A stretch of DNA of 64,000 bases from Mesorhizobium sp. B2-1-1 (GTDB lineage Bacteria; Pseudomonadota; Alphaproteobacteria; Rhizobiales; Rhizobiaceae). The notes under the pieces were generated by a model, which saw only the letters and a list, made by a program, of their open reading frames with translations, was not told the origin of the DNA and made no database searches. Shown here piece after piece: positions 1-64,000 of the stretch (the first letter of the stretch is position 1; every line of letters starts with the position of its first letter). The translations under genes were made by a program, and so were the position numbers. Location: NCBI RefSeq assembly GCF_006442975.2, contig NZ_CP083954.1, positions 2,425,501-2,489,500 on the forward strand, written 5' to 3'.

Positions 1-62
1 TTAGAATTAACTAATGTTCTTGCAATAACCCCGTGTTGCACCAACAAAGACGGATAGTTGCT

Positions 63-1118
63 ATGGATGCTATGGTTCATGCCGCCGGGCTATCTGGAGG
101 AGCAGGTGCCGAGAAGTCCCTGCAATGCGCCGTCGACATCGATACCTCCACGGCACCGCCTGCTAAGCAATTCGACCTGTTTCGAACCTGGTATCAAGGC
201 GTTGCCGACACTGAACTTATGCAAGAACGGAGCCATTCGTTTCCAGCACATGAAACAGTGTGGGATCTGGGAACGTTGGCTGTCATGTTCCTCGAATTGC
301 CTGGCAGTGGCTACCGCTGTCGCTGGCGGCATTTGAAAAACCCTTCGGTGGACAATTGGTATTTGAGCCTGCCCTTGTCCAAGGGCAGGCTTCCTGGAAG
401 TTGGCAGGTCGTGAGAACGACCCTGCAATCTTTTGCAGAGCCCTACGAATGCGTGATGGAGAACGACGCCCTCCTTGCCGTTTTCCTGCCACGCGACCTG
501 CCTTTCATCCAATCGTCCAGGATTGAAATACGTGAGGAGTCGAAAAGACTCCTGGCAGACTACATGCTTCTGCTGCACCGTTCCTTTTCCGATCTGAGGG
601 CCGTGGATGTGTCGCACATTGCCACTGCCACCACCAATCTGCTGGCTGCGTGCGTGTCGCCATCACATGACCGCATCACCGAGGCGAAGCGTGTGATCGA
701 CGCCGTGATCGCCGAGCGCGCTGCCAAAATCATTGCACAAAGTTTGAATGATCAGTCCTTGGCATCCGACAGGCTTTGCCGCGAACTCGGTGTGTCCCGC
801 TCTCGCCTCTACCGGATATTCGAACCGGCCGGAGGTGTTTCGAATTATATTCGCCACAAACGCCTGCTCAAGACACGCGATATACTTTCCGACAGCTTGG
901 ATGGGCGCCCGATCTCCGCCATTGCCGGGGATTGGGGCTTCACGGATCCGTCGGCGTATAGCCGGATGTTCAGGAAGGAATTCGGCATTACGCCAAAGGA
1001 GGCACGCGTGGAAGGCTGGCAAGGCGCCCAGGCCACGAGCTCGCAGCAGATCAGCCAGCCTGACAGCAGGGCGCACACGCTGAGTGGTCTTCTGCTGCGA
1101 AACAGCTTTGGGCCCTAG
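63..1118 (+). CDS. AraC-family transcriptional regulator
   Basis: This is a DNA-binding regulator with the AraC/XylS double helix-turn-helix at its C-terminus, roughly residues 215-320. That part includes the pattern SDRLCRELGVSRSRLYRIF followed by the second helix-turn-helix ending in FRKEFGITPKEAR. The N-terminal 200 residues look like the cupin-like sensor domain of AraC-binding proteins, but no ligand can be read from them. An upstream GTG at 33 is possible. I prefer the ATG at 63, although neither has a clear ribosome binding site. The stop codon overlaps that of the convergent APC transporter by 4 bp. Whether it controls the arginine genes next door is unknown. Confidence 0.85.
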   Translation: MDAMVHAAGLSGGAGAEKSLQCAVDIDTSTAPPAKQFDLFRTWYQGVADTELMQERSHSFPAHETVWDLGTLAVMFLELPGSGYRCRWRHLKNPSVDNWYLSLPLSKGRLPGSWQVVRTTLQSFAEPYECVMENDALLAVFLPRDLPFIQSSRIEIREESKRLLADYMLLLHRSFSDLRAVDVSHIATATTNLLAACVSPSHDRITEAKRVIDAVIAERAAKIIAQSLNDQSLASDRLCRELGVSRSRLYRIFEPAGGVSNYIRHKRLLKTRDILSDSLDGRPISAIAGDWGFTDPSAYSRMFRKEFGITPKEARVEGWQGAQATSSQQISQPDSRAHTLSGLLLRNSFGP

Positions 1119-2545
1119 ACTGCGATGGCGCCGGCAAGGATGCCGTAGATTGCCGCGACCGCGCCAAGTGCGGCGACGACGAACATCCCCATCTCGGCGG
1201 GAGTAAACACCCTCTGCCCCCGCTCCTTCCGAGCCATGACGAAGAGGATCGTGCCCGGTCCGTAGATGACGGCCGAGAGCAGCAGGTGCTTGGCGCTGGC
1301 GGCGTAGATGAGACCGGCCGTATAGATCAATGCTATCGCCGCCCTTGCGAAGTCGACACGCCGCGCTACGGGGTCGTTCTCGTAGCTCTCGCCGCCCCAT
1401 GCGAGCTTGACCCCGTAAGCGGCGACAAGAAGATATGGGATGAGGATCATGGAACTGGTCAGCTCGAGAGCGAGCCTGAAGGCCTGTTGAGCAAAGAGCG
1501 TCAGGACCAGAAAAACCTGCACGACCGTATTGGTCAGCCAGAGCGCCCGCGACGGCACGCCATGCTTGTTTTTATACGCAAGAAAACGCGGCATTGTCTG
1601 GTGATGTGATGCGGTGAACAGGATTTCAGCGGCCAGCAGCACCCAGGACAGATAGGCACCGGCAACGGAGATCAGCAGGCCGAAGCTGACGAACTTGGCG
1701 CCCCATGGCCCGACCACCGCTTCCAATACGCCGGCCATGGAGGGATTGCGCAGCGCTGTCAGTTCAGGACGAAGCATGATCCCGTAGGAGGGAATGGTGA
1801 CCAGCACAAGCAGACAGAGCACGCCGAGAAAACCAAGGAGCGTCGCGACCCCGACATCCCCGCGGTTGCGTGCGTAACGCGAATAGACGCTCGCGCCTTC
1901 GATTCCGACAAAGACGAATACTGTCACCAACATGGTCCCGCGAACCTGGCTCGCGATGCTGCCAACGCTGACTTCTTCCCCGCCCCAGAAATTGGTCGTG
2001 AAGACATCGGCGCTGAAGCCGTAGATAACGAAGATGATAAAGAGAAAGATCGGAATGATCTTGGCGTAAGTGACAATGGTGTTGATCGCCGCCGCTTCCT
2101 TGACGCCCCGCAGGATCAGCGAATGTACGATCCACAGAAGCATCGAGGAAATGACGATCGCCGTGATGGTATTGCCATCGCCGAACACAGGAAAGAAAAG
2201 CCCCAGCGTCGACTTTATCAGCACGAAATAGGAAACGTTGCCGAGAACGGCGGCAGACCAGTAACCGAGGGCCGAGAGGAAGCCGAGATAGTTGCCAAAG
2301 CCGGCCTTGGCATAGGCATACACGCCCGCATCGAGGTCCGGCTTGTGAACCGACAAGGTCTGGAAGACGAAGGCCAACATCAGCATTCCGACGCCAGCGA
2401 TGGCCCAAGCGATCATGGCCCCGAACGGACCGGTCTCGCGACCAAAAGCCTGCGGCAAAGAGAAGATGCCCGCGCCGACCATCGAACCGACGACCATAGC
2501 CGTCAGGGTCCATATCGAGAATTTTTGCTGAACGGTCGAGTTCAT
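1115..2545 (-). CDS. APC-family basic amino acid antiporter (ArcD-like)
   Basis: This 476-residue integral membrane protein has about 12 hydrophobic segments. The APC family start is clear: an N-terminal helix carrying MVVGSMVGAGIFSLP, then ETGPFGAMIAWAIAG. It resembles the arginine/ornithine antiporter group (ArcD/YdgI type). It is a paralogue of the protein encoded from 2811, and the two match over most of their length. Transcription diverges from that gene across a 265-bp spacer. The neighbouring arginine deiminase makes arginine import with exchange of ornithine or citrulline the likely job, but the exact substrate is inferred from context. Confidence 0.85.
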   Translation of the reverse strand: MNSTVQQKFSIWTLTAMVVGSMVGAGIFSLPQAFGRETGPFGAMIAWAIAGVGMLMLAFVFQTLSVHKPDLDAGVYAYAKAGFGNYLGFLSALGYWSAAVLGNVSYFVLIKSTLGLFFPVFGDGNTITAIVISSMLLWIVHSLILRGVKEAAAINTIVTYAKIIPIFLFIIFVIYGFSADVFTTNFWGGEEVSVGSIASQVRGTMLVTVFVFVGIEGASVYSRYARNRGDVGVATLLGFLGVLCLLVLVTIPSYGIMLRPELTALRNPSMAGVLEAVVGPWGAKFVSFGLLISVAGAYLSWVLLAAEILFTASHHQTMPRFLAYKNKHGVPSRALWLTNTVVQVFLVLTLFAQQAFRLALELTSSMILIPYLLVAAYGVKLAWGGESYENDPVARRVDFARAAIALIYTAGLIYAASAKHLLLSAVIYGPGTILFVMARKERGQRVFTPAEMGMFVVAALGAVAAIYGILAGAIAV

Positions 2546-2810
2546 TGAATTTGGATCAACAATTCCTTGGCGGACGGCGGTCCAGCGGCCTCATTGTTAC
2601 GCCTGCAACCTATCTCGAATCTAGCGCCCACGTGATTGGCATAAAATCCCACTAGTATACCTGACGTCCAAAACCTTTGCCTTGGCTCGTTTAACCGGTT
2701 GCCGACATTCGCATTTACTGCTTCTGATCAGACCTAACCTTGCTGGACCGAGACGTGTCGGCGAGGCGTCTGATCGCGAACTCTGGTTCGCGCAGCCAGG
2801 AGAGCGGTTT

Positions 2811-4244
2811 ATGACTTCAAACGAAAATCAGAAGCTTTCGCTGTTTGCGCTGACCAGCATGGTGGTGGGATCGATGGTCGGCGCGGGCATCTTCAATCTG
2901 CCTGGCCGGTTCGCGACTGCGACAGGTCCGTTCGGCGCAATCATCGCCTGGGCAATTGCGGGAACCGGCATGTACATGCTGGCGCGGGTGTTCCAGGCGT
3001 TGGCCGAGAAGAGGCCAGACATCGACTCAGGCGTCTTCGCCTATGCCAAGGCCGGCTTCGGCAACTACATGGGCTTCCTGTCCGCCTTCGGCTACTGGCT
3101 CGGTAGTTGCCTGGGCAACGTCTTCTATTGGGTGCTCATCGGCTCGACGCTGGGGCGGTTCTTTCCCGGGATCTTTGGGGACGGCAGCAGCGCCATCGCC
3201 ATCATCGTCTCGTTGATCGGCATCTGGGCTTTCCACTTCATGATCCTGCGCGGCGTCGAGCAGGCGACCTTCATCAATACTGTCGTGACGATCGCCAAGA
3301 TCGTGCCGATCCTGGTCTTCATCCTGCTCCTGATCTTCTTCTTCCATTTCGGGCAGTTCCGCGAGAATTTCTTCGGCGGCTTGGACATGCCGCCAAAGTC
3401 CCTGATCGCCCAGGTGCGCGACACAATGCTGATCACGGTCTTCGTCTTCCTCGGCATCGAGGGCGCCAGCGTCTATTCCCGCTTTGCCAAGGTGCGTTCC
3501 GACGTCGGTACGGCGACGATTCTCGGTTTCGTCGGCGTCACAGGCCTGATGGTAGCGGTCACGCTGCTGCCCTACGCGGCTCTGCCGCAATCGGCTGTCG
3601 CCGGTGTCCAGCAGCCGTCGATGGCCGGCGTTCTCGAAGCGGTCGTCGGTCACTGGGGTGCGGTCTTCATCTCGATCGGCGTTCTGATCTCGGTGCTCGG
3701 CGCCTATCTCGCCTGGTCCCTGATCTGCGCCGAGGTGCTGTTCGCGGCGGCGAAGTCGGAGGACATGCCAAGGCTCTTCGCAGCGCAGAATGGCAACAAG
3801 GTTCCCGCTAACGCACTCTGGCTCACCAACATCGTCGTATCGCTCTTCGTGATCTCCACCTACTGGTCGCGGGACGCGTTCAACTTCATGCTCGACATGA
3901 CGAGCGTCACCGCGTTGCTGCCCTACCTGCTCGTGGCCGGCTACGGCATCCTGCTCGCTCGTAGCGGCGTTGGCTACGAAAAGACGCCGGATCAGCGCGG
4001 CCGCGACCAGATCTTCGCCTGGATCGCGGCGATTTACACGGTCTTCATGTTCGTCGCCGCCGGGCTCAAATACGTGCTGCTTGTTGCCGTCCTCTTCGCG
4101 CCCGGAACTATCCTCTACGTCTGGGCGCGGCGCGAGCAGAAATTGCAGCTGTTCACGCTCGCCGAACTCTTCGTGTTCGCCGTCACGCTCATCGCTGGCC
4201 TGATCGGAGCCTACGGGCTGCTGACGGGCGCCATCGCACCTTGA
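2811..4244 (+). CDS. APC-family arginine/ornithine antiporter-like transporter
   Basis: This membrane antiporter of 477 residues has about 12 transmembrane segments and the APC signature MVVGSMVGAGIFNLP near residue 20. The open frame extends upstream to 2682. The ATG at 2811 is the better start because it follows a purine-rich site (CAGGAGAG) and aligns with the paralogue encoded on the other strand. It lies 18 bp before arginine deiminase on the same strand, with an AAGAAGGAAGG ribosome binding site between them, so the two are surely co-transcribed. That context points to arginine uptake feeding the deiminase. Citrulline or ornithine as the counter-substrate is an inference. Confidence 0.88.
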   Translation: MTSNENQKLSLFALTSMVVGSMVGAGIFNLPGRFATATGPFGAIIAWAIAGTGMYMLARVFQALAEKRPDIDSGVFAYAKAGFGNYMGFLSAFGYWLGSCLGNVFYWVLIGSTLGRFFPGIFGDGSSAIAIIVSLIGIWAFHFMILRGVEQATFINTVVTIAKIVPILVFILLLIFFFHFGQFRENFFGGLDMPPKSLIAQVRDTMLITVFVFLGIEGASVYSRFAKVRSDVGTATILGFVGVTGLMVAVTLLPYAALPQSAVAGVQQPSMAGVLEAVVGHWGAVFISIGVLISVLGAYLAWSLICAEVLFAAAKSEDMPRLFAAQNGNKVPANALWLTNIVVSLFVISTYWSRDAFNFMLDMTSVTALLPYLLVAGYGILLARSGVGYEKTPDQRGRDQIFAWIAAIYTVFMFVAAGLKYVLLVAVLFAPGTILYVWARREQKLQLFTLAELFVFAVTLIAGLIGAYGLLTGAIAP

Positions 4245-4262
4245 ACAGAAAGAAGGAAGGTC

Positions 4263-5507
4263 ATGACAAACAATACTTCATTCGGCGTTCATTCAGAGGT
4301 TGGTCAGTTGCGCAAGGTCATGGTGTGCGCTCCCGGCCGCGCCCACCAGCGGCTGACACCCAGCAATTGTGACGCACTCCTCTTCGACGACGTGCTCTGG
4401 GTAGACAATGCCAAGCGCGATCATTTCGACTTCATGACCAAGATGCGCGACAGGGGCGTCGAGGTGGTCGAGATGCACAATCTGCTCGCCGAGACGGTCG
4501 CCATTCCGGAAGCCAAGAAGTGGATCCTCGACCAGCAGATCGTACCGAACCAGGTCGGCCTCGGCCTCATCGACGAGGTCCGCTCCTATCTCGACGGCCT
4601 CTCTAATCGCGACCTCGCTGAAACACTGATCGGCGGGCTGTCGACCTTCGAATTCCCGGAAAGCATCGGCGGCGAACAACTGGCGCTGATCCGTGACGCG
4701 GCCGGCGTCAACGAATATCTGCTGCCGCCTTTGCCCAACACGCTCTACACCCGGGACACCACCTGCTGGATCTATGGCGGCGTGACGCTGAACGCCCTTT
4801 ATTGGCCTGCGCGCCACGAGGAGACCATCCTCACCACATCGATATACAAGTTCCACCCGGACTTCGCCGGCAAGGTCAATGTCTGGTGGGGTGACCCGAC
4901 CAGGGATTGGGGGCTTGCCACATTCGAGGGTGGGGACGTCATGCCTATCGGCAAGGGCAATGTGCTTATCGGCATGAGCGAGCGCACTTCGCGCCAGGCT
5001 ATCAGCCAAGTGGCGGCGGCCCTGTTTGAGAAAGGAGCTGCCGAACGTGTGATCGTCGCCGCAATGCCTAAGCTGCGCGCGGCGATGCATCTCGACACGG
5101 TATTCACGTTTGCCGATCGCGACTGCGTGCTGATGTATCCGGACATCGTCAACGGCATTGACGCATTCTCCTATCGCCCTGACGGCAAGGGGGGCGTCGA
5201 ACTCCACAAGGACAAAGGCAGTTTCATTGAGACGGTGCGTGACTCGCTTGGTCTCAAGAAGATGCGCGTCGTTGAAACCGGCGGCAACGACTACATGCGC
5301 GAGCGCACCCAGTGGGACAGCGGCGCCAACTTGGTTTGCGCCTCGCCTGGTGTCGTCTTTGCCTACGATCGCAACACGTACACAAATACGCTGCTGCGCA
5401 AGGAAGGCATAGAAGTCATCACTATCTCAGGCGCGGAGCTCGGCCGCGGCCGAGGCGGGGGTCATTGCATGACCTGTCCCATCATTCGCGATGCGGTCGA
5501 CTATTGA
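4263..5507 (+). CDS. arcA: Arginine deiminase
   Basis: The enzyme hydrolyses arginine to citrulline and ammonia. Length (414 residues) fits the family. The guanidino-modifying fold is supported by [13 protein letters not shown] around residues 278-290 and by the C-terminal nucleophile motif GGGHCMTCP, where the catalytic cysteine is residue 402. Further family features are the FEGGD motif and the ARYTRDT-like segment [11 protein letters not shown]. It is the second gene of an operon with the antiporter just upstream. No ornithine carbamoyltransferase or carbamate kinase follows, so the usual ATP-yielding arcABC pathway is not complete here. Ammonia production for acid tolerance or arginine use as nitrogen are alternatives. 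Confidence 0.97.
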
Positions 5508-5725
5508 TAGCAACCCGGCCGGGCTCGATACAGGCGGCCGGTCGGCCCCCAAATAGTCTGAAGGCCATACCTGTCGGACGGCCTCCAGCACATAAAGACC
5601 GTCTACCCCAGAATTGCTCATAGAGCGTTGGAGTCGCTCCCAATCCTATAGGAACAATCGGCACATTGTTGGACGGAATGCTCGTTGTTGGCGAGCGGAT
5701 GTAAATGTACCCAGGAGATGAAACC

Positions 5726-6019
5726 ATGAGAAGTATTATATTCGTTTCTGCTTTGGCTCTGATGGCCGCGGGTTGTACTGCCACGGAACAGCGAACAGCA
5801 GGCACGGCGTTGGCAGGAGCCGGAACGGGTGCGGTCATCGGCGGCCTTGCAAACGGCAGTCGAGGTGCCCTTGTAGGCGCGGCGGTCGGTGGCGGCACAG
5901 GGGCTGTGGTCGGCGCTGCGACGGCACCGCGCGCGCATCATCGCGAATGCTGGGTTCGTGATCGCTGGGGTCACACGGTTCGCGATCGTCAGGGTCGACC
6001 CATCACAAAACGGTGCTAG
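5726..6019 (+). CDS. Small glycine-zipper outer-membrane lipoprotein
   Basis: The start chosen follows a CCAGGAGATG ribosome binding site; an in-frame ATG at 5705 is less likely. The 97-residue product begins with a lipoprotein signal ending in the lipobox-like LMAAGC, so the mature protein should start with a lipidated cysteine. Next comes a run of Gly-xxx-Gly repeats (TALAGAGTGAVIGGLANG and following), the glycine zipper of 17-kDa-antigen/OmpA-like lipoproteins. The short basic tail contains WVRDRWGHTV. A membrane-anchored envelope role is likely. Nothing in the sequence names a specific function. Confidence 0.75.
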   Translation: MRSIIFVSALALMAAGCTATEQRTAGTALAGAGTGAVIGGLANGSRGALVGAAVGGGTGAVVGAATAPRAHHRECWVRDRWGHTVRDRQGRPITKRC

Positions 6020-6076
6020 GCGCGATGCGTAAGATCAGCTTTATTCAGCACGAATCGAGCTGGTTAAGCGATATCG

Positions 6077-7195
6077 ATGAACATTGGTCTGGGCGCTGAG
6101 CAAGCTTCCGGACCAATTTCGGAGTTGTCTGTAACGTCATCCAGCCGGCCGGGAACAGACTATACCATGGCGAAGCGAACGCTCTTTGCGCCTACGTATA
6201 TTCTGGCGGTTATCGCCGTCATATGGGCGCTGCAGGCCGCTGCCTCAATTTTCGCGCCAGTCGTGTGCGCTCTTTTCCTCATCGCGCTGGTGTGGCCATT
6301 GCAGCGCAACCTGCAGCGGCTTCTTCCAAAGCTGATCGCACTGGCGATAGTCGTCTGTGTCGTCGTCCTGGCATTCTTCGCCTTTGCATCGATCGCCAGT
6401 TGGGGTTTTGGCCGCATTGGCCGATCGGTCCTCGCCGACAGCGCCCGCTTTCAAGGACTCTACAGTCAACTCGCCGAGTGGTTGGAAGGGCACGGTGTCG
6501 TGATGGCCGGCGCCTGGGCCGAGCATTTCAATGTCGGCTGGTTCGTGCGGATAGCTCAAGGCGTGACCGCAAGGCTGAATACCGTGATCTCGTTCTGGAT
6601 CGTTGTCGTCGTTTACGTGCTTCTGGGTCTTCTCGACGCTGAAGCGGCGGCTCGCAATGCTCGTGTAGCGCTGAGCGCCCAGGTGGCGGCCGCACTGATC
6701 AATGGCAGCAGTCAGACAGCATCGAAATGGCGACGTTACATGCTGGTTCGGACATTGATGAGCCTTGCGACCGGTTCGATGGTGTGCGCGCTTTCGGCGG
6801 CTTTCGGACTGCGGTTTGCCGCCGAGTGGGGCGTTATCGCCTTCACCTTGAACTATATTCCGTTTATGGGGCCGTTCGTCGCGACATTCTTGCCGACGCT
6901 TTACGCGCTCGCGCAGTTCGGATCGCCACAGGCCGCCGTCTCGATTTTTGCCGGCCTCAACATCATTCAGTTCGTCATCGGCAGCTACATAGAACCGCGG
7001 GTTGCCGGTTACGTGTTGGCGATGTCGCCTTTTGTGGTGCTGTTTTCGGTCTTCTTCTGGTCGTTTCTTTGGGGTGTGTTCGGCGCGTTCATAGGTGTGC
7101 CCATCACCATCGCGCTGGTTACTTTTTGCTCGCAATCGCCGGCGACCCTTTGGATCGCTCAGTTGCTTGGGTCCGCCGATCGGCGGAACGCGTGA
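6077..7195 (+). CDS. AI-2E family transporter (UPF0118/PerM-like membrane protein)
   Basis: This is a polytopic membrane protein of the AI-2E exporter/PerM family. It has paired N-terminal hydrophobic helices, a central soluble stretch, and a C-terminal block with the family pattern NYIPFMGPFVATFLP, then IEPRVAGYVLAMSP and GAFIGVPITIAL. The transported substrate is not known for most members; sodium/proton antiport and autoinducer export have been reported for some. An alternative start at 6167 would remove 30 polar residues and place the protein closer to its first helix. Neither start has a strong ribosome binding site. Confidence 0.8.
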   Translation: MNIGLGAEQASGPISELSVTSSSRPGTDYTMAKRTLFAPTYILAVIAVIWALQAAASIFAPVVCALFLIALVWPLQRNLQRLLPKLIALAIVVCVVVLAFFAFASIASWGFGRIGRSVLADSARFQGLYSQLAEWLEGHGVVMAGAWAEHFNVGWFVRIAQGVTARLNTVISFWIVVVVYVLLGLLDAEAAARNARVALSAQVAAALINGSSQTASKWRRYMLVRTLMSLATGSMVCALSAAFGLRFAAEWGVIAFTLNYIPFMGPFVATFLPTLYALAQFGSPQAAVSIFAGLNIIQFVIGSYIEPRVAGYVLAMSPFVVLFSVFFWSFLWGVFGAFIGVPITIALVTFCSQSPATLWIAQLLGSADRRNA

Positions 7196-7226
7196 TTGCC
7201 GCCAGGAAATTCGATTGGCCGGGCCC

Positions 7227-7586
7227 CTAGCGACGTCCGGATCCCGCGCCCCGGACGAGGCCGATGATACAAACCGACAGGATGCCGCCAAGAAGGCCGG
7301 CAATGCCGACGCCAATCAGCACGCCGGGCGTGAGGGTGCCGACACCGCGAGCGGTGGCATCGACAGCATTTTCGACGTTGCCGAGGAAGTTTGCCAAGGC
7401 GGGAATCCGACCGGCCAGCCCTGTCAGGGTCAGTCCTCCCACGACGCCAGCCGCCGCGCCAGATTTCCAACCCAGCGCAGCCATGCGCCAAAACCAAGTC
7501 GTAGCGAAAGCTCCGCCCGCGCCGCAGATGGCTTCAATCAAAAGCAGGGCCGCTGTCTCAAGGCCGGACATGCTTGCATCGCCCAC
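7227..7586 (-). CDS. Hypothetical small membrane protein
   Basis: I do not recognise this 119-residue protein. It has three or four hydrophobic stretches rich in Gly and Ala: LLIEAICGAGGAFATTWFW, AGVVGGLTLTGLAG and GVLIGVGIAGLLGGILS. It ends with the basic tail RGAGSGRR. The composition fits an inner-membrane protein. It is convergent with the AI-2E transporter and lies downstream, on the same strand, of the DUF1269 gene, so the two may share a transcript. The true start may be the ATG at 7571. Confidence 0.5.
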   Translation of the reverse strand: MGDASMSGLETAALLLIEAICGAGGAFATTWFWRMAALGWKSGAAAGVVGGLTLTGLAGRIPALANFLGNVENAVDATARGVGTLTPGVLIGVGIAGLLGGILSVCIIGLVRGAGSGRR

Positions 7587-7656
7587 TTACTATCGGGCCA
7601 TCCATCGCCCTTGCCGACCAGCAGAGTTCCGATTCCGGGATGTTCCGTGACCGCGG

Positions 7657-8178
7657 TCAGGCGGTCGCGGCCGCGCCTTGGCCGGCCATCGCGGAAGCGC
7701 GTTGAAGCGCATCGCGCAGAACCTGCTCCTTCGTCTCATCCAGCGACGTCTTAAGCACCACGCCGCCAAAGGCCTGGATCTCCTTGAGCACCTTGTCCGC
7801 TGTCATCTCGTGCGCGAGCACGAACAGGGCAGCGTCCCCAGGCTGGATGCTGGCTGACAGATCGCGCATGAACGCATCGTTGATACCCACGTCCGTCAAA
7901 GCGCCGCCAAGGGCTCCGGAGGTGGCGCCGACCGCAAGCCCGATCAGCGGATTCAGGAAGAGAACACCGATAAGCAAGCCCCAGAAGCTACCGGATACAG
8001 CGCCTGCCGCCGTCGTATTCACAAGTTGATTGAGCTTAATCGCACCCGCCTCGGTCTTCGTGGCAATAACCGCGTCGCCAAGTTTAATAACGTATTCCTT
8101 TTGAAGTCCTATGAGCCGTTGACGTACCTCTTCAGCCTTGGCCTCGTTTGGATAGACGATGACGATCAAATCGGACAT
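7657..8178 (-). CDS. DUF1269 domain membrane protein
   Basis: This 173-residue protein matches the DUF1269 family as I know it. It opens with SDLIVIVYPNEAKAEEVRQ, has a central hydrophobic glycine-rich segment (FWGLLIGVLFLNPLIGLAVG), and then the pattern ALTDVGINDAFMRDLSASIQPG with an acidic-basic C-terminal domain. Members are often stress-related and sit near general stress genes; the molecular function is unknown. A strong AGGAGG lies 5 bp before the start codon. Its neighbours here (HdeD, a lipoprotein, an AI-2E protein) are also envelope or stress proteins. Confidence 0.85.
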   Translation of the reverse strand: MSDLIVIVYPNEAKAEEVRQRLIGLQKEYVIKLGDAVIATKTEAGAIKLNQLVNTTAAGAVSGSFWGLLIGVLFLNPLIGLAVGATSGALGGALTDVGINDAFMRDLSASIQPGDAALFVLAHEMTADKVLKEIQAFGGVVLKTSLDETKEQVLRDALQRASAMAGQGAAATA

Positions 8179-8593
8179 GGGGCCCTCCTAGGCTAAGACT
8201 TTCCAAGGGCACGTAATACACATCCTAGAAGGTGAAAGATTGAGCCGGAAATCCGAATAGTGTGCAGCACGTCTCATTTTGCTTGCCTGTCCGACTGGCA
8301 AGCCTGCGGTCTCGACATTGGTTGTCGGCCGCTTCGTCCGTTGCGCTCGGCTTTGTCGCGACGAATTCTCGTCCGGAGCCGCCCGAACTTCTCCTATGTG
8401 ATCAGAGGCGCGCTGCTGGTCTCGAGGGGTGGCTGATCCCGATCATGCGGCATCGTGCGCATCGACGGGCCGTTCGCGACGTCCAGGACAAAATGAAACC
8501 CTACGCAAAAAGCTTGCCGCGCTTGGGAACCGTCGCGGCAGGACAGGAGCCAATGCCGCAAAGCGGGTAACGGTCACGGTGAAAATGGTTGGA
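8179..8593. other. Intergenic region with no supported gene
   Basis: About 415 bp separate the DUF1269 gene from the HdeD gene; both are on the minus strand. The short open frames here have no ribosome binding site and no family resemblance. The part next to 8178 should hold the promoter for the DUF1269 gene. I see no repeat, hairpin terminator or RNA gene in it. Confidence 0.5.
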
Positions 8594-9139
8594 TCATCGG
8601 GTCGTATCCGTTGGCCGAAAGCCTGTAACGAGCCAGCCCAGGCCGTGAAGAACTAGGTCGATACCCATGAACGCCCCAATCACCCAAACCCCGGTCGATG
8701 GCCATCCGATGAGTATCAAGAAGCCAGCCGCGAGACCGAACAGGCCGGAAACAAGCATCATCCATCGGTCGGTGGACAGGTAGCGCAGGCTCAAAGACAT
8801 TCTTCCGAGCCCAGATATCACGAGCACGACACCGAGCACCCATGTGAGGATGATAGATCCCAGCACCGGCAAGCTGATGAGCAGGCAGCCAAAAACGACG
8901 TACAGGATGCCGAGCATCGTCTGCCAGAGAAAACCACGCCACCCGCCGGCCCAGATGGCGAGGGCGATCTCGACAAAGCCGGCGCATACGATCGCAATTC
9001 CCAGGACAAGTGCGCTGATGGTCGTGGCCAGCGCCAGATCGCCCAACACGAAGATCCCTGCCAGGATAAAGACGATTCCGATCGCCGAGTTCGTCCACGC
9101 AGATCGTCTGGGTTGCTGGGTCTCGGACAACTGCGTCAT
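8594..9139 (-). CDS. HdeD-family (DUF308) membrane protein
   Basis: A 181-residue protein with six hydrophobic segments. It contains the DUF308/HdeD repeats, seen as GIVFILAGIFVLGDLALA, GIAIVCAGFVEIALAIW and LGVVLVISGLGRMSLSLRYL. E. coli HdeD is linked to acid resistance at high cell density; here the role is inferred from the family only. I chose the ATG at 9139 because GAGAGG sits 7 bp upstream. The ATG at 9160, which overlaps the preceding gene's stop as ATGA, has no such site. It is translationally close to the upstream small secreted-protein gene and they probably form one operon. Confidence 0.82.
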   Translation of the reverse strand: MTQLSETQQPRRSAWTNSAIGIVFILAGIFVLGDLALATTISALVLGIAIVCAGFVEIALAIWAGGWRGFLWQTMLGILYVVFGCLLISLPVLGSIILTWVLGVVLVISGLGRMSLSLRYLSTDRWMMLVSGLFGLAAGFLILIGWPSTGVWVIGAFMGIDLVLHGLGWLVTGFRPTDTTR

Positions 9140-9156
9140 TCCCTTGCCTCTCTGAG

Positions 9157-9468
9157 TCATCTACGAATGCGGTGGAAATCCACCACGCGGCCAGTACGGG
9201 CATTCAGCACTATTTCGAAAGTGCTGCCGCCAATGCGACGCGCGTGATAAACAAAATTGCGTCCCCGGCAGTCCACGCGACGCACGTCCCTGAAGCCTCT
9301 GCTCTGAATCAATCGCTGGCCTTGAGCGCAAGTAATCGCGCGGCCGTTGTTAAGGTTTGATCCGATATTTATATTTACGGTCACAGCTCCCGCTGGGGAC
9401 ACAGCGGCAAGAGGAATACCAAAGCCGAGTGCGGCACTTAACAGGGCAGCTAGTGCATATCTCCGCAT
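9157..9468 (-). CDS. Small secreted protein of unknown function
   Basis: The 103-residue product has a clear Sec signal peptide (MRRYALAALLSAALGFGIPL, cleavage expected near AGA-VTV). The small mature domain contains two cysteines that could form a disulfide (ITCAQGQRL and RVDCRGRNF). It ends in NARTGRVVDFHRIRR, a PepSY/YpeB-like ending seen in many short rhizobial periplasmic proteins. A GAGGAC site lies 7 bp before the ATG. The last coding bases form a small GGTGGAAATCCACC hairpin next to the HdeD start. No specific function can be given. Confidence 0.7.
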   Translation of the reverse strand: MRRYALAALLSAALGFGIPLAAVSPAGAVTVNINIGSNLNNGRAITCAQGQRLIQSRGFRDVRRVDCRGRNFVYHARRIGGSTFEIVLNARTGRVVDFHRIRR

Positions 9469-9653
9469 ATCTTTCGTCCTCTTTGGTGAATTAAGCCGAC
9501 ATCACGCGCATGCGAACACGTTGTCAATAATTCTGCATGGTGGCTCGGATATTTGGAGACACAATGCCTAGTTTCTGGATTCTTTGCATTTTATGCACTG
9601 CCGTCAGAGCGCGTGCGTTTTCGGTATTATTGTCGAAGCGCATCTCTTGGGAT

Positions 9654-9760
9654 TAAAGCGTGTCGCGTCGAAACAGATTCAGGCGACTCGCTTTAAGTCT
9701 TTGTTTTGATGCATATCGTTGTCCCAGAACCGCTGCGCACTTCTGGGCGACATGCATTAA
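9654..9760. repeat. Two-hairpin intergenic repeat (Mesorhizobium-type)
   Basis: Two hairpins lie in tandem. Hairpin A pairs 9655-9666 with 9683-9694 with one mismatch in 12. Hairpin B pairs ATGCAT plus GTCCCAGAA (9709-9729) with 9741-9757, around an 11-base loop. The bases between the arms match an intergenic element I have seen many times in Mesorhizobium genomes; the copy number here cannot be checked. No gene overlaps it convincingly. Confidence 0.7.
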
Positions 9761-9787
9761 CCGCTGGTTTGACGGATGGAGATTGTC

Positions 9788-9916
9788 ATGGGTGCCATTG
9801 TTCCTGCCGCCGGCCGCGCCGAGGCACCAGGCGTCCAGAAACACTGCAATGCACGAGGAGCCGACGCGTATCTGGATCTCGAAAGCTGCGATGAAGTGCG
9901 CGACCGAACTGGATAG
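9788..9916 (+). CDS. Possible 42-residue small protein
   Basis: A short reading frame begins at an ATG with GGAG placed 6 bp upstream, just after the two-hairpin repeat, and ends at TAG. The product starts MGAIVPAAGRAEAPG and has two cysteines. There is no recognisable family and no membrane segment. The only support is the ribosome binding site and the position. It may equally be chance. Confidence 0.2.
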   Translation: MGAIVPAAGRAEAPGVQKHCNARGADAYLDLESCDEVRDRTG

Positions 9917-9945
9917 TCTTCATCAGTTTTCCTGAGGTGGGAGGC

Positions 9946-10266
9946 TCAACCGCCGGCGCATAGAGATGGCACAGCTCGGCCAACACCCCAGGACAGGCGT
10001 CCCTGTATGATGGTCAGCGTCCACTGACCGTTCGAATACGTCGTTCCTTCCGGTCCCTTGGAGGGCAGATCGACCTCGGCCGCGTCGTTGACGGATACAG
10101 AAGCGCGATCCCCGAGGAGACGCACTGCCAGACGCGTGCCGTCCTGGCACTCGTAGTGACTGACCGGGTAGGGATTGCCCACGCCGATCGACGTGCCAAA
10201 CGCGGAATGCTTGAAGCTTACAATCATGATGGCGCTGATTGCCGCGATCGATAGATTTTTTAGCAC
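9946..10266 (-). CDS. MliC-family lysozyme inhibitor-like secreted protein (GTG start)
   Basis: The mature part carries the MliC/PliC pattern: YECQDGTRLAVRLLGDRASV, then a predicted strand region, then TTYSNGQWTLTIIQGRLSW. In known members this beta-barrel domain binds and blocks c-type lysozyme in the periplasm. The longer open frame up to 10506 has an unlikely Arg/Ser-rich leader. The GTG at 10266 is preceded by GGGAGG and gives a proper signal peptide (MLKNLSIAAISAIMIVSF), so I take it as the start. The product is then 106 residues, the usual size. A host-defence or predation context is an inference. Confidence 0.68.
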   Translation of the reverse strand: MLKNLSIAAISAIMIVSFKHSAFGTSIGVGNPYPVSHYECQDGTRLAVRLLGDRASVSVNDAAEVDLPSKGPEGTTYSNGQWTLTIIQGRLSWGVGRAVPSLCAGG

Positions 10267-10563
10267 AATAGTCCTCCCAACTGGCGCATCGACGTGGATG
10301 AAAACAGAGAACCATGTCTTCCCTGCGGACCTGCGACTTTCGGACCGAGATTCGTCGCATCGACCAGAACGCCGGACATGTATCAATTGATCGGCAAACG
10401 CCTTCGCGGAGATGCTCTTTGAACAGGCGGGATACTTCCGCTGGCTCACGCCAATGGCCCCGCCGGCCTTTGCCAGGCTCGCTTTTGCTCCCGTCCAAGC
10501 TTGCATTCAGCCGTTTCAACAAATCCCAGTAGGCTTCCTAGCACCAGCGAGCCCAGAGCGCAC

Positions 10564-10986
10564 TCAGAAGGGCGAGATGCACTGCCGGCGTGGGCCATTG
10601 TAGGGCTGCCAGCTATTGTCCGAGACCCGGTAGGAGCGGTACCGCTGCGAGCACCAGTTCACATGGTTGTTCCAAGCGCTGTGATTGTGCTGGCGGGCAG
10701 CCGAGATCGCCATCCCGCCGAGCAGCATTCCGCCAATGAGGCCCGCGGCGACGGCGCCGCTATTGTTCCTCGAATGCCGGTGATGGCGTGGCGGACGCGA
10801 GGGCCGATAATGGGGCGGCCTGTGGTGCGGTGGCCGTACTCCATGTCCCGGTCGATGGCGGGAAGGCCTCCTTAGGTCGATGTTCGTGACCGTATCGGAA
10901 ACCGACGGCCTTAGCGCTCCGACGGGCATTGCCCAGGTGGGGGCTGCCATGCTTGCGATGATCGCAGCGACGATGATGCGCCTCAT
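10564..10986 (-). CDS. BA14K-family secreted protein
   Basis: The 140-residue product has a signal peptide (MRRIIVAAIIASMAAPTWA), a His/Pro/Arg-rich linker, and a glycine-rich hydrophobic segment (AAGLIGGMLLGGMAI). It ends in the BA14K motif HVNWCSQRYRSYRVSDNSWQ followed by a paired cysteine before the end. BA14K proteins are small, lectin-like envelope proteins of Brucella and Rhizobiales. The ATG at 10986 follows GGAG at a good distance, so the upstream in-frame start at 11097 is not needed. A broken copy of part of this gene lies upstream at about 11150-11270. Confidence 0.78.
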   Translation of the reverse strand: MRRIIVAAIIASMAAPTWAMPVGALRPSVSDTVTNIDLRRPSRHRPGHGVRPPHHRPPHYRPSRPPRHHRHSRNNSGAVAAGLIGGMLLGGMAISAARQHNHSAWNNHVNWCSQRYRSYRVSDNSWQPYNGPRRQCISPF

Positions 10987-11140
10987 ATGCTTCTCCGTGG
11001 ACTTCATCCCGCCGTGCGACCTGCTGCTGCGGATGGCATCAAAGCCAAGTAATTTAAGGCAGTACCTGGTTTTCTTGGAATATGCGGTGAATCCCAAACG
11101 TGGATCGAGCGTTTATTTCTTGCTTGCGGTATGAATGAGG

Positions 11141-11270
11141 CTAGTCGAACAGCATGTCTTTCCGCCAATGACGCCCGTCGCGACAGGCGCCACCAGTGTT
11201 GCTCGAATGCCGGTGGCGATGCGGGACGGAGGGCCAGTGGTATGGTAGCGGTGCGCCGGTCTTTAGCGAG
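11141..11270 (-). pseudogene. Frameshifted partial copy of a BA14K-type gene
   Basis: Bases 11162-11245 align closely with 10733-10816, inside the intact BA14K gene. Read on the minus strand, the copy gives PHRHRHSSNTGGA. After a one-base shift it continues VATGVIGGK, matching HRHSRNNSGAVAAGLIGGM of the intact protein. The signal peptide and the cysteine-containing C-terminus are both missing, so this is a degraded duplicate rather than a working gene. Edges are approximate. Confidence 0.55.
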
Positions 11271-11790
11271 CTAGCGACAGACCCTCTCGACGCCTCGCTT
11301 GGACGATAATCACCTCCTGGGGAGGCTCTCACCCTGCGGAAAATCACCGCCCGGAGCGGCCTCTTGGCGTCCCGGCGACAAAGGCGCGCCCAATGCCATG
11401 CGCGCTACCTTCAAATGGCCTGCCATGCAATCAACACATAGAGAACTCGCGATGAAATTCGATCTGAAATCGCCGCCCGGCAAGCCCCGGCCCAATGTCG
11501 CGTAAACTCCGAATAAATCGGAAGGCACATTCACTTTTTCTAGTGTCGATTTAGATTGTCGTGACATCGCAAATCCACCGAATTCGATGTCACAGAATTG
11601 AATAATAATCGAACGTGCAAGTTACAAATTTGCAATATTAGTGAAAATAACTATACATATCGTCTTTATAAATACTATGGAATGAAAATGACAAAACTTT
11701 CATGATATGGCAATGATGCCGTAATGTAGGTTCTTCTAACCATCCCGGCCAAGGATGCTCAGTGCATCTCACTCAAAAGGATGGAACCCC
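11271..11790. other. Intergenic region upstream of the DegP protease gene
   Basis: No gene is supported in this 520-bp stretch. The first half is GC-rich and has three related short motifs (about 11311, 11347 and 11468) of the form GATTWYC next to GC-rich CCnGGnGG on the minus strand. The second half, 11570-11740, is strikingly AT-rich for this genome. It contains ATGAAA and TTTCAT as an inverted repeat with a 10-base spacer near 11680, so it probably holds the promoter and regulatory sites of the protease gene. I could not assign a sigma factor. Confidence 0.4.
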
Positions 11791-13266
11791 ATGAATATTG
11801 TCCCCAATTCGCATTCCGGAACTCGTCGGCGCCTGGCGGCGGCTGTAGTGTCGCTGAGCGCTGTAGGCGCTGTAGGCGTCGGAGCTGTTGTTTCCGGCAC
11901 TGCCCCCGTGCTGGCCGACGCGGTGCATGTCCAGGCGCCGCAGATGCCGAGCTTCGCCGATGTCGTCGAGCAGGTTTCGCCGGCGGTCGTCAGCGTCAAG
12001 GTCAAGTCCACGGTCCAGCCGGTCGCCGACGACGGTTCCGACGATCAGGATGGTTTCGAGAACCTGCCCGACAACCGGCAGCAGGGCGGCTTCAAACATG
12101 GTGACGGCAAGCCGCGCCCGGTGGCACAGGGTTCAGGCTTCTTCATCTCGGAGGACGGATATCTCGTCACCAACAATCACGTCGTCTCGGAAGGCTCGTC
12201 CTTCACCATCGTCACCAGTGACGGTAAGGAACTCGACGCCAAGCTGGTCGGCACCGATCCGCGGACGGACCTGGCTGTGCTGAAGGTCGATGGCGGCGGC
12301 AAGTTCACCTATGTCGACTTCGCCGACGACTCCAAGATCCGCATCGGTGATTGGGTGGTGGCAGTCGGCAACCCGTTCGGCCTCGGCGGCACCGTCACTT
12401 CCGGCATTGTATCCGCTCGGGGCCGCGATATCGGCGCCGGCCCCTATGACGACTTCATCCAGATCGATGCTCCGGTCAATCATGGCAATTCGGGGGGCCC
12501 GACTTTCAATCTCAATGGCCAGGTGATCGGTATCAACACAGCCATCTTCTCGCCGTCGGGCGGCAGTGTCGGCATTGGTTTCGACATCCCGGCCTCGACC
12601 GCCAAGCAGGTCGTGGAAGACCTGATGAAGGAAGGCTCCATCAAGCGAGGTTGGCTCGGCGTCCAGATCCAGCCGGTCACCGCTGAAATTGCTGAATCCC
12701 TTGGTCTGAAATCCGACAAGGGCACACTGGTCTCGAACGCCCAGGACGCTGGTCCCGGCAACAAGGCAGGCATTGCCGCCGGTGACGTCATCACCCAGGT
12801 CGACGGCAAGGATGTCGCCTCGCCGAAGGAACTCGCCCGCACGATCGGCGCCTATGCGCCGGGAAAATCGGTCGATCTTACCGTATTTCGTGACGGCAAA
12901 AGCCGGACGATCAAGGTCGATCTCGGCACACTGCCGTCCAGCGACAAGCGGGCCTCCGGCGATGACGGCAAGCAGGTCGCGCCTGCCAAGGCCGACGCAT
13001 TGGCCGATCTTGGCCTGACCATCACCAAGTCAGACGATGGCAAAGGACTGGTCGTCACCGATGTGGATCCCAACAGCGATGCGGCCGATCGTGGCATCCA
13101 GCCGGGCGATGTCATCACCGCCGTCAGTTCGGCCAAGGTGAACACCACTGATGACGTCTCCAAGGCCATGGCCGAGGCAGCCAAGGCTGGCCGCAAGGCC
13201 GTACTGATGCAGATCACCCGCGACGACTCGAGCCGGTTCGTCGCGCTGCCCGTGGGCAAGGCCTGA
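11791..13266 (+). CDS. degP: Do/DegP-family periplasmic serine endoprotease
   Basis: A 491-residue periplasmic protease and chaperone of the HtrA/DegQ type. It starts with a long twin-Arg-like signal region (HSGTRRRLAAAVVSLSAVG), cleaved near VLADA. The trypsin-like domain carries His130 (NNHVV), Asp160 (TDLAVLKV) and Ser234 (GNSGGPTFN). Two PDZ domains follow, the first with WLGVQIQPVTAEIAESLG and the second with LADLGLTITKSDDGKGLVV. A GGATGG site precedes the ATG at 11791; an ATG at 11755 is in frame but less likely. It stands alone behind an AT-rich promoter region and degrades or refolds misfolded envelope proteins. Confidence 0.95.
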   Translation: MNIVPNSHSGTRRRLAAAVVSLSAVGAVGVGAVVSGTAPVLADAVHVQAPQMPSFADVVEQVSPAVVSVKVKSTVQPVADDGSDDQDGFENLPDNRQQGGFKHGDGKPRPVAQGSGFFISEDGYLVTNNHVVSEGSSFTIVTSDGKELDAKLVGTDPRTDLAVLKVDGGGKFTYVDFADDSKIRIGDWVVAVGNPFGLGGTVTSGIVSARGRDIGAGPYDDFIQIDAPVNHGNSGGPTFNLNGQVIGINTAIFSPSGGSVGIGFDIPASTAKQVVEDLMKEGSIKRGWLGVQIQPVTAEIAESLGLKSDKGTLVSNAQDAGPGNKAGIAAGDVITQVDGKDVASPKELARTIGAYAPGKSVDLTVFRDGKSRTIKVDLGTLPSSDKRASGDDGKQVAPAKADALADLGLTITKSDDGKGLVVTDVDPNSDAADRGIQPGDVITAVSSAKVNTTDDVSKAMAEAAKAGRKAVLMQITRDDSSRFVALPVGKA

Positions 13267-13509
13267 CAGAACGCGGCCTGGAGCCTGGCGGTTTCAGGGC
13301 GCCCGCCCCAAATGCCGCCGCGATAGCCGCGGAACATCCAGCAATTTCCCGCGGCGATGTCTGCCGCCAAGCCGCTGCGGGAACAAGGAGCCGAGCACGT
13401 CAGTCCGTCGTCGTGCCTCGCTCCTGGCGGCAGCGGGCTCCCTTACGCCCGCTGCCGTTTTCCGCCATTTACATCAGTGGCAAATCGACTGCGGCGTGAA
13501 CCTAAACAG

Positions 13510-13650
13510 ATGTCGGGGCTCGCGGTGTTTCTTCTGCTCACCATGTTCGTCAGCACGCCCACGCTCGGCACGGGCCGCACGACGAGACTCCAGGGAGTGG
13601 TCCATCTCGGCATACTCGCCATGTTCCTGCTGATTTCGGCCGTGCCCTGA
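13510..13650 (+). pseudogene. C-terminal remnant of a ChaA-type Ca2+(Na+)/H+ antiporter
   Basis: The last 46 residues of this frame, from MSGLAVFLLLTMFVSTPTLG through GTGRTTRLQGVVHLGILAMF to the stop, match the C-terminal two helices of calcium/proton antiporters of the ChaA family. In those proteins a GTGRTNxLQGxVHL motif ends the protein. The preceding coding part does not resemble a cation exchanger, and the other roughly 300 residues are absent. This is therefore a gene relic left after deletion or rearrangement. It sits between degP and the membrane hydrolase. Confidence 0.65.
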
Positions 13651-13658
13651 AGCCCCAG

Positions 13659-15332
13659 CTAGCCGCCTCTGTCGGCCTGTGCTGCAACCTTGCTGGCAAG
13701 ATGGGTTTTGAGGGCGGCGAGGTCCTGTCGCGACCAGTCCTTCACGCCCAACACCGCACTCCAGGCTTCCACATAGTCCTGCGGCGCGTAGACATGGCCG
13801 TAGCCGATCGGCGTGGTTGTCGCCACGGCCATATCGAGACCGAGCTGCAGCATGGTCACCACCGGGTACCAGCTCAGTTGCGGCGAGACGTCCGGCCCGC
13901 GCGGCGCCTTCATCCAATCCGGCTGCCGGTAGGCGTCGCGATAATCGAAGAATACGATCGGGTCGCTGGCATATTGCAGGTAGACGATCCTCAGCGGGCC
14001 CCAGGGCGTGTCGGGCGCCACCGCCGGGCCGCTTTGGTTCATGAACCGGACCAGGCTGCTATTGCGGAAGATCGGCAGCCACTGCGGCGAGCCGTTGTTG
14101 CGCGTATCGCTCACCGAGCGCCAGATGCGGCTTTCGAAGGGCGGGCCGCTCCAGAGTGCGCCGCTGATCGGATCGCTGAATATCTCGAACAGCCCGGCCG
14201 ATCTTTCGGAGTTCATGGCGCCAAGGCTGAGCCCGTGCAGGTAAAGCCTCGGCCGCCACTGCTTCGGCAGGGTGGTCCAGTAGCCGTAGATTTCGAGGAA
14301 CAGCGCCCGGGCCGTCTCGGCGCCGTATTCCGGCTGCGCCAGCAGCGACAGCGGACTGCTCAGATAGGAATATTGCGCGGCGACGCTGGCGACATCGCCG
14401 CGGCACAGATATTCGAGCGCATCCATCGAGGCCGGATCGATCCATCCGGTGCCGGTCGGCGTGATGACCACAAGCGTGGATTTGCTGAAGCCGCCCGCCC
14501 GCTTCAGCTCCTCCAGCGCGAGTTTCGCGCGGGCTTGCGCACTGTTCGCCGCTCCCAGCCCGACATAGACCCGGACCGGCTGTTGCGCCGGCCGGCCGGT
14601 GAAGGTCCCTATCTCGGCGGCGGCGGGACCGTCCGCGATGAACTCGCGGCCGGCGCGGCCGAGCTCGTCCCACCTGACCAGCGAGGCGGGGCTTCCGGTC
14701 CTGGAGGGTTCGCTCGGCTGCTGGCGCTCCGGTTCCATGAGTGCGTCGAACTTGGCGAACGAGGAATCGAGCGCGCCGAAGATCGCGCGGATCGCAACGT
14801 CGCTCACCAGCAACCAGATGAGCAGCACGGCGACAGCGGCGCCGGCGACATTCGCCAGGCGCCGGGGTATGTAGCGTCTCAGTGCCCCGGCGATGGCGCA
14901 CACCAGCCAAGCGACAAGGCGCGCCAGCGCGAGCACGACGATGAAGGTGCAAATGGCCAGGGCGCAGACATTGACGGGATGAGCGCCATCGACAGCCGGC
15001 ATGCCCATCACCGCGCGGATGGAGTTCTGCCACGCGCCGGATCGCCACAGTGCCACAACGGCAAGGCCGAGGCACGGGACCAGGATGATCGCCTTGGACA
15101 GCAAACGCGGCCGTGGCGGCAGTTCCGGAATCTCGAGATATTTCCACAGCCACCGCAAGGCGACGCCAAGGCTGTAGCCGATGGCGAAGCACGCGCCCGC
15201 CAGTACGCCTTGCGTCAGGTCGGTGCGGGGAACGAGCGTCGGCGTCAGGGCGGCTGCGAAGAACAGCATGCCGAGGGCCATGCCGACACCGGAGAGCGAT
15301 CGCCAGATACTAAGGAAACGAGTAGTTGTCAC
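13659..15332 (-). CDS. Membrane-anchored alpha/beta hydrolase family protein
   Basis: This 557-residue protein begins with about four hydrophobic segments (including LGMLFFAAALTPTLVPRTDL and TFIVVLALARLVAWLVCAIAG). A large cytoplasmic or periplasmic domain follows, with the alpha/beta-hydrolase nucleophile elbow LHGLSLGAMNS, where Ser is the predicted nucleophile. It matches a family of predicted alpha/beta-hydrolases common in rhizobia and actinobacteria (DUF2319-like). The start codon is a GTG with GAGG upstream. Substrate is unknown; lipid or ester hydrolysis at the membrane is the usual guess. Its complementary strand holds a 607-codon open frame that I regard as a by-product of high GC. 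Confidence 0.8.
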   Translation of the reverse strand: MTTTRFLSIWRSLSGVGMALGMLFFAAALTPTLVPRTDLTQGVLAGACFAIGYSLGVALRWLWKYLEIPELPPRPRLLSKAIILVPCLGLAVVALWRSGAWQNSIRAVMGMPAVDGAHPVNVCALAICTFIVVLALARLVAWLVCAIAGALRRYIPRRLANVAGAAVAVLLIWLLVSDVAIRAIFGALDSSFAKFDALMEPERQQPSEPSRTGSPASLVRWDELGRAGREFIADGPAAAEIGTFTGRPAQQPVRVYVGLGAANSAQARAKLALEELKRAGGFSKSTLVVITPTGTGWIDPASMDALEYLCRGDVASVAAQYSYLSSPLSLLAQPEYGAETARALFLEIYGYWTTLPKQWRPRLYLHGLSLGAMNSERSAGLFEIFSDPISGALWSGPPFESRIWRSVSDTRNNGSPQWLPIFRNSSLVRFMNQSGPAVAPDTPWGPLRIVYLQYASDPIVFFDYRDAYRQPDWMKAPRGPDVSPQLSWYPVVTMLQLGLDMAVATTTPIGYGHVYAPQDYVEAWSAVLGVKDWSRQDLAALKTHLASKVAAQADRGG

Positions 15333-15951
15333 TTGGGTGTTACGCCTCGAGTTGGGCCGCAGGATAACGTTGGCCTATGGTTTTTATATCTTCGGAGTCG
15401 CCCGTCCGCTATTGGCCCCCTAACCAGTCAGGCTCATGCCCTGGGTCAACATGCATCGACCCGTTTGCGGGATAAGACAGAGATACCACGCGCATTAAAA
15501 ACTAGTGCTCCTCCCGGTCCCTAGGTTCGCCAGACCGTACCAGAGAATATGAAGGAAACGGGTTGCCGAACCCTCCGCTAACGTGTTGACTTCCAGTAGA
15601 AGACGTCGACCCTCCGGGCCGACCATTGTCGTTATCCGCCATTAGGCTACGAAGCGGTTCGCCAAGGCGATTCGAGGCGATGGTCTAGACACTCGCCGAT
15701 CGCATCGTCTGCGGATGGCAGCTTTGCGCCTCCAACCCGCCGTTTAGCTCCAAACTGCGTGAGCTAGGAAGCAGACGTTGGACTAGCCCGGCCAAAGGCC
15801 CTGAAGCCATGTGGCACCGCAGCGCCGGCAATATTCGTGAACCGAGTGCTACGTTTACCCAGCGCGCTGCTTGAGTTCAGGAAAATCTGGTCTCTGCGCC
15901 AACCTTGGCCTCAGGAACATCCCCATCTACCGCCGCCTTCTCCGCCACCAG
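15333..15951. other. Intergenic region with no recognised content
   Basis: A 619-bp gap lies between the hydrolase and the SDR gene, both on the minus strand. It holds no open frame with a ribosome binding site, no tRNA-like structure and no repeat that I can see. Its edge near 15333 should carry the hydrolase promoter. Its position at the end of the sugar-acid gene set may mark an insertion boundary. Confidence 0.4.
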
Positions 15952-16848
15952 TCAAGTATCCGCAGGCTGTGTGCGCCAGTCATACTCTTGCCGGAACCCA
16001 AGGATGTCGCGCAGCTTCCGATTTGAGATCGGTCCCTCAAATACATCCAGGGCGCGTGTGACTGGTATGTTGGGTGCGTGCTTGCTGAGAAATTCCGCCG
16101 TCGGCATCTCGGCCACGATGTTGTCGTTGACTGCGTTGAATATCTGGAACCCCAAGCCGTCCTTCTCGATGCACAGATCGACGATCTGGCCAAGATCGCG
16201 CACGTCCATGTAGGTCCAGCCGTCGCGCCGCCGTTTCGAGGCGTCGGCCAGGAATTCCGGGAAGCGGCCATAATCCCGCGGTTCGACGACTCCGCCGATC
16301 CGCAGGGCATAGACGTCGGCTCCAGTACGGGAGGCGAAAGAGCGCGCAATCTTCTCGCCCAGCACTTTGGAGAGACCATAGCTGTCGGTCGGATCGACGT
16401 CATAGTCCTCGTCCACCGGAAACGATGTGAAATCGCGGTCGCCTTCGGCAAAGCACACACCGTACACCGTTTCGCTGGAAGCAGTGACGATCTTGCGGAT
16501 GCCAAGCTTGGTGGCGGCTTCGATCACATTGTAGGTCGACTGCACATTGGCGGTGAACATGGCGTTATCCGGTCGCAGGAATATCCGCGGGATCGCCGCG
16601 AAATGGACCACTGCGTCGACCGGGCCGCGGCTCCTTCCGCCGAAGTATTCGTTGAACCCGAAATGCAGCGTCAGTGCATTGTAGGTCTCGCCAGCGTCCG
16701 CAAGATTGGTGATGACGGTGTCGACGCCCTGCACATCGAGCGGCGTCAGGTCGAGATTCAGAACCTGATGCCCGCGCTCGAGCAGGTAGGGTATGACGTG
16801 ACGGCCGATCTTGCCGCTGCCGCCGGTGAAGATGATCCGCTTGCCCAT
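15952..16848 (-). CDS. NAD-dependent epimerase/dehydratase (extended SDR)
   Basis: A 298-residue extended short-chain dehydrogenase with the Rossmann motif TGGSGKIGRHV at the N-terminus and the active-site pair ASSETVYG and YGLSKV (Tyr-xxx-Lys). GAGGA precedes the ATG at 16848, so the upstream in-frame start at 16887 is not used. It is the second gene after the enolase-superfamily dehydratase, 54 bp downstream, and should share its promoter and GntR operator. Oxidation or epimerisation of a sugar or uronic acid is likely. Uronate dehydrogenases belong to the same broad family, but this one cannot be assigned that closely. Confidence 0.82.
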   Translation of the reverse strand: MGKRIIFTGGSGKIGRHVIPYLLERGHQVLNLDLTPLDVQGVDTVITNLADAGETYNALTLHFGFNEYFGGRSRGPVDAVVHFAAIPRIFLRPDNAMFTANVQSTYNVIEAATKLGIRKIVTASSETVYGVCFAEGDRDFTSFPVDEDYDVDPTDSYGLSKVLGEKIARSFASRTGADVYALRIGGVVEPRDYGRFPEFLADASKRRRDGWTYMDVRDLGQIVDLCIEKDGLGFQIFNAVNDNIVAEMPTAEFLSKHAPNIPVTRALDVFEGPISNRKLRDILGFRQEYDWRTQPADT

Positions 16849-16902
16849 GGCTTCCTCACAACGGATTTGTTTGATCGAGCAGTTCAATCCGCCCGGTCCG
16901 GC

Positions 16903-18060
16903 CTATTCAAAGATGCCGAAGCCTGGCACGGCGTGCTTGCGGACGCCTTCCATGTCGAGCTCGACGCCGATGCCGGGCACGTCAGGCACCACGATGTGGC
17001 CGTCTTCGACGATCGACTTCGCGCCGTCCGGAAGGCGCACGTAACTGTCCCACGCCTCCCGCTCTTCAAGCGCGTGCCACTCTAGAACGAGGAAGTTCGG
17101 AACGCTGGCGCAGACATGGCATGTCGCCATCGTGCCCAGCGGCGTCGACACCAGATGCGGCGCGAACGGCACATAGTACATCTCGGCGAGATTCGCGATC
17201 TTGCGGCTTTCCGCAAGGCCGCCGCATTTCGGCACGTCAGGCATGATGACGTCGGCGCCATAGTTCTGGAACAGTTCGCGGAAGCCCCAGCGCAGGTAGA
17301 GATTTTCGCCGACGCAGATCGGCGTCTTGGTCCGCATGCGGATCTGCTTCAGGGCCTCGACATTTTCCGCCGGGATCGGCTCTTCCAGCCAGAGAAGGTT
17401 GAACCGTTCCATCTCGGCCGCTATGCGGCTGGCGCTGAGCACGTCGTAGCGCGCGTGCAGGTCGATGCAGAGATCGACGTCGGGGCCGATCGCATCGCGG
17501 ACCGCTGCAACACGCTCGACCATGAAGCGCAACTCGGCGCCGTTGATGGTATGGTTCACCGCGTCGAACTTCGCCGGGTGGCGCAGATTGTCGATGTCGA
17601 ATTTCAGCGCCGTGAAGCCTTCCGCCACCATGCGGCGCGCGCGTGCCGCGCATCCCTGCGGCGATCCCGATTCCTCATCGCCATCGCCGCAATCTGCATA
17701 GAGTCTTATCCGGTCGCGGAACTTGCCGCCGAACAAGCGATAAAGCGGCTGCCCGGCGGCTTTCGCCGCCACGTCCCAGAGCGCCATCTCCAGCCCGGTC
17801 AGCGCGATGAGAAAGACGCCGGCTTGCGCACCGGAAAACACATGGTCACGGCGAATCTTGTCCCAGCAATATTCGACATTGCGCGGATCCTGGCCGATCA
17901 GTTCCGACTTCAGTTCCGAAATCAGCCCGACGATTGCGGCGGCGCCTGCATCGGGATTTGCCTCGCCATAACCGGAGATGCCGGCGTCCGTATCGATGCG
18001 GATCAGGGTCGCCTTGCCGTGATAGGCGACGACCGCTGTCCTGATGTCCGTGATCTTCAT
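16903..18060 (-). CDS. Mandelate racemase/enolase-superfamily acid-sugar dehydratase
   Basis: The 385-residue protein has the N-terminal capping domain and the (beta/alpha)7 barrel of the superfamily. Expected metal ligands are visible as CIDLHARYD (Asp), WLEEPIP (Glu) and VGENLYLRW (Glu). A catalytic His probably lies in PFAPHLVSTPLGT. The GFTALKFDID segment replaces the usual Lys-x-Lys. The layout is like galactonate and other acid-sugar dehydratases, which remove water to give 2-keto-3-deoxy acids. GGAGGAGG lies 5 bp before the ATG. One copy of the shared 15-bp palindrome lies 61 bp upstream. The exact sugar acid is unknown. Confidence 0.87.
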   Translation of the reverse strand: MKITDIRTAVVAYHGKATLIRIDTDAGISGYGEANPDAGAAAIVGLISELKSELIGQDPRNVEYCWDKIRRDHVFSGAQAGVFLIALTGLEMALWDVAAKAAGQPLYRLFGGKFRDRIRLYADCGDGDEESGSPQGCAARARRMVAEGFTALKFDIDNLRHPAKFDAVNHTINGAELRFMVERVAAVRDAIGPDVDLCIDLHARYDVLSASRIAAEMERFNLLWLEEPIPAENVEALKQIRMRTKTPICVGENLYLRWGFRELFQNYGADVIMPDVPKCGGLAESRKIANLAEMYYVPFAPHLVSTPLGTMATCHVCASVPNFLVLEWHALEEREAWDSYVRLPDGAKSIVEDGHIVVPDVPGIGVELDMEGVRKHAVPGFGIFE

Positions 18061-18120
18061 CGAAACCTCCTCCCCGTGATGGCGCGCGGCGCCTACAAAT
18101 GCATATGGTCCGTTAGGTCA

Positions 18121-18135
18121 ACTTGTCCAATAAGC
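18121..18135. promoter_or_regulatory. Candidate GntR/FadR operator, site 1
   Basis: ACTTGTCCAATAAGC, a near-palindrome of two 7-bp half-sites around one central base, lies between the dehydratase start (18060) and the aldo/keto reductase start (18349). It shares 12 of 15 bases with the copy in front of the GntR-type regulator gene at 20127. A role as binding site for that regulator is inferred. Confidence 0.55.
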
Positions 18136-18269
18136 ATACAAGATGAGAAGATGGAACGTAAACCCCCTTTGAACGATTTTGCGCGAATACACCTTGCAAC
18201 GGCAGGTATCATTGAATCATTTGGGAAATTCGTGGCTCCGCGCCAAGCGCCATAAATCCGCCGGAACCT

Positions 18270-18284
18270 ACTTGTTAGACGAGT
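18270..18284. promoter_or_regulatory. Candidate GntR/FadR operator, site 2
   Basis: ACTTGTTAGACGAGT is the second palindrome of the same form (ACTTGTy-n-GAyrAGy), 64 bp upstream of the aldo/keto reductase start and just before an AT-rich stretch (TATATAAGCGTATAAAT) that could hold the -10 region. It fits a site controlling the rightward promoter. Confidence 0.5.
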
Positions 18285-18348
18285 ATATAAGCGTATAAAT
18301 TGGACATCAGCAGGGTGATGGCCCTGCCTGCCAATCAGGAGGAACAGG

Positions 18349-19335
18349 ATGCAACAGCGACAGTTGGGATCGTCGCCGGTCAGGGTATCGGAGATCGGTC
18401 TAGGCACTTGGGGTATGTCCGGCGCCTTTTGGGGCGCGGCCGACGACGAGGAATCGATCCGGGTGATCCGACGCGCCGCGGAGCTTGGCATAACGCTGAT
18501 CGACACGGCCGAAGCCTATGGACATGGCCATGCCGAGGAGATCGTCGGAAAGGCACTGGCTGGCCGTCGCGACAAGGCTGTTATCGCGACCAAGGTTGCG
18601 CCCAATCACCTCGAACCCGCCGCGATTGAGGCGGCGCTCGACGGTTCGCTGAAGCGGATGCAGACGGACTATGTCGATGTCTATTTTGTCCACTGGCCGA
18701 ACTCGGATTTTCCGATCGGCCCGACCATGGAGATGATGGAGCGGCTGCGGTCGTCCGGGCGTATCAAGGCAGTCGGCGTCTCGAATTTCAGCACCGCCGA
18801 CATGGACAGCGCCCGTCAGCATGGCGTCATCGACGTGCTCCAGCCACCCTACAACATGCTGTGGCGCGAGGTTGAGGCTGAGACGCTGCCCTATTGCCGC
18901 AAGCATAATATCGGCGTGATGCCCTATAGCGGTCTCGCCCAGGGTTTGCTTACAGGGCTGTTGTCGCCGGACACCAAATTCGTCGAAGGCGATGAGCGCC
19001 GCACCACCGTTCTGTTCCAGCCGGGCACCTACGAGCGCGCGGTTGACGCCGTCGACGCCCTGAAGCCGATTGCGGCGCGCTACGGCAAGACGGTTCCGCA
19101 GCTTGCGATCCAGTGGCTTACCAGCAGGCCGGGCGTGAGTTCGCCGCTGGTCGGCGCGCGCACGGTCAAGGAACTCGAGGAAAATGCTGAGAGCACAGGC
19201 TGGGCGATTTCCGACGCGGACATCGCTGCCATCGACAAGATTACCGGACCGGTATGGGCGGAAATCAAAGACAAGGGCGACATGTTCGGTTTTCGCGCGC
19301 GCCAGCGCCAGGAACAGCAAGCAAAAAGCGCCTGA
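18349..19335 (+). CDS. Aldo/keto reductase
   Basis: A 328-residue NAD(P)-dependent oxidoreductase with the AKR tetrad visible: Asp and Tyr in IDTAEAYGHG, Lys in IATKVAPN and His in YFVHWPNSD. The C-terminal SRPGVSSPLVGARTVKELEEN is the usual cofactor-phosphate region. AGGAGG sits 6 bp before the ATG. It diverges from the dehydratase/SDR operon across a 288-bp region with two palindromes, and it converges with the GntR regulator. It probably interconverts the incoming sugar, or its lactone, and the acid used by the dehydratase. That step is inferred from context only. Confidence 0.9.
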   Translation: MQQRQLGSSPVRVSEIGLGTWGMSGAFWGAADDEESIRVIRRAAELGITLIDTAEAYGHGHAEEIVGKALAGRRDKAVIATKVAPNHLEPAAIEAALDGSLKRMQTDYVDVYFVHWPNSDFPIGPTMEMMERLRSSGRIKAVGVSNFSTADMDSARQHGVIDVLQPPYNMLWREVEAETLPYCRKHNIGVMPYSGLAQGLLTGLLSPDTKFVEGDERRTTVLFQPGTYERAVDAVDALKPIAARYGKTVPQLAIQWLTSRPGVSSPLVGARTVKELEENAESTGWAISDADIAAIDKITGPVWAEIKDKGDMFGFRARQRQEQQAKSA

Positions 19336-19348
19336 TATCGGCCGCGTC

Positions 19349-19402
19349 CTCCCGGCGCGCAGCGGCGCGGCCAGCCCGATTGCTGGCTGCGCCGCTCGGG
19401 AG
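19349..19402. terminator. Strong hairpin between convergent genes
   Basis: A 14-bp GC-rich stem pairs 19362-19375 with 19382-19395 (one G-T pair) around a 6-base loop. It is extended by outer CTCCCG (19349-19354) and CGGGAG (19397-19402). It lies between the ends of the aldo/keto reductase and regulator genes, as expected for a bidirectional terminator. There is no U-run on either side, so its efficiency is uncertain. Confidence 0.5.
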
Positions 19403-19419
19403 CATCGGCTGGCGATTTC

Positions 19420-20124
19420 TTATGGGGGCAGGCCAACGGCCGTGGTGATCTTCAGGTGCCGGCGCATCGCCTCTTCCGCCCGTTTTGCATCACGCGCCAC
19501 GAGCGCCTCGTAGATCGCTCTGTGCATCTCAGTCGCCGAGGGCAGGGCATGAGGCACCTGGTTGCTGATGCGCCTGCTTGCCATCTGCCACCACCGGGAG
19601 GAGTACATGAAGCGGTCGAGGATCCTATTCTTGGCTGCCCGGCAAATCTCCATGTGGAAATCCAGGTCGAGTTTCAGATAGGCGTCCGCATTGTCTTCGC
19701 TGGCCGACATCGCTGCCAGCAGAGTGCCAAGACGCTCGAGGTTCTCTTTGGTCATATGCTTGGCCGCGATGGCGGTGATGGCCGGTTCGATGATTATCCG
19801 CGTTGCGTGTGCTTCCGCCAAGATCTCGCGGGTCTGCTCGGGCGGCAGCCAGTCGATAAGCAATGGACTGAGATAGTCCCATTCGTCTGCGGGACGCAGC
19901 ACCACGCGTCGTCCCTGCGCGATCTCGATCATGTCGAGAGACGCCAGGATCTTGAGCGCTTCCCGTGCCACCGCGCGCGAAACCCCGAACTCCTGAAGGA
20001 TCTGCTGCTCCGATGGTCCCTGGCCGCCGGCGACGCCGCTGCTGGCGATGCGGCGCGCGAGCACGCCGGCCACCTGCTTGGGCAAAGTTTGAAGCTTGAC
20101 CTCCATGGCATCCATCATTAACAT
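19420..20124 (-). CDS. GntR/FadR-family transcriptional regulator
   Basis: A 234-residue regulator. The N-terminal winged helix (about residues 15-80) contains GQGPSEQQILQEFGVSRAVARE. The all-helical FCD sensor domain follows, with the metal-ligand pattern LDLDFHMEICRAAKN and MHRAIYEAL. Such proteins usually repress sugar-acid genes until an acid or its catabolite binds the FCD pocket. The gene sits between the two arms of the sugar-acid gene set. One copy of the palindrome lies directly in front of its start, which suggests autoregulation. Start choice among the ATGs at 20124, 20115 and 20106 is open, as no clear ribosome binding site is present. Confidence 0.9.
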   Translation of the reverse strand: MLMMDAMEVKLQTLPKQVAGVLARRIASSGVAGGQGPSEQQILQEFGVSRAVAREALKILASLDMIEIAQGRRVVLRPADEWDYLSPLLIDWLPPEQTREILAEAHATRIIIEPAITAIAAKHMTKENLERLGTLLAAMSASEDNADAYLKLDLDFHMEICRAAKNRILDRFMYSSRWWQMASRRISNQVPHALPSATEMHRAIYEALVARDAKRAEEAMRRHLKITTAVGLPP

Positions 20125-20126
20125 CC

Positions 20127-20141
20127 ACTTGTCTGATAAGC
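20127..20141. promoter_or_regulatory. Candidate GntR/FadR operator, site 3
   Basis: ACTTGTCTGATAAGC lies only two bases before the first possible start codon of the regulator gene and about 235 bp before the divergent ABC transporter operon. It is the best-formed of the three palindromes: its two half-sites differ from perfect symmetry at only two paired positions. Binding here could block both the regulator and the transporter promoter. Confidence 0.58.
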
Positions 20142-20375
20142 TTATAGGCTGATAGCTAGATATGCAGTCAACTTATCTCATGGTGCTCAGTAGCCTATAA
20201 CTCGGCCTGCGGAAAGGGAGGATCGAACGGTGCCCGGCGGGCTCGCAAGCGTCGTTCGGGACGTAGTCCAGGCAGTCTCGCTGCGGGAGGAGCAAGCCGC
20301 CGCGGATTTGCCGGAAAGGTTGAAGTTATCGGCCGACCCTTGGATGGGCCGACCAATCAAACCAAGGAGGAGATT

Positions 20376-21659
20376 ATGATGTCCGCAAACCTATCGAGAC
20401 GCAAATTCCTGGCCGCGAGCGCGGCAGTGACGGCCGGCTCGCTAGCCGCGCCATGGATCGCCAGGGCAGACGCGAACGAGATCACCGCACTGCTGATCAC
20501 CGGCGGCCCGCTCTATCCCAAATACTGGGAAAAGATCGTTCAGGATTTCACCGCCAAGACCGGTATCAAGGTTCGCTACGACTTGCTGGAATTCACCCCG
20601 CTGACCGCGAAGGTGGTCACGTTGAGCGCAGCGCGATCGAGCCAATACGACGTCTATAGCACCCATACGGCGCAGATCGATTCCTATTTCAACCATTTTG
20701 CGCCGCTGAACAGCTATTTCAGCGACAGCGAACTCGCGGAATTCTACCCGGTCGCTGTCAAGTATCTGCGCGATCCCAAGACTGGAAATCTGGCGGCCAT
20801 TCCGCGCAACATGGATTCGCGCGTCCAGTACTACCGCAGCGACATCTATCAGGAAAAAGGCCTGAAGCCGGCTGAGACCTGGGAGGAGCTCGTCGACGTC
20901 GGGCTGAAACTGACCGGCAATGGCCATTATGGGCTGGTCGTGCCGGGGCAGGGCGATCCAGCACAACGCACCTTCAGCGATCTGCTCTGGCAAGCCGGCG
21001 GCGATTGGGTGGACCAGGCCAACAAGCCGGCCTTCAATTCCGAAGCCGGCATCAAGGCCCTGACCTTCTATCGCGATCTCATCCAGAAGCACAAAATCGT
21101 GCCACCCGATGCGGTCGGCTATCAGTGGAACGAGAATTCAACCGAATTCTCGTCCGGCACGGTCTATGCGAATTTCGATTGGCCGGGCGCCTTCGCGACC
21201 CTATCGAATCCGGAGACCTCACGTGTCGTCGGCAAGTGGTCGACTGCGCCCTATGTCAAGGACAAGGCCGCGATTTCATGCGCCATTTCGCATGCCATGG
21301 CGCTCAACGGACAATCCGGACGCAAGGACGCCGCCGTCGAATTCATCAAGTATACGGTCGGTCCGGAGGCGCAGCGGTTGCAGTTCGATCAATTCACCAA
21401 CTTCCCCAGCAGCCAGGCGATCGCCAAGGAAGTGATATCAGCGGCAAAGGGGCCTCAGGCCGTGTGGCTGCAGCAGCTCGAGACGACGATAGCCAACGGC
21501 AAGGAATGGCCGAAGCTAGCCGGCTTCTCGAAAGTCTGCACGCTGATGTTTTCGGCCATCGAACAGGCCTTGACCGACCAGGTCTCTCCCGCGGACTCGC
21601 TCAACCAGGCGGCGACGGAGGCCGAGGAGATCATGCGTCGGGCCGGAGCTTACGATTGA
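20376..21659 (+). CDS. ABC transporter sugar-binding protein (Tat-type signal)
   Basis: The 427-residue binding protein carries the twin-arginine signal SRRKFLAASAAVTAGSLAAP, cleaved after ARADA. It has a type-1 carbohydrate-binding (MalE-like, cluster B) mature domain. AAGGAGG precedes the ATG at 20376. It is the first gene of an importer operon, with two permeases, an aldolase-like gene and the ATPase following. It should deliver the sugar or sugar acid used by the flanking dehydratase pathway. The ligand cannot be read from sequence. Confidence 0.92.
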   Translation: MMSANLSRRKFLAASAAVTAGSLAAPWIARADANEITALLITGGPLYPKYWEKIVQDFTAKTGIKVRYDLLEFTPLTAKVVTLSAARSSQYDVYSTHTAQIDSYFNHFAPLNSYFSDSELAEFYPVAVKYLRDPKTGNLAAIPRNMDSRVQYYRSDIYQEKGLKPAETWEELVDVGLKLTGNGHYGLVVPGQGDPAQRTFSDLLWQAGGDWVDQANKPAFNSEAGIKALTFYRDLIQKHKIVPPDAVGYQWNENSTEFSSGTVYANFDWPGAFATLSNPETSRVVGKWSTAPYVKDKAAISCAISHAMALNGQSGRKDAAVEFIKYTVGPEAQRLQFDQFTNFPSSQAIAKEVISAAKGPQAVWLQQLETTIANGKEWPKLAGFSKVCTLMFSAIEQALTDQVSPADSLNQAATEAEEIMRRAGAYD

Positions 21660-21661
21660 CG

Positions 21662-22585
21662 ATGCCGTCCGTCGCGCAGCATACGGTGTCGGGGCGTCGG
21701 CGACGTTCCCCGCTGCCCTACACCTGGCAGAGAGGATACCTTCTGGCCAGCCCGGCGCTCCTCGTCATGCTGGCTATCCTGCTCTATCCGCTCGGATACT
21801 CTTTCACCATGAGTTTCTTCCGCTGGGATCTGAGCGGTTCGGCGCCCTTCATCGGGATGGCAAATTACACCGACGAACTCTTCGGCCGCCAGTTCAACCA
21901 GGCACTGCGAAATCAGACCATATTCAGCATCATTTCGATCACGATTGAAGTGGTGGCTGGAATGGCGATCGCCGTGCTCGTCAATGGCAAATTGCGCGGC
22001 ATGCGGCTCGCGCGCACCTTGCTCCTGGTGCCTCCGATGATCGCGCCCGCAGTGGTGGGCCTGAATTTCCGGTGGCTGTTCAACACCCAGTACGGCCTGG
22101 TCGACGCGCTGTTGCGCATGTTCAACCTGCCCGACATTCCATGGCTCAACCATCCGACCTGGGCGCTCGTCTCCGTGATCGTCGCCGATGTCTGGCAGAA
22201 CACGCCGTTGATGGTGCTACTGTTCCTTGCCGGCCTGCAGTCCTTGCCGCAGGAACCGCTCGAGGCGGCCACCGTGGACGGCGCGACGCCATGGCAGCGC
22301 TTCTGGCATATCGTGCTGCCGCTGATGCGTCCGATCATCATGATCGCCCTGATGCTTCGCATCATCGACACGTTCCGGACCTTCGACGTCGTCTGGCTGA
22401 TGACGCAGGGCGGGCCGGGCGGCGCCACCAACCTGCTCACCGTCTATTCCTACCTGCTGGCGTTTCAGGCGGTGGATTTCGGACATGCGGCGGCCGTCTC
22501 CTACATTGCTTTGGGGATGTCGCTGTTCGTGCTCGGGCTCCTCTACGGAATACCGTGGCTGATTGCGAAACGGAGAGCGATATGA
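21662..22585 (+). CDS. ABC sugar transporter permease (MalF type)
   Basis: A 307-residue inner-membrane permease with six hydrophobic segments. The EAA cytoplasmic loop is present as EAATVDGATPWQRFWHIVLPLMRP, contacting the ATPase. Only 2 bp separate it from the binding-protein stop, which defines the start at 21662. The open frame extends upstream, but that part overlaps the binding-protein gene. The last bases overlap the next permease as ATGA, so translation is coupled. Confidence 0.92.
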   Translation: MPSVAQHTVSGRRRRSPLPYTWQRGYLLASPALLVMLAILLYPLGYSFTMSFFRWDLSGSAPFIGMANYTDELFGRQFNQALRNQTIFSIISITIEVVAGMAIAVLVNGKLRGMRLARTLLLVPPMIAPAVVGLNFRWLFNTQYGLVDALLRMFNLPDIPWLNHPTWALVSVIVADVWQNTPLMVLLFLAGLQSLPQEPLEAATVDGATPWQRFWHIVLPLMRPIIMIALMLRIIDTFRTFDVVWLMTQGGPGGATNLLTVYSYLLAFQAVDFGHAAAVSYIALGMSLFVLGLLYGIPWLIAKRRAI

Positions 22586-23460
22586 GCGAAGCCGCAATCG
22601 TTAGCGCACGTCCCAGGCCAAAGCGCCGGCGCCGTCGATTTACGGTGGGAACCGCCGGCCAGTATATGGCGCTGGCCCTGACCGTCGCGTTCACCGTCTT
22701 TCCGCTGGTATGGCTGTTCCTAACGTCGATCCGCAGTTCGGCCGACATCTTCTCGGTGCCGGTGCACATCATTCCCGAGACCGCGACGCTAACACAATAC
22801 GTCTCCGTTTTCGCGGAGTACGACACGATGGACTATGTCTGGAACACCGTCATCGTCTCGGCGGCGACGGTCATCCTCGTCCATCTGCTGGCCATTCCTT
22901 GCGCCTATGCCTTGTCGCGTTTCAGGATGCCGGGCGCCATGCTGATTTTCGGGATGCTTTTGATCATGCGCATGATCCCGGTCATAGCGCTTGCCATTCC
23001 GCTCTTTGCCGTGTTTGCCGCCATGGGCATTCTCGACACCATCTGGGCGCTGATCCTGAGCCATACGGCGGCCAAACTGCCTGTCGCCATCTGGCTGCTT
23101 CTGGGCTTCATCCAGGACGTGCCGAAAGAGATCGAGGAGGCTGCCCAGTCGGACGGCGCCGGCACGGTGCGCACGCTGGTCCAGATCGTGACGCCGCTGA
23201 TTGCTCCTGGTATTGGCGCCAGCGCGGTCATCACCTTCCTCTTCACCTGGAACGACCTGCTGCTTGCCCTGACCCTGACCTCCAGCAAGGCCGCGCAGAC
23301 TCTGCCGGTCGGGCTCACCAACTTCGTCTCGCAATTCGGCATCGACTGGGGCGCGATGTCGGCAGCCGGCGTCCTGATGGTCATCCCGACCCTGGTGTTT
23401 GTCTGGTTTGCCCAGGGGCTGCTGGTCAAGGGTCTCACCACCGGTGCCGTCCGCGGCTGA
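22582..23460 (+). CDS. ABC sugar transporter permease (MalG type)
   Basis: A 292-residue partner permease. Its basic N-terminus (RPRPKRRRRRF) precedes six transmembrane segments. The EAA loop reads IEEAAQSDGAGTVRTLVQIV, and the C-terminal region is typical of MalG-like proteins. The start overlaps the MalF-type stop by 4 bp. Together with the binding protein and the ATPase at 24348 it forms one importer. The gene for an RraA-type protein is inserted between this permease and the ATPase. Confidence 0.92.
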   Translation: MSEAAIVSARPRPKRRRRRFTVGTAGQYMALALTVAFTVFPLVWLFLTSIRSSADIFSVPVHIIPETATLTQYVSVFAEYDTMDYVWNTVIVSAATVILVHLLAIPCAYALSRFRMPGAMLIFGMLLIMRMIPVIALAIPLFAVFAAMGILDTIWALILSHTAAKLPVAIWLLLGFIQDVPKEIEEAAQSDGAGTVRTLVQIVTPLIAPGIGASAVITFLFTWNDLLLALTLTSSKAAQTLPVGLTNFVSQFGIDWGAMSAAGVLMVIPTLVFVWFAQGLLVKGLTTGAVRG

Positions 23461-23566
23461 ATGGCGGACATGCACCCAGAACGCTCGACGGCTTCGACGA
23501 CGGGATACGCAACTGAGTGACGATCGGTGGGGTCAGGGACCTCGCCGCGCAATCGGAGGATACGGA

Positions 23567-24322
23567 ATGGCAGCTGATCAGATACCGGCGATATCGGACA
23601 TTTCGCGGCCGCCGAGACAATTGGTCGATGCGCTTGCGGCGATCGGCTCGGCGACGCTGGCCAGCGAACTCTACCACAAGATGGGCATTCGCGACCCGCA
23701 GATACGGGGCCCGCGTCCATTGAGGCTGGGCCGCACAGCGGCGGGGCCTGCTCTCACGCTCCAGTGCATGCCGAAGCGCGAGGATCTCTACAACGAGACC
23801 GAATATGAGGAGCCGGAGCGGCAGTTACACCGTCACGTGCTCTATCCCACGCAGCCGGGCGACATGGTGGTGGTCGATGCGCGCGGCGATCTGGGAAGCG
23901 GCATCTTCGGCGAGATGATGCTGACCTATTTCGCCGGGCGCGGCGGGGCCGGCGTGGTTGTCGACGGCTGCATCCGCGATTCCGCCCAGGCGGCGGCTTT
24001 GGACATCGGCATCTGGGTGAGGGACGTCACGCCGAATTTCCACGCCCAAACCAACATCGTGCCGTTCGCCGTCAACGTTCCCATCGCCTGCTCGAACGTG
24101 CTGGTCATCCCTGGCGATATCATCGTCGCCGACGATGACGGCGTGGTCGTCGTGCCGGTCGCCCTTGCTCCAAAATTGGTCGAGCTCGCCGGCGCGCATA
24201 TTGAGTGGGAAGAGTTTTCGCGCTCGCGCCTGGCGCAAGGGGGAGACCTGCGGAAATACTATCCGTTGAGCCCCGAGGGCGAGGCCGAATACCGAGCATG
24301 GCGGCATGCTCAACAAAAATGA
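23567..24322 (+). CDS. RraA-like class II pyruvate aldolase/decarboxylase
   Basis: A 251-residue protein of the RraA/HMG-aldolase fold. The Arg-Asp pair needed for aldolase activity is present in VVVDGCIRDSAQ, with the family segment VIPGDIIVADDDGVVVVP. True RNase E inhibitors lack this full set. Members of this branch cleave 4-hydroxy-2-oxo acids to pyruvate or decarboxylate oxaloacetate. That suits a pathway in which a dehydratase makes a 2-keto-3-deoxy acid. GGAGGA precedes the ATG at 23567; the longer frame overlaps the permease. The 106-bp gap to the permease holds no promoter I can identify. Confidence 0.82.
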   Translation: MAADQIPAISDISRPPRQLVDALAAIGSATLASELYHKMGIRDPQIRGPRPLRLGRTAAGPALTLQCMPKREDLYNETEYEEPERQLHRHVLYPTQPGDMVVVDARGDLGSGIFGEMMLTYFAGRGGAGVVVDGCIRDSAQAAALDIGIWVRDVTPNFHAQTNIVPFAVNVPIACSNVLVIPGDIIVADDDGVVVVPVALAPKLVELAGAHIEWEEFSRSRLAQGGDLRKYYPLSPEGEAEYRAWRHAQQK

Positions 24323-24347
24323 GTGGTGCCGGACGGGAGGACAATAG

Positions 24348-25403
24348 GTGTCTGCAATTGAGATAGAACAGCTCGGCAAGAGCTTCGGCGCCGTGGAAGT
24401 TTTGCGCGATGTCAATATCGAGATCGCCAGCGGCGAGTTCGTGGTGCTGGTCGGTCCGTCAGGCTGCGGCAAGTCAACGCTGCTACGCATGATCGCCGGG
24501 CTGGAAGAGCAGACGACCGGCGAGATCCGCATCGGCGGGCGTGTCGTCGACGAGATGCCGGCCAAGTCGCGCGACATAGCCATGGTCTTCCAGAGCTACG
24601 CGCTCTATCCGCATATGAGCGTGGCCGACAATATGAGCTTCGCGCTTCGACTGGCGAAGGTCCCTAGGGAAGAGATTGTCTCGAGGGTCAAGGCGGCGGC
24701 CGAAATCCTTGGCCTGCAGGATCTGCTTGGCCGCATGCCGCGGCAATTGTCCGGCGGCCAGCGCCAACGTGTCGCCATGGGCCGCGCCATCGTGCGCGAT
24801 CCAGCCGCTTTCCTGTTTGATGAGCCGCTTAGCAACCTCGATGCCAAGTTGCGTGTCAAGATGCGCGCCGAAATCAAGAAGCTTCACCAACGGCTCGGCC
24901 GAACAAGCATCTATGTCACGCATGACCAGACCGAGGCGATGACGCTCGCCGACCGCATCGTGGTGTTGAACAAAGGCCGGATCGAACAGATCGGCAGCCC
25001 CTCCGAGCTCTACGAGAACCCAGCCAATCTGTTCGTCGCAAGCTTTATCGGCTCGCCGGAAATGAACCTGATCGAGGGCCGCATCGACAACGGAGCATTC
25101 GTCGCCGATGACGGCTTGCGCTTACCCTTGCCGGCGGATGCTCGGATGTGCGACAGGGATGGGGTAGTTTATGGGATTCGTCCGCAGCACATTTCGGTTG
25201 GTGGCAACCACTCTCAGGCGAGGGTGCAAGTGGTCGAGCCGACCGGTGAGGCCCAGGAGCTTACATTAAGTGCAGGTGGAGTCGACCTCGTGGCCGAGGT
25301 GCGGGATCAGCCGCCCTTCAAACTTGATCAAGAGGTTGGGTTGGAGATCATGGTCTCCAAGGTGCATCTGTTCGATGCTCGTAGTGGTACCAGGATTGCT
25401 TAG
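24348..25403 (+). CDS. ABC sugar transporter ATP-binding protein (UgpC/MalK type)
   Basis: The 351-residue ATPase has Walker A GPSGCGKST, the Q-loop VFQSYALYPHM, signature LSGGQRQR, Walker B FLFDEPLSNLD and the switch His in YVTHDQ. A C-terminal TOBE/regulatory domain follows (GIRPQHISV). The start is a GTG preceded by GGGAGG. It energises the permease pair encoded upstream. The last 60 residues are well conserved in style, so this copy looks intact. It ends the operon. Confidence 0.93.
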   Translation: MSAIEIEQLGKSFGAVEVLRDVNIEIASGEFVVLVGPSGCGKSTLLRMIAGLEEQTTGEIRIGGRVVDEMPAKSRDIAMVFQSYALYPHMSVADNMSFALRLAKVPREEIVSRVKAAAEILGLQDLLGRMPRQLSGGQRQRVAMGRAIVRDPAAFLFDEPLSNLDAKLRVKMRAEIKKLHQRLGRTSIYVTHDQTEAMTLADRIVVLNKGRIEQIGSPSELYENPANLFVASFIGSPEMNLIEGRIDNGAFVADDGLRLPLPADARMCDRDGVVYGIRPQHISVGGNHSQARVQVVEPTGEAQELTLSAGGVDLVAEVRDQPPFKLDQEVGLEIMVSKVHLFDARSGTRIA

Positions 25404-25712
25404 GGCGCGCTGACGGGCGAAAAACAGCCCATCCCATCATGCCCTTCATCAGTTGCCACTTGCTGCGAAACCACCGGTGATCGCCGTTTGCCCATCGGCC
25501 GTCACGGCAATCGCCCGCGGCGCTCCGGCATGACCAGGGATCTCGGCACCACGCGTTGTTACGCCACAGAGGAACGGACCGCGTCAGACATAGTGCGAGC
25601 GTCGTCCTCATTGCACCCCGGGCCATTCCGTGCTCCGTTGGCGCAGCGCCGCCGTTGCGGGCACCAAGCTTGCCGGACCGGCCATATCGTCCACACCGTT
25701 CGAGGCAATCAT
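25404..25712. other. Intergenic region between sugar operon and DUF6494 gene
   Basis: The 309-bp spacer contains no gene I can support. A weak GGGC/GCCC stem just after the ATPase stop is too short for a convincing terminator. The part next to 25713 should hold a promoter for the small gene that follows. Confidence 0.4.
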
Positions 25713-25919
25713 ATGACCCAGAATATGGAAACCGATCCCTTCAACGTCTCCATGCGCAAGTTCCTGAAGCAGGTCGGCGTGACTTCGCAGCAGGCAATCG
25801 AGAAAGCCGTGGCGGAGAAGGGCCTGAAAGGACAGGGCCGACTGACCGTGAGGGCCGTCATCACCTCGGAGCCGGCAGGCTTGCGCCATGTCGTGGAGGG
25901 CGAGATCGATCTTGGATGA
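25713..25919 (+). CDS. DUF6494 small protein
   Basis: A 68-residue soluble protein with the layout of the DUF6494 family: FNVSMRKFLKQVGVTSQQAI at the N-terminus, a helical middle, and HVVEGEIDLG at the end. GAGG lies upstream of the ATG. Its function is unknown. In this window it stands at the left edge of the tungstate/formate dehydrogenase island, convergent with the regulator gene, and may belong to neither region. Confidence 0.68.
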   Translation: MTQNMETDPFNVSMRKFLKQVGVTSQQAIEKAVAEKGLKGQGRLTVRAVITSEPAGLRHVVEGEIDLG

Positions 25920-25946
25920 GAGCTGCGGCTTGATCGGGGTCGGCTG

Positions 25947-26822
25947 CTACTTGAAGAACCGTATCTGCCCGGCGGGCGATGGATCGTATCCGCCAAGCTC
26001 GGCGGCGCGGCTGGCGAAGATTTCCTGCCCTAGCAAACGCAGGAGCGTCTGGATCCGTTGCTGGAAGTAGGTCCGCTGCCGCATCAGGAGATCGAAGCTT
26101 TCCCAGGCCAATGGAACGAAATCGAGGCCAGCGGCGCGGGCGGCCGCGCGCGTGGCAATTCCGCAATCGGCCCTACCAATGCGCACGGCAGCCGCGAGAT
26201 CGGGTCCGGTCAGGCAGGGCGGCTCCAACCGGTTGACGTCGTCCTGTTTCGCGCCGGAGTCCGCCAGCAATTGCGTGAGCAGCATGTCCGCGCCTGCGCC
26301 GCGTTGACGAACCGCGATGCGTGCGCCGGTCGCAAGTACGTCGGTCAGGTTGTTGAGCGATTTTGGATTGCCTGGCGCGAGCAGCAGGCCTTGCTCGCGG
26401 CGGGCGAATCCGACCAGCACCGCATCGTAAAGCCGCGGTCTGGCCGCAATCGCGGCGACATTCGGGTCCGGGTCGGGGCTGTGGAAATGAATCGCGGCGA
26501 CAGACACCTCGCCGCGCAGCAGGCGTGTCACGCCGGCTTCCGTGCCTTCCGTCAGAAAGGCCAGGCCGGAGGCTGATTGGCGGAGAGCCCATTCGAGCAG
26601 GTCGTCCTGGCTGCCACCGACGATCGGCGGCGGCTCGGATTGCGTCATTCCTGCGGGCCGGATCAACCCCGACATGACCCAACGGTCGAGTTCATGCCGA
26701 GGAAACAGCCACTTGCCCGCCACCTTGCTGCACGGGACACGCTCCTCCGCAATCAGCTCATAAAGCTTGCGCTCACCAATGCGCAGATAGTCGGCGGCTT
26801 CGGACGTCGTCAGCAAATCCAT
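25947..26822 (-). CDS. One-component tungstate/molybdate regulator: HTH fused to oxyanion-binding domain
   Basis: The 291-residue protein begins with an excisionase/MerR-like helix-turn-helix (LLTTSEAADYLRIGERKLYE, residues 2-50). It continues with a periplasmic-binding-protein-like domain without a signal peptide, of the type fused to regulators of molybdate and tungstate genes (COG1910, PF12727). I start it at the ATG at 26822, where the helix-turn-helix begins; no ribosome binding site is seen, so the mRNA may be leaderless. The gene diverges from tupBCA, whose expression it probably controls in response to cytoplasmic tungstate or molybdate. A closely similar domain ends the MoeA fusion at 30368. 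Confidence 0.85.
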   Translation of the reverse strand: MDLLTTSEAADYLRIGERKLYELIAEERVPCSKVAGKWLFPRHELDRWVMSGLIRPAGMTQSEPPPIVGGSQDDLLEWALRQSASGLAFLTEGTEAGVTRLLRGEVSVAAIHFHSPDPDPNVAAIAARPRLYDAVLVGFARREQGLLLAPGNPKSLNNLTDVLATGARIAVRQRGAGADMLLTQLLADSGAKQDDVNRLEPPCLTGPDLAAAVRIGRADCGIATRAAARAAGLDFVPLAWESFDLLMRQRTYFQQRIQTLLRLLGQEIFASRAAELGGYDPSPAGQIRFFK

Positions 26823-26831
26823 CCTGCATTG

Positions 26832-26841
26832 ATATGCATAT
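26832..26841. promoter_or_regulatory. Palindrome in the regulator/tupB intergenic region
   Basis: ATATGCATAT is a perfect 10-bp palindrome starting 10 bp upstream of the regulator start codon, followed by CCTGTTCAGG at 26843. The divergent region also holds TTGACA elements near 26865 and 26890 on the tupB side. A binding site for the oxyanion-responsive regulator is a reasonable guess only. Confidence 0.35.
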
Positions 26842-26917
26842 TCCTGTTCAGGTTCAAGGATTTGACAGTGACGGAGGAGTTGCAGGACATTGACACGGGA
26901 CAGGACTGCGAGGAGCA

Positions 26918-27610
26918 ATGTCGGAAGGGCTGGGCGCATGGCAACTGATCGCGAGCGGCGACGCCACGCTGTTTGCCATCGTGCGCCTGTCGCTCGCCGT
27001 GAGCCTTTCGGCTGTCGCGATCGCCATGATCGCCGGCCTTCCGCTGGGCGCAATTATCGCGCTGGCGCGCTTTCCCGGTCGTTCGGCGATCGTCGTGCTG
27101 CTGAACGGTTTCATGGGCCTGCCGCCGGTGGTGGTCGGGCTGACGGTCTATCTGCTGCTATCGCGATCCGGGCCGCTGGGTGAATTCGGCCTCTTGTTCA
27201 CACCCGCCGCGATGGTCATCGCGCAGGCGCTACTGGTGCTGCCCATCATTGCCGCGCTGACTCGCCAAACGGTCGAGGATCTGTGGCGCGAGTACCGTGA
27301 GGAACTGACTGCGATGCAGGTCGGGCCGGCGGGCTTGGTCGCCACGCTTTTGTGGGACGGCCGCTTCAGCCTCGTCACGGCTCTGCTCGCGGGTTTCGGC
27401 AGGGCGGCGGCCGAGGTCGGCACCGTGATGATCGTCGGCGGCAACATTGATGGCTTCACCCGCACCATGACGACGGCAATCGCACTTGAAACCTCGAAGG
27501 GAAACCTGCCGCTCGCCATGGGGCTCGGCCTGATGCTGATTTTCCTCATCTTGCTGATCAACGCCGCCGCCTGGGGCGTGCGAGTTTGGTCCGAGCAACG
27601 GGCTGGCTAG
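26918..27610 (+). CDS. tupB: Tungstate ABC transporter permease
   Basis: A 230-residue inner-membrane permease with about five transmembrane helices and a permease loop around EDLWREYREELTAMQVG. The later segment GRAAAEVGTVMIVGGNIDGF is typical of TupB/WtpB-like proteins, which have a conserved EVG near the channel. GAGGAG precedes the ATG. The following ATPase gene starts 2 bp after its stop, so the two are translated together. Confidence 0.88.
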   Translation: MSEGLGAWQLIASGDATLFAIVRLSLAVSLSAVAIAMIAGLPLGAIIALARFPGRSAIVVLLNGFMGLPPVVVGLTVYLLLSRSGPLGEFGLLFTPAAMVIAQALLVLPIIAALTRQTVEDLWREYREELTAMQVGPAGLVATLLWDGRFSLVTALLAGFGRAAAEVGTVMIVGGNIDGFTRTMTTAIALETSKGNLPLAMGLGLMLIFLILLINAAAWGVRVWSEQRAG

Positions 27611-27612
27611 GG

Positions 27613-28335
27613 ATGCGGGCTGCTCAGAGCGATCTTCCACTTGTCCTCGATGACGTGTCGCTGGTCGCCGGTGCGACGACCATCCTGGACCGGGTGAACC
27701 TGACGATCGGGCCGCGCGCGCCGACTCTGGTCGTCGGCCCGAACGGGTCGGGCAAAACCTCCCTGCTGCGGCTCTGCATGGGGCTTGTTGCACCTTCTGC
27801 TGGAACCCTGACTTGGGGGGGACGAACGTTTTCCCCGCCGACACGGCGTGCAATCCTGTTCCAGAAGCCGGTGATGCTGCGTCGCTCGGCAGCCGCGAAT
27901 GTCGCCTATGCACTGGCTCAAGCGGGCTGTCCGCGCCGGCTCCGGGCCCCGCGCGTGGAGGAACTGCTCGAGCGCGTTGGTCTTCTCGATCTCGCGACAC
28001 GTCCGGCACGGCATCTCTCCGGTGGCGAGCAGCAGCGGCTGGCCCTCGCCCGCGCCCTGGCGCGCCAGCCGGAAATCCTGCTGCTCGACGAGCCGACAGC
28101 CAGCCTCGATCCGGCGGCGACGCGTTTTGTCGAGCAGATCATCATCACGGCTGCCCAATCGGGCACGAAGATCATCATGGCGTCGCACCATCTCGGTCAA
28201 GTGCGCAGAATCGCGGGAGACGTCGTTTTTCTGCTCCGAGGGCGCGTTTGCGAGCATGCCGACGCCGACGACTTCCTTGACCGCCCCGCGACCCCGCAAG
28301 CCGCTGCCTTCGTGCGCGGCGAGCTCGTGCTTTGA
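27613..28335 (+). CDS. tupC: Tungstate ABC transporter ATP-binding protein
   Basis: A 240-residue ATPase with Walker A GPNGSGKTS, signature LSGGEQQR, Walker B ILLLDEPTASLD and the switch His in MASHHLGQ. A short C-terminus follows, lacking the TOBE domain of ModC. The ATG at 27613 directly follows the permease stop. A TTG at 27586 is possible but overlaps tupB. It drives import with TupB and TupA. Confidence 0.88.
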   Translation: MRAAQSDLPLVLDDVSLVAGATTILDRVNLTIGPRAPTLVVGPNGSGKTSLLRLCMGLVAPSAGTLTWGGRTFSPPTRRAILFQKPVMLRRSAAANVAYALAQAGCPRRLRAPRVEELLERVGLLDLATRPARHLSGGEQQRLALARALARQPEILLLDEPTASLDPAATRFVEQIIITAAQSGTKIIMASHHLGQVRRIAGDVVFLLRGRVCEHADADDFLDRPATPQAAAFVRGELVL

Positions 28336-28355
28336 TCAACTGGACCGAGATTGAG

Positions 28356-29183
28356 ATGCTGACCCGCCGAATATTCTCTGCGCTTGTGGTGCTTCTGATG
28401 CTAGCAGGCGGCGCGCCTGCCCAGGACCAGTCGATCGTCGTGGCGTCGACGACCTCGACCCAGGATTCCGGCCTGTTCGATCACATCCTGCCGCTGTTCG
28501 AGAAGAAAACCGGCATCGGCGTGAAGATTGTCGCTCAGGGCACCGGTCAGGCGCTCGACACCGGTCGGCGCGGCGATGCCGACGTGGTCTTCGTCCATGC
28601 CAAGGCGCAGGAGGAGAAGTTCATCGAGGAAGGCTTCGGGGTGAAGCGCTTCGACGTGATGTACAACGACTTCGTCCTCGTTGGCCCCAAGAGCGACCCA
28701 GCGGGCGTCAGCGGGACCAAGGACATCGCAGCCGCGCTGATTGCCATCAAAGCCAAGAAGGCGGCCTTCGTGTCGCGTGGTGACAGGTCCGGCACCCATT
28801 CGGCCGAATTGGGTCTGTGGAAGACGACCGGCATCGACATCGAGGCGGCCAGGGGCCCATGGTACAAGGAGATCGGGCAGGGCATGGGGGCGGCGCTCAA
28901 CGCCGCGGCAGCCATGAACGCCTATACGCTTTCCGATCGTGGCACCTGGCTGTCGTTCAAGAATCGTGGCGAGTTGGACATCGCCGTCGAGGGCGACAAG
29001 CGGCTGTTCAACCAGTATGGCGTGATGCTGGTGAATCCTCATAAGCATCCAAGCGTCAAAGTGGAGGCCGGCCAGCGCTTCATCGATTGGCTGATTTCTC
29101 CGGAAGGCCAGAAGGCGATCGGAGAGTACAAGATCGACGGCCAGCAGCTCTTCTTCCCGAACGCGCAGCGCGGGCGTTCCTGA
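28356..29183 (+). CDS. tupA: Tungstate-binding periplasmic protein
   Basis: The 275-residue binding protein begins with a Sec signal (LTRRIFSALVVLLMLAGGAPA). The tungstate-specific N-terminal motif ASTTSTQDSGLFD then coordinates the oxyanion in characterised TupA proteins. Later segments (DADVVFVHAKAQEEKF, SRGDRSGTHSAELGLW) also match the family. The ATG at 28356 gives the proper signal; a TTG at 28332 overlaps tupC. With TupB and TupC it forms a high-affinity importer that prefers tungstate over molybdate. This suits the formate dehydrogenase encoded further on. Confidence 0.92.
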   Translation: MLTRRIFSALVVLLMLAGGAPAQDQSIVVASTTSTQDSGLFDHILPLFEKKTGIGVKIVAQGTGQALDTGRRGDADVVFVHAKAQEEKFIEEGFGVKRFDVMYNDFVLVGPKSDPAGVSGTKDIAAALIAIKAKKAAFVSRGDRSGTHSAELGLWKTTGIDIEAARGPWYKEIGQGMGAALNAAAAMNAYTLSDRGTWLSFKNRGELDIAVEGDKRLFNQYGVMLVNPHKHPSVKVEAGQRFIDWLISPEGQKAIGEYKIDGQQLFFPNAQRGRS

Positions 29184-29225
29184 AGCTGGTTGCAAACAGG
29201 CTCGCGTCTGCTTCAATATCGCGCC

Positions 29226-30353
29226 ATGACGAGAACGTTTTCTTCGACGGGCCCGCTGACTCCCCTGGAAGCGGCGCTCGACGCGCTGCTCGATGGTGTA
29301 ATGCCCGTCACCCCCCGCTTGGTGCCGCCTGAACAAGCCTTGGGCTATGTCGCTGCCGGGATGCCGCCTGTCGTGCCGGCTCAGCCTGTGCGAGACATCG
29401 CTGCCGTCGACGGCTGGGCGTGTCGCGCCCTCGACCTCATGGGGGCATCAGCCTATTCGCCCTTAGTTTTGCCGGTCGCGCCGATCTGGGTCGAGACGGG
29501 TGAGGCCATGCCTGAAGATCGCGACTGTGTGCTGCAGGCCGGCCTCGTCGATTGCAGTGGACCGATGATCCAAGCAGCAGCTGAAGCGGTGCCCGGTCAG
29601 GGTGTGCGCCGGGCGGGCGAGGATATGGCGGCGGCCCGCCCGCCAATGCTTGAGGGAAAGGCGATCGGCGTCGCCGACCTGCTGGTCGCCCGCAAAGTGG
29701 GACTGAGCCAGCTTGCCATACGGAGCCCGCGCGTGCGCGTGATCGATGTCGCTGCCGACAGCCACGAGACATTCTCCATGCGGCTCGTGGTCGAGAGCCT
29801 GAGTGCCTCGGGCGTTTCGATCGTCGGTATAGAGACCGTAGAGCGCGACGCGGCATCGATCATTGTCGCTCTTGACGGCGAGGCCTGCGATTTTCTGCTC
29901 CTGATCGGCGGTACTGGTGACGGCCACGCCGACGTGACCGCCGAGGCTCTGGCGCGGCGCGGGGTGTTGATTGGGCACGGCATTGCCTTACGGCCCGGAA
30001 GGACAACGGCAATAGGCCGGCTCGGCAAGACACCGGTGGTCGCATTGGCCGGATCGCCGCACCAAGCTTTCGCCGGGTTCCTTGCGCTTGTCCAGCCAGT
30101 CCTGGACCGCCTGTCGGGCAGATCTGAACGGCCCGGCATCATCTTGCCGCTCTCGCGGAAAATCTCATCCGCGGTCGGACTTTACGAGCTCGTTCTGCTC
30201 GGGAAGGAAAGGGACATGTGGACGCCGCTCGCGGTCGGCGACTTTTCGCTGGACGCGATGCGGCTTGCCGACGCCTGGCTTGCGGTCCCGGGCGATAGCG
30301 AAGGGTATGCCGCCGGTACGCCCGTCTCCGCCTTTCCGCTCCGCAACTTTTGA
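29226..30353 (+). CDS. Divergent MoeA-like molybdopterin biosynthesis protein
   Basis: A 375-residue protein aligned to MoeA by AAVDGWACRALDL (compare SAVDGYAVRGADL in the standard copy at 33967), CVLQ after a Pro-Glu-Asp metal-insertion-type segment, and the molybdopterin-binding loop region LLIGGTGDGHADVTAEAL. The loop differs from the usual SGGxSxGxxD, which suggests altered chemistry or substrate. It lies 42 bp after tupA and 14 bp before the fused MoeA gene. A role in choosing or loading tungsten is inferred from the operon. It could also be a regulatory or inactive paralogue. Confidence 0.8.
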   Translation: MTRTFSSTGPLTPLEAALDALLDGVMPVTPRLVPPEQALGYVAAGMPPVVPAQPVRDIAAVDGWACRALDLMGASAYSPLVLPVAPIWVETGEAMPEDRDCVLQAGLVDCSGPMIQAAAEAVPGQGVRRAGEDMAAARPPMLEGKAIGVADLLVARKVGLSQLAIRSPRVRVIDVAADSHETFSMRLVVESLSASGVSIVGIETVERDAASIIVALDGEACDFLLLIGGTGDGHADVTAEALARRGVLIGHGIALRPGRTTAIGRLGKTPVVALAGSPHQAFAGFLALVQPVLDRLSGRSERPGIILPLSRKISSAVGLYELVLLGKERDMWTPLAVGDFSLDAMRLADAWLAVPGDSEGYAAGTPVSAFPLRNF

Positions 30354-30367
30354 TCGAGTGAGCCGCT

Positions 30368-32317
30368 ATGACGAATTCTCCATCATCGGCCCGGCAGAAC
30401 AGCGGGCAGGAGCAGTTCCTGACGATATTGTCGCGCGAAGCTGCGCTGGCTCGCTTCGAGGCAGCGCTGTTTCCCCGCCCGTTGCCGACCGAGACGCGGA
30501 CGCTGGCCGACGCGCTCGGGCTGGTTCTTGCCGAGGACGTGGCGGCGCCGGTCGACGTGCCGCCCTTCGACCGCTCCAATGTCGATGGCTTCGCGGTACG
30601 TGCGGCCGATCTGGCTGCCGCCTCTGAAACCCGTCCCGTTCGGCTTGAGCTGAATGCGGAAGCGATTGCCTGCGGCACGGTTCCGCAACTCCCCGTTCTG
30701 ACCGGAACCGCCACGCCCATCGCAACCGGCGGGCCGCTGCCGCGTGGCGCGGACGCCATCATCATGGTGGAGCATACGCATCCGGTGGGATTGAGTGCCA
30801 TCGAGGTGGGGCGCGGCATCTCGCCCGGCCAGTTTGTCTCCAATGCAGGATCCGACATGGCGCGAGGAGAGGTCGTGCTGCGCACCGGAACGCAAATCGG
30901 CTCGCGCGAAATCGGCATGCTCGCCGCGTGCGGAATCGCACAAGTGGCCGTGGCGCGCAGGCCACGCGTGGCCGTGCTCTCCACTGGCGATGAACTCGTT
31001 CAGCCGGGCGAGCCGCTGCGGGCGGCCGGCATCTATGACGCCAACGGGCCGATCATCGCTGCGGCTGTCACTGAAAATGGCGGCGAAGCGCATTTTCTCG
31101 GCGCGTTCCCGGACGACGAGGCAACGCTTGAGACGGCTATGCGCGAGGCGCTCGCCGCCCACGACGTAATGATCCTGTCGGGCGGCACGTCCAAAGGGGC
31201 AGGGGATGTCACGCATCGCATTATCGGCCGACTGGGCAAACCCGGCATCATCGCCCACGGCGTGGCGCTGAAGCCCGGAAAGCCGCTTTGCCTTGCGGTG
31301 TGCGGGGGCAAGCCGGTCATCGTCCTGCCGGGATTTCCGACCTCGGCCATGTTCACCTTCCATGACATGGTGGTACCCGCCCTGCGGCGCATGGCGGGGC
31401 TGCCGCCGCGCGTCGATGCTCAGGTCACCGCAAGCCTTCCGTTGCGGGTTCCTTCAGAACTCGGACGGACCGAATTCGCGATGGTCTCCCTTGTGCAAGG
31501 GCAGGGAGGATTGACGGCCTATCCGACTGGTAAGGGCTCGGGAGCGATAACATCCTTTACCCAGGCGGATGGCTTCATCCGCATCGAGGCCCTGGCCGAT
31601 CACGTGCCTGCCGGTGCCGACGTGCCGGTGACGCTGTTCACGCCGCGGGTCCGCGTTCCCGACCTCGTCGTCATCGGCAGTCATTGCGTCGGCCTCGATC
31701 TGGTCGTTGGCGAACTTTCGCGTCGCGGTATTTCGGTGCGCTCGCTGTCTGTGGGAAGCCTGGGCGGTCTTGCGGCGGCCAAGCGCGGCGAGTGCGATCT
31801 CGCTCCCATCCATCTCTTCGACCCGAAGACGCGGAACTACAACGCGCCCTTCCTCGGTGACGGTCTCGAACTCGTGCCAGGCTGGCGGCGCATGCAAGGT
31901 TTGGTGTTCCGCCGAGGGGACGAGCGCTTCGAGGGCCTCGGCGCGGAGGATGCGGTCCGTGCCGCGCTCGCCGATCCCGATTGCATGATGGTCAACCGCA
32001 ACCAAGGCTCGGGAACGCGTATCCTGATCGACCAACTCCTCGGCGCGGAACGCCCGGACGGCTACTGGAACCAGCCGCGCACACACAATGCCGTGGCCGC
32101 GGCTGTGGCACAGAAGCGCGCTGACTGGGGCGTCACCATTGCGCCGGTCGCGCGTGCGGCCGGGCTCGGTCTTATCCCGTTGACCGAAGAGCACTACGAC
32201 TTCGCGCTGGTTTGCGCGCGAAAGGATCGGCCCGCGGTGCACGCGTTCCTCGAAGTTCTCCAGGCCGACGAGGTGCATTCGGCGCTGGAGCGCGCGGGGT
32301 TCAGCCGGCCGGGTTAG
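30368..32317 (+). CDS. MoeA fused to a cytoplasmic oxyanion-binding domain
   Basis: This 649-residue two-part protein has an N-terminal MoeA body (about residues 25-425). It shows [13 protein letters not shown], the molybdopterin loop [13 protein letters not shown] and the [12 protein letters not shown] motif. A C-terminal binding-protein-like domain of the COG1910/PF12727 type follows (from about residue 430, with [20 protein letters not shown] and [17 protein letters not shown]). MoeA inserts metal into adenylated molybdopterin, so the second domain may hold or sense tungstate or molybdate at the point of use. Its 3' end overlaps mobA on the other strand by 17 bp. No signal peptide is present. 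Confidence 0.9.
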
Positions 32318-32942
32318 CGTCGAGCAACGCGGCCAGCCGCTCGGCTTCGGCGAGGTCCTCGACCGTGTTGGCGTTGAAGAACGGGTCCACGGGCTCTGCC
32401 GGCCAGGATACGGTGGCAAGGCCGTAGCGGGTGGTCCACCGGTCGATCTTGCGCAGGCCCTCGTTGGTCAACGCATGCCGCAATTCGTCCCGCAGGGCGA
32501 CTTTCCAGAGCCCGATGACCGGATGCGCCTGACCACCGGATGCCGCCACCGCCAAATCCGCCCCCTCGGTCATGCGCGCCCGCTGGAGGCGTGCAACGAG
32601 GTCGCGCGGCAGGAAAGGACAATCACCGGCGGCGCTGACCATCCACTCGACGTCGGGCCTGTTGTCCGCCGTCCAATCGAGCGCGGCGAGCATGCCGGCG
32701 AGCGGCCCCGGATAACCCTCGATCGTGTCGGCGACGACGGGCAGGCCAAAACGGGCGAAACGAACGGGGTCGCCATTGGCATTAAGCACGAGCCCGTCGC
32801 ATTGCGGTCCCAGCCGTTCGATGACATGCTCGAGCATCGTGCGTCCGCCGATCACGCGCGTCGGCTTGTCCCCGCCGCCCATGCGCCGACCCAGACCGCC
32901 GGCGAGCACGACGCCCAGCGTCATGGGCCGCTCAGTCGTCAT
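32301..32942 (-). CDS. mobA: Molybdenum cofactor guanylyltransferase
   Basis: A 213-residue nucleotidyltransferase that attaches GMP to molybdopterin to form the guanine dinucleotide cofactor. The N-terminal [15 protein letters not shown] loop and the AGDCPFLP metal-binding motif are present. The start at 32942 overlaps the fdhD stop by 11 bp, so the two are translated together; the ATG at 32924 is an alternative. Formate dehydrogenases of this class carry the bis-MGD form, so MobA serves the enzyme encoded from 37374. The gene is convergent with the MoeA fusion. Confidence 0.93.
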
Positions 32943-33825
32943 GCTCGGCACCCTTGCGGCGGTGGCGCGGCGCTTCCTCATCGACCGAAGCGATATCCTG
33001 GTCGAAGACGATCCGCTCCTGGCCTGAAAGTGCGGTGAAGCGCTTGCCGCGCGCCCGACCGACCAGCGTCAGCCCCACTTGGCGGGCCAGCGCCACGCCC
33101 CAGGCGGTGAAGCCGGAACGCGAAACCAGGATGGGAATGCCCATCCGAACCGTCTTGATCGTCATCTCGGAGGTCAGCCTCCCGGTCGTGTACATGATCT
33201 TATCCCCCGGATCGATGGCGTGGCGGTACATCCAGCCGGCGATCTTGTCGACAGCGTTATGGCGGCCGACGTCTTCCATATAGCAGATTGGCGTGCCCTT
33301 CCTGCAAAGGACGCAGCCATGGATGGCGCCTGCTTCCAGATAGAGCGACGGCGTGGTGTTGATTTTGTGCGTCAGCTCGTAGAGCCAGGAGGTGCGAAGC
33401 TCAGCGGGCGGGAGCGTGATGTCCTCGATCGCCTCCAGCACGTCGCCGAAGGCAGTGCCTTGGGCGCAACCCGAAGTCTGCGTTCGCTTTCTGAGCTTCT
33501 GCTCGTAGTCGGTGTTGCGCTCGGTGCGAACGACCACGACCTGGAGGTCCTCGTCATACTCGACGTCCGTCACCACATCGGTGGGCAGAAGCATGTTCTG
33601 GTTCAGCAGATAGCCGAGCGCAAGATATTCAGGGTAGTCGTTGACCGTCATCATCGTGACGATCTCCTGAGCGTTGAGATAGAGCGTCAGGGCACGTTCG
33701 ATCGGTACGCGGACCTCTACCGTCGCGCCTGTTTGGTCGATGCCCGCAACCAGCTCCGTCAGCCGTTGGTCTTGCGGATCGGGTGTGATGATGGCGTGTT
33801 CCGGTTGGCGTAGCATCAAAGGCAT
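32932..33825 (-). CDS. fdhD: Formate dehydrogenase accessory sulfurtransferase
   Basis: A 297-residue FdhD, which in E. coli transfers sulfur from IscS to the bis-MGD cofactor. The family region [17 protein letters not shown] is clear. The E. coli Cys121-x-x-Cys124 motif is here Cys120-Ala-Gln-Gly, so only the first cysteine is kept. A new pair, Cys171-Val-Leu-Cys174, appears in the middle of the protein (HGCVLCRKG). It is in an operon with mobA and divergent from the moeA gene, with 141 bp between. Sulfuration of the tungsten or molybdenum centre of the formate dehydrogenase is the expected role. Confidence 0.95.
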
Positions 33826-33966
33826 GGCAGTCTCCTGACGTCGTATTCTGGCTCGCGCCTGCGCTAGCTTGCCGTATCTTACAGGCTGTTCAACCGAAGC
33901 TGATTAAAAAAAGCCGGATTGATGCGATTACGAAGAAGCCGACACGCTCGTAGAGTGGGAATATAA

Positions 33967-35223
33967 ATGGCGCAAATCTCGGATGACTGCTTCGCTTTCG
34001 GCGGACAGATGCGGCCCATCGACGAGACTGCCGCGCTGATCGCCTCGAAACTCAGCGCCGTAGAGGAGGTCGAGACGGTCCCGCTCTTGCTGGCGGATGG
34101 GCGCGTCCTGGCAAAAAAGATGGTGGCATCGCTGCCGCTGCCGCCCTTCACCAATTCCGCGGTCGACGGCTACGCCGTGCGAGGGGCAGACCTGCCGCAG
34201 ACTGTCGAGACGGCGTTCGCCGTTGCCGGGAGGGTTCAGGCCGGCATGGCGGCGAATGAACCTGTGCGGCCGGGCCAGACGGTACGCATCTTCACTGGCG
34301 CTCCAATGCCCGACGGGGTCGACACGGTGTTCATGCAGGAAGACGTGAGCATCGACGGCTCCGGCAGGATCCTTCTCCCGCCCGGCCTGAAAAAGGGTGC
34401 CAATGTGCGCCCTGCGGGTGAAGATGTCGCATTGGGCGAGGCCGTCCTCCCGGCGGGCCATCGGATGCGGCCGCAAGATATCGCGCTCGCCGCCGCATTG
34501 GGGTTCACGGAACTCCAGGTTAGGCGCAGGATACGCGTCGCAGTGTTCTCGACCGGGGACGAAATCGTCGCGCCGGGAGACATGCGCGGACCGGCGCAGC
34601 TTTTCGACTCCAACCGTTTCATGCTGACGGCGATGCTCGCTCGACTCTGCTGCGACATCACCGATCTCGGTATCCTCGTGGATGACAGCAGACTGATCGC
34701 TGAAAAGCTGAGCGAAGCGGCATTAAGCCATGACCTGATCCTGACTTCGGGCGGTGTGTCGACGGGCGAGGCAGATTGCGTGAAGGCCGCCGTCGAGAGT
34801 GCCGGAACCCTGGTGTTCTGGCGCGTCGCGATCAAGCCGGGCCGGCCGGTCGCCATGGGGGTGATCGATGGAACCCCGCTGATCGGACTTCCTGGCAATC
34901 CGGTGGCGAGCTTCGTCACCTTCGCGCATATTGCCCGCCCGGCAATCCTCGCCCTTGCGGGGGCCCTCCAGCAACCACCGACCCCGATCGCTATGCGGGC
35001 CGCCTTTTCCTATAGCAAAAAGCAGGGACGGCGCGAGTATGTGCGAGCAAGCGTACGCGCGGCCGCGGATGGATGCTACGAAGCGACGAAGTTTCCCAGG
35101 GAAGGCGCAGGACTGTTGTCATCCCTGGTCGCGACCGACGGTCTCGTCGAGTTGGGAGAGGAGATAGTCCGTGTCGAGCCAGGTCACACGGTCCAGTTCC
35201 TCCCCTATTCCAGTCTTATGTGA
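33967..35223 (+). CDS. moeA: Molybdopterin molybdenumtransferase
   Basis: A standard-size MoeA of 418 residues that inserts molybdenum or tungsten into adenylyl-molybdopterin. Features in order are the N-terminal domain with SAVDGYAVRGADL, the metal-site Asp-Glu region (PDGVDTVFMQEDV), the MoCF loop LTSGGVSTGEADCV, and LPGNPVASFVTF. A C-terminal beta-barrel follows. A GGGA site precedes the ATG. This is the third MoeA-like protein within 6 kb, and the one with the most typical motifs. It is the first gene of the group leading to the formate dehydrogenase. Confidence 0.94.
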   Translation: MAQISDDCFAFGGQMRPIDETAALIASKLSAVEEVETVPLLLADGRVLAKKMVASLPLPPFTNSAVDGYAVRGADLPQTVETAFAVAGRVQAGMAANEPVRPGQTVRIFTGAPMPDGVDTVFMQEDVSIDGSGRILLPPGLKKGANVRPAGEDVALGEAVLPAGHRMRPQDIALAAALGFTELQVRRRIRVAVFSTGDEIVAPGDMRGPAQLFDSNRFMLTAMLARLCCDITDLGILVDDSRLIAEKLSEAALSHDLILTSGGVSTGEADCVKAAVESAGTLVFWRVAIKPGRPVAMGVIDGTPLIGLPGNPVASFVTFAHIARPAILALAGALQQPPTPIAMRAAFSYSKKQGRREYVRASVRAAADGCYEATKFPREGAGLLSSLVATDGLVELGEEIVRVEPGHTVQFLPYSSLM

Positions 35224-35299
35224 GCGCCGTCGGATCGCGTCCTCGAAACGAGAGCCGCAACCCAGGCTCGATTGACGCGGCCAGGTCCCGTCGGGCATC

Positions 35300-35551
35300 A
35301 TGCCGACCATGATAACCACGACGAAGCTGGATCTGACCGGGCTTAAGTGCCCTTTGCCCGCGCTCAAGACCCGCAAGGCGTTGAAAGCCTTGAGGCCAGG
35401 CGAGCGGCTCGAGGTTCACTGCACGGACCCGCTGGCGGTCATCGATATCCCCAATCTGCTCAACGAGATGGGCGAGCGACTTGAAGCGACGGAGCGCGAC
35501 GGCGATCGCGTCGTGTTCATGATCGAAAAGACGCAGCCCGCGACGATGTGA
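35300..35551 (+). CDS. TusA-family sulfur carrier
   Basis: An 83-residue protein with the SirA/TusA signature LDLTGLKCPLPALKTRKAL; the cysteine is the predicted persulfide carrier. In E. coli, related proteins pass sulfur to thiouridine or to molybdenum cofactor enzymes. The neighbouring fdhD and formate dehydrogenase genes suggest it donates sulfur to the cofactor pathway; this is an inference. An in-frame ATG at 35309 is an alternative start. It is 77 bp after moeA. Confidence 0.88.
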   Translation: MPTMITTTKLDLTGLKCPLPALKTRKALKALRPGERLEVHCTDPLAVIDIPNLLNEMGERLEATERDGDRVVFMIEKTQPATM

Positions 35552-35700
35552 CGAGTTGCACCCCGTCGGCGGCGGCCCCAAGATTTGCGACGCAATGCTT
35601 GCGCTAGTCGTGCAGGGGACATGTCGTGCCTCATAGTCGACATCCTGGTCCGCGGGGTATCGTTAAGAGGTAAGGGCGTTTCACTCGGGGAGGTGAGCAC

Positions 35701-37374
35701 ATGACGATCCAGGAACGACGGCCGCGTGATCGCGGACCAAAGGGCAGGCCGCTGGATGACGCTGCGCTCGCCGAGGTTCAGGCGCTCCTGGGCGCGCGCC
35801 AGCGACGGCGCGACTTGCTGATCGAATTCCTTCATCTGATCCAGGACCGATATGGCTGCCTGTCGGCGCGGCATTTGCGGGCGCTGGCGCAAGATATGCG
35901 CTTGTCGCAGGCCGAGGTCTACGAGGTGGCGACCTTCTACGACCATTTCGACGTTGTGAAGGAAGGCGAGATGCCGCCTGCGCCGTTGACAATCCGCGTG
36001 TGCGATTCAGTGAGTTGCATGCTGGCGGGCGCCGACACGCTCCTGGCTGAATTGCAAGCGGGCGCCGATCCAGCGGCGATCAGGGTCATGCGCGCGCCCT
36101 GCATGGGCCGTTGCGCTGGCGCGCCTGCCGCGCGTATCGGTGATCGCGAGGTCGACCAGGCAACCGCCGAGGGCCTGAGGCGCATGGCCGCGGCAGCGGA
36201 GACCGGTGTGAACGTGCCCGATTATGTCGGGCTGGAGGCGTATCGGCAGGCGGGCGGCTACCAGCTTTTGCAGCGGGTACGGATTGGGGCGCTGACCACG
36301 GACGAGCTCATCGCCACCGTGGGCGATGCGGGCTTGAGGGGTCTGGGCGGTGCGGGTTTTCCCGCTGGCAAGAAGTGGCAGTTCGTGCGTTCCTATCCGG
36401 GCCCGCGTCTGATGTCGATCAATGGCGACGAGGGGGAGCCCGGCACCTTCAAGGACCGCATCTATCTCGAGCGAGATCCGCACCGTGCCTTTGAGGGTGC
36501 ATTGATCGCGGCGCACGCCGTCGAGGCGGAACGGATCTATCTTTACATGCGTGACGAATACCCTGCGGTGCTCGCCATTCTTCGTCAGGAGATCGCCGCA
36601 CTCGAGGCCACCGGCATCGTCAAGCCGGGCTTCATCGAGCTCCGCCGCGGCGCTGGTGCGTATATCTGCGGCGAGGAGAGTGCGATGCTGGAAAGCATCG
36701 AGGGCAAGCGCGGCATGCCGCGCCACCGCCCCCCCTACATCGCCGAGGTCGGCCTGTTCGGACGACCGACGCTCAACCATAATGTCGAGACGCTCTGGTG
36801 GATCCGCGACATCGTCGAAAAGGGCGCGCAATGGTTCGCTGCGCAGGGCAGGCCCGGCCACCGTGGCATCCGCTCATGGTCCGTATCCGGCCGGGTGAAA
36901 AATCCCGGCGTCAAGCTGGCGCCGGCCGGCGTCACGGTACGCGAATTGATCGACGACTATTGCGGCGGTATGGCGGACGGTCATGAGTTCAAGGCCTATT
37001 TGCCGGGTGGCGCCTCAGGCGGCATCCTGCCAGCAGCACTGGGGGACATTCCGCTCGATTTCGGCGGCGATCTGGCCAAGCAGGGCGCCTTCGTCGGGTC
37101 CCATGCTATAGTCGTGTTCTCGCGGGCCGACAATATAAAGCAGGTCACGCTCAACCTCATGAAATTCTTCAAACATGAGAGCTGCGGGAAGTGCACGCCT
37201 TGTCGCGAGGGAACCGAAAAGTTGGTGGCTATCTTGCAGGAGCAGGGCCCGATGCCGGAAGACAAGATTCGCGACCTCGAAGCCGTGATGCGCGATTCGT
37301 CGATCTGCGGCCTGGGCCAGGCGGCGCCCAATCCGATCAACCATCTGCTGACGCATTTCCGGAGTGACCTCTGA
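35701..37374 (+). CDS. NAD-dependent formate dehydrogenase beta subunit (NuoE-NuoF fusion)
   Basis: A 557-residue diaphorase subunit that combines two proteins. The NuoE-like part (about 1-170) has 2Fe-2S ligands in CDSVSC and CMGRC. The NuoF-like part has the FMN/NAD region GGAGFPAGKKW, the segment CGEESAMLESIEGKRGMPRH and the 4Fe-4S ligands ESCGKCTPCREG plus a later Cys in SSICGLGQ. The same fusion is known from the tungsten-dependent FDH1 of Methylobacterium. It hands electrons from formate to NAD+. GGGGAGG precedes the ATG. The stop overlaps the next start as TGATG, so the two subunits are made together. Confidence 0.9.
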   Translation: MTIQERRPRDRGPKGRPLDDAALAEVQALLGARQRRRDLLIEFLHLIQDRYGCLSARHLRALAQDMRLSQAEVYEVATFYDHFDVVKEGEMPPAPLTIRVCDSVSCMLAGADTLLAELQAGADPAAIRVMRAPCMGRCAGAPAARIGDREVDQATAEGLRRMAAAAETGVNVPDYVGLEAYRQAGGYQLLQRVRIGALTTDELIATVGDAGLRGLGGAGFPAGKKWQFVRSYPGPRLMSINGDEGEPGTFKDRIYLERDPHRAFEGALIAAHAVEAERIYLYMRDEYPAVLAILRQEIAALEATGIVKPGFIELRRGAGAYICGEESAMLESIEGKRGMPRHRPPYIAEVGLFGRPTLNHNVETLWWIRDIVEKGAQWFAAQGRPGHRGIRSWSVSGRVKNPGVKLAPAGVTVRELIDDYCGGMADGHEFKAYLPGGASGGILPAALGDIPLDFGGDLAKQGAFVGSHAIVVFSRADNIKQVTLNLMKFFKHESCGKCTPCREGTEKLVAILQEQGPMPEDKIRDLEAVMRDSSICGLGQAAPNPINHLLTHFRSDL

Positions 37375-40166
37375 TGGCCGAGAGCGTGGTATTCACCCTC
37401 AATGGGCAAACCGTGAGCGCCGCCCCTGGCGAGACTATCTGGGATGTCGCCAAGCGCCAGGGAACAAAGATTCCGCATCTGTGCCATGTCGACATGCCGG
37501 GCTATCGTCCCGACGGCAATTGCCGCGCCTGCATGGTCGACATCGAAGGCGAGCGCGTGCTGGCTGCCTCCTGCGTTCGCCAGCCTTCCGCCGGCATGGT
37601 CGTGAAAACCGATACCGAACGCGCCCGCAAATCGCGCGAGATGGTATTCGAGCTCCTCGCAAGCAACATGCGACCGGCGAGCGACGGTCCAGACAACCAG
37701 TCGGCATTCTGGCAATGGGCCGGTTCGATGGGGATTTCGGGCAGCCGATACCGTTCCAAGTTCACCGAGGAGGGGCTAGCGCCAGAATTCGACATCACCA
37801 ATCCGGCCATTGCCGTCAATCTCGACGCGTGCATCACCTGCGGCGCTTGCGTGCGCGCCTGCCGCGAGGTGCAGGTCAACGACGTGATCGGCATGGCCGA
37901 GCGCGGCAATCACTCGATTCCTGTCTTCGATATGCACGATCCGATGGGCCTGTCGACCTGCGTCACCTGTGGCGAATGCGTCCAGGCTTGCCCGACTGGT
38001 GCGCTCTACGAGAAATCGCTGATGGACGAGACCGGCAAGACGCGTGTCGTCCAGGCGTTCGACAAGGTCGTCGATACGGTTTGCCCGTTTTGCGGCGTTG
38101 GCTGCCAGACGCAGGTCGCTGTCAAGGACAATAAAATCGTCCAGGTTGACGGCCGTAACGGTCCGGCGAACGAGAACCGGCTCTGCGTCAAGGGGCGCTT
38201 TGGCTTCGACTATGTGATGTCGCCCGAACGGCTGACGAAGCCGCTGATCCGTCGCGACGACGCGCCGAAGGCCGGCGACATTGATCTGCGCAGTGTCGAC
38301 CCGCTGACAGTGTTCCGCGAGGCCAGCTGGGAAGAGGCGCTGGAGCGCGCTGCCAGCGGGCTGAAACGCATCCGCGACCAGCATGGTGGCAAGGCGCTGG
38401 CTGGCTTCGGCTCGGCAAAGGGGTCGAATGAGGAGGCCTATCTCTTCCAGAAATTCGTCCGGCAGGGTTTCGGCACCAACAATATCGACCACTGCACCCG
38501 GCTCTGCCACGCCTCTTCCGTGGCCGCTCTGATGGAGGGCGTCGGCTCTGGCGCGGTCTCGGCGCCTTTCATGGACGCCATGAAGGCCGAATGCGTGATC
38601 ATCATCGGGGCGCGGCCGGCGACAAACCATCCAGTGGCCGCCACCTATTTCAAGCAAGCGGCAAAGCGCGGCACCAAGCTGATCGTGATGGATCCGCGCG
38701 GCCAGGAACTGATGCGCCACGCCAGCTATGCGCTGCGCTTCAAGCCGGGCAGCGACGTGGCGATGCTCAACGCGCTGCTGCACGTCATCATAGAAGAGAG
38801 GCTCTATGACGAGCAGTACATCCAGGCCAATGTCTCCGGCTTCGAGGCATTGAAGGCCAAGGTGAAGGATTTTTCGCCCGAGGCGATGGCTCCCGTCTGC
38901 GGCATCGAGGCCGGTGTACTGCGCGAGGTGGCGCGCACCTATGCCAAGGCGGAGCGCTCGATGATTTTTTGGGGCATGGGCATTTCGCAGCACACCCACG
39001 GCACGGACAATTCGCGCTGCCTGATCGCGCTGGCGCTGATCACGGGGCATGTCGGGCGCGCCGGCACAGGCCTGCATCCGCTGCGCGGCCAGAACAATGT
39101 CCAGGGCGCCTCGGACGCGGGCCTCATCCCGATGTATTTCCCCGACTACAAATCGGTGGAGAATGCCGATATCCGCGGCCAGTACGAGAATTTCTGGGGC
39201 CAGACGCTCGACCCCAAACGCGGCTTGACCGTCGTCGAGATCGTCGACGCGATCCATGACGGCGAGATCCGGGGCATGTACATCATGGGCGAGAACCCGG
39301 CCATGTCCGATCCGGACCAGAGCCATGCGCGCGCCGCACTCGCCAAGCTAGAGCATCTGGTTGTTCAGGACATCTTCCTGACCGAAACAGCGTGGCATGC
39401 CGACGTGGTGCTCCCTGCCTCCGCGCATGCTGAGAAGCTCGGCACTTACACCAATACCAATCGGCAGGTGCAGATCGGCCGGCCGGCCGTCAACCTGCCG
39501 GGCGAGGCGCGGCAGGATCTCGATCTCATCATCGAGCTTGCCAGACGCATGGGGCTGGACTGGAACTACGGGCACGTTTCGGACGTCTTCGGCGAAATGG
39601 CGCAAGTAATGCCGTCGCTGAAGCACATTTCCTGGGAGCGCATCGAACGCGAGGAGTCCGTCGTCTATCCTGCCGATGGTCCTGATGTTCCTGGCAACGA
39701 GATCGTCTTCACCACCGGGTTTCCGACCGCGGATGGCCGCGGGCGCATCGTGCCCGCCGACCTCCTGCCTCCCGACGAGGTGCCCGACGACGAATATCCT
39801 CTGGTGCTAACCACTGGTCGCTTGCTGGAGCACTGGCACACGGGCGCCATGACGCGCCGCGCCGGGGTGCTCAACGCGATCGAGCCCTACGGCATTGCCG
39901 CGATGAATCCCTACGAGATCAAGCGCCGCGGCCTTGCGCAGGGAGACGTGATCAACGTGGAGACGCGGCGCGGCGTCGTCGAAGCCATTCTGCGGGCCGA
40001 TCGAGAGGTCGCCGATGGCATGGTGTTCATGCCGTTCTGCTTTAACGAGAGCCCGGCCAACATGCTTACCAATCCTATGCTCGATCCTTACGGCAAGATC
40101 CCCGAGTTCAAATATTGTGCCGCGCGGATCGTGCCGGCATCGAGATCGGTCGAAGCTGCCGAATGA
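37374..40166 (+). CDS. fdhF: Formate dehydrogenase catalytic (alpha) subunit, W/Mo-bis-MGD
   Basis: A 930-residue catalytic subunit oxidising formate to CO2. The N-terminal 2Fe-2S domain holds HLCHVDMPGYRPDGNCRAC. Two 4Fe-4S clusters follow (CITCGACVRACREVQ and CVTCGECVQACPTG), then the cofactor-domain cluster CPFCGVGCQTQV. The metal ligand is Cys378 in NNIDHCTRLCHASSV, not selenocysteine. The 1-bp overlap with the beta subunit gives fixed stoichiometry. No separate gamma or delta subunit follows, as in two-subunit FDH1 enzymes. Tungstate importer and cofactor genes close by make tungsten likely, though molybdenum cannot be excluded. Confidence 0.94.
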   Translation: MAESVVFTLNGQTVSAAPGETIWDVAKRQGTKIPHLCHVDMPGYRPDGNCRACMVDIEGERVLAASCVRQPSAGMVVKTDTERARKSREMVFELLASNMRPASDGPDNQSAFWQWAGSMGISGSRYRSKFTEEGLAPEFDITNPAIAVNLDACITCGACVRACREVQVNDVIGMAERGNHSIPVFDMHDPMGLSTCVTCGECVQACPTGALYEKSLMDETGKTRVVQAFDKVVDTVCPFCGVGCQTQVAVKDNKIVQVDGRNGPANENRLCVKGRFGFDYVMSPERLTKPLIRRDDAPKAGDIDLRSVDPLTVFREASWEEALERAASGLKRIRDQHGGKALAGFGSAKGSNEEAYLFQKFVRQGFGTNNIDHCTRLCHASSVAALMEGVGSGAVSAPFMDAMKAECVIIIGARPATNHPVAATYFKQAAKRGTKLIVMDPRGQELMRHASYALRFKPGSDVAMLNALLHVIIEERLYDEQYIQANVSGFEALKAKVKDFSPEAMAPVCGIEAGVLREVARTYAKAERSMIFWGMGISQHTHGTDNSRCLIALALITGHVGRAGTGLHPLRGQNNVQGASDAGLIPMYFPDYKSVENADIRGQYENFWGQTLDPKRGLTVVEIVDAIHDGEIRGMYIMGENPAMSDPDQSHARAALAKLEHLVVQDIFLTETAWHADVVLPASAHAEKLGTYTNTNRQVQIGRPAVNLPGEARQDLDLIIELARRMGLDWNYGHVSDVFGEMAQVMPSLKHISWERIEREESVVYPADGPDVPGNEIVFTTGFPTADGRGRIVPADLLPPDEVPDDEYPLVLTTGRLLEHWHTGAMTRRAGVLNAIEPYGIAAMNPYEIKRRGLAQGDVINVETRRGVVEAILRADREVADGMVFMPFCFNESPANMLTNPMLDPYGKIPEFKYCAARIVPASRSVEAAE

Positions 40167-40429
40167 CGTTTGGAAACTGCCCGCGGAGGTGGTGTTGGGC
40201 GATGGCTGACTTGAGGAAGTCCATTGTCCGACGGCCGCCGGAATAGTCGGGCAGGCCGTCGCGAAGGCTCGCGACAGGTGGGAGGGGCTCTGTCGGCGGC
40301 CAGATGTCAGCCATAGTTGTGCGGAACGCCTTCAACTCGGCGTTTTTCTCGCGAGGTTTGATTTGGCTGAAGGCGACGCGAGATGCGATCACCGGCCGAC
40401 CAGCAGCAGCCTTCCGACGAGTGCTGCTG

Positions 40430-41050
40430 TTAGAGTATATCGTTAGGATAGATGCCCCAAAGGCGGGTTTGCCTGACGAAGCCTGCCAGCGAATTGACCG
40501 CGACCCTGCACCATTGGCCGTCGCAGCGCACCAGTTCGACAATTACTTCCGGCGCCAGCCATGCGGTAACGAGGCTGGAAACCGAAGGCTTCCCGCGCAG
40601 CGCGATCTTGTCCTTGCTCCATGGGGCGGTTACAGCGGTCCTTCGCCCCGAAAGAAGCGGACCGAAGACCCAGCCGGATGTTCCCTGCCAGTCTCGCACG
40701 CGCCGCCAGTTTCCATATTCCTGGTAGATTTCAAGCGGAATCCTGGGCCGGACATAAACCCATTCGACGTCATATTGGGTGCCCGGTCCGACCCGCATAT
40801 TCACAGGAGAACTCTTCAACGACGCGAAGCGGGGCAAGGCAATCCCATTGGCGGCAGCTTGAGGGCCAGCCTTTGTGACAGTTGCAACACATAGTGCAGC
40901 GATGAGGCAACAACGAAGGACGCTACCCGTGACGAAAAAGCCGCAACCGGCGTCTTGATAAGTCGACGAGACGACGTTGCTCCGAGGCGCACAACCGCGG
41001 CGTCTCACAGCGAAGCCCCATGCGAAGGATTGAAGAGGGCTCGAGGACAT
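40430..41050 (-). CDS. SH3-domain (DUF1058-like) secreted or membrane-bound protein
   Basis: A 206-residue product with a hydrophobic segment (LRCCLIAALCVATVTKAG) that could be a signal peptide or anchor after about 45 residues of lead-in. Two bacterial SH3-like modules follow: SPVNMRVGPGTQYDVEWV and then DKIALRGKPSVSSLVTAW with GQWCRVAVNSLAGFVRQ. Such domains bind peptidoglycan or other cell-wall ligands. The real start is uncertain; the ATG at 41050 has no ribosome binding site and the true start may lie closer to the hydrophobic stretch. It lies 81 bp downstream of the DD-carboxypeptidase gene on the same strand, so they may be cotranscribed. Confidence 0.72.
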   Translation of the reverse strand: MSSSPLQSFAWGFAVRRRGCAPRSNVVSSTYQDAGCGFFVTGSVLRCCLIAALCVATVTKAGPQAAANGIALPRFASLKSSPVNMRVGPGTQYDVEWVYVRPRIPLEIYQEYGNWRRVRDWQGTSGWVFGPLLSGRRTAVTAPWSKDKIALRGKPSVSSLVTAWLAPEVIVELVRCDGQWCRVAVNSLAGFVRQTRLWGIYPNDIL

Positions 41051-41131
41051 CTTTCGATATTGCCGCGTGGTCCTGGTGAGACAACGTCGGGAGAGGCGAG
41101 TTGCAGCGTTCGCATGGGCGTTCGATCCCAC

Positions 41132-42436
41132 CTACCGAGTGAGCGCGTAGCAATCGATTTTTTTGAGCGCCAGTCGCCCGCAAGCGCGCCACGCTTCCGA
41201 CTTGTTATCGAAGCCGGCATATCGGGCGCGGTAGTACACATCGCCATCTTTTTCGAAGGCCTCGGTAAAAGCAGAAGTGTTCGAAAGCAGTTTTGGCGCT
41301 TTGCGAGCCGCGAGTGAAAGGATTTCACGAGCTGCGGCCTTGCTTGGCATCGATCCAATCTGGATGATCCATTGACCTTCTTGGGTGGAAGCGGTGCTGA
41401 TCGGATCGATGGCATCGGCAGACAAGGCCTGCTCCCTGGACACATCGCCCATCGCCTCAGCGGCGAAAGCGGCTCGGGAATCGGCCACCCGGGCTGGCTT
41501 CCACGTCGGAGTGGGCACCGATGCGTTCGAAGCCGCGGAGGCGACCAATGCGCTTTCTCCGCCACGATCGATCCTGAACCGGTCCGGACCGTTGGAAGCC
41601 TTAGCCAGATAGCGGCTGATGAGACGCTTCATGCGTGCATCTCGGCTCCTGACCGTATGTCCGCCCATCACCACCGCGACGATGCTGCGGCCCTGCGCCT
41701 CGACGGAAGAAACCAGGTTGAAGCCCGAGGCATTCGTGTATCCCGTTTTGATCCCATCCACGCCCTTCACCCGGCCGAGCAGATGGTTGTGATTGCCGAA
41801 GCGCCGACCTTTGTATTTGAAGGATCGGGTGTTGAAGTAGGAATAATAGCCAGGGTGATGATCCCTGAGCGCCAGGCCAAGGCGTGCCATGTCGCGCGCC
41901 GTGGTCTTCTGGGCTGTGTCGGGCAGTCCGTTAGCGTTCCTGAACGTGGTGGAGGTCATTCCCAACTGTCGTGCTTTTTGCGTCATGAGACGTGCAAAGC
42001 CGACCTCCGACCCGCCGAGGAACTCGCCAATGGCCGTCGCGGCATCGTTGGCGGACTTCGTTACCAGCGCCAATATGACCTGTTCGACGGTGATCGTTTG
42101 ACCCTGCTTCAGTCCGAGCTTGGAGGGCGCCTCGTTGGCAGCATTGGCCGATACCGGTATTGCCGTGCCTTTCGAGATCCTGCCGCTCTCAAGGGCGTCG
42201 AAGATGAGGTAGAGCGTCATCATCTTGGTGAGAGATGCTGGATAGCGCGGAGCATCCGCATGATCCCTGTAGAGGGTCTTGCCGGTCTTGGCATCGATGA
42301 CAATGGCTGAAAATCTGGAATTGGCCTGCACGGCGGAAGCAAAGGCGGCGCAAAACACGATGACGACCGAGATCCTCAAGGCGAATTTCAACAATGACGC
42401 CGGCAAGGCGACAAGCTTCTCCAATACCAGATACAT
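41132..42436 (-). CDS. D-alanyl-D-alanine carboxypeptidase with SPOR domain (PBP5/6 type)
   Basis: A 434-residue low-molecular-weight penicillin-binding protein that trims pentapeptides of peptidoglycan. The triad of motifs is visible: Ser in SLTKMMTLYL, SANDAA, and KTGYTNASG. A signal segment (LLKFALRISVVIVFCAAFA) precedes it. At the C-terminus, GQWIIQIGSMPSKAAAREIL resembles a SPOR domain that binds denuded glycan strands at the septum, an extra not found in E. coli PBP5. The ATG at 42436 is chosen over 42487 by signal position. Confidence 0.92.
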   Translation of the reverse strand: MYLVLEKLVALPASLLKFALRISVVIVFCAAFASAVQANSRFSAIVIDAKTGKTLYRDHADAPRYPASLTKMMTLYLIFDALESGRISKGTAIPVSANAANEAPSKLGLKQGQTITVEQVILALVTKSANDAATAIGEFLGGSEVGFARLMTQKARQLGMTSTTFRNANGLPDTAQKTTARDMARLGLALRDHHPGYYSYFNTRSFKYKGRRFGNHNHLLGRVKGVDGIKTGYTNASGFNLVSSVEAQGRSIVAVVMGGHTVRSRDARMKRLISRYLAKASNGPDRFRIDRGGESALVASAASNASVPTPTWKPARVADSRAAFAAEAMGDVSREQALSADAIDPISTASTQEGQWIIQIGSMPSKAAAREILSLAARKAPKLLSNTSAFTEAFEKDGDVYYRARYAGFDNKSEAWRACGRLALKKIDCYALTR

Positions 42437-42716
42437 CCGCCCGCCCGTCGCCGCTCCGTGTAAAATGTGGCCGGGCGAGCCGGCCATCGGATCACGAAGC
42501 TAGGCAGGCACCGTTACCAATTGGTTATCGCATTCTTAACGAGAGGCCTCAAATTGTCTCGGCTCTATCCCTCGATTCCGCACCAGATAAGGTCGGCCGC
42601 CGTGACGGTTCGCGGAACGCCGCACGGCTCGAGGCGCGCATCGATTGCGGCATCGACTACCAGGATGCTTCCGCGGAAGACAAGTCGATCTTGCTAGAAG
42701 ATTCTATTCCACATCC

Positions 42717-43409
42717 TCAGGTCCGTACCCTAAGCGCTTGCTCCATCCTGTCGGCGATCTGTGTGACGATATAGGCAATCACCATGTAGATCACGACGGC
42801 AATCACGAAGGCTTCGAGATAGTAGAAATTCAACGCGGCGGTCAGTTGTGATTGCGCGAAGATATCGACAACCTCGATGGCGAATCCGAGTGAAAGCGCC
42901 TTCATGATAACCATCATCGAGGTTGTCAGATCGGGAATTGCTGTCAGGGCGACCTGGGGAAATAGCACCCGTCGAAACAATTGGCCCCTTGTATAGCCAA
43001 GCGAATAGGCTGCGTCTGCCTGACCGGTGTCAAAGGCGTTGAGGGCTCCTTTGATAATCTCGGCCTGGAACGCGGCGACACAGCCGGTCACCGCAATGAC
43101 AAGGATAACCCAATTGGGCGTTTGGTGGGCGTTGAAGTCTATGCCAACCAATGAAAACAGAAACTGAAGCGCGGGGGGAAGACCGAAATAGGCGAGGAAG
43201 ATCACGATCACCATCGGAACGCCCTTGAAGACGACCTTGTAGGCCATGACGAGCTCTCGCAGTGCGGGAATCCGTCTATATTCCACAAGAGCAAACAGGC
43301 TGCCGACCATCGTCGAGAGCACGAAGATCGTGAGGGCCATTGCAAGCGTTACGGGTACGGCGCCCAGAATTTCCCGCGAGTCCTGGAGCAGGATATCGGT
43401 CTCAAACAT
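42717..43409 (-). CDS. Amino acid ABC transporter permease
   Basis: A 230-residue HisM/GlnP-type permease with five hydrophobic segments and the loop GALNAFDTGQADAAYSLGYT, which is the EAA-like ATPase-contact region of polar amino acid importers. AAGGG lies before the ATG at 43409; the TTG at 43415 is not needed. It is the last gene of the minus-strand run that starts with the LysR regulator at 49339. The importer's substrate is unknown and should be tied to the enzymes encoded upstream. Confidence 0.9.
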   Translation of the reverse strand: MFETDILLQDSREILGAVPVTLAMALTIFVLSTMVGSLFALVEYRRIPALRELVMAYKVVFKGVPMVIVIFLAYFGLPPALQFLFSLVGIDFNAHQTPNWVILVIAVTGCVAAFQAEIIKGALNAFDTGQADAAYSLGYTRGQLFRRVLFPQVALTAIPDLTTSMMVIMKALSLGFAIEVVDIFAQSQLTAALNFYYLEAFVIAVVIYMVIAYIVTQIADRMEQALRVRT

Positions 43410-43429
43410 GGTCAAATACCCTTGTTAGG

Positions 43430-44146
43430 TCACACGCTCGCGATCAGTGTGTTCTTGATCTGAGCAGATGTCGTAGCCTCCGGTGCCTGCATCGGGGAAC
43501 GAAGCTCGAAGAAGCGGACGATGAGCCATGCGATCAGGCACATCACCGAATAGATGACCGCCAGCACGAGATAGGTTTCGAACTGGTACTGATTATAGTC
43601 GCGCTCCATGATCAAATGCGCGGTCGCCATGACATCCGCCGCCCCGATGTACATCACCAGCGCAACGTTATGGATCAGGTAGATGACGGAGTTCCCGTAG
43701 CCCGGCAATGCGAAGTGCACTGCTTGTGGCCCGATGACGCGCGTGATTTTCTGGCGAAAGGTATATCCAAGACTGTCTGCCGCATCATGCTGGCCGCGAT
43801 CGACGGCCAGATATGCAGGTCGCAGGACTTCTGACAGGTAGCCGCCGTGATAAAAGCTCAATGCCACCATGGCGGCGATCGTCGGCGAGAAAAAATCTTC
43901 GGAGCCGAACAGGATTACCAGCAAGGGAAGCCCGTAAAACGCAACGAACAATTGGAGGACGACGGGAACACTCCGGGCATAGGATACGTAGAGATCCGCC
44001 AGGTGACTGATCACTGGCACCCTGCGGACCCGGAGTGTTGTCGCAAGGAGAGCTAGGCAGAACCCAGCAATGAGGGCCGTAAAAGTGATGGCCAGCGTCA
44101 GCGGCAACGCCGAGAGCAACTCGGGAATCATAGCAGAAACGTCCAC
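43430..44146 (-). CDS. Amino acid ABC transporter permease
   Basis: The partner permease (238 residues) has five transmembrane segments and the ATPase-contact loop VDRGQHDAADSLGYTFRQ. The likely start is the GTG at 44146, 8 bp after an AAGGAG; the GTG at 44155 would sit directly on that site. It is separated by 20 bp from the next permease and by 66 bp from the binding-protein gene. The two permeases share about the same architecture and form a heterodimer. Confidence 0.88.
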   Translation of the reverse strand: MDVSAMIPELLSALPLTLAITFTALIAGFCLALLATTLRVRRVPVISHLADLYVSYARSVPVVLQLFVAFYGLPLLVILFGSEDFFSPTIAAMVALSFYHGGYLSEVLRPAYLAVDRGQHDAADSLGYTFRQKITRVIGPQAVHFALPGYGNSVIYLIHNVALVMYIGAADVMATAHLIMERDYNQYQFETYLVLAVIYSVMCLIAWLIVRFFELRSPMQAPEATTSAQIKNTLIASV

Positions 44147-44212
44147 TTGGAACACTCCTTCTTGCAGTTCTGCCTCAACGCCGGCTATCCAGATGCAGCT
44201 GAGGACGCCTTG

Positions 44213-45040
44213 TTACTTCATGTACTTCACGATGTCCTCGCCGAACCACTTCTGCGAGAGCTTGTCGATCGTGCCGTCGTCCTTCAGTTCCTTGAGCACC
44301 TTGTTGACGTCCTCGGCCAGGATCTTGTTTTCCGCTGACCGGTGAATCAGCATGTACGTGTTGTTGCTGTAGACCGGATCGGATGCCACGATATCGAGCT
44401 TCTTGTTGTCGATGACCGCCTGCTCACCGAGGTTAGACGGTAGAACCAATGCGTCGAACTTGCCGTTCTGAACTTCATCCAGGCGGTTCGGGTAGGGGAT
44501 CCCGGCGCTCGATGCCGTGACGTCGAGCTTGTATTGCGGATTCTCTTTCTGCCAGTTCATGATGAACTTGTAGGTTCCGCCACCGGCTGTGGTCGGAACG
44601 ATCCTCTTGCCGACCAGGTCCTTCATTTCCTTTATGCCGCTGTCTTTCTTGCTGTAGATTTTCATCAGACTGGCGCCCATCGGGTTCTCTGGAATGATGA
44701 ATTGCTTCTCTCGCTCGGGCGACTTGTAGTAGCCACCTACGGCGATGTCGTACTTCCCGGTGGCAAGGCCGGTTTCCTGGGCGATATCAGAGACACCTTC
44801 CATTTCGAACTTGTATTGCGGCAGCTTCGCATTGATCGCCCTCAGAAGATCGGGCTCATAGCCTTGCGGTTCGACGCCGATGGCGCCCCAGGCCAGCGGC
44901 TTGGATTCGGCAGACGTCGCGATCTTGATCGTCCGGACGGTCTGACCATAGCTGGCCCCCGCGGTTGCAAGGGCAATTGCGATGCCACCAGCGACGGCCA
45001 GGACATAGCGGCGGGAAAAACAGGATGTGATTGCAGACAT
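44213..45040 (-). CDS. Amino acid ABC transporter binding protein (type 3 fold)
   Basis: A 275-residue periplasmic protein with signal SRRYVLAVAGGIAIALATAG, cleaved near ASYG. The mature part is of the lysine/arginine/ornithine-binding type (IKIATSAESKPLAWG, YKFEMEGVSDIAQETGLATG). The C-terminal KDDGTIDKLSQKWFGEDIV matches the type-3 SBP ending. AAGGGA precedes the ATG. The ligand is not predictable; the associated oxidative enzymes suggest an unusual amine or amino acid. Confidence 0.9.
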   Translation of the reverse strand: MSAITSCFSRRYVLAVAGGIAIALATAGASYGQTVRTIKIATSAESKPLAWGAIGVEPQGYEPDLLRAINAKLPQYKFEMEGVSDIAQETGLATGKYDIAVGGYYKSPEREKQFIIPENPMGASLMKIYSKKDSGIKEMKDLVGKRIVPTTAGGGTYKFIMNWQKENPQYKLDVTASSAGIPYPNRLDEVQNGKFDALVLPSNLGEQAVIDNKKLDIVASDPVYSNNTYMLIHRSAENKILAEDVNKVLKELKDDGTIDKLSQKWFGEDIVKYMK

Positions 45041-45064
45041 TTCTTGGGTTCCCTTCTTGTTGAG

Positions 45065-45805
45065 CTATTGAAAAGCGAGTTCTGACTGCAGGAATTGAGC
45101 CAGTCGTGGACTGGAAGGCGCGTCGAAGATTTCAGCCGGACTGCCGTCGGCGGCAACCACGCCACGGTCCATGAAAACGATCCGGTTCGAGATGTTCTTT
45201 GCGAATTGCATCTCGTGGGTCACAAGCAGCGATGTGATCCCTGACGACGTGACATCCTTGATCACCTTCAAAACTTCACCGACAAGTTCAGGGTCCAGCG
45301 ATGACGTAGGCTCATCGAAGAGGATGACGTCAGGACGCACCGCCAGCGCGCGTGCGATGCCGGTGCGCTGGAGCTGGCCGCCCGAGAGCTGGGATGGATA
45401 GCTGTCTCGCTTCGACGAGAGACCGACCCGATCGAGCTCTCTGAGCGCGATTTCCCGCGCCTCTTCCCTGGATTTGCGCTGCACCACAACGAGCGGATCC
45501 ATCACGTTCTGGAGGACCGTCATGTTCTTGAAGACGTTGAACTGCTGAAAGACCATCGCCGTCCTCAACCGGATCGCCTGGACAGCGGCCTTGTCGGCAC
45601 GCTGGTAGTCCATCCGAATCTGATCGAACGCGATGGTTCCTGACGACGGCTTGGCCAGATAGTTGATGCATTTCAGCAGCGTGGTCTTGCCGGTGCCACT
45701 GGGGCCGATGATCGACACCACGTCACCCCGCTTTACCGAGAGATTGACGCCGTTCAGGACCTGCGTGCTTCCGTAAGACAGCTTTATATCTTTGAGTTCA
45801 AGCAT
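45065..45805 (-). CDS. Amino acid ABC transporter ATP-binding protein
   Basis: A 246-residue ATPase with Walker A GPSGTGKTT, Q-loop VFQQFNVFKN, signature LSGGQLQRTGIARAL, Walker B VILFDEPTSSLDPE and the switch His VTHEMQFAKNI. It has the length of GlnQ/HisP proteins. GAAGGG precedes the ATG. The gene follows the AhpD-like gene by 57 bp and precedes the binding-protein gene by 24 bp on the minus strand, so the transporter is the downstream part of the oxidase operon. Confidence 0.93.
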   Translation of the reverse strand: MLELKDIKLSYGSTQVLNGVNLSVKRGDVVSIIGPSGTGKTTLLKCINYLAKPSSGTIAFDQIRMDYQRADKAAVQAIRLRTAMVFQQFNVFKNMTVLQNVMDPLVVVQRKSREEAREIALRELDRVGLSSKRDSYPSQLSGGQLQRTGIARALAVRPDVILFDEPTSSLDPELVGEVLKVIKDVTSSGITSLLVTHEMQFAKNISNRIVFMDRGVVAADGSPAEIFDAPSSPRLAQFLQSELAFQ

Positions 45806-45862
45806 TGCTGGTTGGCCCTTCGGGAAGTGTGGGACGGACTGGCTTGACCGGATGCAACGTCA

Positions 45863-46426
45863 TCACCCGCTCTCCGCATGGCCCAGGACGTGCATCAGCC
45901 GGTTTGCCCAGCCGAAGATCGCTATGGCGTGGACGAGGTCGATGATCTCGGCATCATTCATGCCGACTGATCGCAGCGAGGCGACGTCGTCTGCCGTCGC
46001 TTCCGACGGCGCCGCCGACAGGCGGCGGGCAAAGTTGTAGATTGCCGCATCGCGCGACCCAAGCTTTTCAGGTTTGTCGAGATACAGCGCCGTGACCACT
46101 TCATCGCTCTTGGTCAGCTCTGCATGCCGGCGGGCGTGAACGACGGCACAGAATTTGCAGCCATTGACGATCGAGGCACCCAGTGCGCCAAGCTCGCGGT
46201 CGGGACGGGCAAGCCCGCCCTCGACGTACATGATCGCGTTGAACAACACCGTGCGGGCAAGATAGCTCTCGGGATCATGCACAAGGGTGCGCACATATTC
46301 CGAAACTTTCTTGGCCGACGGCGTAACCTTCATTGCTTCGAGCTGTTCCGGCGTTGCCTCCGATAGCTCGACCGGTGCGATATAGGGATGCCAATTCAGC
46401 GGCTTCAGGCGCACCGAGGAAATCAT
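45863..46426 (-). CDS. AhpD-fold alkylhydroperoxidase-like protein
   Basis: A 187-residue carboxymuconolactone decarboxylase-family protein with the redox motif NGCKFCAVVHARRH (Cys-x-x-Cys-x-x-x-His) of AhpD. It resembles a rhizobial group known as the Avi_7169 family, always found beside the CMD-domain gene that precedes it here. The two overlap as ATGA. The usual role of this fold is reducing peroxides or handling a substrate in a peroxide-forming oxidation. The sequence does not tell which. Confidence 0.85.
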   Translation of the reverse strand: MISSVRLKPLNWHPYIAPVELSEATPEQLEAMKVTPSAKKVSEYVRTLVHDPESYLARTVLFNAIMYVEGGLARPDRELGALGASIVNGCKFCAVVHARRHAELTKSDEVVTALYLDKPEKLGSRDAAIYNFARRLSAAPSEATADDVASLRSVGMNDAEIIDLVHAIAIFGWANRLMHVLGHAESG

Positions 46427-46905
46427 GCCCGCCTCATCAATCGCAAGCCGGTCGCGACCCGGGTCTGGAAGTTGATGAAGGCAATCAATTCGGAGAGCGC
46501 AACGATCTGGGGATCGTTCAATCCGGCTTGGGCGAGCAGGGCAATGTGGCTCGCCTCCGCCTTTTTCGGCGTCAGGGTGATCAGGTCAACATGTCGGGCG
46601 ATGGTCGCCAGAGGTTCATTCAAATCCGTTTCCCCCCGGGCCAAGGACAGAAGCTGCTCCGTGGGACCAAGCTGAGCCAGTTGCACGTCATATTCGGCCA
46701 TCAGGACAGGATCGGCGTTCAGAGCTGCCATGCGACGGGCCAGAGCGACCCGCAAATTCGGCGCCAGCCCCTGATCGTTTGCCGGCTGCAGGACGGAGAG
46801 GCGACATTCCTCGGCCCCTCGCACGAATTCGGGCCGAAACCGCCGTGCAGCGAAAAGGGCGTCGTCCGGTGAAAGACCTGCAGCCTTGTCCATTGCGTCG
46901 ATCAC
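46423..46905 (-). CDS. CMD-domain protein lacking the redox cysteines
   Basis: A 160-residue protein of the same fold as its neighbour, but without the Cys-x-x-Cys: the expected region shows AEASHIALLAQAGLNDPQI. It matches the companion family known as Avi_7170. Without redox cysteines it is more likely a structural or substrate-binding partner of the AhpD-like protein than a peroxidase. Start and stop both overlap neighbouring genes by 4 bp, implying coupled translation in fixed ratio. Confidence 0.75.
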   Translation of the reverse strand: MIDAMDKAAGLSPDDALFAARRFRPEFVRGAEECRLSVLQPANDQGLAPNLRVALARRMAALNADPVLMAEYDVQLAQLGPTEQLLSLARGETDLNEPLATIARHVDLITLTPKKAEASHIALLAQAGLNDPQIVALSELIAFINFQTRVATGLRLMRRA

Positions 46906-48371
46906 AGTGCGGCCTCCTTATGCAACAAGGGTGTTGAATCGACCCATTCGTCGCCCAGAAGCTCCGGGGTGTCGTAGGCGATCAGATTGGCGAAGTGGGT
47001 TTCGACGTCTTCGGCGAACAGCGACGCGGCAATGCCGCGGACCAGACGGTCGGCGCCGGCGCTGACGGCCGGGATATCGCCGGAGACCTTGCCATGGGTC
47101 AGCATGGCGGCGTCGTTGAAGCAGTGGACATGCGCCAGCATCGGGCAGGAACCGGGGACGCGCTCGCGAAATTCGAAAGCGGGGCCGAGATCCGGTGCCT
47201 CCAACATGCCTGCGCGCGGCGGCCCCATGTCCGGCGTATATCGACCATCCGACCAGGTGCGAATGTGTGGGGCGAGGGCAGCGAATTCCGGGCGACCACT
47301 GAAGTCATTTGAAAAGCCGGTCGCAGCTATCATGAAATCGTAGCGCATCGGCCCTTGCGTGGTTCCGACCAGAAGGCCTCCGGCATCTTCCTTCACCGCG
47401 ACCACACCACAGTCGAGAAAGAAGCGGGCATTCGCATGACGAGACACGCGAAGCGTCGATGAACGCGGCGGCGGCGTCTGGGTCGAGGCGGTGTAGTCGA
47501 AGAATCTCCACTTCCAGGCGTCAGGCAAATGATACATGCCGAGGATGACACCCTGGCTGCCGATTCCGGTCAGCTTGTTGATGCGCGGCATTTCCTTGCG
47601 CCGGATCAACATGTCGACTGAACCGGCGCCCGCCTCGAGCGCCGTCGCGGCATTGTCCATCGAAGAGGCACCGGCGCCGATAACCGCCACACGCTTGCCC
47701 TTCAGTGCATCGAAATCGATATCGTCGGCAGAATGGGCCCAATAGGAGCGATCGATGCCCCTGAGGAAATCGGGCACGGCAAAACCGCCCAGACCGGACC
47801 GACCGGTGGCTAGAACGAGACGACGGGTGAGAACCCGGCCGGTTTCCGCGCCCTCGACATCGATCGCAATCAGATCGCCAACGGCTGCAACGCCTGTCAT
47901 GCGCACGCTGTTGCGCACCGGCAGACCAAGAACGTTCCGATACCAGACCAGGTAGTCCATCCACTGGCCCTTGGGGATTTTGTCAAGCGACCGCCATGCC
48001 TCGACGCCCCATTGTGCCGTGAACCAGGCGCGGAATGTCAGCTGCGGCAGGCCGAGCGACGGACCGTGCAGCGTTTTCGGCGACCGGAGCGTTTGCATGC
48101 GGGCAAACGTTATCCATGGCCCTTCGAAGCCGGCCGGAGCCGCGTCATAGGCGACGACATTGGTTATCCCCGTCAGCACCAGCTTTGCGGTGGCAGCAAG
48201 TCCGCACATGCCGGCGCCGATCACAACGACGTCACGGACCGGCACGCCATCGCGCGAACGCGCGGGAACCCATGGCTTGGCAGGCAGTTCGAGAAAATCG
48301 AGGTCCTGAGCAAGTTGTGCTTCAAGCGCGGCTAGACCTCTCGGGGGGAGCGAACTGGGGGTGTGCTTCAT
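46902..48371 (-). CDS. FAD/NADPH-dependent monooxygenase-like oxidoreductase
   Basis: A 489-residue flavoprotein with FAD-binding DVVVIGAGMCGLAATAKL near residue 45 and a second dinucleotide site KRVAVIGAGASSMDNAAT around residue 225. The YWAHSADDIDFDALKGK region between them is typical of flavin-containing and Baeyer-Villiger-type monooxygenases. The exact BVMO fingerprint is not seen. It probably oxygenates an amine, sulfur or carbonyl substrate brought in by the ABC importer downstream. The start overlaps the LysR stop and the stop overlaps the CMD gene by 4 bp each. Confidence 0.85.
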   Translation of the reverse strand: MKHTPSSLPPRGLAALEAQLAQDLDFLELPAKPWVPARSRDGVPVRDVVVIGAGMCGLAATAKLVLTGITNVVAYDAAPAGFEGPWITFARMQTLRSPKTLHGPSLGLPQLTFRAWFTAQWGVEAWRSLDKIPKGQWMDYLVWYRNVLGLPVRNSVRMTGVAAVGDLIAIDVEGAETGRVLTRRLVLATGRSGLGGFAVPDFLRGIDRSYWAHSADDIDFDALKGKRVAVIGAGASSMDNAATALEAGAGSVDMLIRRKEMPRINKLTGIGSQGVILGMYHLPDAWKWRFFDYTASTQTPPPRSSTLRVSRHANARFFLDCGVVAVKEDAGGLLVGTTQGPMRYDFMIAATGFSNDFSGRPEFAALAPHIRTWSDGRYTPDMGPPRAGMLEAPDLGPAFEFRERVPGSCPMLAHVHCFNDAAMLTHGKVSGDIPAVSAGADRLVRGIAASLFAEDVETHFANLIAYDTPELLGDEWVDSTPLLHKEAAL

Positions 48372-49339
48372 ATTCCCGTTCCGTGATTTGTGCCGGAGGC
48401 AGGATCGGCCACCAATTGGCCGGCCAGGGTCGGATCGAGTTTCTTGAAGCCAACGATCGACCGTTCAGCCACCGCCTCGACCGCATCCACCAACGCCTGC
48501 GCGACTGGACGAAGGGGGCGTTTTTCGCCAGCCACAACACCCCAATAAAAGAGGACGGTTACGTCGATCGGGCGGATGACGACCCCAGGCAAGCCAACGC
48601 CATAGGCGGTGAGGGGATCGATGACAGCCGCAACACCAGTCCGGCGTACGATCTGCAACGCGCCATAGGCGGTATTCGTGCGGATTACTGGCCCGGTGTC
48701 GATGCCCCTGGCCGCCAACGCCTTGGAGACATGCAACTGGAAACGCAGCGGGTTGAGCAACGTGGCGACGCGGCGGCCGGCAAAAGCGGAAAGCGGTATG
48801 ACATCTAGTTCGGCCAGCGGATCATCCTCCCGCACGGCAGCAACATCAGGCGCCGAATAGAGCCGCAGGACATCCAGACCGGGCGTATCGAGCGGCAGGC
48901 TTGAAAACCCGACCTCGGCACGTCCGCTGCGCACTTCCTGAGCGACGGTCGAGGGAAGGAACTGCCCGAGATGCGTCTCGTGCGGAAGCTCGGCACCTTG
49001 GAGTTCAGCCAAGGCCGTAGGGATCAAGCCGGTGCCGATCGCGGAGGTGGTGACGATCTGCAGGATTCGCCCTCTGCCGGCGGCGATCATCTTGGCCCGC
49101 GCTGCGAGTTCGGTGAAGGACATCAGCAGGCGTCGTGCTTCCTCCTCGAACGCGACTCCTTCTTCAGACAACTGCACCCGTCGACCGATCCGATGCAGCA
49201 ATTCGAAGCCAAGTTCGGCCTCGAGCTCCTGAATGGTGCGCGTCACCGCAGGCTGGGAACGCCCGAGCATGTCAGCCGCCCTGGTGATACTGCCGCTGGC
49301 AGCAACCGCAAGGAAGGTCTGAAGGTCCCGGGTTTCCAT
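48368..49339 (-). CDS. LysR-family transcriptional regulator
   Basis: A 323-residue regulator with the LysR helix-turn-helix at residues 5-60 (LQTFLAVAASGSITRAADML, SQPAVTRTIQELEAELG). The periplasmic-binding-like sensor domain follows to about residue 300. AGGAG precedes the ATG. It is the first gene of the run that includes the monooxygenase and diverges from the opine-dehydrogenase-family gene across a 242-bp control region. The region contains a T-N11-A box and a long inverted repeat. Co-inducer is unknown. Confidence 0.92.
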   Translation of the reverse strand: METRDLQTFLAVAASGSITRAADMLGRSQPAVTRTIQELEAELGFELLHRIGRRVQLSEEGVAFEEEARRLLMSFTELAARAKMIAAGRGRILQIVTTSAIGTGLIPTALAELQGAELPHETHLGQFLPSTVAQEVRSGRAEVGFSSLPLDTPGLDVLRLYSAPDVAAVREDDPLAELDVIPLSAFAGRRVATLLNPLRFQLHVSKALAARGIDTGPVIRTNTAYGALQIVRRTGVAAVIDPLTAYGVGLPGVVIRPIDVTVLFYWGVVAGEKRPLRPVAQALVDAVEAVAERSIVGFKKLDPTLAGQLVADPASGTNHGTGI

Positions 49340-49367
49340 GTTTCTCCTACATGCGTAATCCGTATGA

Positions 49368-49396
49368 TTGACATCGTCTCATTCGTTTTTGATATA
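49368..49396 (+). promoter_or_regulatory. Candidate sigma70-type promoter for the opine-dehydrogenase-family gene
   Basis: TTGACA at 49368-49373 is followed by 17 bases and GATATA at 49391-49396. The -35 is perfect and the -10 weak. It overlaps the left arm of the inverted repeat at 49380-49388, so binding there could block the polymerase. It would give a leader of about 180 nt before the start at 49582. Confidence 0.4.
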
Positions 49397-49415
49397 TGTC
49401 AAGCGGAAACGAATG
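49380..49415. promoter_or_regulatory. 9-bp inverted repeat in the LysR/opine-dehydrogenase intergenic region
   Basis: CATTCGTTT (49380-49388) and AAACGAATG (49407-49415) are perfect inverted copies separated by 18 bp. Close by, ATGCGTAATCCGTAT (from about 49351) fits the T-N11-A LysR box. The position between divergent genes suggests the regulator's recognition and activation sites. No other copy is visible in the window. Confidence 0.5.
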
Positions 49416-49581
49416 TTCGTTACGGGCTTTGTGCATATGCCGGCCTCAGCGCCAGAATCCGGGTCGGAGGCGGACAGGGACGTCAGACGCGGCTCCAGCT
49501 TGCGAAGCCTCCTGAAGAAAAGAATTCAGGTGACGGCGGCAAGGATTCTCGAACCACAAAGCCTGCGACAGGAGGAATATT

Positions 49582-50652
49582 ATGCGCGTGAGTATTCTGG
49601 GCGCCGGAGCGATTGCTTATGGCCTTGCCGCCTATTTGGCAGGATCGGGGCATTCGCCAATGCTTTGGTCACCGTCGGGGCAGCGCACCAAGGGGTTGGC
49701 TACCGGCGAATTGTTGAAAGCGACGGGGGACATCGCGGCGACGGTACCGGTGCGCATCGCCAAGGATTGCAAGGATGCCATCGCCAACGCGGACGTGGTG
49801 GTGATTGCACTTCCGGCTTACGGCCACAGGATGGTGATGGATGCTGCCGCCCCCCATCTGATCGATGGAATCCCGGTCATCATCAGTTCGCATTGTTCGT
49901 TCGGGGCACTGTATCTCTCCAGGCGGTTGGCGGAGCGCAAGGTCAGCTTGCCGATCGTCCTGTGGGGCACAACACTGTTGACCGGGCGGCAACTCGGGCC
50001 AACCGAGGTCCATGTCACCACCATTCGCCAGAAGCTTGATGTCGCGACGCTGCCTTTCAAAGCTCAGGATGAAGGATACGGACTTTGCACGAGCTTATTC
50101 GGTGATCGTTTCGTCAAGCGCGACGGCATGCTTGCGATCGCGCTCAGCAACCTCAATCCGCAAAACCACTTGGGAATTGCCCTTCTCAACCTGACACGCA
50201 TGGAAAAAGCCGAGCAATGGAGCCAGGGGGGAAACGTCACCCCTGCCGCTGGCCGCCTTATCGAGGCTCTGGATGCCGAACGGCTAGCCATCGCGGCCCA
50301 TTTTGGTATCGCGGTTCGCACCGTCCAGGAGCATTTTTCATTGTCGTTTCATGTTCCGAAGGGAACCGTTTCGGAGATGAACCAGGAGATGGATCGTCAA
50401 GGCCGTGGCGGCTTTGGTCCGACAACAATCGAAAGCCGCTACATTCTCGAGGATGTTCCGTTTGGACTGCTGCCGACCGTATTGTTGGGTAAGATCACCG
50501 AGAAACCGGCGACGCTCCACGAGTCTGGAGTTTCGATATTATCGGCGGCTTACGGTCGCGATCTCAAGGGGGATAACGATATTCTTCCCGCGCTCGGCCT
50601 CGAGGGAATAGCAAAGGCGGATCTTGAAAACCTTTGCCGCACGGGGTTTTGA
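49582..50652 (+). CDS. Octopine/nopaline dehydrogenase family protein
   Basis: A 356-residue NAD(P)-dependent enzyme. The N-terminal Rossmann motif is VSILGAGAIAYGLAAYLAGSGH. The C-terminal helical domain carries NPQNHLGIALLNLTRME, with the catalytic-type His after a conserved Asn. Family members oxidise or form N-(carboxyalkyl) amino acids (opines) or related ketopantoate-type products. GGAGG lies 6 bp before the ATG. Its divergence from a LysR/monooxygenase/importer operon suggests catabolism of an imported opine-like or N-substituted amino acid. The direction of the reaction is unknown. Confidence 0.85.
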   Translation: MRVSILGAGAIAYGLAAYLAGSGHSPMLWSPSGQRTKGLATGELLKATGDIAATVPVRIAKDCKDAIANADVVVIALPAYGHRMVMDAAAPHLIDGIPVIISSHCSFGALYLSRRLAERKVSLPIVLWGTTLLTGRQLGPTEVHVTTIRQKLDVATLPFKAQDEGYGLCTSLFGDRFVKRDGMLAIALSNLNPQNHLGIALLNLTRMEKAEQWSQGGNVTPAAGRLIEALDAERLAIAAHFGIAVRTVQEHFSLSFHVPKGTVSEMNQEMDRQGRGGFGPTTIESRYILEDVPFGLLPTVLLGKITEKPATLHESGVSILSAAYGRDLKGDNDILPALGLEGIAKADLENLCRTGF

Positions 50653-50835
50653 GTGCGCCCGCAGCCGATACGGCATGATCACATTTAGGGGCGCCGCGCT
50701 ACGTCATCGCGTCGGTGCATTTTAACAGTGGTGCGCAGCGTCAGGGCGATGTCGCTGGCGCCGCGATCGCCAGAACCAGCCATGCAACCCTCGAAAGTAG
50801 CGTTCGGGACGCCGCGGGGAATCGAGCATCCTGAA

Positions 50836-50864
50836 TTGACAATATCCCCTCCGGGGGGATAGCA
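50836..50864 (+). promoter_or_regulatory. dmeR promoter with RcnR/CsoR-type operator
   Basis: TTGACA at 50836 begins the promoter. An inverted repeat TATCCCC at 50843-50849 and GGGGATA at 50855-50861, with G/C-rich spacing, covers the spacer between -35 and the weak -10 near 50858. This matches the A/T-flanked C-tract and G-tract form of RcnR and CsoR operators. The dmeR start codon is 11 bp further on. Confidence 0.6.
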
Positions 50865-50871
50865 CTTCAGA

Positions 50872-51153
50872 ATGAAAGAGCGTCCCCACATTCACGAGAC
50901 CCATCCCGACATCGTCAAACGGCTGAAGCGGGCCGACGGTCATCTGAGGGGCGTTATTGAGATGATCGAAGCAGGCCGGCCTTGCCTTGACATTGCCCAG
51001 CAGCTTCATGCCGTCGAAAGGGCTGTTTCCCAGGCCAAGAAGACGCTCATCCAGGATCACCTAAACAACTGCCTGGAAGATGTCGTGGGGCCGCTGCCGC
51101 GTGAGCAGCGCCGCTCGATCGATGAATTCAAGGACATCACCAAATACTTGTGA
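50872..51153 (+). CDS. dmeR: RcnR/CsoR-family metal-responsive repressor
   Basis: A 93-residue all-helical repressor. The N-terminal HIHETHPDIVKRLKRADGHL and a Cys in GRPCLDIAQQLHAVERA with a later His (LIQDHLNN) give the His-Cys-His metal site of the RcnR/DmeR branch, rather than the copper CsoR site. In Rhizobium, DmeR responds to nickel and cobalt and controls dmeF. The product probably binds the operator at 50843 and releases on metal binding. The efflux gene follows at 51164 after a 10-bp gap. Confidence 0.9.
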   Translation: MKERPHIHETHPDIVKRLKRADGHLRGVIEMIEAGRPCLDIAQQLHAVERAVSQAKKTLIQDHLNNCLEDVVGPLPREQRRSIDEFKDITKYL

Positions 51154-51163
51154 GACACGCTCC

Positions 51164-52492
51164 ATGATGGACGGCATTCGCGGCTGGTTCGGCTTCGGCC
51201 CGGCAGCTCAAGGCTTCGGCGGGCATGGCCATGACCATGGCGAGGGCGGACACGGCCACACGCATGGCGTGGTCGATCCCACAATCGCGACGACCACACG
51301 CGGCATCTGGGCGATCAAATGGTCGTTCGTGCTGCTAGCCCTCACAGCGGTGCTGCAACTGGTCATCGTATTCCTCTCGGGCAGCGTGGCGCTGCTTGCC
51401 GACACCATCCACAATGTCGGCGACGCGGTCACCGCCATCCCGCTGTGGATCGCCTTCATGCTGGCGCGGCGCAAGCCCAGCAAGACCTTCACCTACGGCC
51501 TTGGCCGGGTCGAGGACCTGGCCGGCATCATCATCGTCCTGATTATCCTCTTCAGTGCCATCGTCGCCGGCTATGAGGCGATCGACAGGTTGATCCATCC
51601 CCAAGCCATCAGCTTCCTCGGCTGGGTTGCCGCCGCCGGCCTCGTCGGTTTCCTGGGCAATGAGGCTGTCGCGGTATTCCGCATCCGCGTCGGCCGCGAG
51701 ATAAACAGCGCGGCCCTGATCGCCGACGGCTATCACGCCCGCACCGATGGCTTCACCAGCTTTGCGGTGGTGCTTGGCGCGGCCGGCGTCTGGCTAGGCT
51801 TCCCGCTCGCGGACCCGATCATCGGCCTTTTGATCACTGTGGCTATCCTCGCCATCGTCTGGCAGTCCTCAAAGGCGGTGCTGACACGCATGCTGGATGG
51901 CGTCGAGCCGGGCATCGTCGAGGAAATCCATCATGCGGCTGAACATGTGAGGGGCATCCAACGGGTCGCCCAGGTGCGGGCGCGCTGGATCGGCCACAGG
52001 CTGCATGCGGATATCGCCATCAAGGTGGCCGAGACAGCGAGCGCAAAGGATGTGGTCGGCATCGCGGAGGCTTTGAGAGGGGAGCTGTTCGACCACCTGC
52101 CGGCGCTCTCGGAGGCGAACATCCGTCTGGAAGGCGAAGGCGGATCCGTGGCGGGCGGTTCGGCCCACGCCGATCATGCGCCGGAGCCTTTCAAGGTCGT
52201 CAGCGACCTGGCAACGGGAACGCTCGAAATCGTCGATACGCCCGCTGGCGAGCGCTTGCGTCTCACCATCGACAGCCATGCCGACGATCTGGGGGCGACC
52301 GTGATCATCGACCGGTCCGAAGGTCCCGAGACGCTTTCGCTCGGGCCTGTCGCCGGCAATCACCACCGCCGTGAAAGCAGCGTCGCCCCCGCCGAGCCGC
52401 ACGAGTTCGAGGCGAGGCTGATCCTGACCTCTAAGGGCAAGCAACAGGTCCTGCCGTTCAAGATGGTTGAGCCGGAAGGCCACCAACACTAG
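51164..52492 (+). CDS. dmeF: Cation diffusion facilitator Ni/Co efflux transporter
   Basis: A 442-residue CDF transporter. A His-rich N-terminus (GHGHDHGEGGHGHTHG) precedes six transmembrane segments, in which Asp and His residues of the metal pathway are visible (DTIHNVGDAVT and ADGYHARTDGF). A long C-terminal cytoplasmic domain of about 170 residues is richer in His than the usual CDF tail. It exports divalent metal ions (nickel and cobalt in DmeF) against the proton gradient. An in-frame ATG three bases later is an equal start candidate. Confidence 0.92.
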   Translation: MMDGIRGWFGFGPAAQGFGGHGHDHGEGGHGHTHGVVDPTIATTTRGIWAIKWSFVLLALTAVLQLVIVFLSGSVALLADTIHNVGDAVTAIPLWIAFMLARRKPSKTFTYGLGRVEDLAGIIIVLIILFSAIVAGYEAIDRLIHPQAISFLGWVAAAGLVGFLGNEAVAVFRIRVGREINSAALIADGYHARTDGFTSFAVVLGAAGVWLGFPLADPIIGLLITVAILAIVWQSSKAVLTRMLDGVEPGIVEEIHHAAEHVRGIQRVAQVRARWIGHRLHADIAIKVAETASAKDVVGIAEALRGELFDHLPALSEANIRLEGEGGSVAGGSAHADHAPEPFKVVSDLATGTLEIVDTPAGERLRLTIDSHADDLGATVIIDRSEGPETLSLGPVAGNHHRRESSVAPAEPHEFEARLILTSKGKQQVLPFKMVEPEGHQH

Positions 52493-52718
52493 GACGGGGC
52501 AGACTTGCGCGACTTGACGCGTTCGCTCAATCGGTGTCGCGTGACGCGGGTCGATGACAGATCTCGCCGCTCACGCAGCTCTGTTCTTCTCAGCAAGGTC
52601 CGCCCCCGCTGGAGGTTGCCACAGGTTGGCCAAGTCCGAGCTCATTTAGGGTTGCGCCGCACAACGGTGCAGGAGCAGCACTGCCGGTTTGGCCAGCTAG
52701 GCTATTCGCAGACAGCGA

Positions 52719-53156
52719 TCAAAGCCGCGCCTTGGTGCTCCGGGGTGTCGCCAACAACAGGCTGGTCTCGCTGCCGGTGATGCCGGGGATCAGGCGGATG
52801 CGCCGCAGCACGGCGTCGAATTCGGTCAGTGTCTGCGTCCCCAGCTCTATCACCAGGTCCCAGCGGCCGTTGGTGGTATGGATCGTCGAAACCTCCGAGA
52901 AGCCGCCAAGAGCGCGGATCACACGATCGGCGGCATGCCCTTCGATTTCCACCATCATGATGCCGCGTACACGCTGGTCGACGGCATCGGCTCGCAGGAT
53001 GACGGTATAACCGATGATCGCACCGGCTTTTTCAAGGCGCTCTATGCGAGACCTGACCGTTGCCCGCGAGACGCTGACATCCATGGCAAGGTCCGAGATG
53101 CTGCGCCGCGCGTCATGCCGCAAAAGCGTGATGAGCTGTTCGTCAAGCTGATCCAT
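52719..53156 (-). CDS. Lrp/AsnC-family transcriptional regulator
   Basis: A 145-residue regulator with the N-terminal helix-turn-helix DEQLITLLRHDARRSISDLA and the RAM effector domain (IGYTVILRADAVDQRVRGIM, IPGITGSETSLLLAT). It is divergent from the arginase gene over 126 bp holding two symmetrical sequences. Lrp-type regulators of arginase and ornithine cyclodeaminase genes usually respond to arginine or ornithine as an activator; this is inferred here by position. Confidence 0.92.
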   Translation of the reverse strand: MDQLDEQLITLLRHDARRSISDLAMDVSVSRATVRSRIERLEKAGAIIGYTVILRADAVDQRVRGIMMVEIEGHAADRVIRALGGFSEVSTIHTTNGRWDLVIELGTQTLTEFDAVLRRIRLIPGITGSETSLLLATPRSTKARL

Positions 53157-53169
53157 GGCTCAGAATGCA

Positions 53170-53190
53170 ATCAAATCATTCCATTTTGAT
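53170..53190. promoter_or_regulatory. Candidate Lrp-type operator (site 1)
   Basis: ATCAAA (53170-53175) and TTTGAT (53185-53190) form a 6-bp inverted repeat separated by 9 bp in the lrp/arginase spacer, within 20 bp of the Lrp start codon. AT-rich imperfect palindromes of this size are typical Lrp targets. Confidence 0.45.
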
Positions 53191-53202
53191 AGCTCATTTC
53201 GA

Positions 53203-53218
53203 CAAATTTGCCAATTTG
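53203..53218. promoter_or_regulatory. Candidate Lrp-type operator (site 2)
   Basis: CAAATT and AATTTG lie as a perfect 6-bp inverted repeat around TGCC, 65 bp upstream of the arginase ATG and next to site 1. Two neighbouring sites would allow the wrapped, multi-subunit binding seen in Lrp proteins. Confidence 0.45.
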
Positions 53219-53282
53219 ATATGTTCATCCTGCCAGTTATCCGCGCTCCAATGACGCCTAGAAAACGCGCGGGGAAATACGG

Positions 53283-54203
53283 ATGCATTGTACGATCGTC
53301 GGGGCACCGATCCAGGTCGGCTCGGGCCGGATGGGTTGCGAGATGGGGCCTAGTGCGCTGCGTACCGCAGGCCTGGCGGCCGCGCTCACTGAACTCGGAC
53401 ATACGCTGGCCGACCTTGGCACCGTCGCCTCTGCCGATATGCGCCCGATCAGCCACGGCAATGCCGCCTTGAAGGCGCTGCCGGAAATCGTCGCATGGAC
53501 GGCGGCGATCACCGAGGCGGCCTATGCAGCCAGCGCCGGCGCCCTGCCGATCTTCCTTGGTGGCGACCACAGCATTTCCGCCGGCACGCTGGCCGGTATC
53601 GCCCGCCGGGCGGCGGAAGCCGGCCGCCCGCTGTTCGTGCTGTGGCTCGACGCACATCCTGATTTTCACACGCTCGACACCACGACCAGCGGGAATTTGC
53701 ATGGCGTGCCGCTGGCTTATGCCAGCGGGCAACCCGGCTTCGAAGGCTACTTCCCCAGCCTGGCGGCTTGCGTGGATCCGGCCCGTATCTGCACACTGGG
53801 CATCCGCAGCGTCGATCCGGCGGAGCGCGAAGCGCTACGCAAGGCGGGCGTCACCGTGCACGACATGCGGATGATTGACGAATACGGCATGGCCCCGCTG
53901 CTTCGCGCCTTTCTCGAGCGGGTCAGTGCCGAAAACGGCATGCTGCATGTCAGCCTCGATGTCGATTTTCTCGACCCTTCGATCGCGCCTGCCGTCGGCA
54001 CCACCGTGCCGGGCGGCGCCACCTTCCGCGAGGCTCATCTGGTGATGGAGATGTTGCACGACAGCCATCTCGTCACCAGCCTCGATCTGGTCGAGCTCAA
54101 TCCCGCACTCGACGAACGCAACCGCACCGCAACCCTTCTCGTGGACCTGACCGCGAGCCTGATGGGCCGGCGGATCATGGACCGTCCCACACGGAGTTAT
54201 TGA
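53283..54203 (+). CDS. rocF: Arginase
   Basis: A 306-residue manganese enzyme splitting arginine to ornithine and urea. The family metal-ligand motifs are all present: GGDHSISAG (His), WLDAHPDFHT (Asp-x-His-x-Asp) and SLDVDFLDP (Asp-x-Asp). It is the first gene of a two-gene operon; the cyclodeaminase GTG follows 3 bp after its stop. The second arginine-degrading enzyme in this window is the deiminase at 4263. They are on separate operons with separate regulators, so the routes probably serve different conditions. Confidence 0.96.
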   Translation: MHCTIVGAPIQVGSGRMGCEMGPSALRTAGLAAALTELGHTLADLGTVASADMRPISHGNAALKALPEIVAWTAAITEAAYAASAGALPIFLGGDHSISAGTLAGIARRAAEAGRPLFVLWLDAHPDFHTLDTTTSGNLHGVPLAYASGQPGFEGYFPSLAACVDPARICTLGIRSVDPAEREALRKAGVTVHDMRMIDEYGMAPLLRAFLERVSAENGMLHVSLDVDFLDPSIAPAVGTTVPGGATFREAHLVMEMLHDSHLVTSLDLVELNPALDERNRTATLLVDLTASLMGRRIMDRPTRSY

Positions 54204-54206
54204 ACT

Positions 54207-55274
54207 GTGACCCCCCGTCTGAACATCGTGCCCTTCGTCAGCGTCGATCACATGATGAAGCTGGTTCTTGCCGTCGGCATCGATCGCTTTCTCATCGATC
54301 TCGCTGCCTATATCGAAGAGGATTTCCGACGCTGGGAATTGTTCGACAAGACCCCGCGCATCGCTTCGCACAGCATCGACGGCGTCATCGAACTGATGCC
54401 TACGAGCGACGGACAGCTCTACGGCTTCAAGTATGTCAACGGTCATCCAAAAAACACGCGCGACGGGCGCCAGACCGTGACGGCGTTCGGCGTGATGGCC
54501 GATGTCGGCAATGGCTATCCGATGCTGCTTTCGGAAATGACCATCCTGACCGCGTTGCGCACGGCGGCGACGTCGGCCGTCGCGGCCAAATACCTTGCTC
54601 CCAATGCGGCGGACTGCATGGCAATCATCGGCAATGGCGCCCAGTCGGAATTCCAGGCCATCGCCTTCAAGGCCCTGCTCGGCATCGACAGGCTTCGCCT
54701 CTATGACATCGATCGGTCGGCATCCTTGAAGTGCGCGAAAAACCTTGCGGGGTTCGATTTCGACATCGCGATCTGCGCTTCGGCGCAGGAGGCGGTGGAA
54801 GGGGCTCACATCATCACGACGGTCACCGCCGACAAACGCTCCGCGACCATCCTGACGGATAACATGGTCGGATCGGGCGTGCACATAAATGCCGTCGGCG
54901 GCGATTGCCCCGGCAAGACGGAATTGCATCGCGATATTCTGCTGCGCTCCGACATATTCGTCGAATACCCGCCGCAGTCGCGCATCGAGGGTGAAGTCCA
55001 GCAACTCGAGCCGGACCATCCCGTGACGGAGTTGTGGCAAGTGATGACCGGCAAGGCCGCCGGCCGCCGGGATGCCAGCCAGATCACCTTGTTCGATTCC
55101 GTCGGCTTTGCGATCGAGGACTTTTCCGCGCTGCGCTACGTCCGCGACCAGCTTCAGCGCACCGGCCTCTACGAGGAGCTCGATCTGCTGGCGGACCCGG
55201 ATGAGCCACGCGACCTCTTCGGCATGCTGCTGCGCGCCGACAAGGCCGCCCAGATCACGGCCGTATCCAGCTGA
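54207..55274 (+). CDS. ocd: Ornithine cyclodeaminase
   Basis: A 355-residue NAD-dependent enzyme that converts ornithine to proline and ammonia. The Rossmann motif is CMAIIGNGAQSEFQA. The catalytic-domain segments GDCPGKTELHRD and FKYVNGHPKNTR match ornithine cyclodeaminases rather than alanine dehydrogenases. It starts at a GTG 3 bp after the arginase stop, and translation is surely coupled. Together the pair turns arginine into proline, which can enter glutamate metabolism. Confidence 0.94.
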   Translation: MTPRLNIVPFVSVDHMMKLVLAVGIDRFLIDLAAYIEEDFRRWELFDKTPRIASHSIDGVIELMPTSDGQLYGFKYVNGHPKNTRDGRQTVTAFGVMADVGNGYPMLLSEMTILTALRTAATSAVAAKYLAPNAADCMAIIGNGAQSEFQAIAFKALLGIDRLRLYDIDRSASLKCAKNLAGFDFDIAICASAQEAVEGAHIITTVTADKRSATILTDNMVGSGVHINAVGGDCPGKTELHRDILLRSDIFVEYPPQSRIEGEVQQLEPDHPVTELWQVMTGKAAGRRDASQITLFDSVGFAIEDFSALRYVRDQLQRTGLYEELDLLADPDEPRDLFGMLLRADKAAQITAVSS

Positions 55275-55344
55275 GTTTTCGCAGAACCTGCGGCCGAATG
55301 TCCGCCTCGCAATAGCTGCGGCGCCGAGCGGCGCGCGGCTCGAT

Positions 55345-55465
55345 ATCCTAAAGCGGTTCATCGTTCGATGGAAATGACGAAGCGCTCTATCACTTTTATG
55401 CAATTCTCCAGGGAAAGCGCTACACGCTTTTCCGGGAAGACCGCTCTACACTTTTCCTGGAATTG
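55345..55465. repeat. Intergenic hairpin repeat downstream of ocd
   Basis: Several nested inverted repeats lie here. Outer arms CAATTC (55401) with CCAGG (55408) pair with CCTGGAATTG (55456-55465). An inner GGAAAGCG/CGCTTTTCC stem runs from 55412 to 55432. The preceding AAGCGGTTCATCGTTCGATG is a part I have seen often in rhizobial intergenic repeats. Besides being repetitive, it may end the arginase transcript. Confidence 0.55.
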
Positions 55466-55467
55466 TT

Positions 55468-55740
55468 TTAGCTCTTCGGGCTCAAGCCCACTTCAAACCA
55501 CTTCTTCGACATCTGCGCGAGCGTACCGTCCGCGGCCATCTCGCCGAGCGCCTTGTTGAGGATCGCCTGAAGCTCGGGCTCCTGCTTGCGGATGCCCAGG
55601 CAAACATTTGACGCCATGATGGCGCCGACGAGACGCGGACCGCTTGTGATCAGCGTGCCGTTGCTCTTTGCCGCGCGGTCCCTCGCGAAGACGACATTGT
55701 CGGTCAAGGCAGGCTGTTTCGTGGCTTGCGCGCCATTAGC
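55468..55740 (-). pseudogene. C-terminal remnant of a type-3 amino acid ABC binding protein
   Basis: Read on the minus strand, the last 75-90 residues (TDNVVFARDRAAKSNG, then VCLGIRKQEPELQAILNKAL and AADGTLAQMSKKWFEVG) are the C-terminal part of a glutamate/arginine-type binding protein. The same reading frame further upstream is out-of-frame sugar-binding sequence, so the N-terminal two-thirds have been lost. The remnant abuts the 3' end of the sugar-binding gene at 55704, whose last residues read across the junction. A deletion between two transporter genes explains the arrangement. Confidence 0.68.
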
Positions 55741-56717
55741 AAGGCGGCGGGCGCTGGTGTGCGCCAGACGACTTGATAGGCTTCTACTACATTGCTGGCC
55801 GTGACACTGAGCCCGGGAAGCGCGATCCAGGCCGGCGGCTGGCGTTCGAGCAGGCCGAGAATTGTGGCAATGCCCGTAGCAACGCCCTGATCGTGAGGCA
55901 GTTGCGCGGCGATGCCCTTGATCAGGCCTCCACCAACGAGGTCCGTGGCGACGTCGTTGCCGAGGTCGACTGTCGTCACCGGAATAGCCTTGCCCGCATC
56001 GCGGATCGCCGCGACGGCAGCGATTGCCGGCACGTCCCAGACGGCAAACAGTCCGGCGAGCTCCGGATTGGCCTGCAGCAAGTCGGCGGTCGCGGCTCTC
56101 GCTTGCGACACGTCGGCAAACTTGCCGCGAACCAGCGTCAGGTCGGGACGTCGAGCAGCCATCCATTTTCGGAAAGCAATCTCGCGCTCATGCGTCGCGA
56201 AGAAATCGATGCCATAGGCCAGAACGCCGACCTTTCCGCCCTGTGGTATATGTGGCGCCAGGAGTTCTGCGCCGATCTGACCGAGACCGAAATTGTCGCT
56301 GGAAACAACGCTGACGTAATCCTTGCCGGGCAGCATGCCGGTTGGGGCATTGTCGAGCAGCAACAGCTTCTTTCCGGCCGCCGATATTGCACGATGCGCG
56401 TCGGCGGCACGGTTGCTGCCGATTGGAATGGAGACCACCGCATCCACGGCTTCGCCGGCCAGCCGTTTCAGTTCCGAAATTTGCCGCTCGATGTCGAAGC
56501 CGCAGTCGACGACCTCGACCACCGCCGCTCCGTAGCGGCCAAGCGTGGTGACGATCCCGGCCAATTCCTCCTTAGCCCAGTCGCTCTTGGTGGTGTGGAG
56601 AACGATGGCGACCGAGAAGCGCCGGTTGCGGGCGAGATCGGCGTCGGCATTCGACAACCCGACCTGGTCGGCTGGAACCGCCCGTTCGCCATGCGGCCCA
56701 AGGCCGGTGATCGCCAT
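55704..56717 (-). CDS. Sugar-binding-protein paralogue without signal peptide
   Basis: A 337-residue protein of the ribose/inositol periplasmic binding family (SVAIVLHTTKSDWAKEELAG, VDAVVSIPIGSNRAADAHRA, AGLFAVWDVPAIAAVAAIRD). It aligns with the secreted binding protein at 59320, but residues 1-35 are polar. An in-frame TGA two codons before the ATG excludes a longer start. GGGAGG precedes the ATG. The product should stay in the cytoplasm. It is 46 bp after the ROK gene on the same strand. Its last 15 residues (PAALLMARKPRNSLP) come from the junction with the gene remnant. Confidence 0.82.
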   Translation of the reverse strand: MAITGLGPHGERAVPADQVGLSNADADLARNRRFSVAIVLHTTKSDWAKEELAGIVTTLGRYGAAVVEVVDCGFDIERQISELKRLAGEAVDAVVSIPIGSNRAADAHRAISAAGKKLLLLDNAPTGMLPGKDYVSVVSSDNFGLGQIGAELLAPHIPQGGKVGVLAYGIDFFATHEREIAFRKWMAARRPDLTLVRGKFADVSQARAATADLLQANPELAGLFAVWDVPAIAAVAAIRDAGKAIPVTTVDLGNDVATDLVGGGLIKGIAAQLPHDQGVATGIATILGLLERQPPAWIALPGLSVTASNVVEAYQVVWRTPAPAALLMARKPRNSLP

Positions 56718-56763
56718 TCCTCAACCCTCCCCAGGTTCACGCGGCCCGGCCGACTTGGCGATG

Positions 56764-58137
56764 CTATGCAAGCGCTCCTCCCGGTGGCCGTGGCTTTGCC
56801 GGGCGAGCGCTGGTTCCGAGTGCGGCCCGCGCGAGAAAATCCTTGAATTCCGGATGCTCACGCGGTGAACCGAGCGTAATCCACCCCTGCAGAAATTTCG
56901 CATCGAACAGTGCTTCCGCAACGACTTGGGCGGCGCCGACCAGTCCGGCCGAGCCGCCCATCTGCGAACGGACGATGCGCAGGTCGCGGGTGACGATCGG
57001 ATGCGACTGGCGATAGACCGCCTCGCGTACGGCTGCCAACAGTATGTCCCCGGTCTGGGCCACGCTGCCGCCGAGTACGATCAATGACGGGTTCAGCAGA
57101 TTGGCCAATGGCGCCAGTACCTCGCCGACCGCACGGCCGCAACGCCCGAGAAGGTCGATACAGAACGGATCGCCCAATTGGGCGCCGTGGCCAGCGTCGG
57201 TGACCGTCACTTCGCCGGCGCGCGCAAGCATCTCGGCCAGATAGGGGCTGCTCCCGCTCTCGGCCGCCTGGCGGGCCTCGCGTCCGAGCGCTTCGCTGCC
57301 GGCAACAGCTTCGAGATTTCTGCCCTCGATGAAAGTATGACCGATCATGCCGGCAGCGCCCTGCGCGCCACGGTGCAACGCTCCCTCCGAAACCACGCCG
57401 GCGCTGATCGAGCGGCCGAGCTTGACGAAGATCATGTCGGCGAGGCCGCTGCCGGACTTCAGTTCGCCCATCGTCATCGTCTGGACGCCGCTTCGCACCC
57501 ATACCGGCGCGCCGACAAGCGTGGCCAACTGCTCGACGAAAGGGAATCCATCCCAGTTCTGGAACGCATTCAGCGCCGGCGCGAACAGCCGCTGATCATC
57601 GCATTTCTCAACGGCTCCGGGCACCGCCAGCCCGATGCCCCAGATGCTGGCCTCACTGCCATGCTCTTCCAGCATCCAGGCAAACAGCGTTGCTAGCCGC
57701 TGGACCACCGGCTCGGGACCTGCGGCCAGTTCCACCGCTTCGTGATGTTCGGCCAGCAGGCGGCCGGACAGGTCTGATACACCGACTGCCAGCGAGGAAT
57801 GATCGAGCACGGCGGCCAGGATCATGCCAATGCGCGGCCGGAAGCGGACATGGCGTGGTGCGCGTCCGCCGATCGCCGGGCCGAGTTCGCCTTCTTCTAT
57901 CAGCCCTAGCCGAAGCAGCGTGGCGAGACGATCCGTGACGACGGCGCGCCCCAGTTCCGACTGGTTCTCTAGCTCCTGGCGGGTCGTTGCCGCCTCGGTC
58001 CGTATAAGGTTGAGCAGCGTGGCCAGGCTGCCATGCGCGGATTCGCTGGCACGCGGCCGGCCGGCGGCGCGGCGCGGTTGGTCCGACTGTACGGGGTCTG
58101 TGGCGCTGCGCTCGTCCATAGTCTTGCCGAGGCTCAT
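56764..58137 (-). CDS. ROK-family transcriptional regulator
   Basis: A 457-residue regulator. The N-terminal winged helix (LATLLNLIRTEAATTRQELE, RAVVTDRLATLLRLGLIEEG) precedes a ROK sugar-kinase-like domain with GIGLAVPGAVEK and GGSVAQTGDILLAA. The ROK zinc motif (Cys-x-Cys-Gly-x-x-Gly-Cys) is missing, so it probably does not bind zinc and may not bind sugar as kinases do. It diverges from the sugar operon starting at 58452, and the spacer has an inverted repeat at 58239. It likely represses this operon and its own operon with the signal-less binding protein. Confidence 0.88.
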   Translation of the reverse strand: MSLGKTMDERSATDPVQSDQPRRAAGRPRASESAHGSLATLLNLIRTEAATTRQELENQSELGRAVVTDRLATLLRLGLIEEGELGPAIGGRAPRHVRFRPRIGMILAAVLDHSSLAVGVSDLSGRLLAEHHEAVELAAGPEPVVQRLATLFAWMLEEHGSEASIWGIGLAVPGAVEKCDDQRLFAPALNAFQNWDGFPFVEQLATLVGAPVWVRSGVQTMTMGELKSGSGLADMIFVKLGRSISAGVVSEGALHRGAQGAAGMIGHTFIEGRNLEAVAGSEALGREARQAAESGSSPYLAEMLARAGEVTVTDAGHGAQLGDPFCIDLLGRCGRAVGEVLAPLANLLNPSLIVLGGSVAQTGDILLAAVREAVYRQSHPIVTRDLRIVRSQMGGSAGLVGAAQVVAEALFDAKFLQGWITLGSPREHPEFKDFLARAALGTSARPAKPRPPGGALA

Positions 58138-58238
58138 CTCCCGATCTCTATCGCTGCCGGCTCAGGGTCATCACGCCGTTAGCCATGGGTACCGTGGCCT
58201 CATTTACGGATCAAGCAGGAACTTATGTATTTTACAAA

Positions 58239-58258
58239 CAAAAGTATGCCGACTTTTG
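58239..58258. promoter_or_regulatory. Candidate ROK operator
   Basis: CAAAAGT (58239-58245) and ACTTTTG (58252-58258) form a perfect 7-bp inverted repeat with a 6-bp spacer. They lie in an AT-rich stretch between the divergent ROK and sugar-epimerase genes, where the promoters for both should lie. Inference only. Confidence 0.45.
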
Positions 58259-58451
58259 CATTTTAATGATTGACGAGCGGCGAAAGGCGGGCATAAGTAT
58301 CAGCCAGGCTCGGAGGAGGGCTCCTAACGTCGACAGCCCTCGCGAAGGCGAAGGATGTCGCACGTCCGTTGTCCGAATTCTTCTCCAGCCAAAGATGCCG
58401 GCCCCGCGCTGCGCGCGGTGATGCATCGGCTACAGGCAGGGAGGATACGAG

Positions 58452-59279
58452 ATGCCGGTGAAACTGGCCTATCACGCCAATTGCTGGGGTGCGCTCGGTG
58501 GCAACGCCGTCGGCGTCACTTCGATCACCCAGCTTACCTATCGCACCTTCGGTGACATGGAGCAGGCGATCCGCGACATTGGATCGGCCGGATATACCGG
58601 AACAGAACTCTTCGACGGCAATCTCCTCGACTATCAAGGACGCAATGGCGCGCTGCGCGCTGCCTTGGACCAGTCCGGCGTCGTGCTCGTGGCCGGCTAC
58701 TCCGGTGCCAACTTTATCTTCGACGATATCCTTGGCGAGGAGTTGGCGCGGATCGAACGCGGAGCGGCTGCCGTGGCCGAACTCGGCGGCGAGCATCTGG
58801 TCGTCGGCGGTGGCGCCAAGCGAGCCAAAGGCCGGCAGCCAGATGATTTCAAGCGCCTCGGCGCGGCGCTCGACAAGGTCATCGACATCGCAGCCAAGGC
58901 GGGCTTGCGCGCGCACTATCACCCGCATCTGTCGACCATCGTCGAAGGTCCCGACGAAGTTCGCGAGATTTTCAAACATACCGCGATCGATTTCTGTCCG
59001 GACACCGCGCATCTGGCAGCCGCTGGCGGTGATCCGGCCGCGCAGATTCGCGAATTCAGCAAGCGCATCAGCTATGTGCATTTGAAGGGCTGGCAGCGCG
59101 ATCCCTTCGCCTTCACGCCGCTCGACCGCGGCGACCTTGATATGGAGCCGATCATCCAGGCGCTCGAGGACGCCGGATTTTCCGGCTGGATCGCAACCGA
59201 GCTGGATGCCTGGCCAGACCCCAAGCAAGGGGCGGAACTCAGCATGAAATATCTGAAGAGCGCTTTGAAGCAGAGTTGA
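58452..59279 (+). CDS. Sugar phosphate isomerase/epimerase (IolE-like TIM barrel)
   Basis: A 275-residue AP-endonuclease-2-type TIM barrel, the fold of inosose dehydratases and sugar epimerases. Metal-site residues are visible in GYTGTELFDG, LRAHYHPHLSTIVEG, DFCPDTAHLAAAG and HLKGWQRDPFAF. GGGAGG lies upstream of the ATG. It heads an operon for a sugar or polyol with a Gfo/Idh/MocA dehydrogenase and a ribose-type ABC importer. myo-Inositol or a related cyclitol is a reasonable guess, but the sequence does not prove it. Confidence 0.88.
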   Translation: MPVKLAYHANCWGALGGNAVGVTSITQLTYRTFGDMEQAIRDIGSAGYTGTELFDGNLLDYQGRNGALRAALDQSGVVLVAGYSGANFIFDDILGEELARIERGAAAVAELGGEHLVVGGGAKRAKGRQPDDFKRLGAALDKVIDIAAKAGLRAHYHPHLSTIVEGPDEVREIFKHTAIDFCPDTAHLAAAGGDPAAQIREFSKRISYVHLKGWQRDPFAFTPLDRGDLDMEPIIQALEDAGFSGWIATELDAWPDPKQGAELSMKYLKSALKQS

Positions 59280-59282
59280 ACC

Positions 59283-59301
59283 GACAGGTACCAAGCCTGT
59301 C
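59283..59301. terminator. Small hairpin between epimerase and binding-protein genes
   Basis: GACAGG (59283-59288) and CCTGTC (59296-59301) form a 6-bp stem with a 7-base loop immediately after the epimerase stop and before the strong GGAGGAG ribosome binding site of the next gene. It is too short and lacks a U-tract to stop transcription efficiently; a role in mRNA stability is possible. Confidence 0.3.
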
Positions 59302-59319
59302 ATCAGGGAGGAGACCCAA

Positions 59320-60441
59320 ATGACACGTTTCAACACAATAGCCGGGACGTTCACGGCGGCATTGCTGGCCGCCAGCCTCTATACCGCAGCTCCCGCTTTC
59401 GCCGACCCCGATTCAGCACTCGCCGAACTGCAGAAGACAGTGCTCTCCAAGGGGCCGAACGGCGAAGCTCCAGCGTCGGCGGCGTCCGTCAATCTGACGC
59501 AGGAGGAACTGGCCAAGATCAAGGACATGAAGGCGACGGCGGCGGTCGTCATGCACTATGGCGGCAATGACTGGTCACGCGCGCAGATCGCCGGCCTCAA
59601 AGACCAGTTTGGCAAGATGGGCATCGAGGTGATCGCCACGACCGATGCCGGATTCAAGCCGGAAAAGCAGGTCGCCGACCTCGAAACTGTGATGGCCCAG
59701 AACCCCAAGATCATCGTTTCGATCCCCACCGACCCGTCGGCGACGGCGTCCGCGTACAGGGCAGTTGCCGATAAGGGCGTGAAGCTGGTGTTCATGGACA
59801 ACGTGCCGGCCGGCTTCGTCGCGGGCAAGGATTACGTCTCCGTAGTCTCGGCCGACAATTATGGCAACGGCGTCGCCGCAGCGCATCTGATGGCCAAGGC
59901 GCTGGGGGGCAAGGGCGACATTGGTCTGGTCTTCCACGCCGCCGACTTCTTTGTCACCAAACAGCGTTATGATGGCTTCAAGAAGACGATCGCCGACAAC
60001 TACCCCGATATCAAGATTGTCGCCGAACAAGGCATTGGCGGCCCGGACTTCACCGGCGACGCCGAAAAGGCGGCATCGGCCATCCTCACTTCCAACCCTG
60101 CCATCAACGGCATCTGGGCGGTGTGGGACGTGCCGGCCGAAGGCGTCATCTCGGCGGCCCGCACCGCTGGTCGCGACGACCTTGTCATCACCACCTGCGA
60201 CCTCGGCGAGAACGTCGCAATCAATATGGCGGGCGGGGGCTTCGTGAAGGGCCTGGGCGCCCAGCGTCCGTTTGACCAGGGCGTCACCGAAGCCCTGCTC
60301 GCAGGCTACGGTCTGCTCGGCAAGGAGGCTCCGGCCTTCGTCGCCTTGCCGGCGCTGCCCGTCACCAAGGACACGCTGCTCGAGGGTTGGAAAGCCGTCT
60401 ATCACGCCGAGGCGACCGACAAGATCAAGGGCAGCATGTAG
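59320..60441 (+). CDS. ABC sugar transporter binding protein (ribose/inositol type)
   Basis: A 373-residue periplasmic protein with signal NTIAGTFTAALLAASLYTAAP (cleavage near FADP) and a type-I binding fold (ATAAVVMHYGGNDWSRAQIA, PKIIVSIPTDPSATASAYRA, INGIWAVWDVPAEGV). GGAGGAG precedes the ATG. It belongs to the operon with the dehydrogenase, ATPase and permease that follow, and is related to the signal-less protein at 55704. An inverted repeat after the stop may keep its mRNA more abundant than that of the downstream genes. Confidence 0.93.
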   Translation: MTRFNTIAGTFTAALLAASLYTAAPAFADPDSALAELQKTVLSKGPNGEAPASAASVNLTQEELAKIKDMKATAAVVMHYGGNDWSRAQIAGLKDQFGKMGIEVIATTDAGFKPEKQVADLETVMAQNPKIIVSIPTDPSATASAYRAVADKGVKLVFMDNVPAGFVAGKDYVSVVSADNYGNGVAAAHLMAKALGGKGDIGLVFHAADFFVTKQRYDGFKKTIADNYPDIKIVAEQGIGGPDFTGDAEKAASAILTSNPAINGIWAVWDVPAEGVISAARTAGRDDLVITTCDLGENVAINMAGGGFVKGLGAQRPFDQGVTEALLAGYGLLGKEAPAFVALPALPVTKDTLLEGWKAVYHAEATDKIKGSM

Positions 60442-60448
60442 CGCGCCC

Positions 60449-60477
60449 TGCGGCCGGCGCACTCCCAGCCGGCCGCA
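60449..60477. terminator. GC-rich hairpin after the binding-protein gene
   Basis: A perfect 10-bp stem pairs 60449-60458 with 60468-60477 around a 9-base loop, 7 bp after the stop. With no U-tract and the next gene (dehydrogenase) starting 28 bp on, it is more likely an mRNA-stabilising or attenuating structure than a true terminator. Such hairpins often allow more binding protein than permease to be made. Confidence 0.5.
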
Positions 60478-60505
60478 CCTCTTCTCAATTCGACAGGAGA
60501 CCATC

Positions 60506-61675
60506 ATGACCAAGACGCTCAACGTGGCGATGATCGGCGGCGGCTTTATGGGTAAAGCCCATGCGCTCGCTTATGCGACGATGCCGATGTTCTTCTGGCC
60601 CGCCCCCGCCATCCCCGTGCGCAAGGTGGTGGTCGACATCACCGAGGCACTGGCCGACGAAGGCCGCCGTCGCTACGGATTCGAGGAATCATCCGCTGAC
60701 TGGCGTTCGGTGGTGACGCGATCCGACATCGACGTCATTGACATCGTCACCCCGAACGACAGCCATGCCGCGATCGCGATCGCGGCCGCTGAAGCCGGCA
60801 AGCACATCATCTGCGAAAAGCCGCTGGCGCGCGGCGGCGACGAGGCAAAGACCATGCTCGACGCGGTGAACAAAGCCGGCGTCATCCACATGGTTGCCTT
60901 CAACTATCGTCGCACGCCGGCAGTGGCGCTTGCCCGCCAGTACATAGAGGAAGGCCGCATCGGTAAGATTCTCAACTTCCGCGGCACCTATCTGCAGGAC
61001 TGGTCGGCCGATCCGGATTCGCCTCTGTCCTGGCGCTTTCAGAAGAAGATCGCCGGGTCCGGCTCGATCGGCGACATCGGCACCCATGTCGTCGACCTTG
61101 CCCGTTATCTGGTGGGCGAGATCGCCGAGGTCAGCGCGTTGGTGCGCACCTACAACAAAACGCGACCGATCCAACGCGGCAATCTCGACAGGCTCGGCGC
61201 GGCAGAGAGGAATACCGATACCGAGCGGGCTGAGGTCGACGTCGACGACGAGGTGATGACGCTGCTGAAATTCGCCGACGGCGCGATCGGTTCGCTGGAG
61301 GCGACCCGCAACGCCTATGGCCGCAACAATTTCATCACTTTCGAGATCCACGGCACCAAAGGCTCCATTGCTTTCAACTACGAACGGCGCGACGAATTGC
61401 AGGTGATGTTTGCCGATGATCCTGCGGATGCACGCGGCTTCAGGTCCGTCTATTCCGGTCCGGCGCACCCCTATGGGTCGGGTCTGTGGCCAATCCCGGC
61501 GCTCGGCATCGGCTATTCCGAAACCAAGATCGTGGAGTGTTTCGATTTCTTCTCGGCTATTGTTTCGGGCAAGCAGCCCTTGCCCAATTTCGAGGATGGC
61601 TACAAGACCGAGCGGGTGGCCGACGCGCTGATCGAATCCGGCCAATCCGGCCAGTGGACCAAGGTCCGACCATGA
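60506..61675 (+). CDS. Gfo/Idh/MocA-family NAD-dependent dehydrogenase
   Basis: A 389-residue oxidoreductase. The N-terminal Rossmann domain has VAMIGGGFMGKAHALAY. The conserved EKPLA motif (ICEKPLARGGDEA) and the C-terminal domain (GDIGTHVVDLARYL) are typical of inositol or glucose dehydrogenases in this family. AGGAGA precedes the ATG. The stop overlaps the ATPase start as ATGA. It probably oxidises the imported sugar or cyclitol. The upstream TIM-barrel enzyme would then act on its product, as IolG and IolE do; the exact substrate is open. Confidence 0.92.
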   Translation: MTKTLNVAMIGGGFMGKAHALAYATMPMFFWPAPAIPVRKVVVDITEALADEGRRRYGFEESSADWRSVVTRSDIDVIDIVTPNDSHAAIAIAAAEAGKHIICEKPLARGGDEAKTMLDAVNKAGVIHMVAFNYRRTPAVALARQYIEEGRIGKILNFRGTYLQDWSADPDSPLSWRFQKKIAGSGSIGDIGTHVVDLARYLVGEIAEVSALVRTYNKTRPIQRGNLDRLGAAERNTDTERAEVDVDDEVMTLLKFADGAIGSLEATRNAYGRNNFITFEIHGTKGSIAFNYERRDELQVMFADDPADARGFRSVYSGPAHPYGSGLWPIPALGIGYSETKIVECFDFFSAIVSGKQPLPNFEDGYKTERVADALIESGQSGQWTKVRP

Positions 61676-63258
61676 CGATCGCGGCGCCTGTTCATGCGGT
61701 GGAAATGAAAGGCGTCACCAAATCCTTCGGCGGCGTCAAGGCGCTGGTCGATGTCGACCTGCGGGTAGAGAAAGGCGAAATCCACGCATTGCTCGGTGGC
61801 AATGGTGCCGGTAAGTCGACCATCCTGAAAGTGTTGAACGGCGTTCATGTGCCGGACACCGGTACCATTCTAGTCGATGGCAAGCCACTCGCCGAAATCT
61901 CGCCCGAAGCTTCAAGGCGGGCGGGCATCGCCATGATCTTCCAGGAAATGAGCCTCATCCCCACGCTGACCGTGGCGCAGAATGTTTTCCTGACCCGCGA
62001 AGCCAAGGTCGCGTTCGGCCTGATCGACGATCGCACCGCCGAAAAGCGCGCCAAGGACCTGTTCGACATGCTGCAGGTCGAGGTCGATCCGAAAGCGACG
62101 GTCGGCAATCTCGGCGCCGGCCAACGGCAGTTGACGGAGATCGTCAAGGCGATCTCGCAGAATGCGAAAGTGCTGGTCCTGGATGAACCGTCGACGGCGC
62201 TGGCGGTATCCGATGTCGAGCGGCTGTTTGCCTTCCTGCGCAAACTGAGATCGGAAGGCGTCGCCATCATCTATGTCTCGCACCGCATGGACGAGATAGC
62301 CCGCATCGCCGACCGCGCCACGATCTTGCGCGATGGCCGCAACGTCATCACCGCGCCGATGTCGGAACTGCCGATCGAAACGATGATTGAGCATATTGTC
62401 GGCAAACGCTCGCGTGGTCTGTCCGACGTGGGACGCGGCGAATCGAATGTCGGGGCGCCGCTGCTTGAGCTCGACGGTGTTTCAGGGGTGGAGAAACCGA
62501 AGAACGTCAGCTTCGTCGTCCACAGCGGCGAAGTGGTCGGCCTAGCCGGGCTGCTGGGCTCCGGGCGGTCGGCGATCGCGCGCGTCATCGCCGGCATAGA
62601 TCCGATCGTCGAAGGCGAGATCCGCATTGCCGGCGAGCCGGTGGCGATCGCCAGACCAAGTGACGCCATCGAGGCCGGTGTGGCGCTGGTGCCGGAGGAT
62701 CGGCTACGGCAGGGCGTCATCGCGGAGCATTCGGTCGCCTCCAACATGACGCTCGCCGTGCTCGACCAGTTGAGCAGCAAGGCCTTTGTGTCGACGAAAA
62801 AGATGCGCGAGCTGACTGATCGCCAGATCGCCCAGCTGCGGATCAAGACTGCATCGCGCGACAGCCCGGTGCGCACACTTTCGGGCGGCAACCAGCAGAA
62901 GGTCGTCATCGGCAAATGGCTTTCGAGGAATCCGGAGATCCTGGTCCTCGACGAGCCGACCTCCGGCATCGATATCGGTTCGAAGTCGGAAATCATCCTG
63001 CTGGTTCGCCAGCTCGCCAACGCCGGCAAGGCAATCATCATGATCTCGTCGGAGCTGTCCGAGATGCTGTCGGCCTGCGACCGTATCATCGTCGTCTCCG
63101 AGGGGCGCGTCGTGAACGATGTCAGCCGCGCCGATCTCGACGATCCCTCGGCGCCAAAGAACGATCCGGTTGCGCGACTCCAGGCGGCCGAGCGCAAGCT
63201 GCAGATCGTCATCCAGAAAGCGCTGAGCAAGAGCCAGGGAGGAATACATGTCCACTAG
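61672..63258 (+). CDS. ABC sugar transporter ATP-binding protein (RbsA type, two ATPase domains)
   Basis: A 528-residue duplicated ATPase. The first half has Walker A LLGGNGAGKST, LGAGQRQLTEIVKA and VLVLDEPSTAL. The second half has a degenerate Walker A (LAGLLGSGRSAIARVI) but a good signature LSGGNQQKVVIGKW and Walker B ILVLDEPTSGID. One weakened site is normal in this family. The start overlaps the dehydrogenase stop by 4 bp, and the stop overlaps the permease start at 63248 by 11 bp. It powers the importer with the binding protein at 59320. Confidence 0.93.
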   Translation: MTIAAPVHAVEMKGVTKSFGGVKALVDVDLRVEKGEIHALLGGNGAGKSTILKVLNGVHVPDTGTILVDGKPLAEISPEASRRAGIAMIFQEMSLIPTLTVAQNVFLTREAKVAFGLIDDRTAEKRAKDLFDMLQVEVDPKATVGNLGAGQRQLTEIVKAISQNAKVLVLDEPSTALAVSDVERLFAFLRKLRSEGVAIIYVSHRMDEIARIADRATILRDGRNVITAPMSELPIETMIEHIVGKRSRGLSDVGRGESNVGAPLLELDGVSGVEKPKNVSFVVHSGEVVGLAGLLGSGRSAIARVIAGIDPIVEGEIRIAGEPVAIARPSDAIEAGVALVPEDRLRQGVIAEHSVASNMTLAVLDQLSSKAFVSTKKMRELTDRQIAQLRIKTASRDSPVRTLSGGNQQKVVIGKWLSRNPEILVLDEPTSGIDIGSKSEIILLVRQLANAGKAIIMISSELSEMLSACDRIIVVSEGRVVNDVSRADLDDPSAPKNDPVARLQAAERKLQIVIQKALSKSQGGIHVH

Positions 63259-64000
63259 TCAGGCTGCCGCGTCCCAGTCCTCGCTGGCAGCGAGGCTTGG
63301 GCTCACCAACTGGCGGCAGAACATCATCTACATCGGTTTCGTCGTCATCTTCATCATTTTCGCGATAACGTTGTTCGACAAGGGCTTCCTCAACCTCAAC
63401 AACCTGCTCAACATCGTGCGGCAGACGGCGATGATCGCGGTGATGGCGATCGCCATGACCTATGTTCTGTCGGCAGGCGAGATCGACCTGTCCGTTGGTG
63501 CCGTCGCGGGTCTCGCCTCGGTGACGACGGCGATGGCGATCGACGCCGGCGGACCGATCACCGGTGTGATGGCGGGGCTCGCCACAGGCGCCGTCGTCGG
63601 CACCTTCAACGGCCTGTTGACGACGCGGGTCGGAATTCCATCCTTCCTTACCACGTTGGCTATGATGGGCATCGCTACCGGCACCGCAATGTGGATCAGC
63701 GATACGGCTGCGGTGCCGATCATCTCGAAGAGCTACTCCTGGATCTTCGGCGGCGGCAATGTCGGGCCGGTGCCGGTGCTGCTGATCTGGATGCTGGTGC
63801 TGGGAGCCGTCGGCCACGTCGTTTTGAGGCGAACGAGCTTTGGCCGCCGCGTGCTGGCCACCGGCGGCGGCGAGATCGCGGCGCGTTATTCCGGCATCGA
63901 CACCAAGTCGGTCAAGTTCCGCGTGCTTACCATCTCGGCCATGGCGGCGGCGCTGGCCGGAATGCTTTACGCCGGCCGGCTGCAATCGGGGCGCTTCCAA
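63248..64000 (+). CDS. ABC sugar transporter permease (RbsC type), truncated by window end
   Basis: The first 251 codons of a permease are present; the reading frame is open to the last base. The visible part has a short cytoplasmic start (SQSSLAARLGLTNWRQNIIY) and several hydrophobic segments. Family motifs include YVLSAGEIDLSVGAVAGLAS and GIPSFLTTLAMMGIATG. The start ATG at 63248 overlaps the RbsA-type gene by 11 bp, with AGGGAGG upstream. It forms the membrane channel of the importer; at least 70-80 further residues would be expected beyond the window. Confidence 0.9.
   Translation, partial: MSTSQAAASQSSLAARLGLTNWRQNIIYIGFVVIFIIFAITLFDKGFLNLNNLLNIVRQTAMIAVMAIAMTYVLSAGEIDLSVGAVAGLASVTTAMAIDAGGPITGVMAGLATGAVVGTFNGLLTTRVGIPSFLTTLAMMGIATGTAMWISDTAAVPIISKSYSWIFGGGNVGPVPVLLIWMLVLGAVGHVVLRRTSFGRRVLATGGGEIAARYSGIDTKSVKFRVLTISAMAAALAGMLYAGRLQSGRFQ

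Follow-up and report, generated by a model that had tools for sequence, protein, structure and literature searches.

A tungsten formate dehydrogenase (FDH1) and the MoeA1 route that loads it have already been published for Methylorubrum extorquens, and the available text of that paper (PMC13197769) gives the closest described system for the locus analysed here. In its Table 2 tungsten is present in FDH1 and molybdenum is below detection, both in the wild type and in the viable metal-keeping deletion strains. Tungsten loading of this enzyme (MeFDH1) is reported there to require MoeA1 (the tungsten insertase), MobB (essential for W-FDH1) and FdhD, with one FdhD serving molybdenum and tungsten enzymes, and aerobic loading of tungsten over molybdenum is called poorly understood in this host. 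In strain AM1 the genes for MoeA5, MoeA3, MobB and MoeA1 form a run (META1p3047-3050; Table 1 of PMC13197769), called the moeA1-mobB-tupBCA cluster in the Discussion of the same paper; fdhD (META1p3475) and mobA (META1p5015) are numbered away from it, and so is the FDH gene META1_5032 (PMC12628762). Beyond the M. extorquens work we recognised no tungsten-FDH island in rhizobia and no FDH1-tup co-occurrence in the open-access literature, which is no proof of absence.

The window (the whole stretch of 64,000 nucleotides from Mesorhizobium sp. B2-1-1, NZ_CP083954.1, positions 2,425,501 to 2,489,500) contains a putative tungsten FDH gene set spanning 25947-40166. The host is a relative of the nitrogen-fixing rhizobia and lives in soil. 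An earlier note had listed a regulator, tupBCA, three MoeA-like proteins, MobA, FdhD, a TusA-like carrier and a two-subunit FDH; all are present where it placed them, and the profile matches agree with its coordinates:

25947..26822, minus strand: regulator with HTH_17 and a cytosolic PBP_like domain of the oxyanion-binding type (PF12728, PF12727)
26832..26846, plus strand: candidate operator ATATGCATATTCCTG in the regulator/tupB spacer, with a TTGACA box downstream (conserved site; putative role)
26918..27610, plus strand: tupB, tungstate ABC permease (NF041773 below cut-off, NF038017 above)
27586..28335, plus strand: tupC, ABC ATPase (domain match; name taken from context)
28332..29183, plus strand: tupA, tungstate-binding protein (family match, structure match, residue alignment)
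29190..30353, plus strand: moeX, degenerate MoeA paralogue of 387 aa (no MoeA_C/domain IV match)
30368..32317, plus strand: MoeA with a C-terminal PBP_like fusion, MoeA-PBP (PRK14498)
32301..32981, minus strand: mobA, bis-MGD guanylyltransferase (family match above cut-off)
32932..33825, minus strand: fdhD of the single-cysteine (TSGCAQG) class (PF02634)
33967..35223, plus strand: moeA1, canonical-type MoeA, predicted metal insertase (PRK10680; motif residues)
35300..35551, plus strand: TusA-like sulfur carrier with a CPLP motif (PF01206)
35701..37374, plus strand: fdhB, NuoE+NuoF-like diaphorase subunit, a 24K+51K fusion (domain matches)
37374..40166, plus strand: fdhA, FDH1-type catalytic subunit with N-terminal 2Fe-2S/4Fe-4S domains (TIGR01591, PDB 7vw6)

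The AM1 system (PDB 7vw6) resembles the island in its two-subunit enzyme, its IKPGR plus Ala312 pocket and its MoeA5-MoeA3-MobB-MoeA1 gene run. The arrangement differs from that of AM1: here fdhBA, fdhD, mobA and tusA join the cluster and mobB lies elsewhere, and there are two FdhDs and a decayed resident mobA. META1_5032 is presumably fdh1A. The block from tupA to fdhA is found in identical order in seven Mesorhizobium/Chelativorans genomes (L010-L013, L024, L035 and L075; protein identity 52-88%) and was found again in further genomes; because this order recurs across genomes, chance grouping can be dismissed. Rfam elements at the gathering threshold are absent from the window, and the G+C rise at the island is not unique within it. 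We hold with good confidence that the whole is best explained as an acquired tungsten-FDH1 island with a MobA takeover.

The nearest solved structure to FdhA is the tungsten enzyme MeFDH1 (7vw6), matched with 1386 bits over residues 4-930, versus 568 bits for the molybdenum-type FdsA (6tg9); the score on TIGR01591 is 728 bits (cut-off 666). A NuoE-NuoF fusion and an FeS-bearing FdhA are both present and FdhA clusters with MeFDH1 and not with FdsA, so that the FDH1 architecture and the kinship to the tungsten enzyme proposed earlier are borne out. Among the rows listed, FDH1 matches are 57-100% identical to the island FdhA and the next lower rows 37-39%. The Cys of RLCHA is the probable active-site cysteine. 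An Fds-range FDH with its own FdhD is also encoded in the genome (C1:144240). The Fds-type molybdenum FDH with FdsC/FdhD known from R. capsulatus (6tg9) is NAD-linked, as is the island enzyme, but the Fds-range proteins share only the 37-39% identity of those lower listed rows with the island FdhA, and their FdhD has a CxxC loop.

TupA is the best match to the NCBIfam TupA family at 252 bits, yet below the equivalog cut-off of 400; TupB scores 170 bits on NF041773 (cut-off 320) and 241 bits on NF038017, above cut-off. The TTSTQDSG motif that the earlier note took as a tungstate signature is present (residues 40-47), and the oxyanion-site residues match: T10, T11, S12, R118, T124 and D170 of Desulfovibrio alaskensis TupA (5my5), as given in the available text of PMC5517513, are identical in the island protein (R118 and T124 align with R149 and T155), and the first Thr (T9) of its TTTS motif corresponds to Ser39. 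The motif alone is weak evidence for tungstate, and genome-wide co-occurrence (below) is much stronger. By homology and oxyanion-site residues TupABC is a predicted tungstate transporter, which may bind tungstate more tightly than molybdate. The regulator has no close solved relative (best match E 0.68), and its PBP is 30% identical to the PBP part of MoeA-PBP. Its ORF extends to 27053 with a TTG start; the true start is probably 26822, chosen because of the spacer to tupB (∼95 bp) and its likeness in relatives. The candidate operator is a single exact site in the window and is kept in four other genomes (G336, G387, G364 and G167) with one mismatch each; no further copy was found from tupB to the end of fdhA at ≤3 mismatches. 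Sensing for the whole island, as first proposed, is not supported: the conserved candidate operator is seen only upstream of tupB.

The island MobA (216 bits, cut-off 152) is the only copy in the genome above the family cut-off, since decay has left the resident mobA as an internally deleted remnant. A resident DMT-mobA-mobB-SBP locus is found in 8/8 same-genus genomes; in G336 an MFS gene stands in place of the resident mobA. It seems that a native gene for cofactor synthesis has given way to the acquired set. MobB is encoded outside the island (C1:3663108, 1.2 Mb away) and is present in 80/80 FDH1 genomes tested; mobB adjoins moeA1 in the f35 cluster, unlike in the island. As MobB is needed in M. 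extorquens, the island does not hold all late tungsten-cofactor steps and, contrary to the earlier note, is not self-contained. The island FdhD scores 243 bits on PF02634 and falls below both NCBIfam cut-offs; it has TSGCAQG and no CxxC loop, and a CxxC FdhD adjoins the molybdenum-type FDH. The two FdhD classes, single-cysteine and CxxC, are separate in 25/26 versus 15/15 cases. According to the available text of PMC6239281, the CxxC loop is not universal in FdhD.

Three MoeA-like proteins are encoded in the island. MoeA-PBP scores 790 bits on PRK14498 (cut-off 534) and MoeA1 420 bits on PRK10680 (cut-off 440); of the 52 core residues of MoeA, moeX retains 24 and has lost 28. MoeA-PBP shares its domain architecture and a TupA linkage with the 'archaeal MoeA1' of PMC11733289 (as far as its available text describes it) but, unlike that protein, adjoins a separate PBP-less MoeA1 and a degenerate MoeA. 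The M. extorquens MoeA1 is, by length and order, probably also of the type without PBP; its reported R291/A312 (PMC13197769) correspond to R293/A314 of the island protein (Arg in KPGR, Ala in GNPVA), matched by motif and not by its sequence. We dropped this pair as a marker of tungsten use, since it is also found in 11 of the 14 proteins of MoeA1 type taken from genomes that lack both tup and FDH1 (the other three have K,A); the genome's own housekeeping MoeA has K,A and so shares the Ala. A MoCF-domain match (L002) was rejected as a further MoeA since its alignment to MoeA1 is poor (16%); L005 is the other MoeA. The idea of dedicated loading factors stands in part: moeA1, alone of the three MoeA-like genes, has a published tungsten-loading counterpart, while moeX is degenerate and MobA is the genome's only above-cut-off copy. 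Perhaps moeX, MoeA-PBP and the single-cysteine FdhD type are neutral passengers, the island supplying the FDH and MoeA1 setting the metal. We consider this doubtful, though it is the best of the alternatives: deletions of moeA3 and moeA5, the two genes that by position correspond to moeX and MoeA-PBP, had little effect in M. extorquens, and the cysteines of FdhD/FdsC are described as not essential in the available text of PMC6239281, but the former result comes from 30 µM tungstate (no trace-tungsten test appears in the available text of PMC13197769), moeX and MoeA-PBP stay together in clusters f1, f11, f20, f30, f34, f35 and f42, and the FdhD classes split cleanly.

The comparison of related genomes that the earlier note had suggested shows tupA to be near-obligate with FDH1. 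Our sample of 397 genomes of the order comprises 130 with FDH1, 167 with lower-scoring FDH matches only and 100 with none at threshold; tupA is found in 126, 28 and 28 of these, respectively. Within 20 mixed genera the Mantel-Haenszel odds ratio is ∼35, and in the host's own genus tupA occurs in 1/1 genome with FDH1 versus 0/8 without. At most 16 kb separates fdhA and tupA in at least 19 genomes of seven families, with differing gene orders. The kinship of FdhA, the tungstate-type TupA and this co-occurrence, all read from sequence, make it well supported that the island FDH is a tungsten enzyme, as the earlier note had thought plausible. It is unlikely that the FDH is instead a molybdenum or metal-promiscuous enzyme, with tupBCA mainly a general oxyanion importer or a guard of molybdenum enzymes against tungstate. 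Four FDH1 genomes without tupA (G083, G153, G287 and G379; two of them ≥98% complete), the R293/A314 pair outside tup genomes and the below-cut-off scores of TupA, TupB, FdhD and MoeA1 speak for such an enzyme; yet tupA follows FDH1 and not the lower-scoring (Fds-range) matches, a protein of the aldehyde oxidoreductase (AOR) family (PF01314) is encoded in 28 of the 56 genomes with tupA and no FDH1, and the FDH1 of M. extorquens contained tungsten (PMC13197769, as available). That these genes form an accidental relic of vertical descent, merely kept side by side in one clade with no function in common, is very improbable: among the best 80 matches tupA upstream of fdhA is confined to Mesorhizobium and Chelativorans, and of the 45 loci whose upstream flank is complete over 10 kb, 8 contain tupA, but the co-location in at least seven families in different orders, the conflict between the trees of adjoining genes (below) and the absence of both FDH1 and tupA from 8/8 same-genus genomes sampled all argue against it.

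Returning to the acquired tungsten island, the FdhA and MoeA1 trees disagree and the island therefore looks mosaic; given its patchy presence and these trees, it was most likely acquired horizontally. Among 12 loci, conserved flanks gave two weak matches, both at L035, and the insertion site was not found; these matches neither define it nor show an empty site. In the proposed mechanism TupBCA would import tungstate, and the HTH-PBP regulator would probably sense cytosolic oxyanion and control tupBCA through 26832-26846. As shown in M. extorquens, MoeA1 and the resident MobB, which would substitute for the mobB adjoining moeA1 in related clusters, may put tungsten into adenylylated molybdopterin, from which the island MobA would make W-bis-MGD. 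Its sulfuration and transfer to FdhAB would fall to the single-cysteine FdhD, to which the TusA-like carrier may supply sulfur; FdhAB would oxidise formate with NAD+ or reduce CO2. MoeA-PBP and moeX probably aid the capture of scarce tungstate. After arrival, MobA may have assumed bis-MGD synthesis for the whole cell while the resident mobA decayed. More tentatively, and with somewhat less than even confidence, we propose a portable tungsten-cofactor module of Alphaproteobacteria (tup, moeX, MoeA-PBP, MoeA1/MobB, single-cysteine FdhD and MobA) re-paired with clients such as FDH1 of varied ancestry, AOR and FDH-N-like enzymes, in which the island MobA would have displaced the resident one to supply bis-MGD to all molybdenum enzymes, with the FdhD pool split into single-cysteine (tungsten) and CxxC (molybdenum) forms.

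The island is absent from close relatives and recurs in other families, and with an Fds-range FDH in the same genome it would let two metals be compared naturally within one cell; the decay of the resident mobA hints at how a metal pathway gained from outside can enter core metabolism. W-FDH1 is sought after for CO2 reduction, and the island is a list of candidate co-expression partners. Related arrangements vary: AOR genes lie near moeA1 and tupA in some genomes with tupA and no FDH1 (e.g. G203 and G382), and a divergent tup set is found beside FDH1 in one locus (L016).

The earlier note had proposed a comparison of related genomes, and in the 397 genomes of the order that we compared, tupA tracks the tungsten-type NAD formate dehydrogenase FDH1: tupA (E ≤ 1e-25; 182 of 397 genomes) is present in 126 of 130 FDH1 genomes, versus 28 of the 167 whose FDH matches are all lower and 28 of the 100 without an FDH match at E ≤ 1e-100 (297/397 have one). 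The FDH1 class (131 loci, including a few fragments) is defined by an identity gap, 57% versus 39%, among the matches listed, with a threshold chosen after the gap had been seen. Kinship was allowed for by a within-genus comparison of 330 of the 397 genomes with genus noted (130 + 167 + 33 further genomes in the genera at issue), giving a Mantel-Haenszel odds ratio of ∼35 for tupA with FDH1 over 20 genera that hold both states. For example, tupA is found in 1/1 genome with FDH1 versus 0/8 without it in the genus of our strain; some genera show no contrast (e.g. g26, 2/2 versus 9/10). Four FDH1 genomes lack tupA (G083, G153, G287 and G379). A tungsten reading of the island, with the metal content predicted from this comparison, is strongly supported. 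The basic idea is already known from the published Methylorubrum extorquens pathway; what is added here is the quantified FDH1–tup link, the apparent mosaic history of the island, a division of FdhD into classes and the displacement of the resident mobA.

All the genes listed by the earlier note were found, in the order it gave:

minus strand: regulator
plus strand: tupB, tupC, tupA, moeX (degenerate MoeA paralogue), MoeA-PBP (MoeA fused to a PBP_like domain)
minus strand: mobA, fdhD
plus strand: moeA1, tusA, fdhB, fdhA

TupA, TupB, FdhD and MoeA1 score under the curated equivalog HMM cut-offs, so context and structures were also used in naming them. Although the regulator ORF can be read from a TTG start at 27053, the spacer, which is similar in relatives, favours 26822 as the start. 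FdhA aligns with the tungsten enzyme of M. extorquens (7vw6) from residue 4 to its end at 1386 bits, far above its match to the molybdenum enzyme of Rhodobacter capsulatus (6tg9; 568 bits). Its closest named relatives among the best 80 loci are from Mesorhizobium and one Chelativorans (86–88%), which makes a Mesorhizobium-like host probable. The genome (6.18 Mb, two contigs, C1 and C2) encodes a second FDH in the range of the Mo-type Fds enzymes (C1:144240; 39% identical to FdhA), with its own FdhD at 147290. G+C content is 0.64–0.66 in the island (26001–40000) versus 0.56–0.60 just downstream and 0.60–0.63 just upstream, and similar values are seen at 12001–16000 and 56001–58000. Two divergent arginine-ornithine antiporter-like genes lie at the window start:

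1115–2545, minus strand, antiporter-like gene
2811–4244, plus strand, antiporter-like gene

No more than 16 kb separates fdhA from tupA in at least 19 genomes of seven families (among matches with coordinates listed), and the arrangement of these clusters varies. Among the 45 of the best 80 FdhA loci with a full 10 kb upstream, tupA is in the upstream flank of eight, all from Mesorhizobium or Chelativorans. In locus L016 a divergent tup set sits between tusA and fdhB; in L022 the maturation genes are present from moeX onward, with tupA absent from the preceding 1.9 kb. The order in family f35 resembles that of the island, but mobB precedes moeA1, and in G387 of this family tusA and fdhB are separated by an MFS gene. 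In two other f35 genomes (G035, L205; G327, L109) the island-adjoining tupA has no tupB or tupC match; both carry another tupA elsewhere, with tupB nearby in G327.

The trees and pairwise identities of FdhA and MoeA1 disagree, so these neighbouring enzyme and maturation genes seem to differ in history, making the island a putative mosaic. In the FdhA tree (42 rows) the island clusters with Aurantimonas, Hoeflea and family f40 (support 100/100), with f35 distant; in the MoeA1 tree (38 rows, none from Aurantimonas or Hoeflea) it clusters with f35 and G058 (100/99), with f40 distant. Identities to the island are 65–66% (FdhA) and 67–70% (MoeA1) for f35, and 76% and 43–46% for f40, where the MoeA compared is simply each genome's top match and may be a paralogue.

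The island's MobA is the only one over the TIGR02665 cut-off in its genome. Among 15 genomes examined, all eight of the same genus without the island have a DMT transporter–mobA–mobB–SBP locus; our genome keeps DMT, mobB and SBP, and only the two ends of mobA, with an internal deletion of ∼470 bp:

C1 ∼3663500–3663750 (L100:1950–2190), remnant of the resident mobA between the DMT transporter gene and mobB

The sample contains one further genome of the family that bears the island, G336: here too the sole MobA over the cut-off is the island's, and an MFS transporter gene without mobA lies between DMT and mobB (L202, G336:C5:93500–99500). The two loci differ, which implies that mobA was lost twice, or once with a later change. 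MobB is found in 80/80 FDH1 genomes examined (of 130), and PMC13197769 reports it as essential for tungsten loading in M. extorquens. If that requirement holds, the resident mobB must serve the island, which has none. The island is thus not self-contained, contrary to the earlier note, and the claim of dedicated factors needs qualifying: the island is not wholly dedicated, its MobA being the genome's only copy over the cut-off.

FdhD was looked for in the window and in 101 loci from FDH1/tup regions, and was obtained from the window and 25 of these loci. The single-cysteine loop TSGCA(Q/V)G is found in 25 of these 26 (five from near-identical single-cell genomes; one, L125, from a genome without FDH1), the exception being a partial FdhD of the Fds class within reach of FDH1 (L119). 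Of 16 loci adjoining an Fds-range fdhA, 15 have FdhD, all with GCGLCG. In this sample FdhD divides by linked enzyme, whereas PMC6239281 describes CxxC as not conserved over 41 FdhDs, with no Mo/W division. The split is not obligatory, since M. extorquens, unlike the two-class situation here, manages with a single FdhD.

MoeA1 has the Arg and Ala reported to bias MeMoeA1 toward tungsten. Among the proteins fetched, both are present in every protein from FDH1+tup+ genomes (46/46), tup+ only genomes (9/9), tup+ genomes with aldehyde oxidoreductase (AOR; 8/8) and an FDH1+tup− genome (1/1), and also in 11/14 from genomes with neither FDH1 nor tup; the housekeeping MoeA of our genome has Lys and Ala. 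The Arg is consistent with tungsten use, though no proof of it, and the Ala is uninformative. Of 52 positions at least 97% conserved among 92 aligned proteins, moeX keeps 24 and MoeA-PBP 37. From locus order we infer that they are counterparts of M. extorquens MoeA5 and MoeA3, deletion of which, according to PMC13197769, gave a tungsten content of 0.37 and 0.33 mol per mol, versus 0.48 in the wild type, at 30 μM tungstate. Elsewhere in the genome, a MoCF-domain match split across two frames (C2:216912–217342; L007, L008) is perhaps a decayed gene.

The regulator–tupB spacer contains ATATGCATATTCCTG, which has a single exact occurrence in the 64 kb. Allowing up to three mismatches gives four matches where 0.64 would be expected, one of these being the same palindromic site on the opposite strand. 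G336, G387, G364 and G167 each have the site with one mismatch, together with a TTGACA or TTGACT box; at that stringency it was not seen in the other-family clusters G339, G285 and G019. Within the island, no copy precedes moeA1 or fdhB. The PBP domains of the regulator and MoeA-PBP are 30% identical, suggesting that sensor and loader may recognise the same ligand. The best structure alignment of TupA is to the tungstate-binding protein 3lr1, and it also aligns with Desulfovibrio alaskensis TupA (5my5). R149, T155 and the Asp in YTLSDRGT correspond to residues named for the latter in PMC5517513, but the first Thr of its TTTS is Ser here.

Other enzymes may use tungsten. The aldehyde:ferredoxin oxidoreductase domain PF01314 is encoded in 28/56 tupA genomes without FDH1, and in 0/4 FDH1 genomes without tupA. 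Among the inspected tupA genomes with neither FDH1 nor AOR, no FdhA relative was seen around tup in G146 and G301, and two encode FDH-like proteins of ∼1000 a.a., under the TIGR01591 cut-off, within ∼5 kb of moeA1 (G019) or tupA (G237). These are possible further tungsten clients, judged by sequence and neighbourhood (near tup or tup/moeA1/fdhD):

L241:12773–15889, FDH-like protein
L245:2010–5027, FDH-like protein
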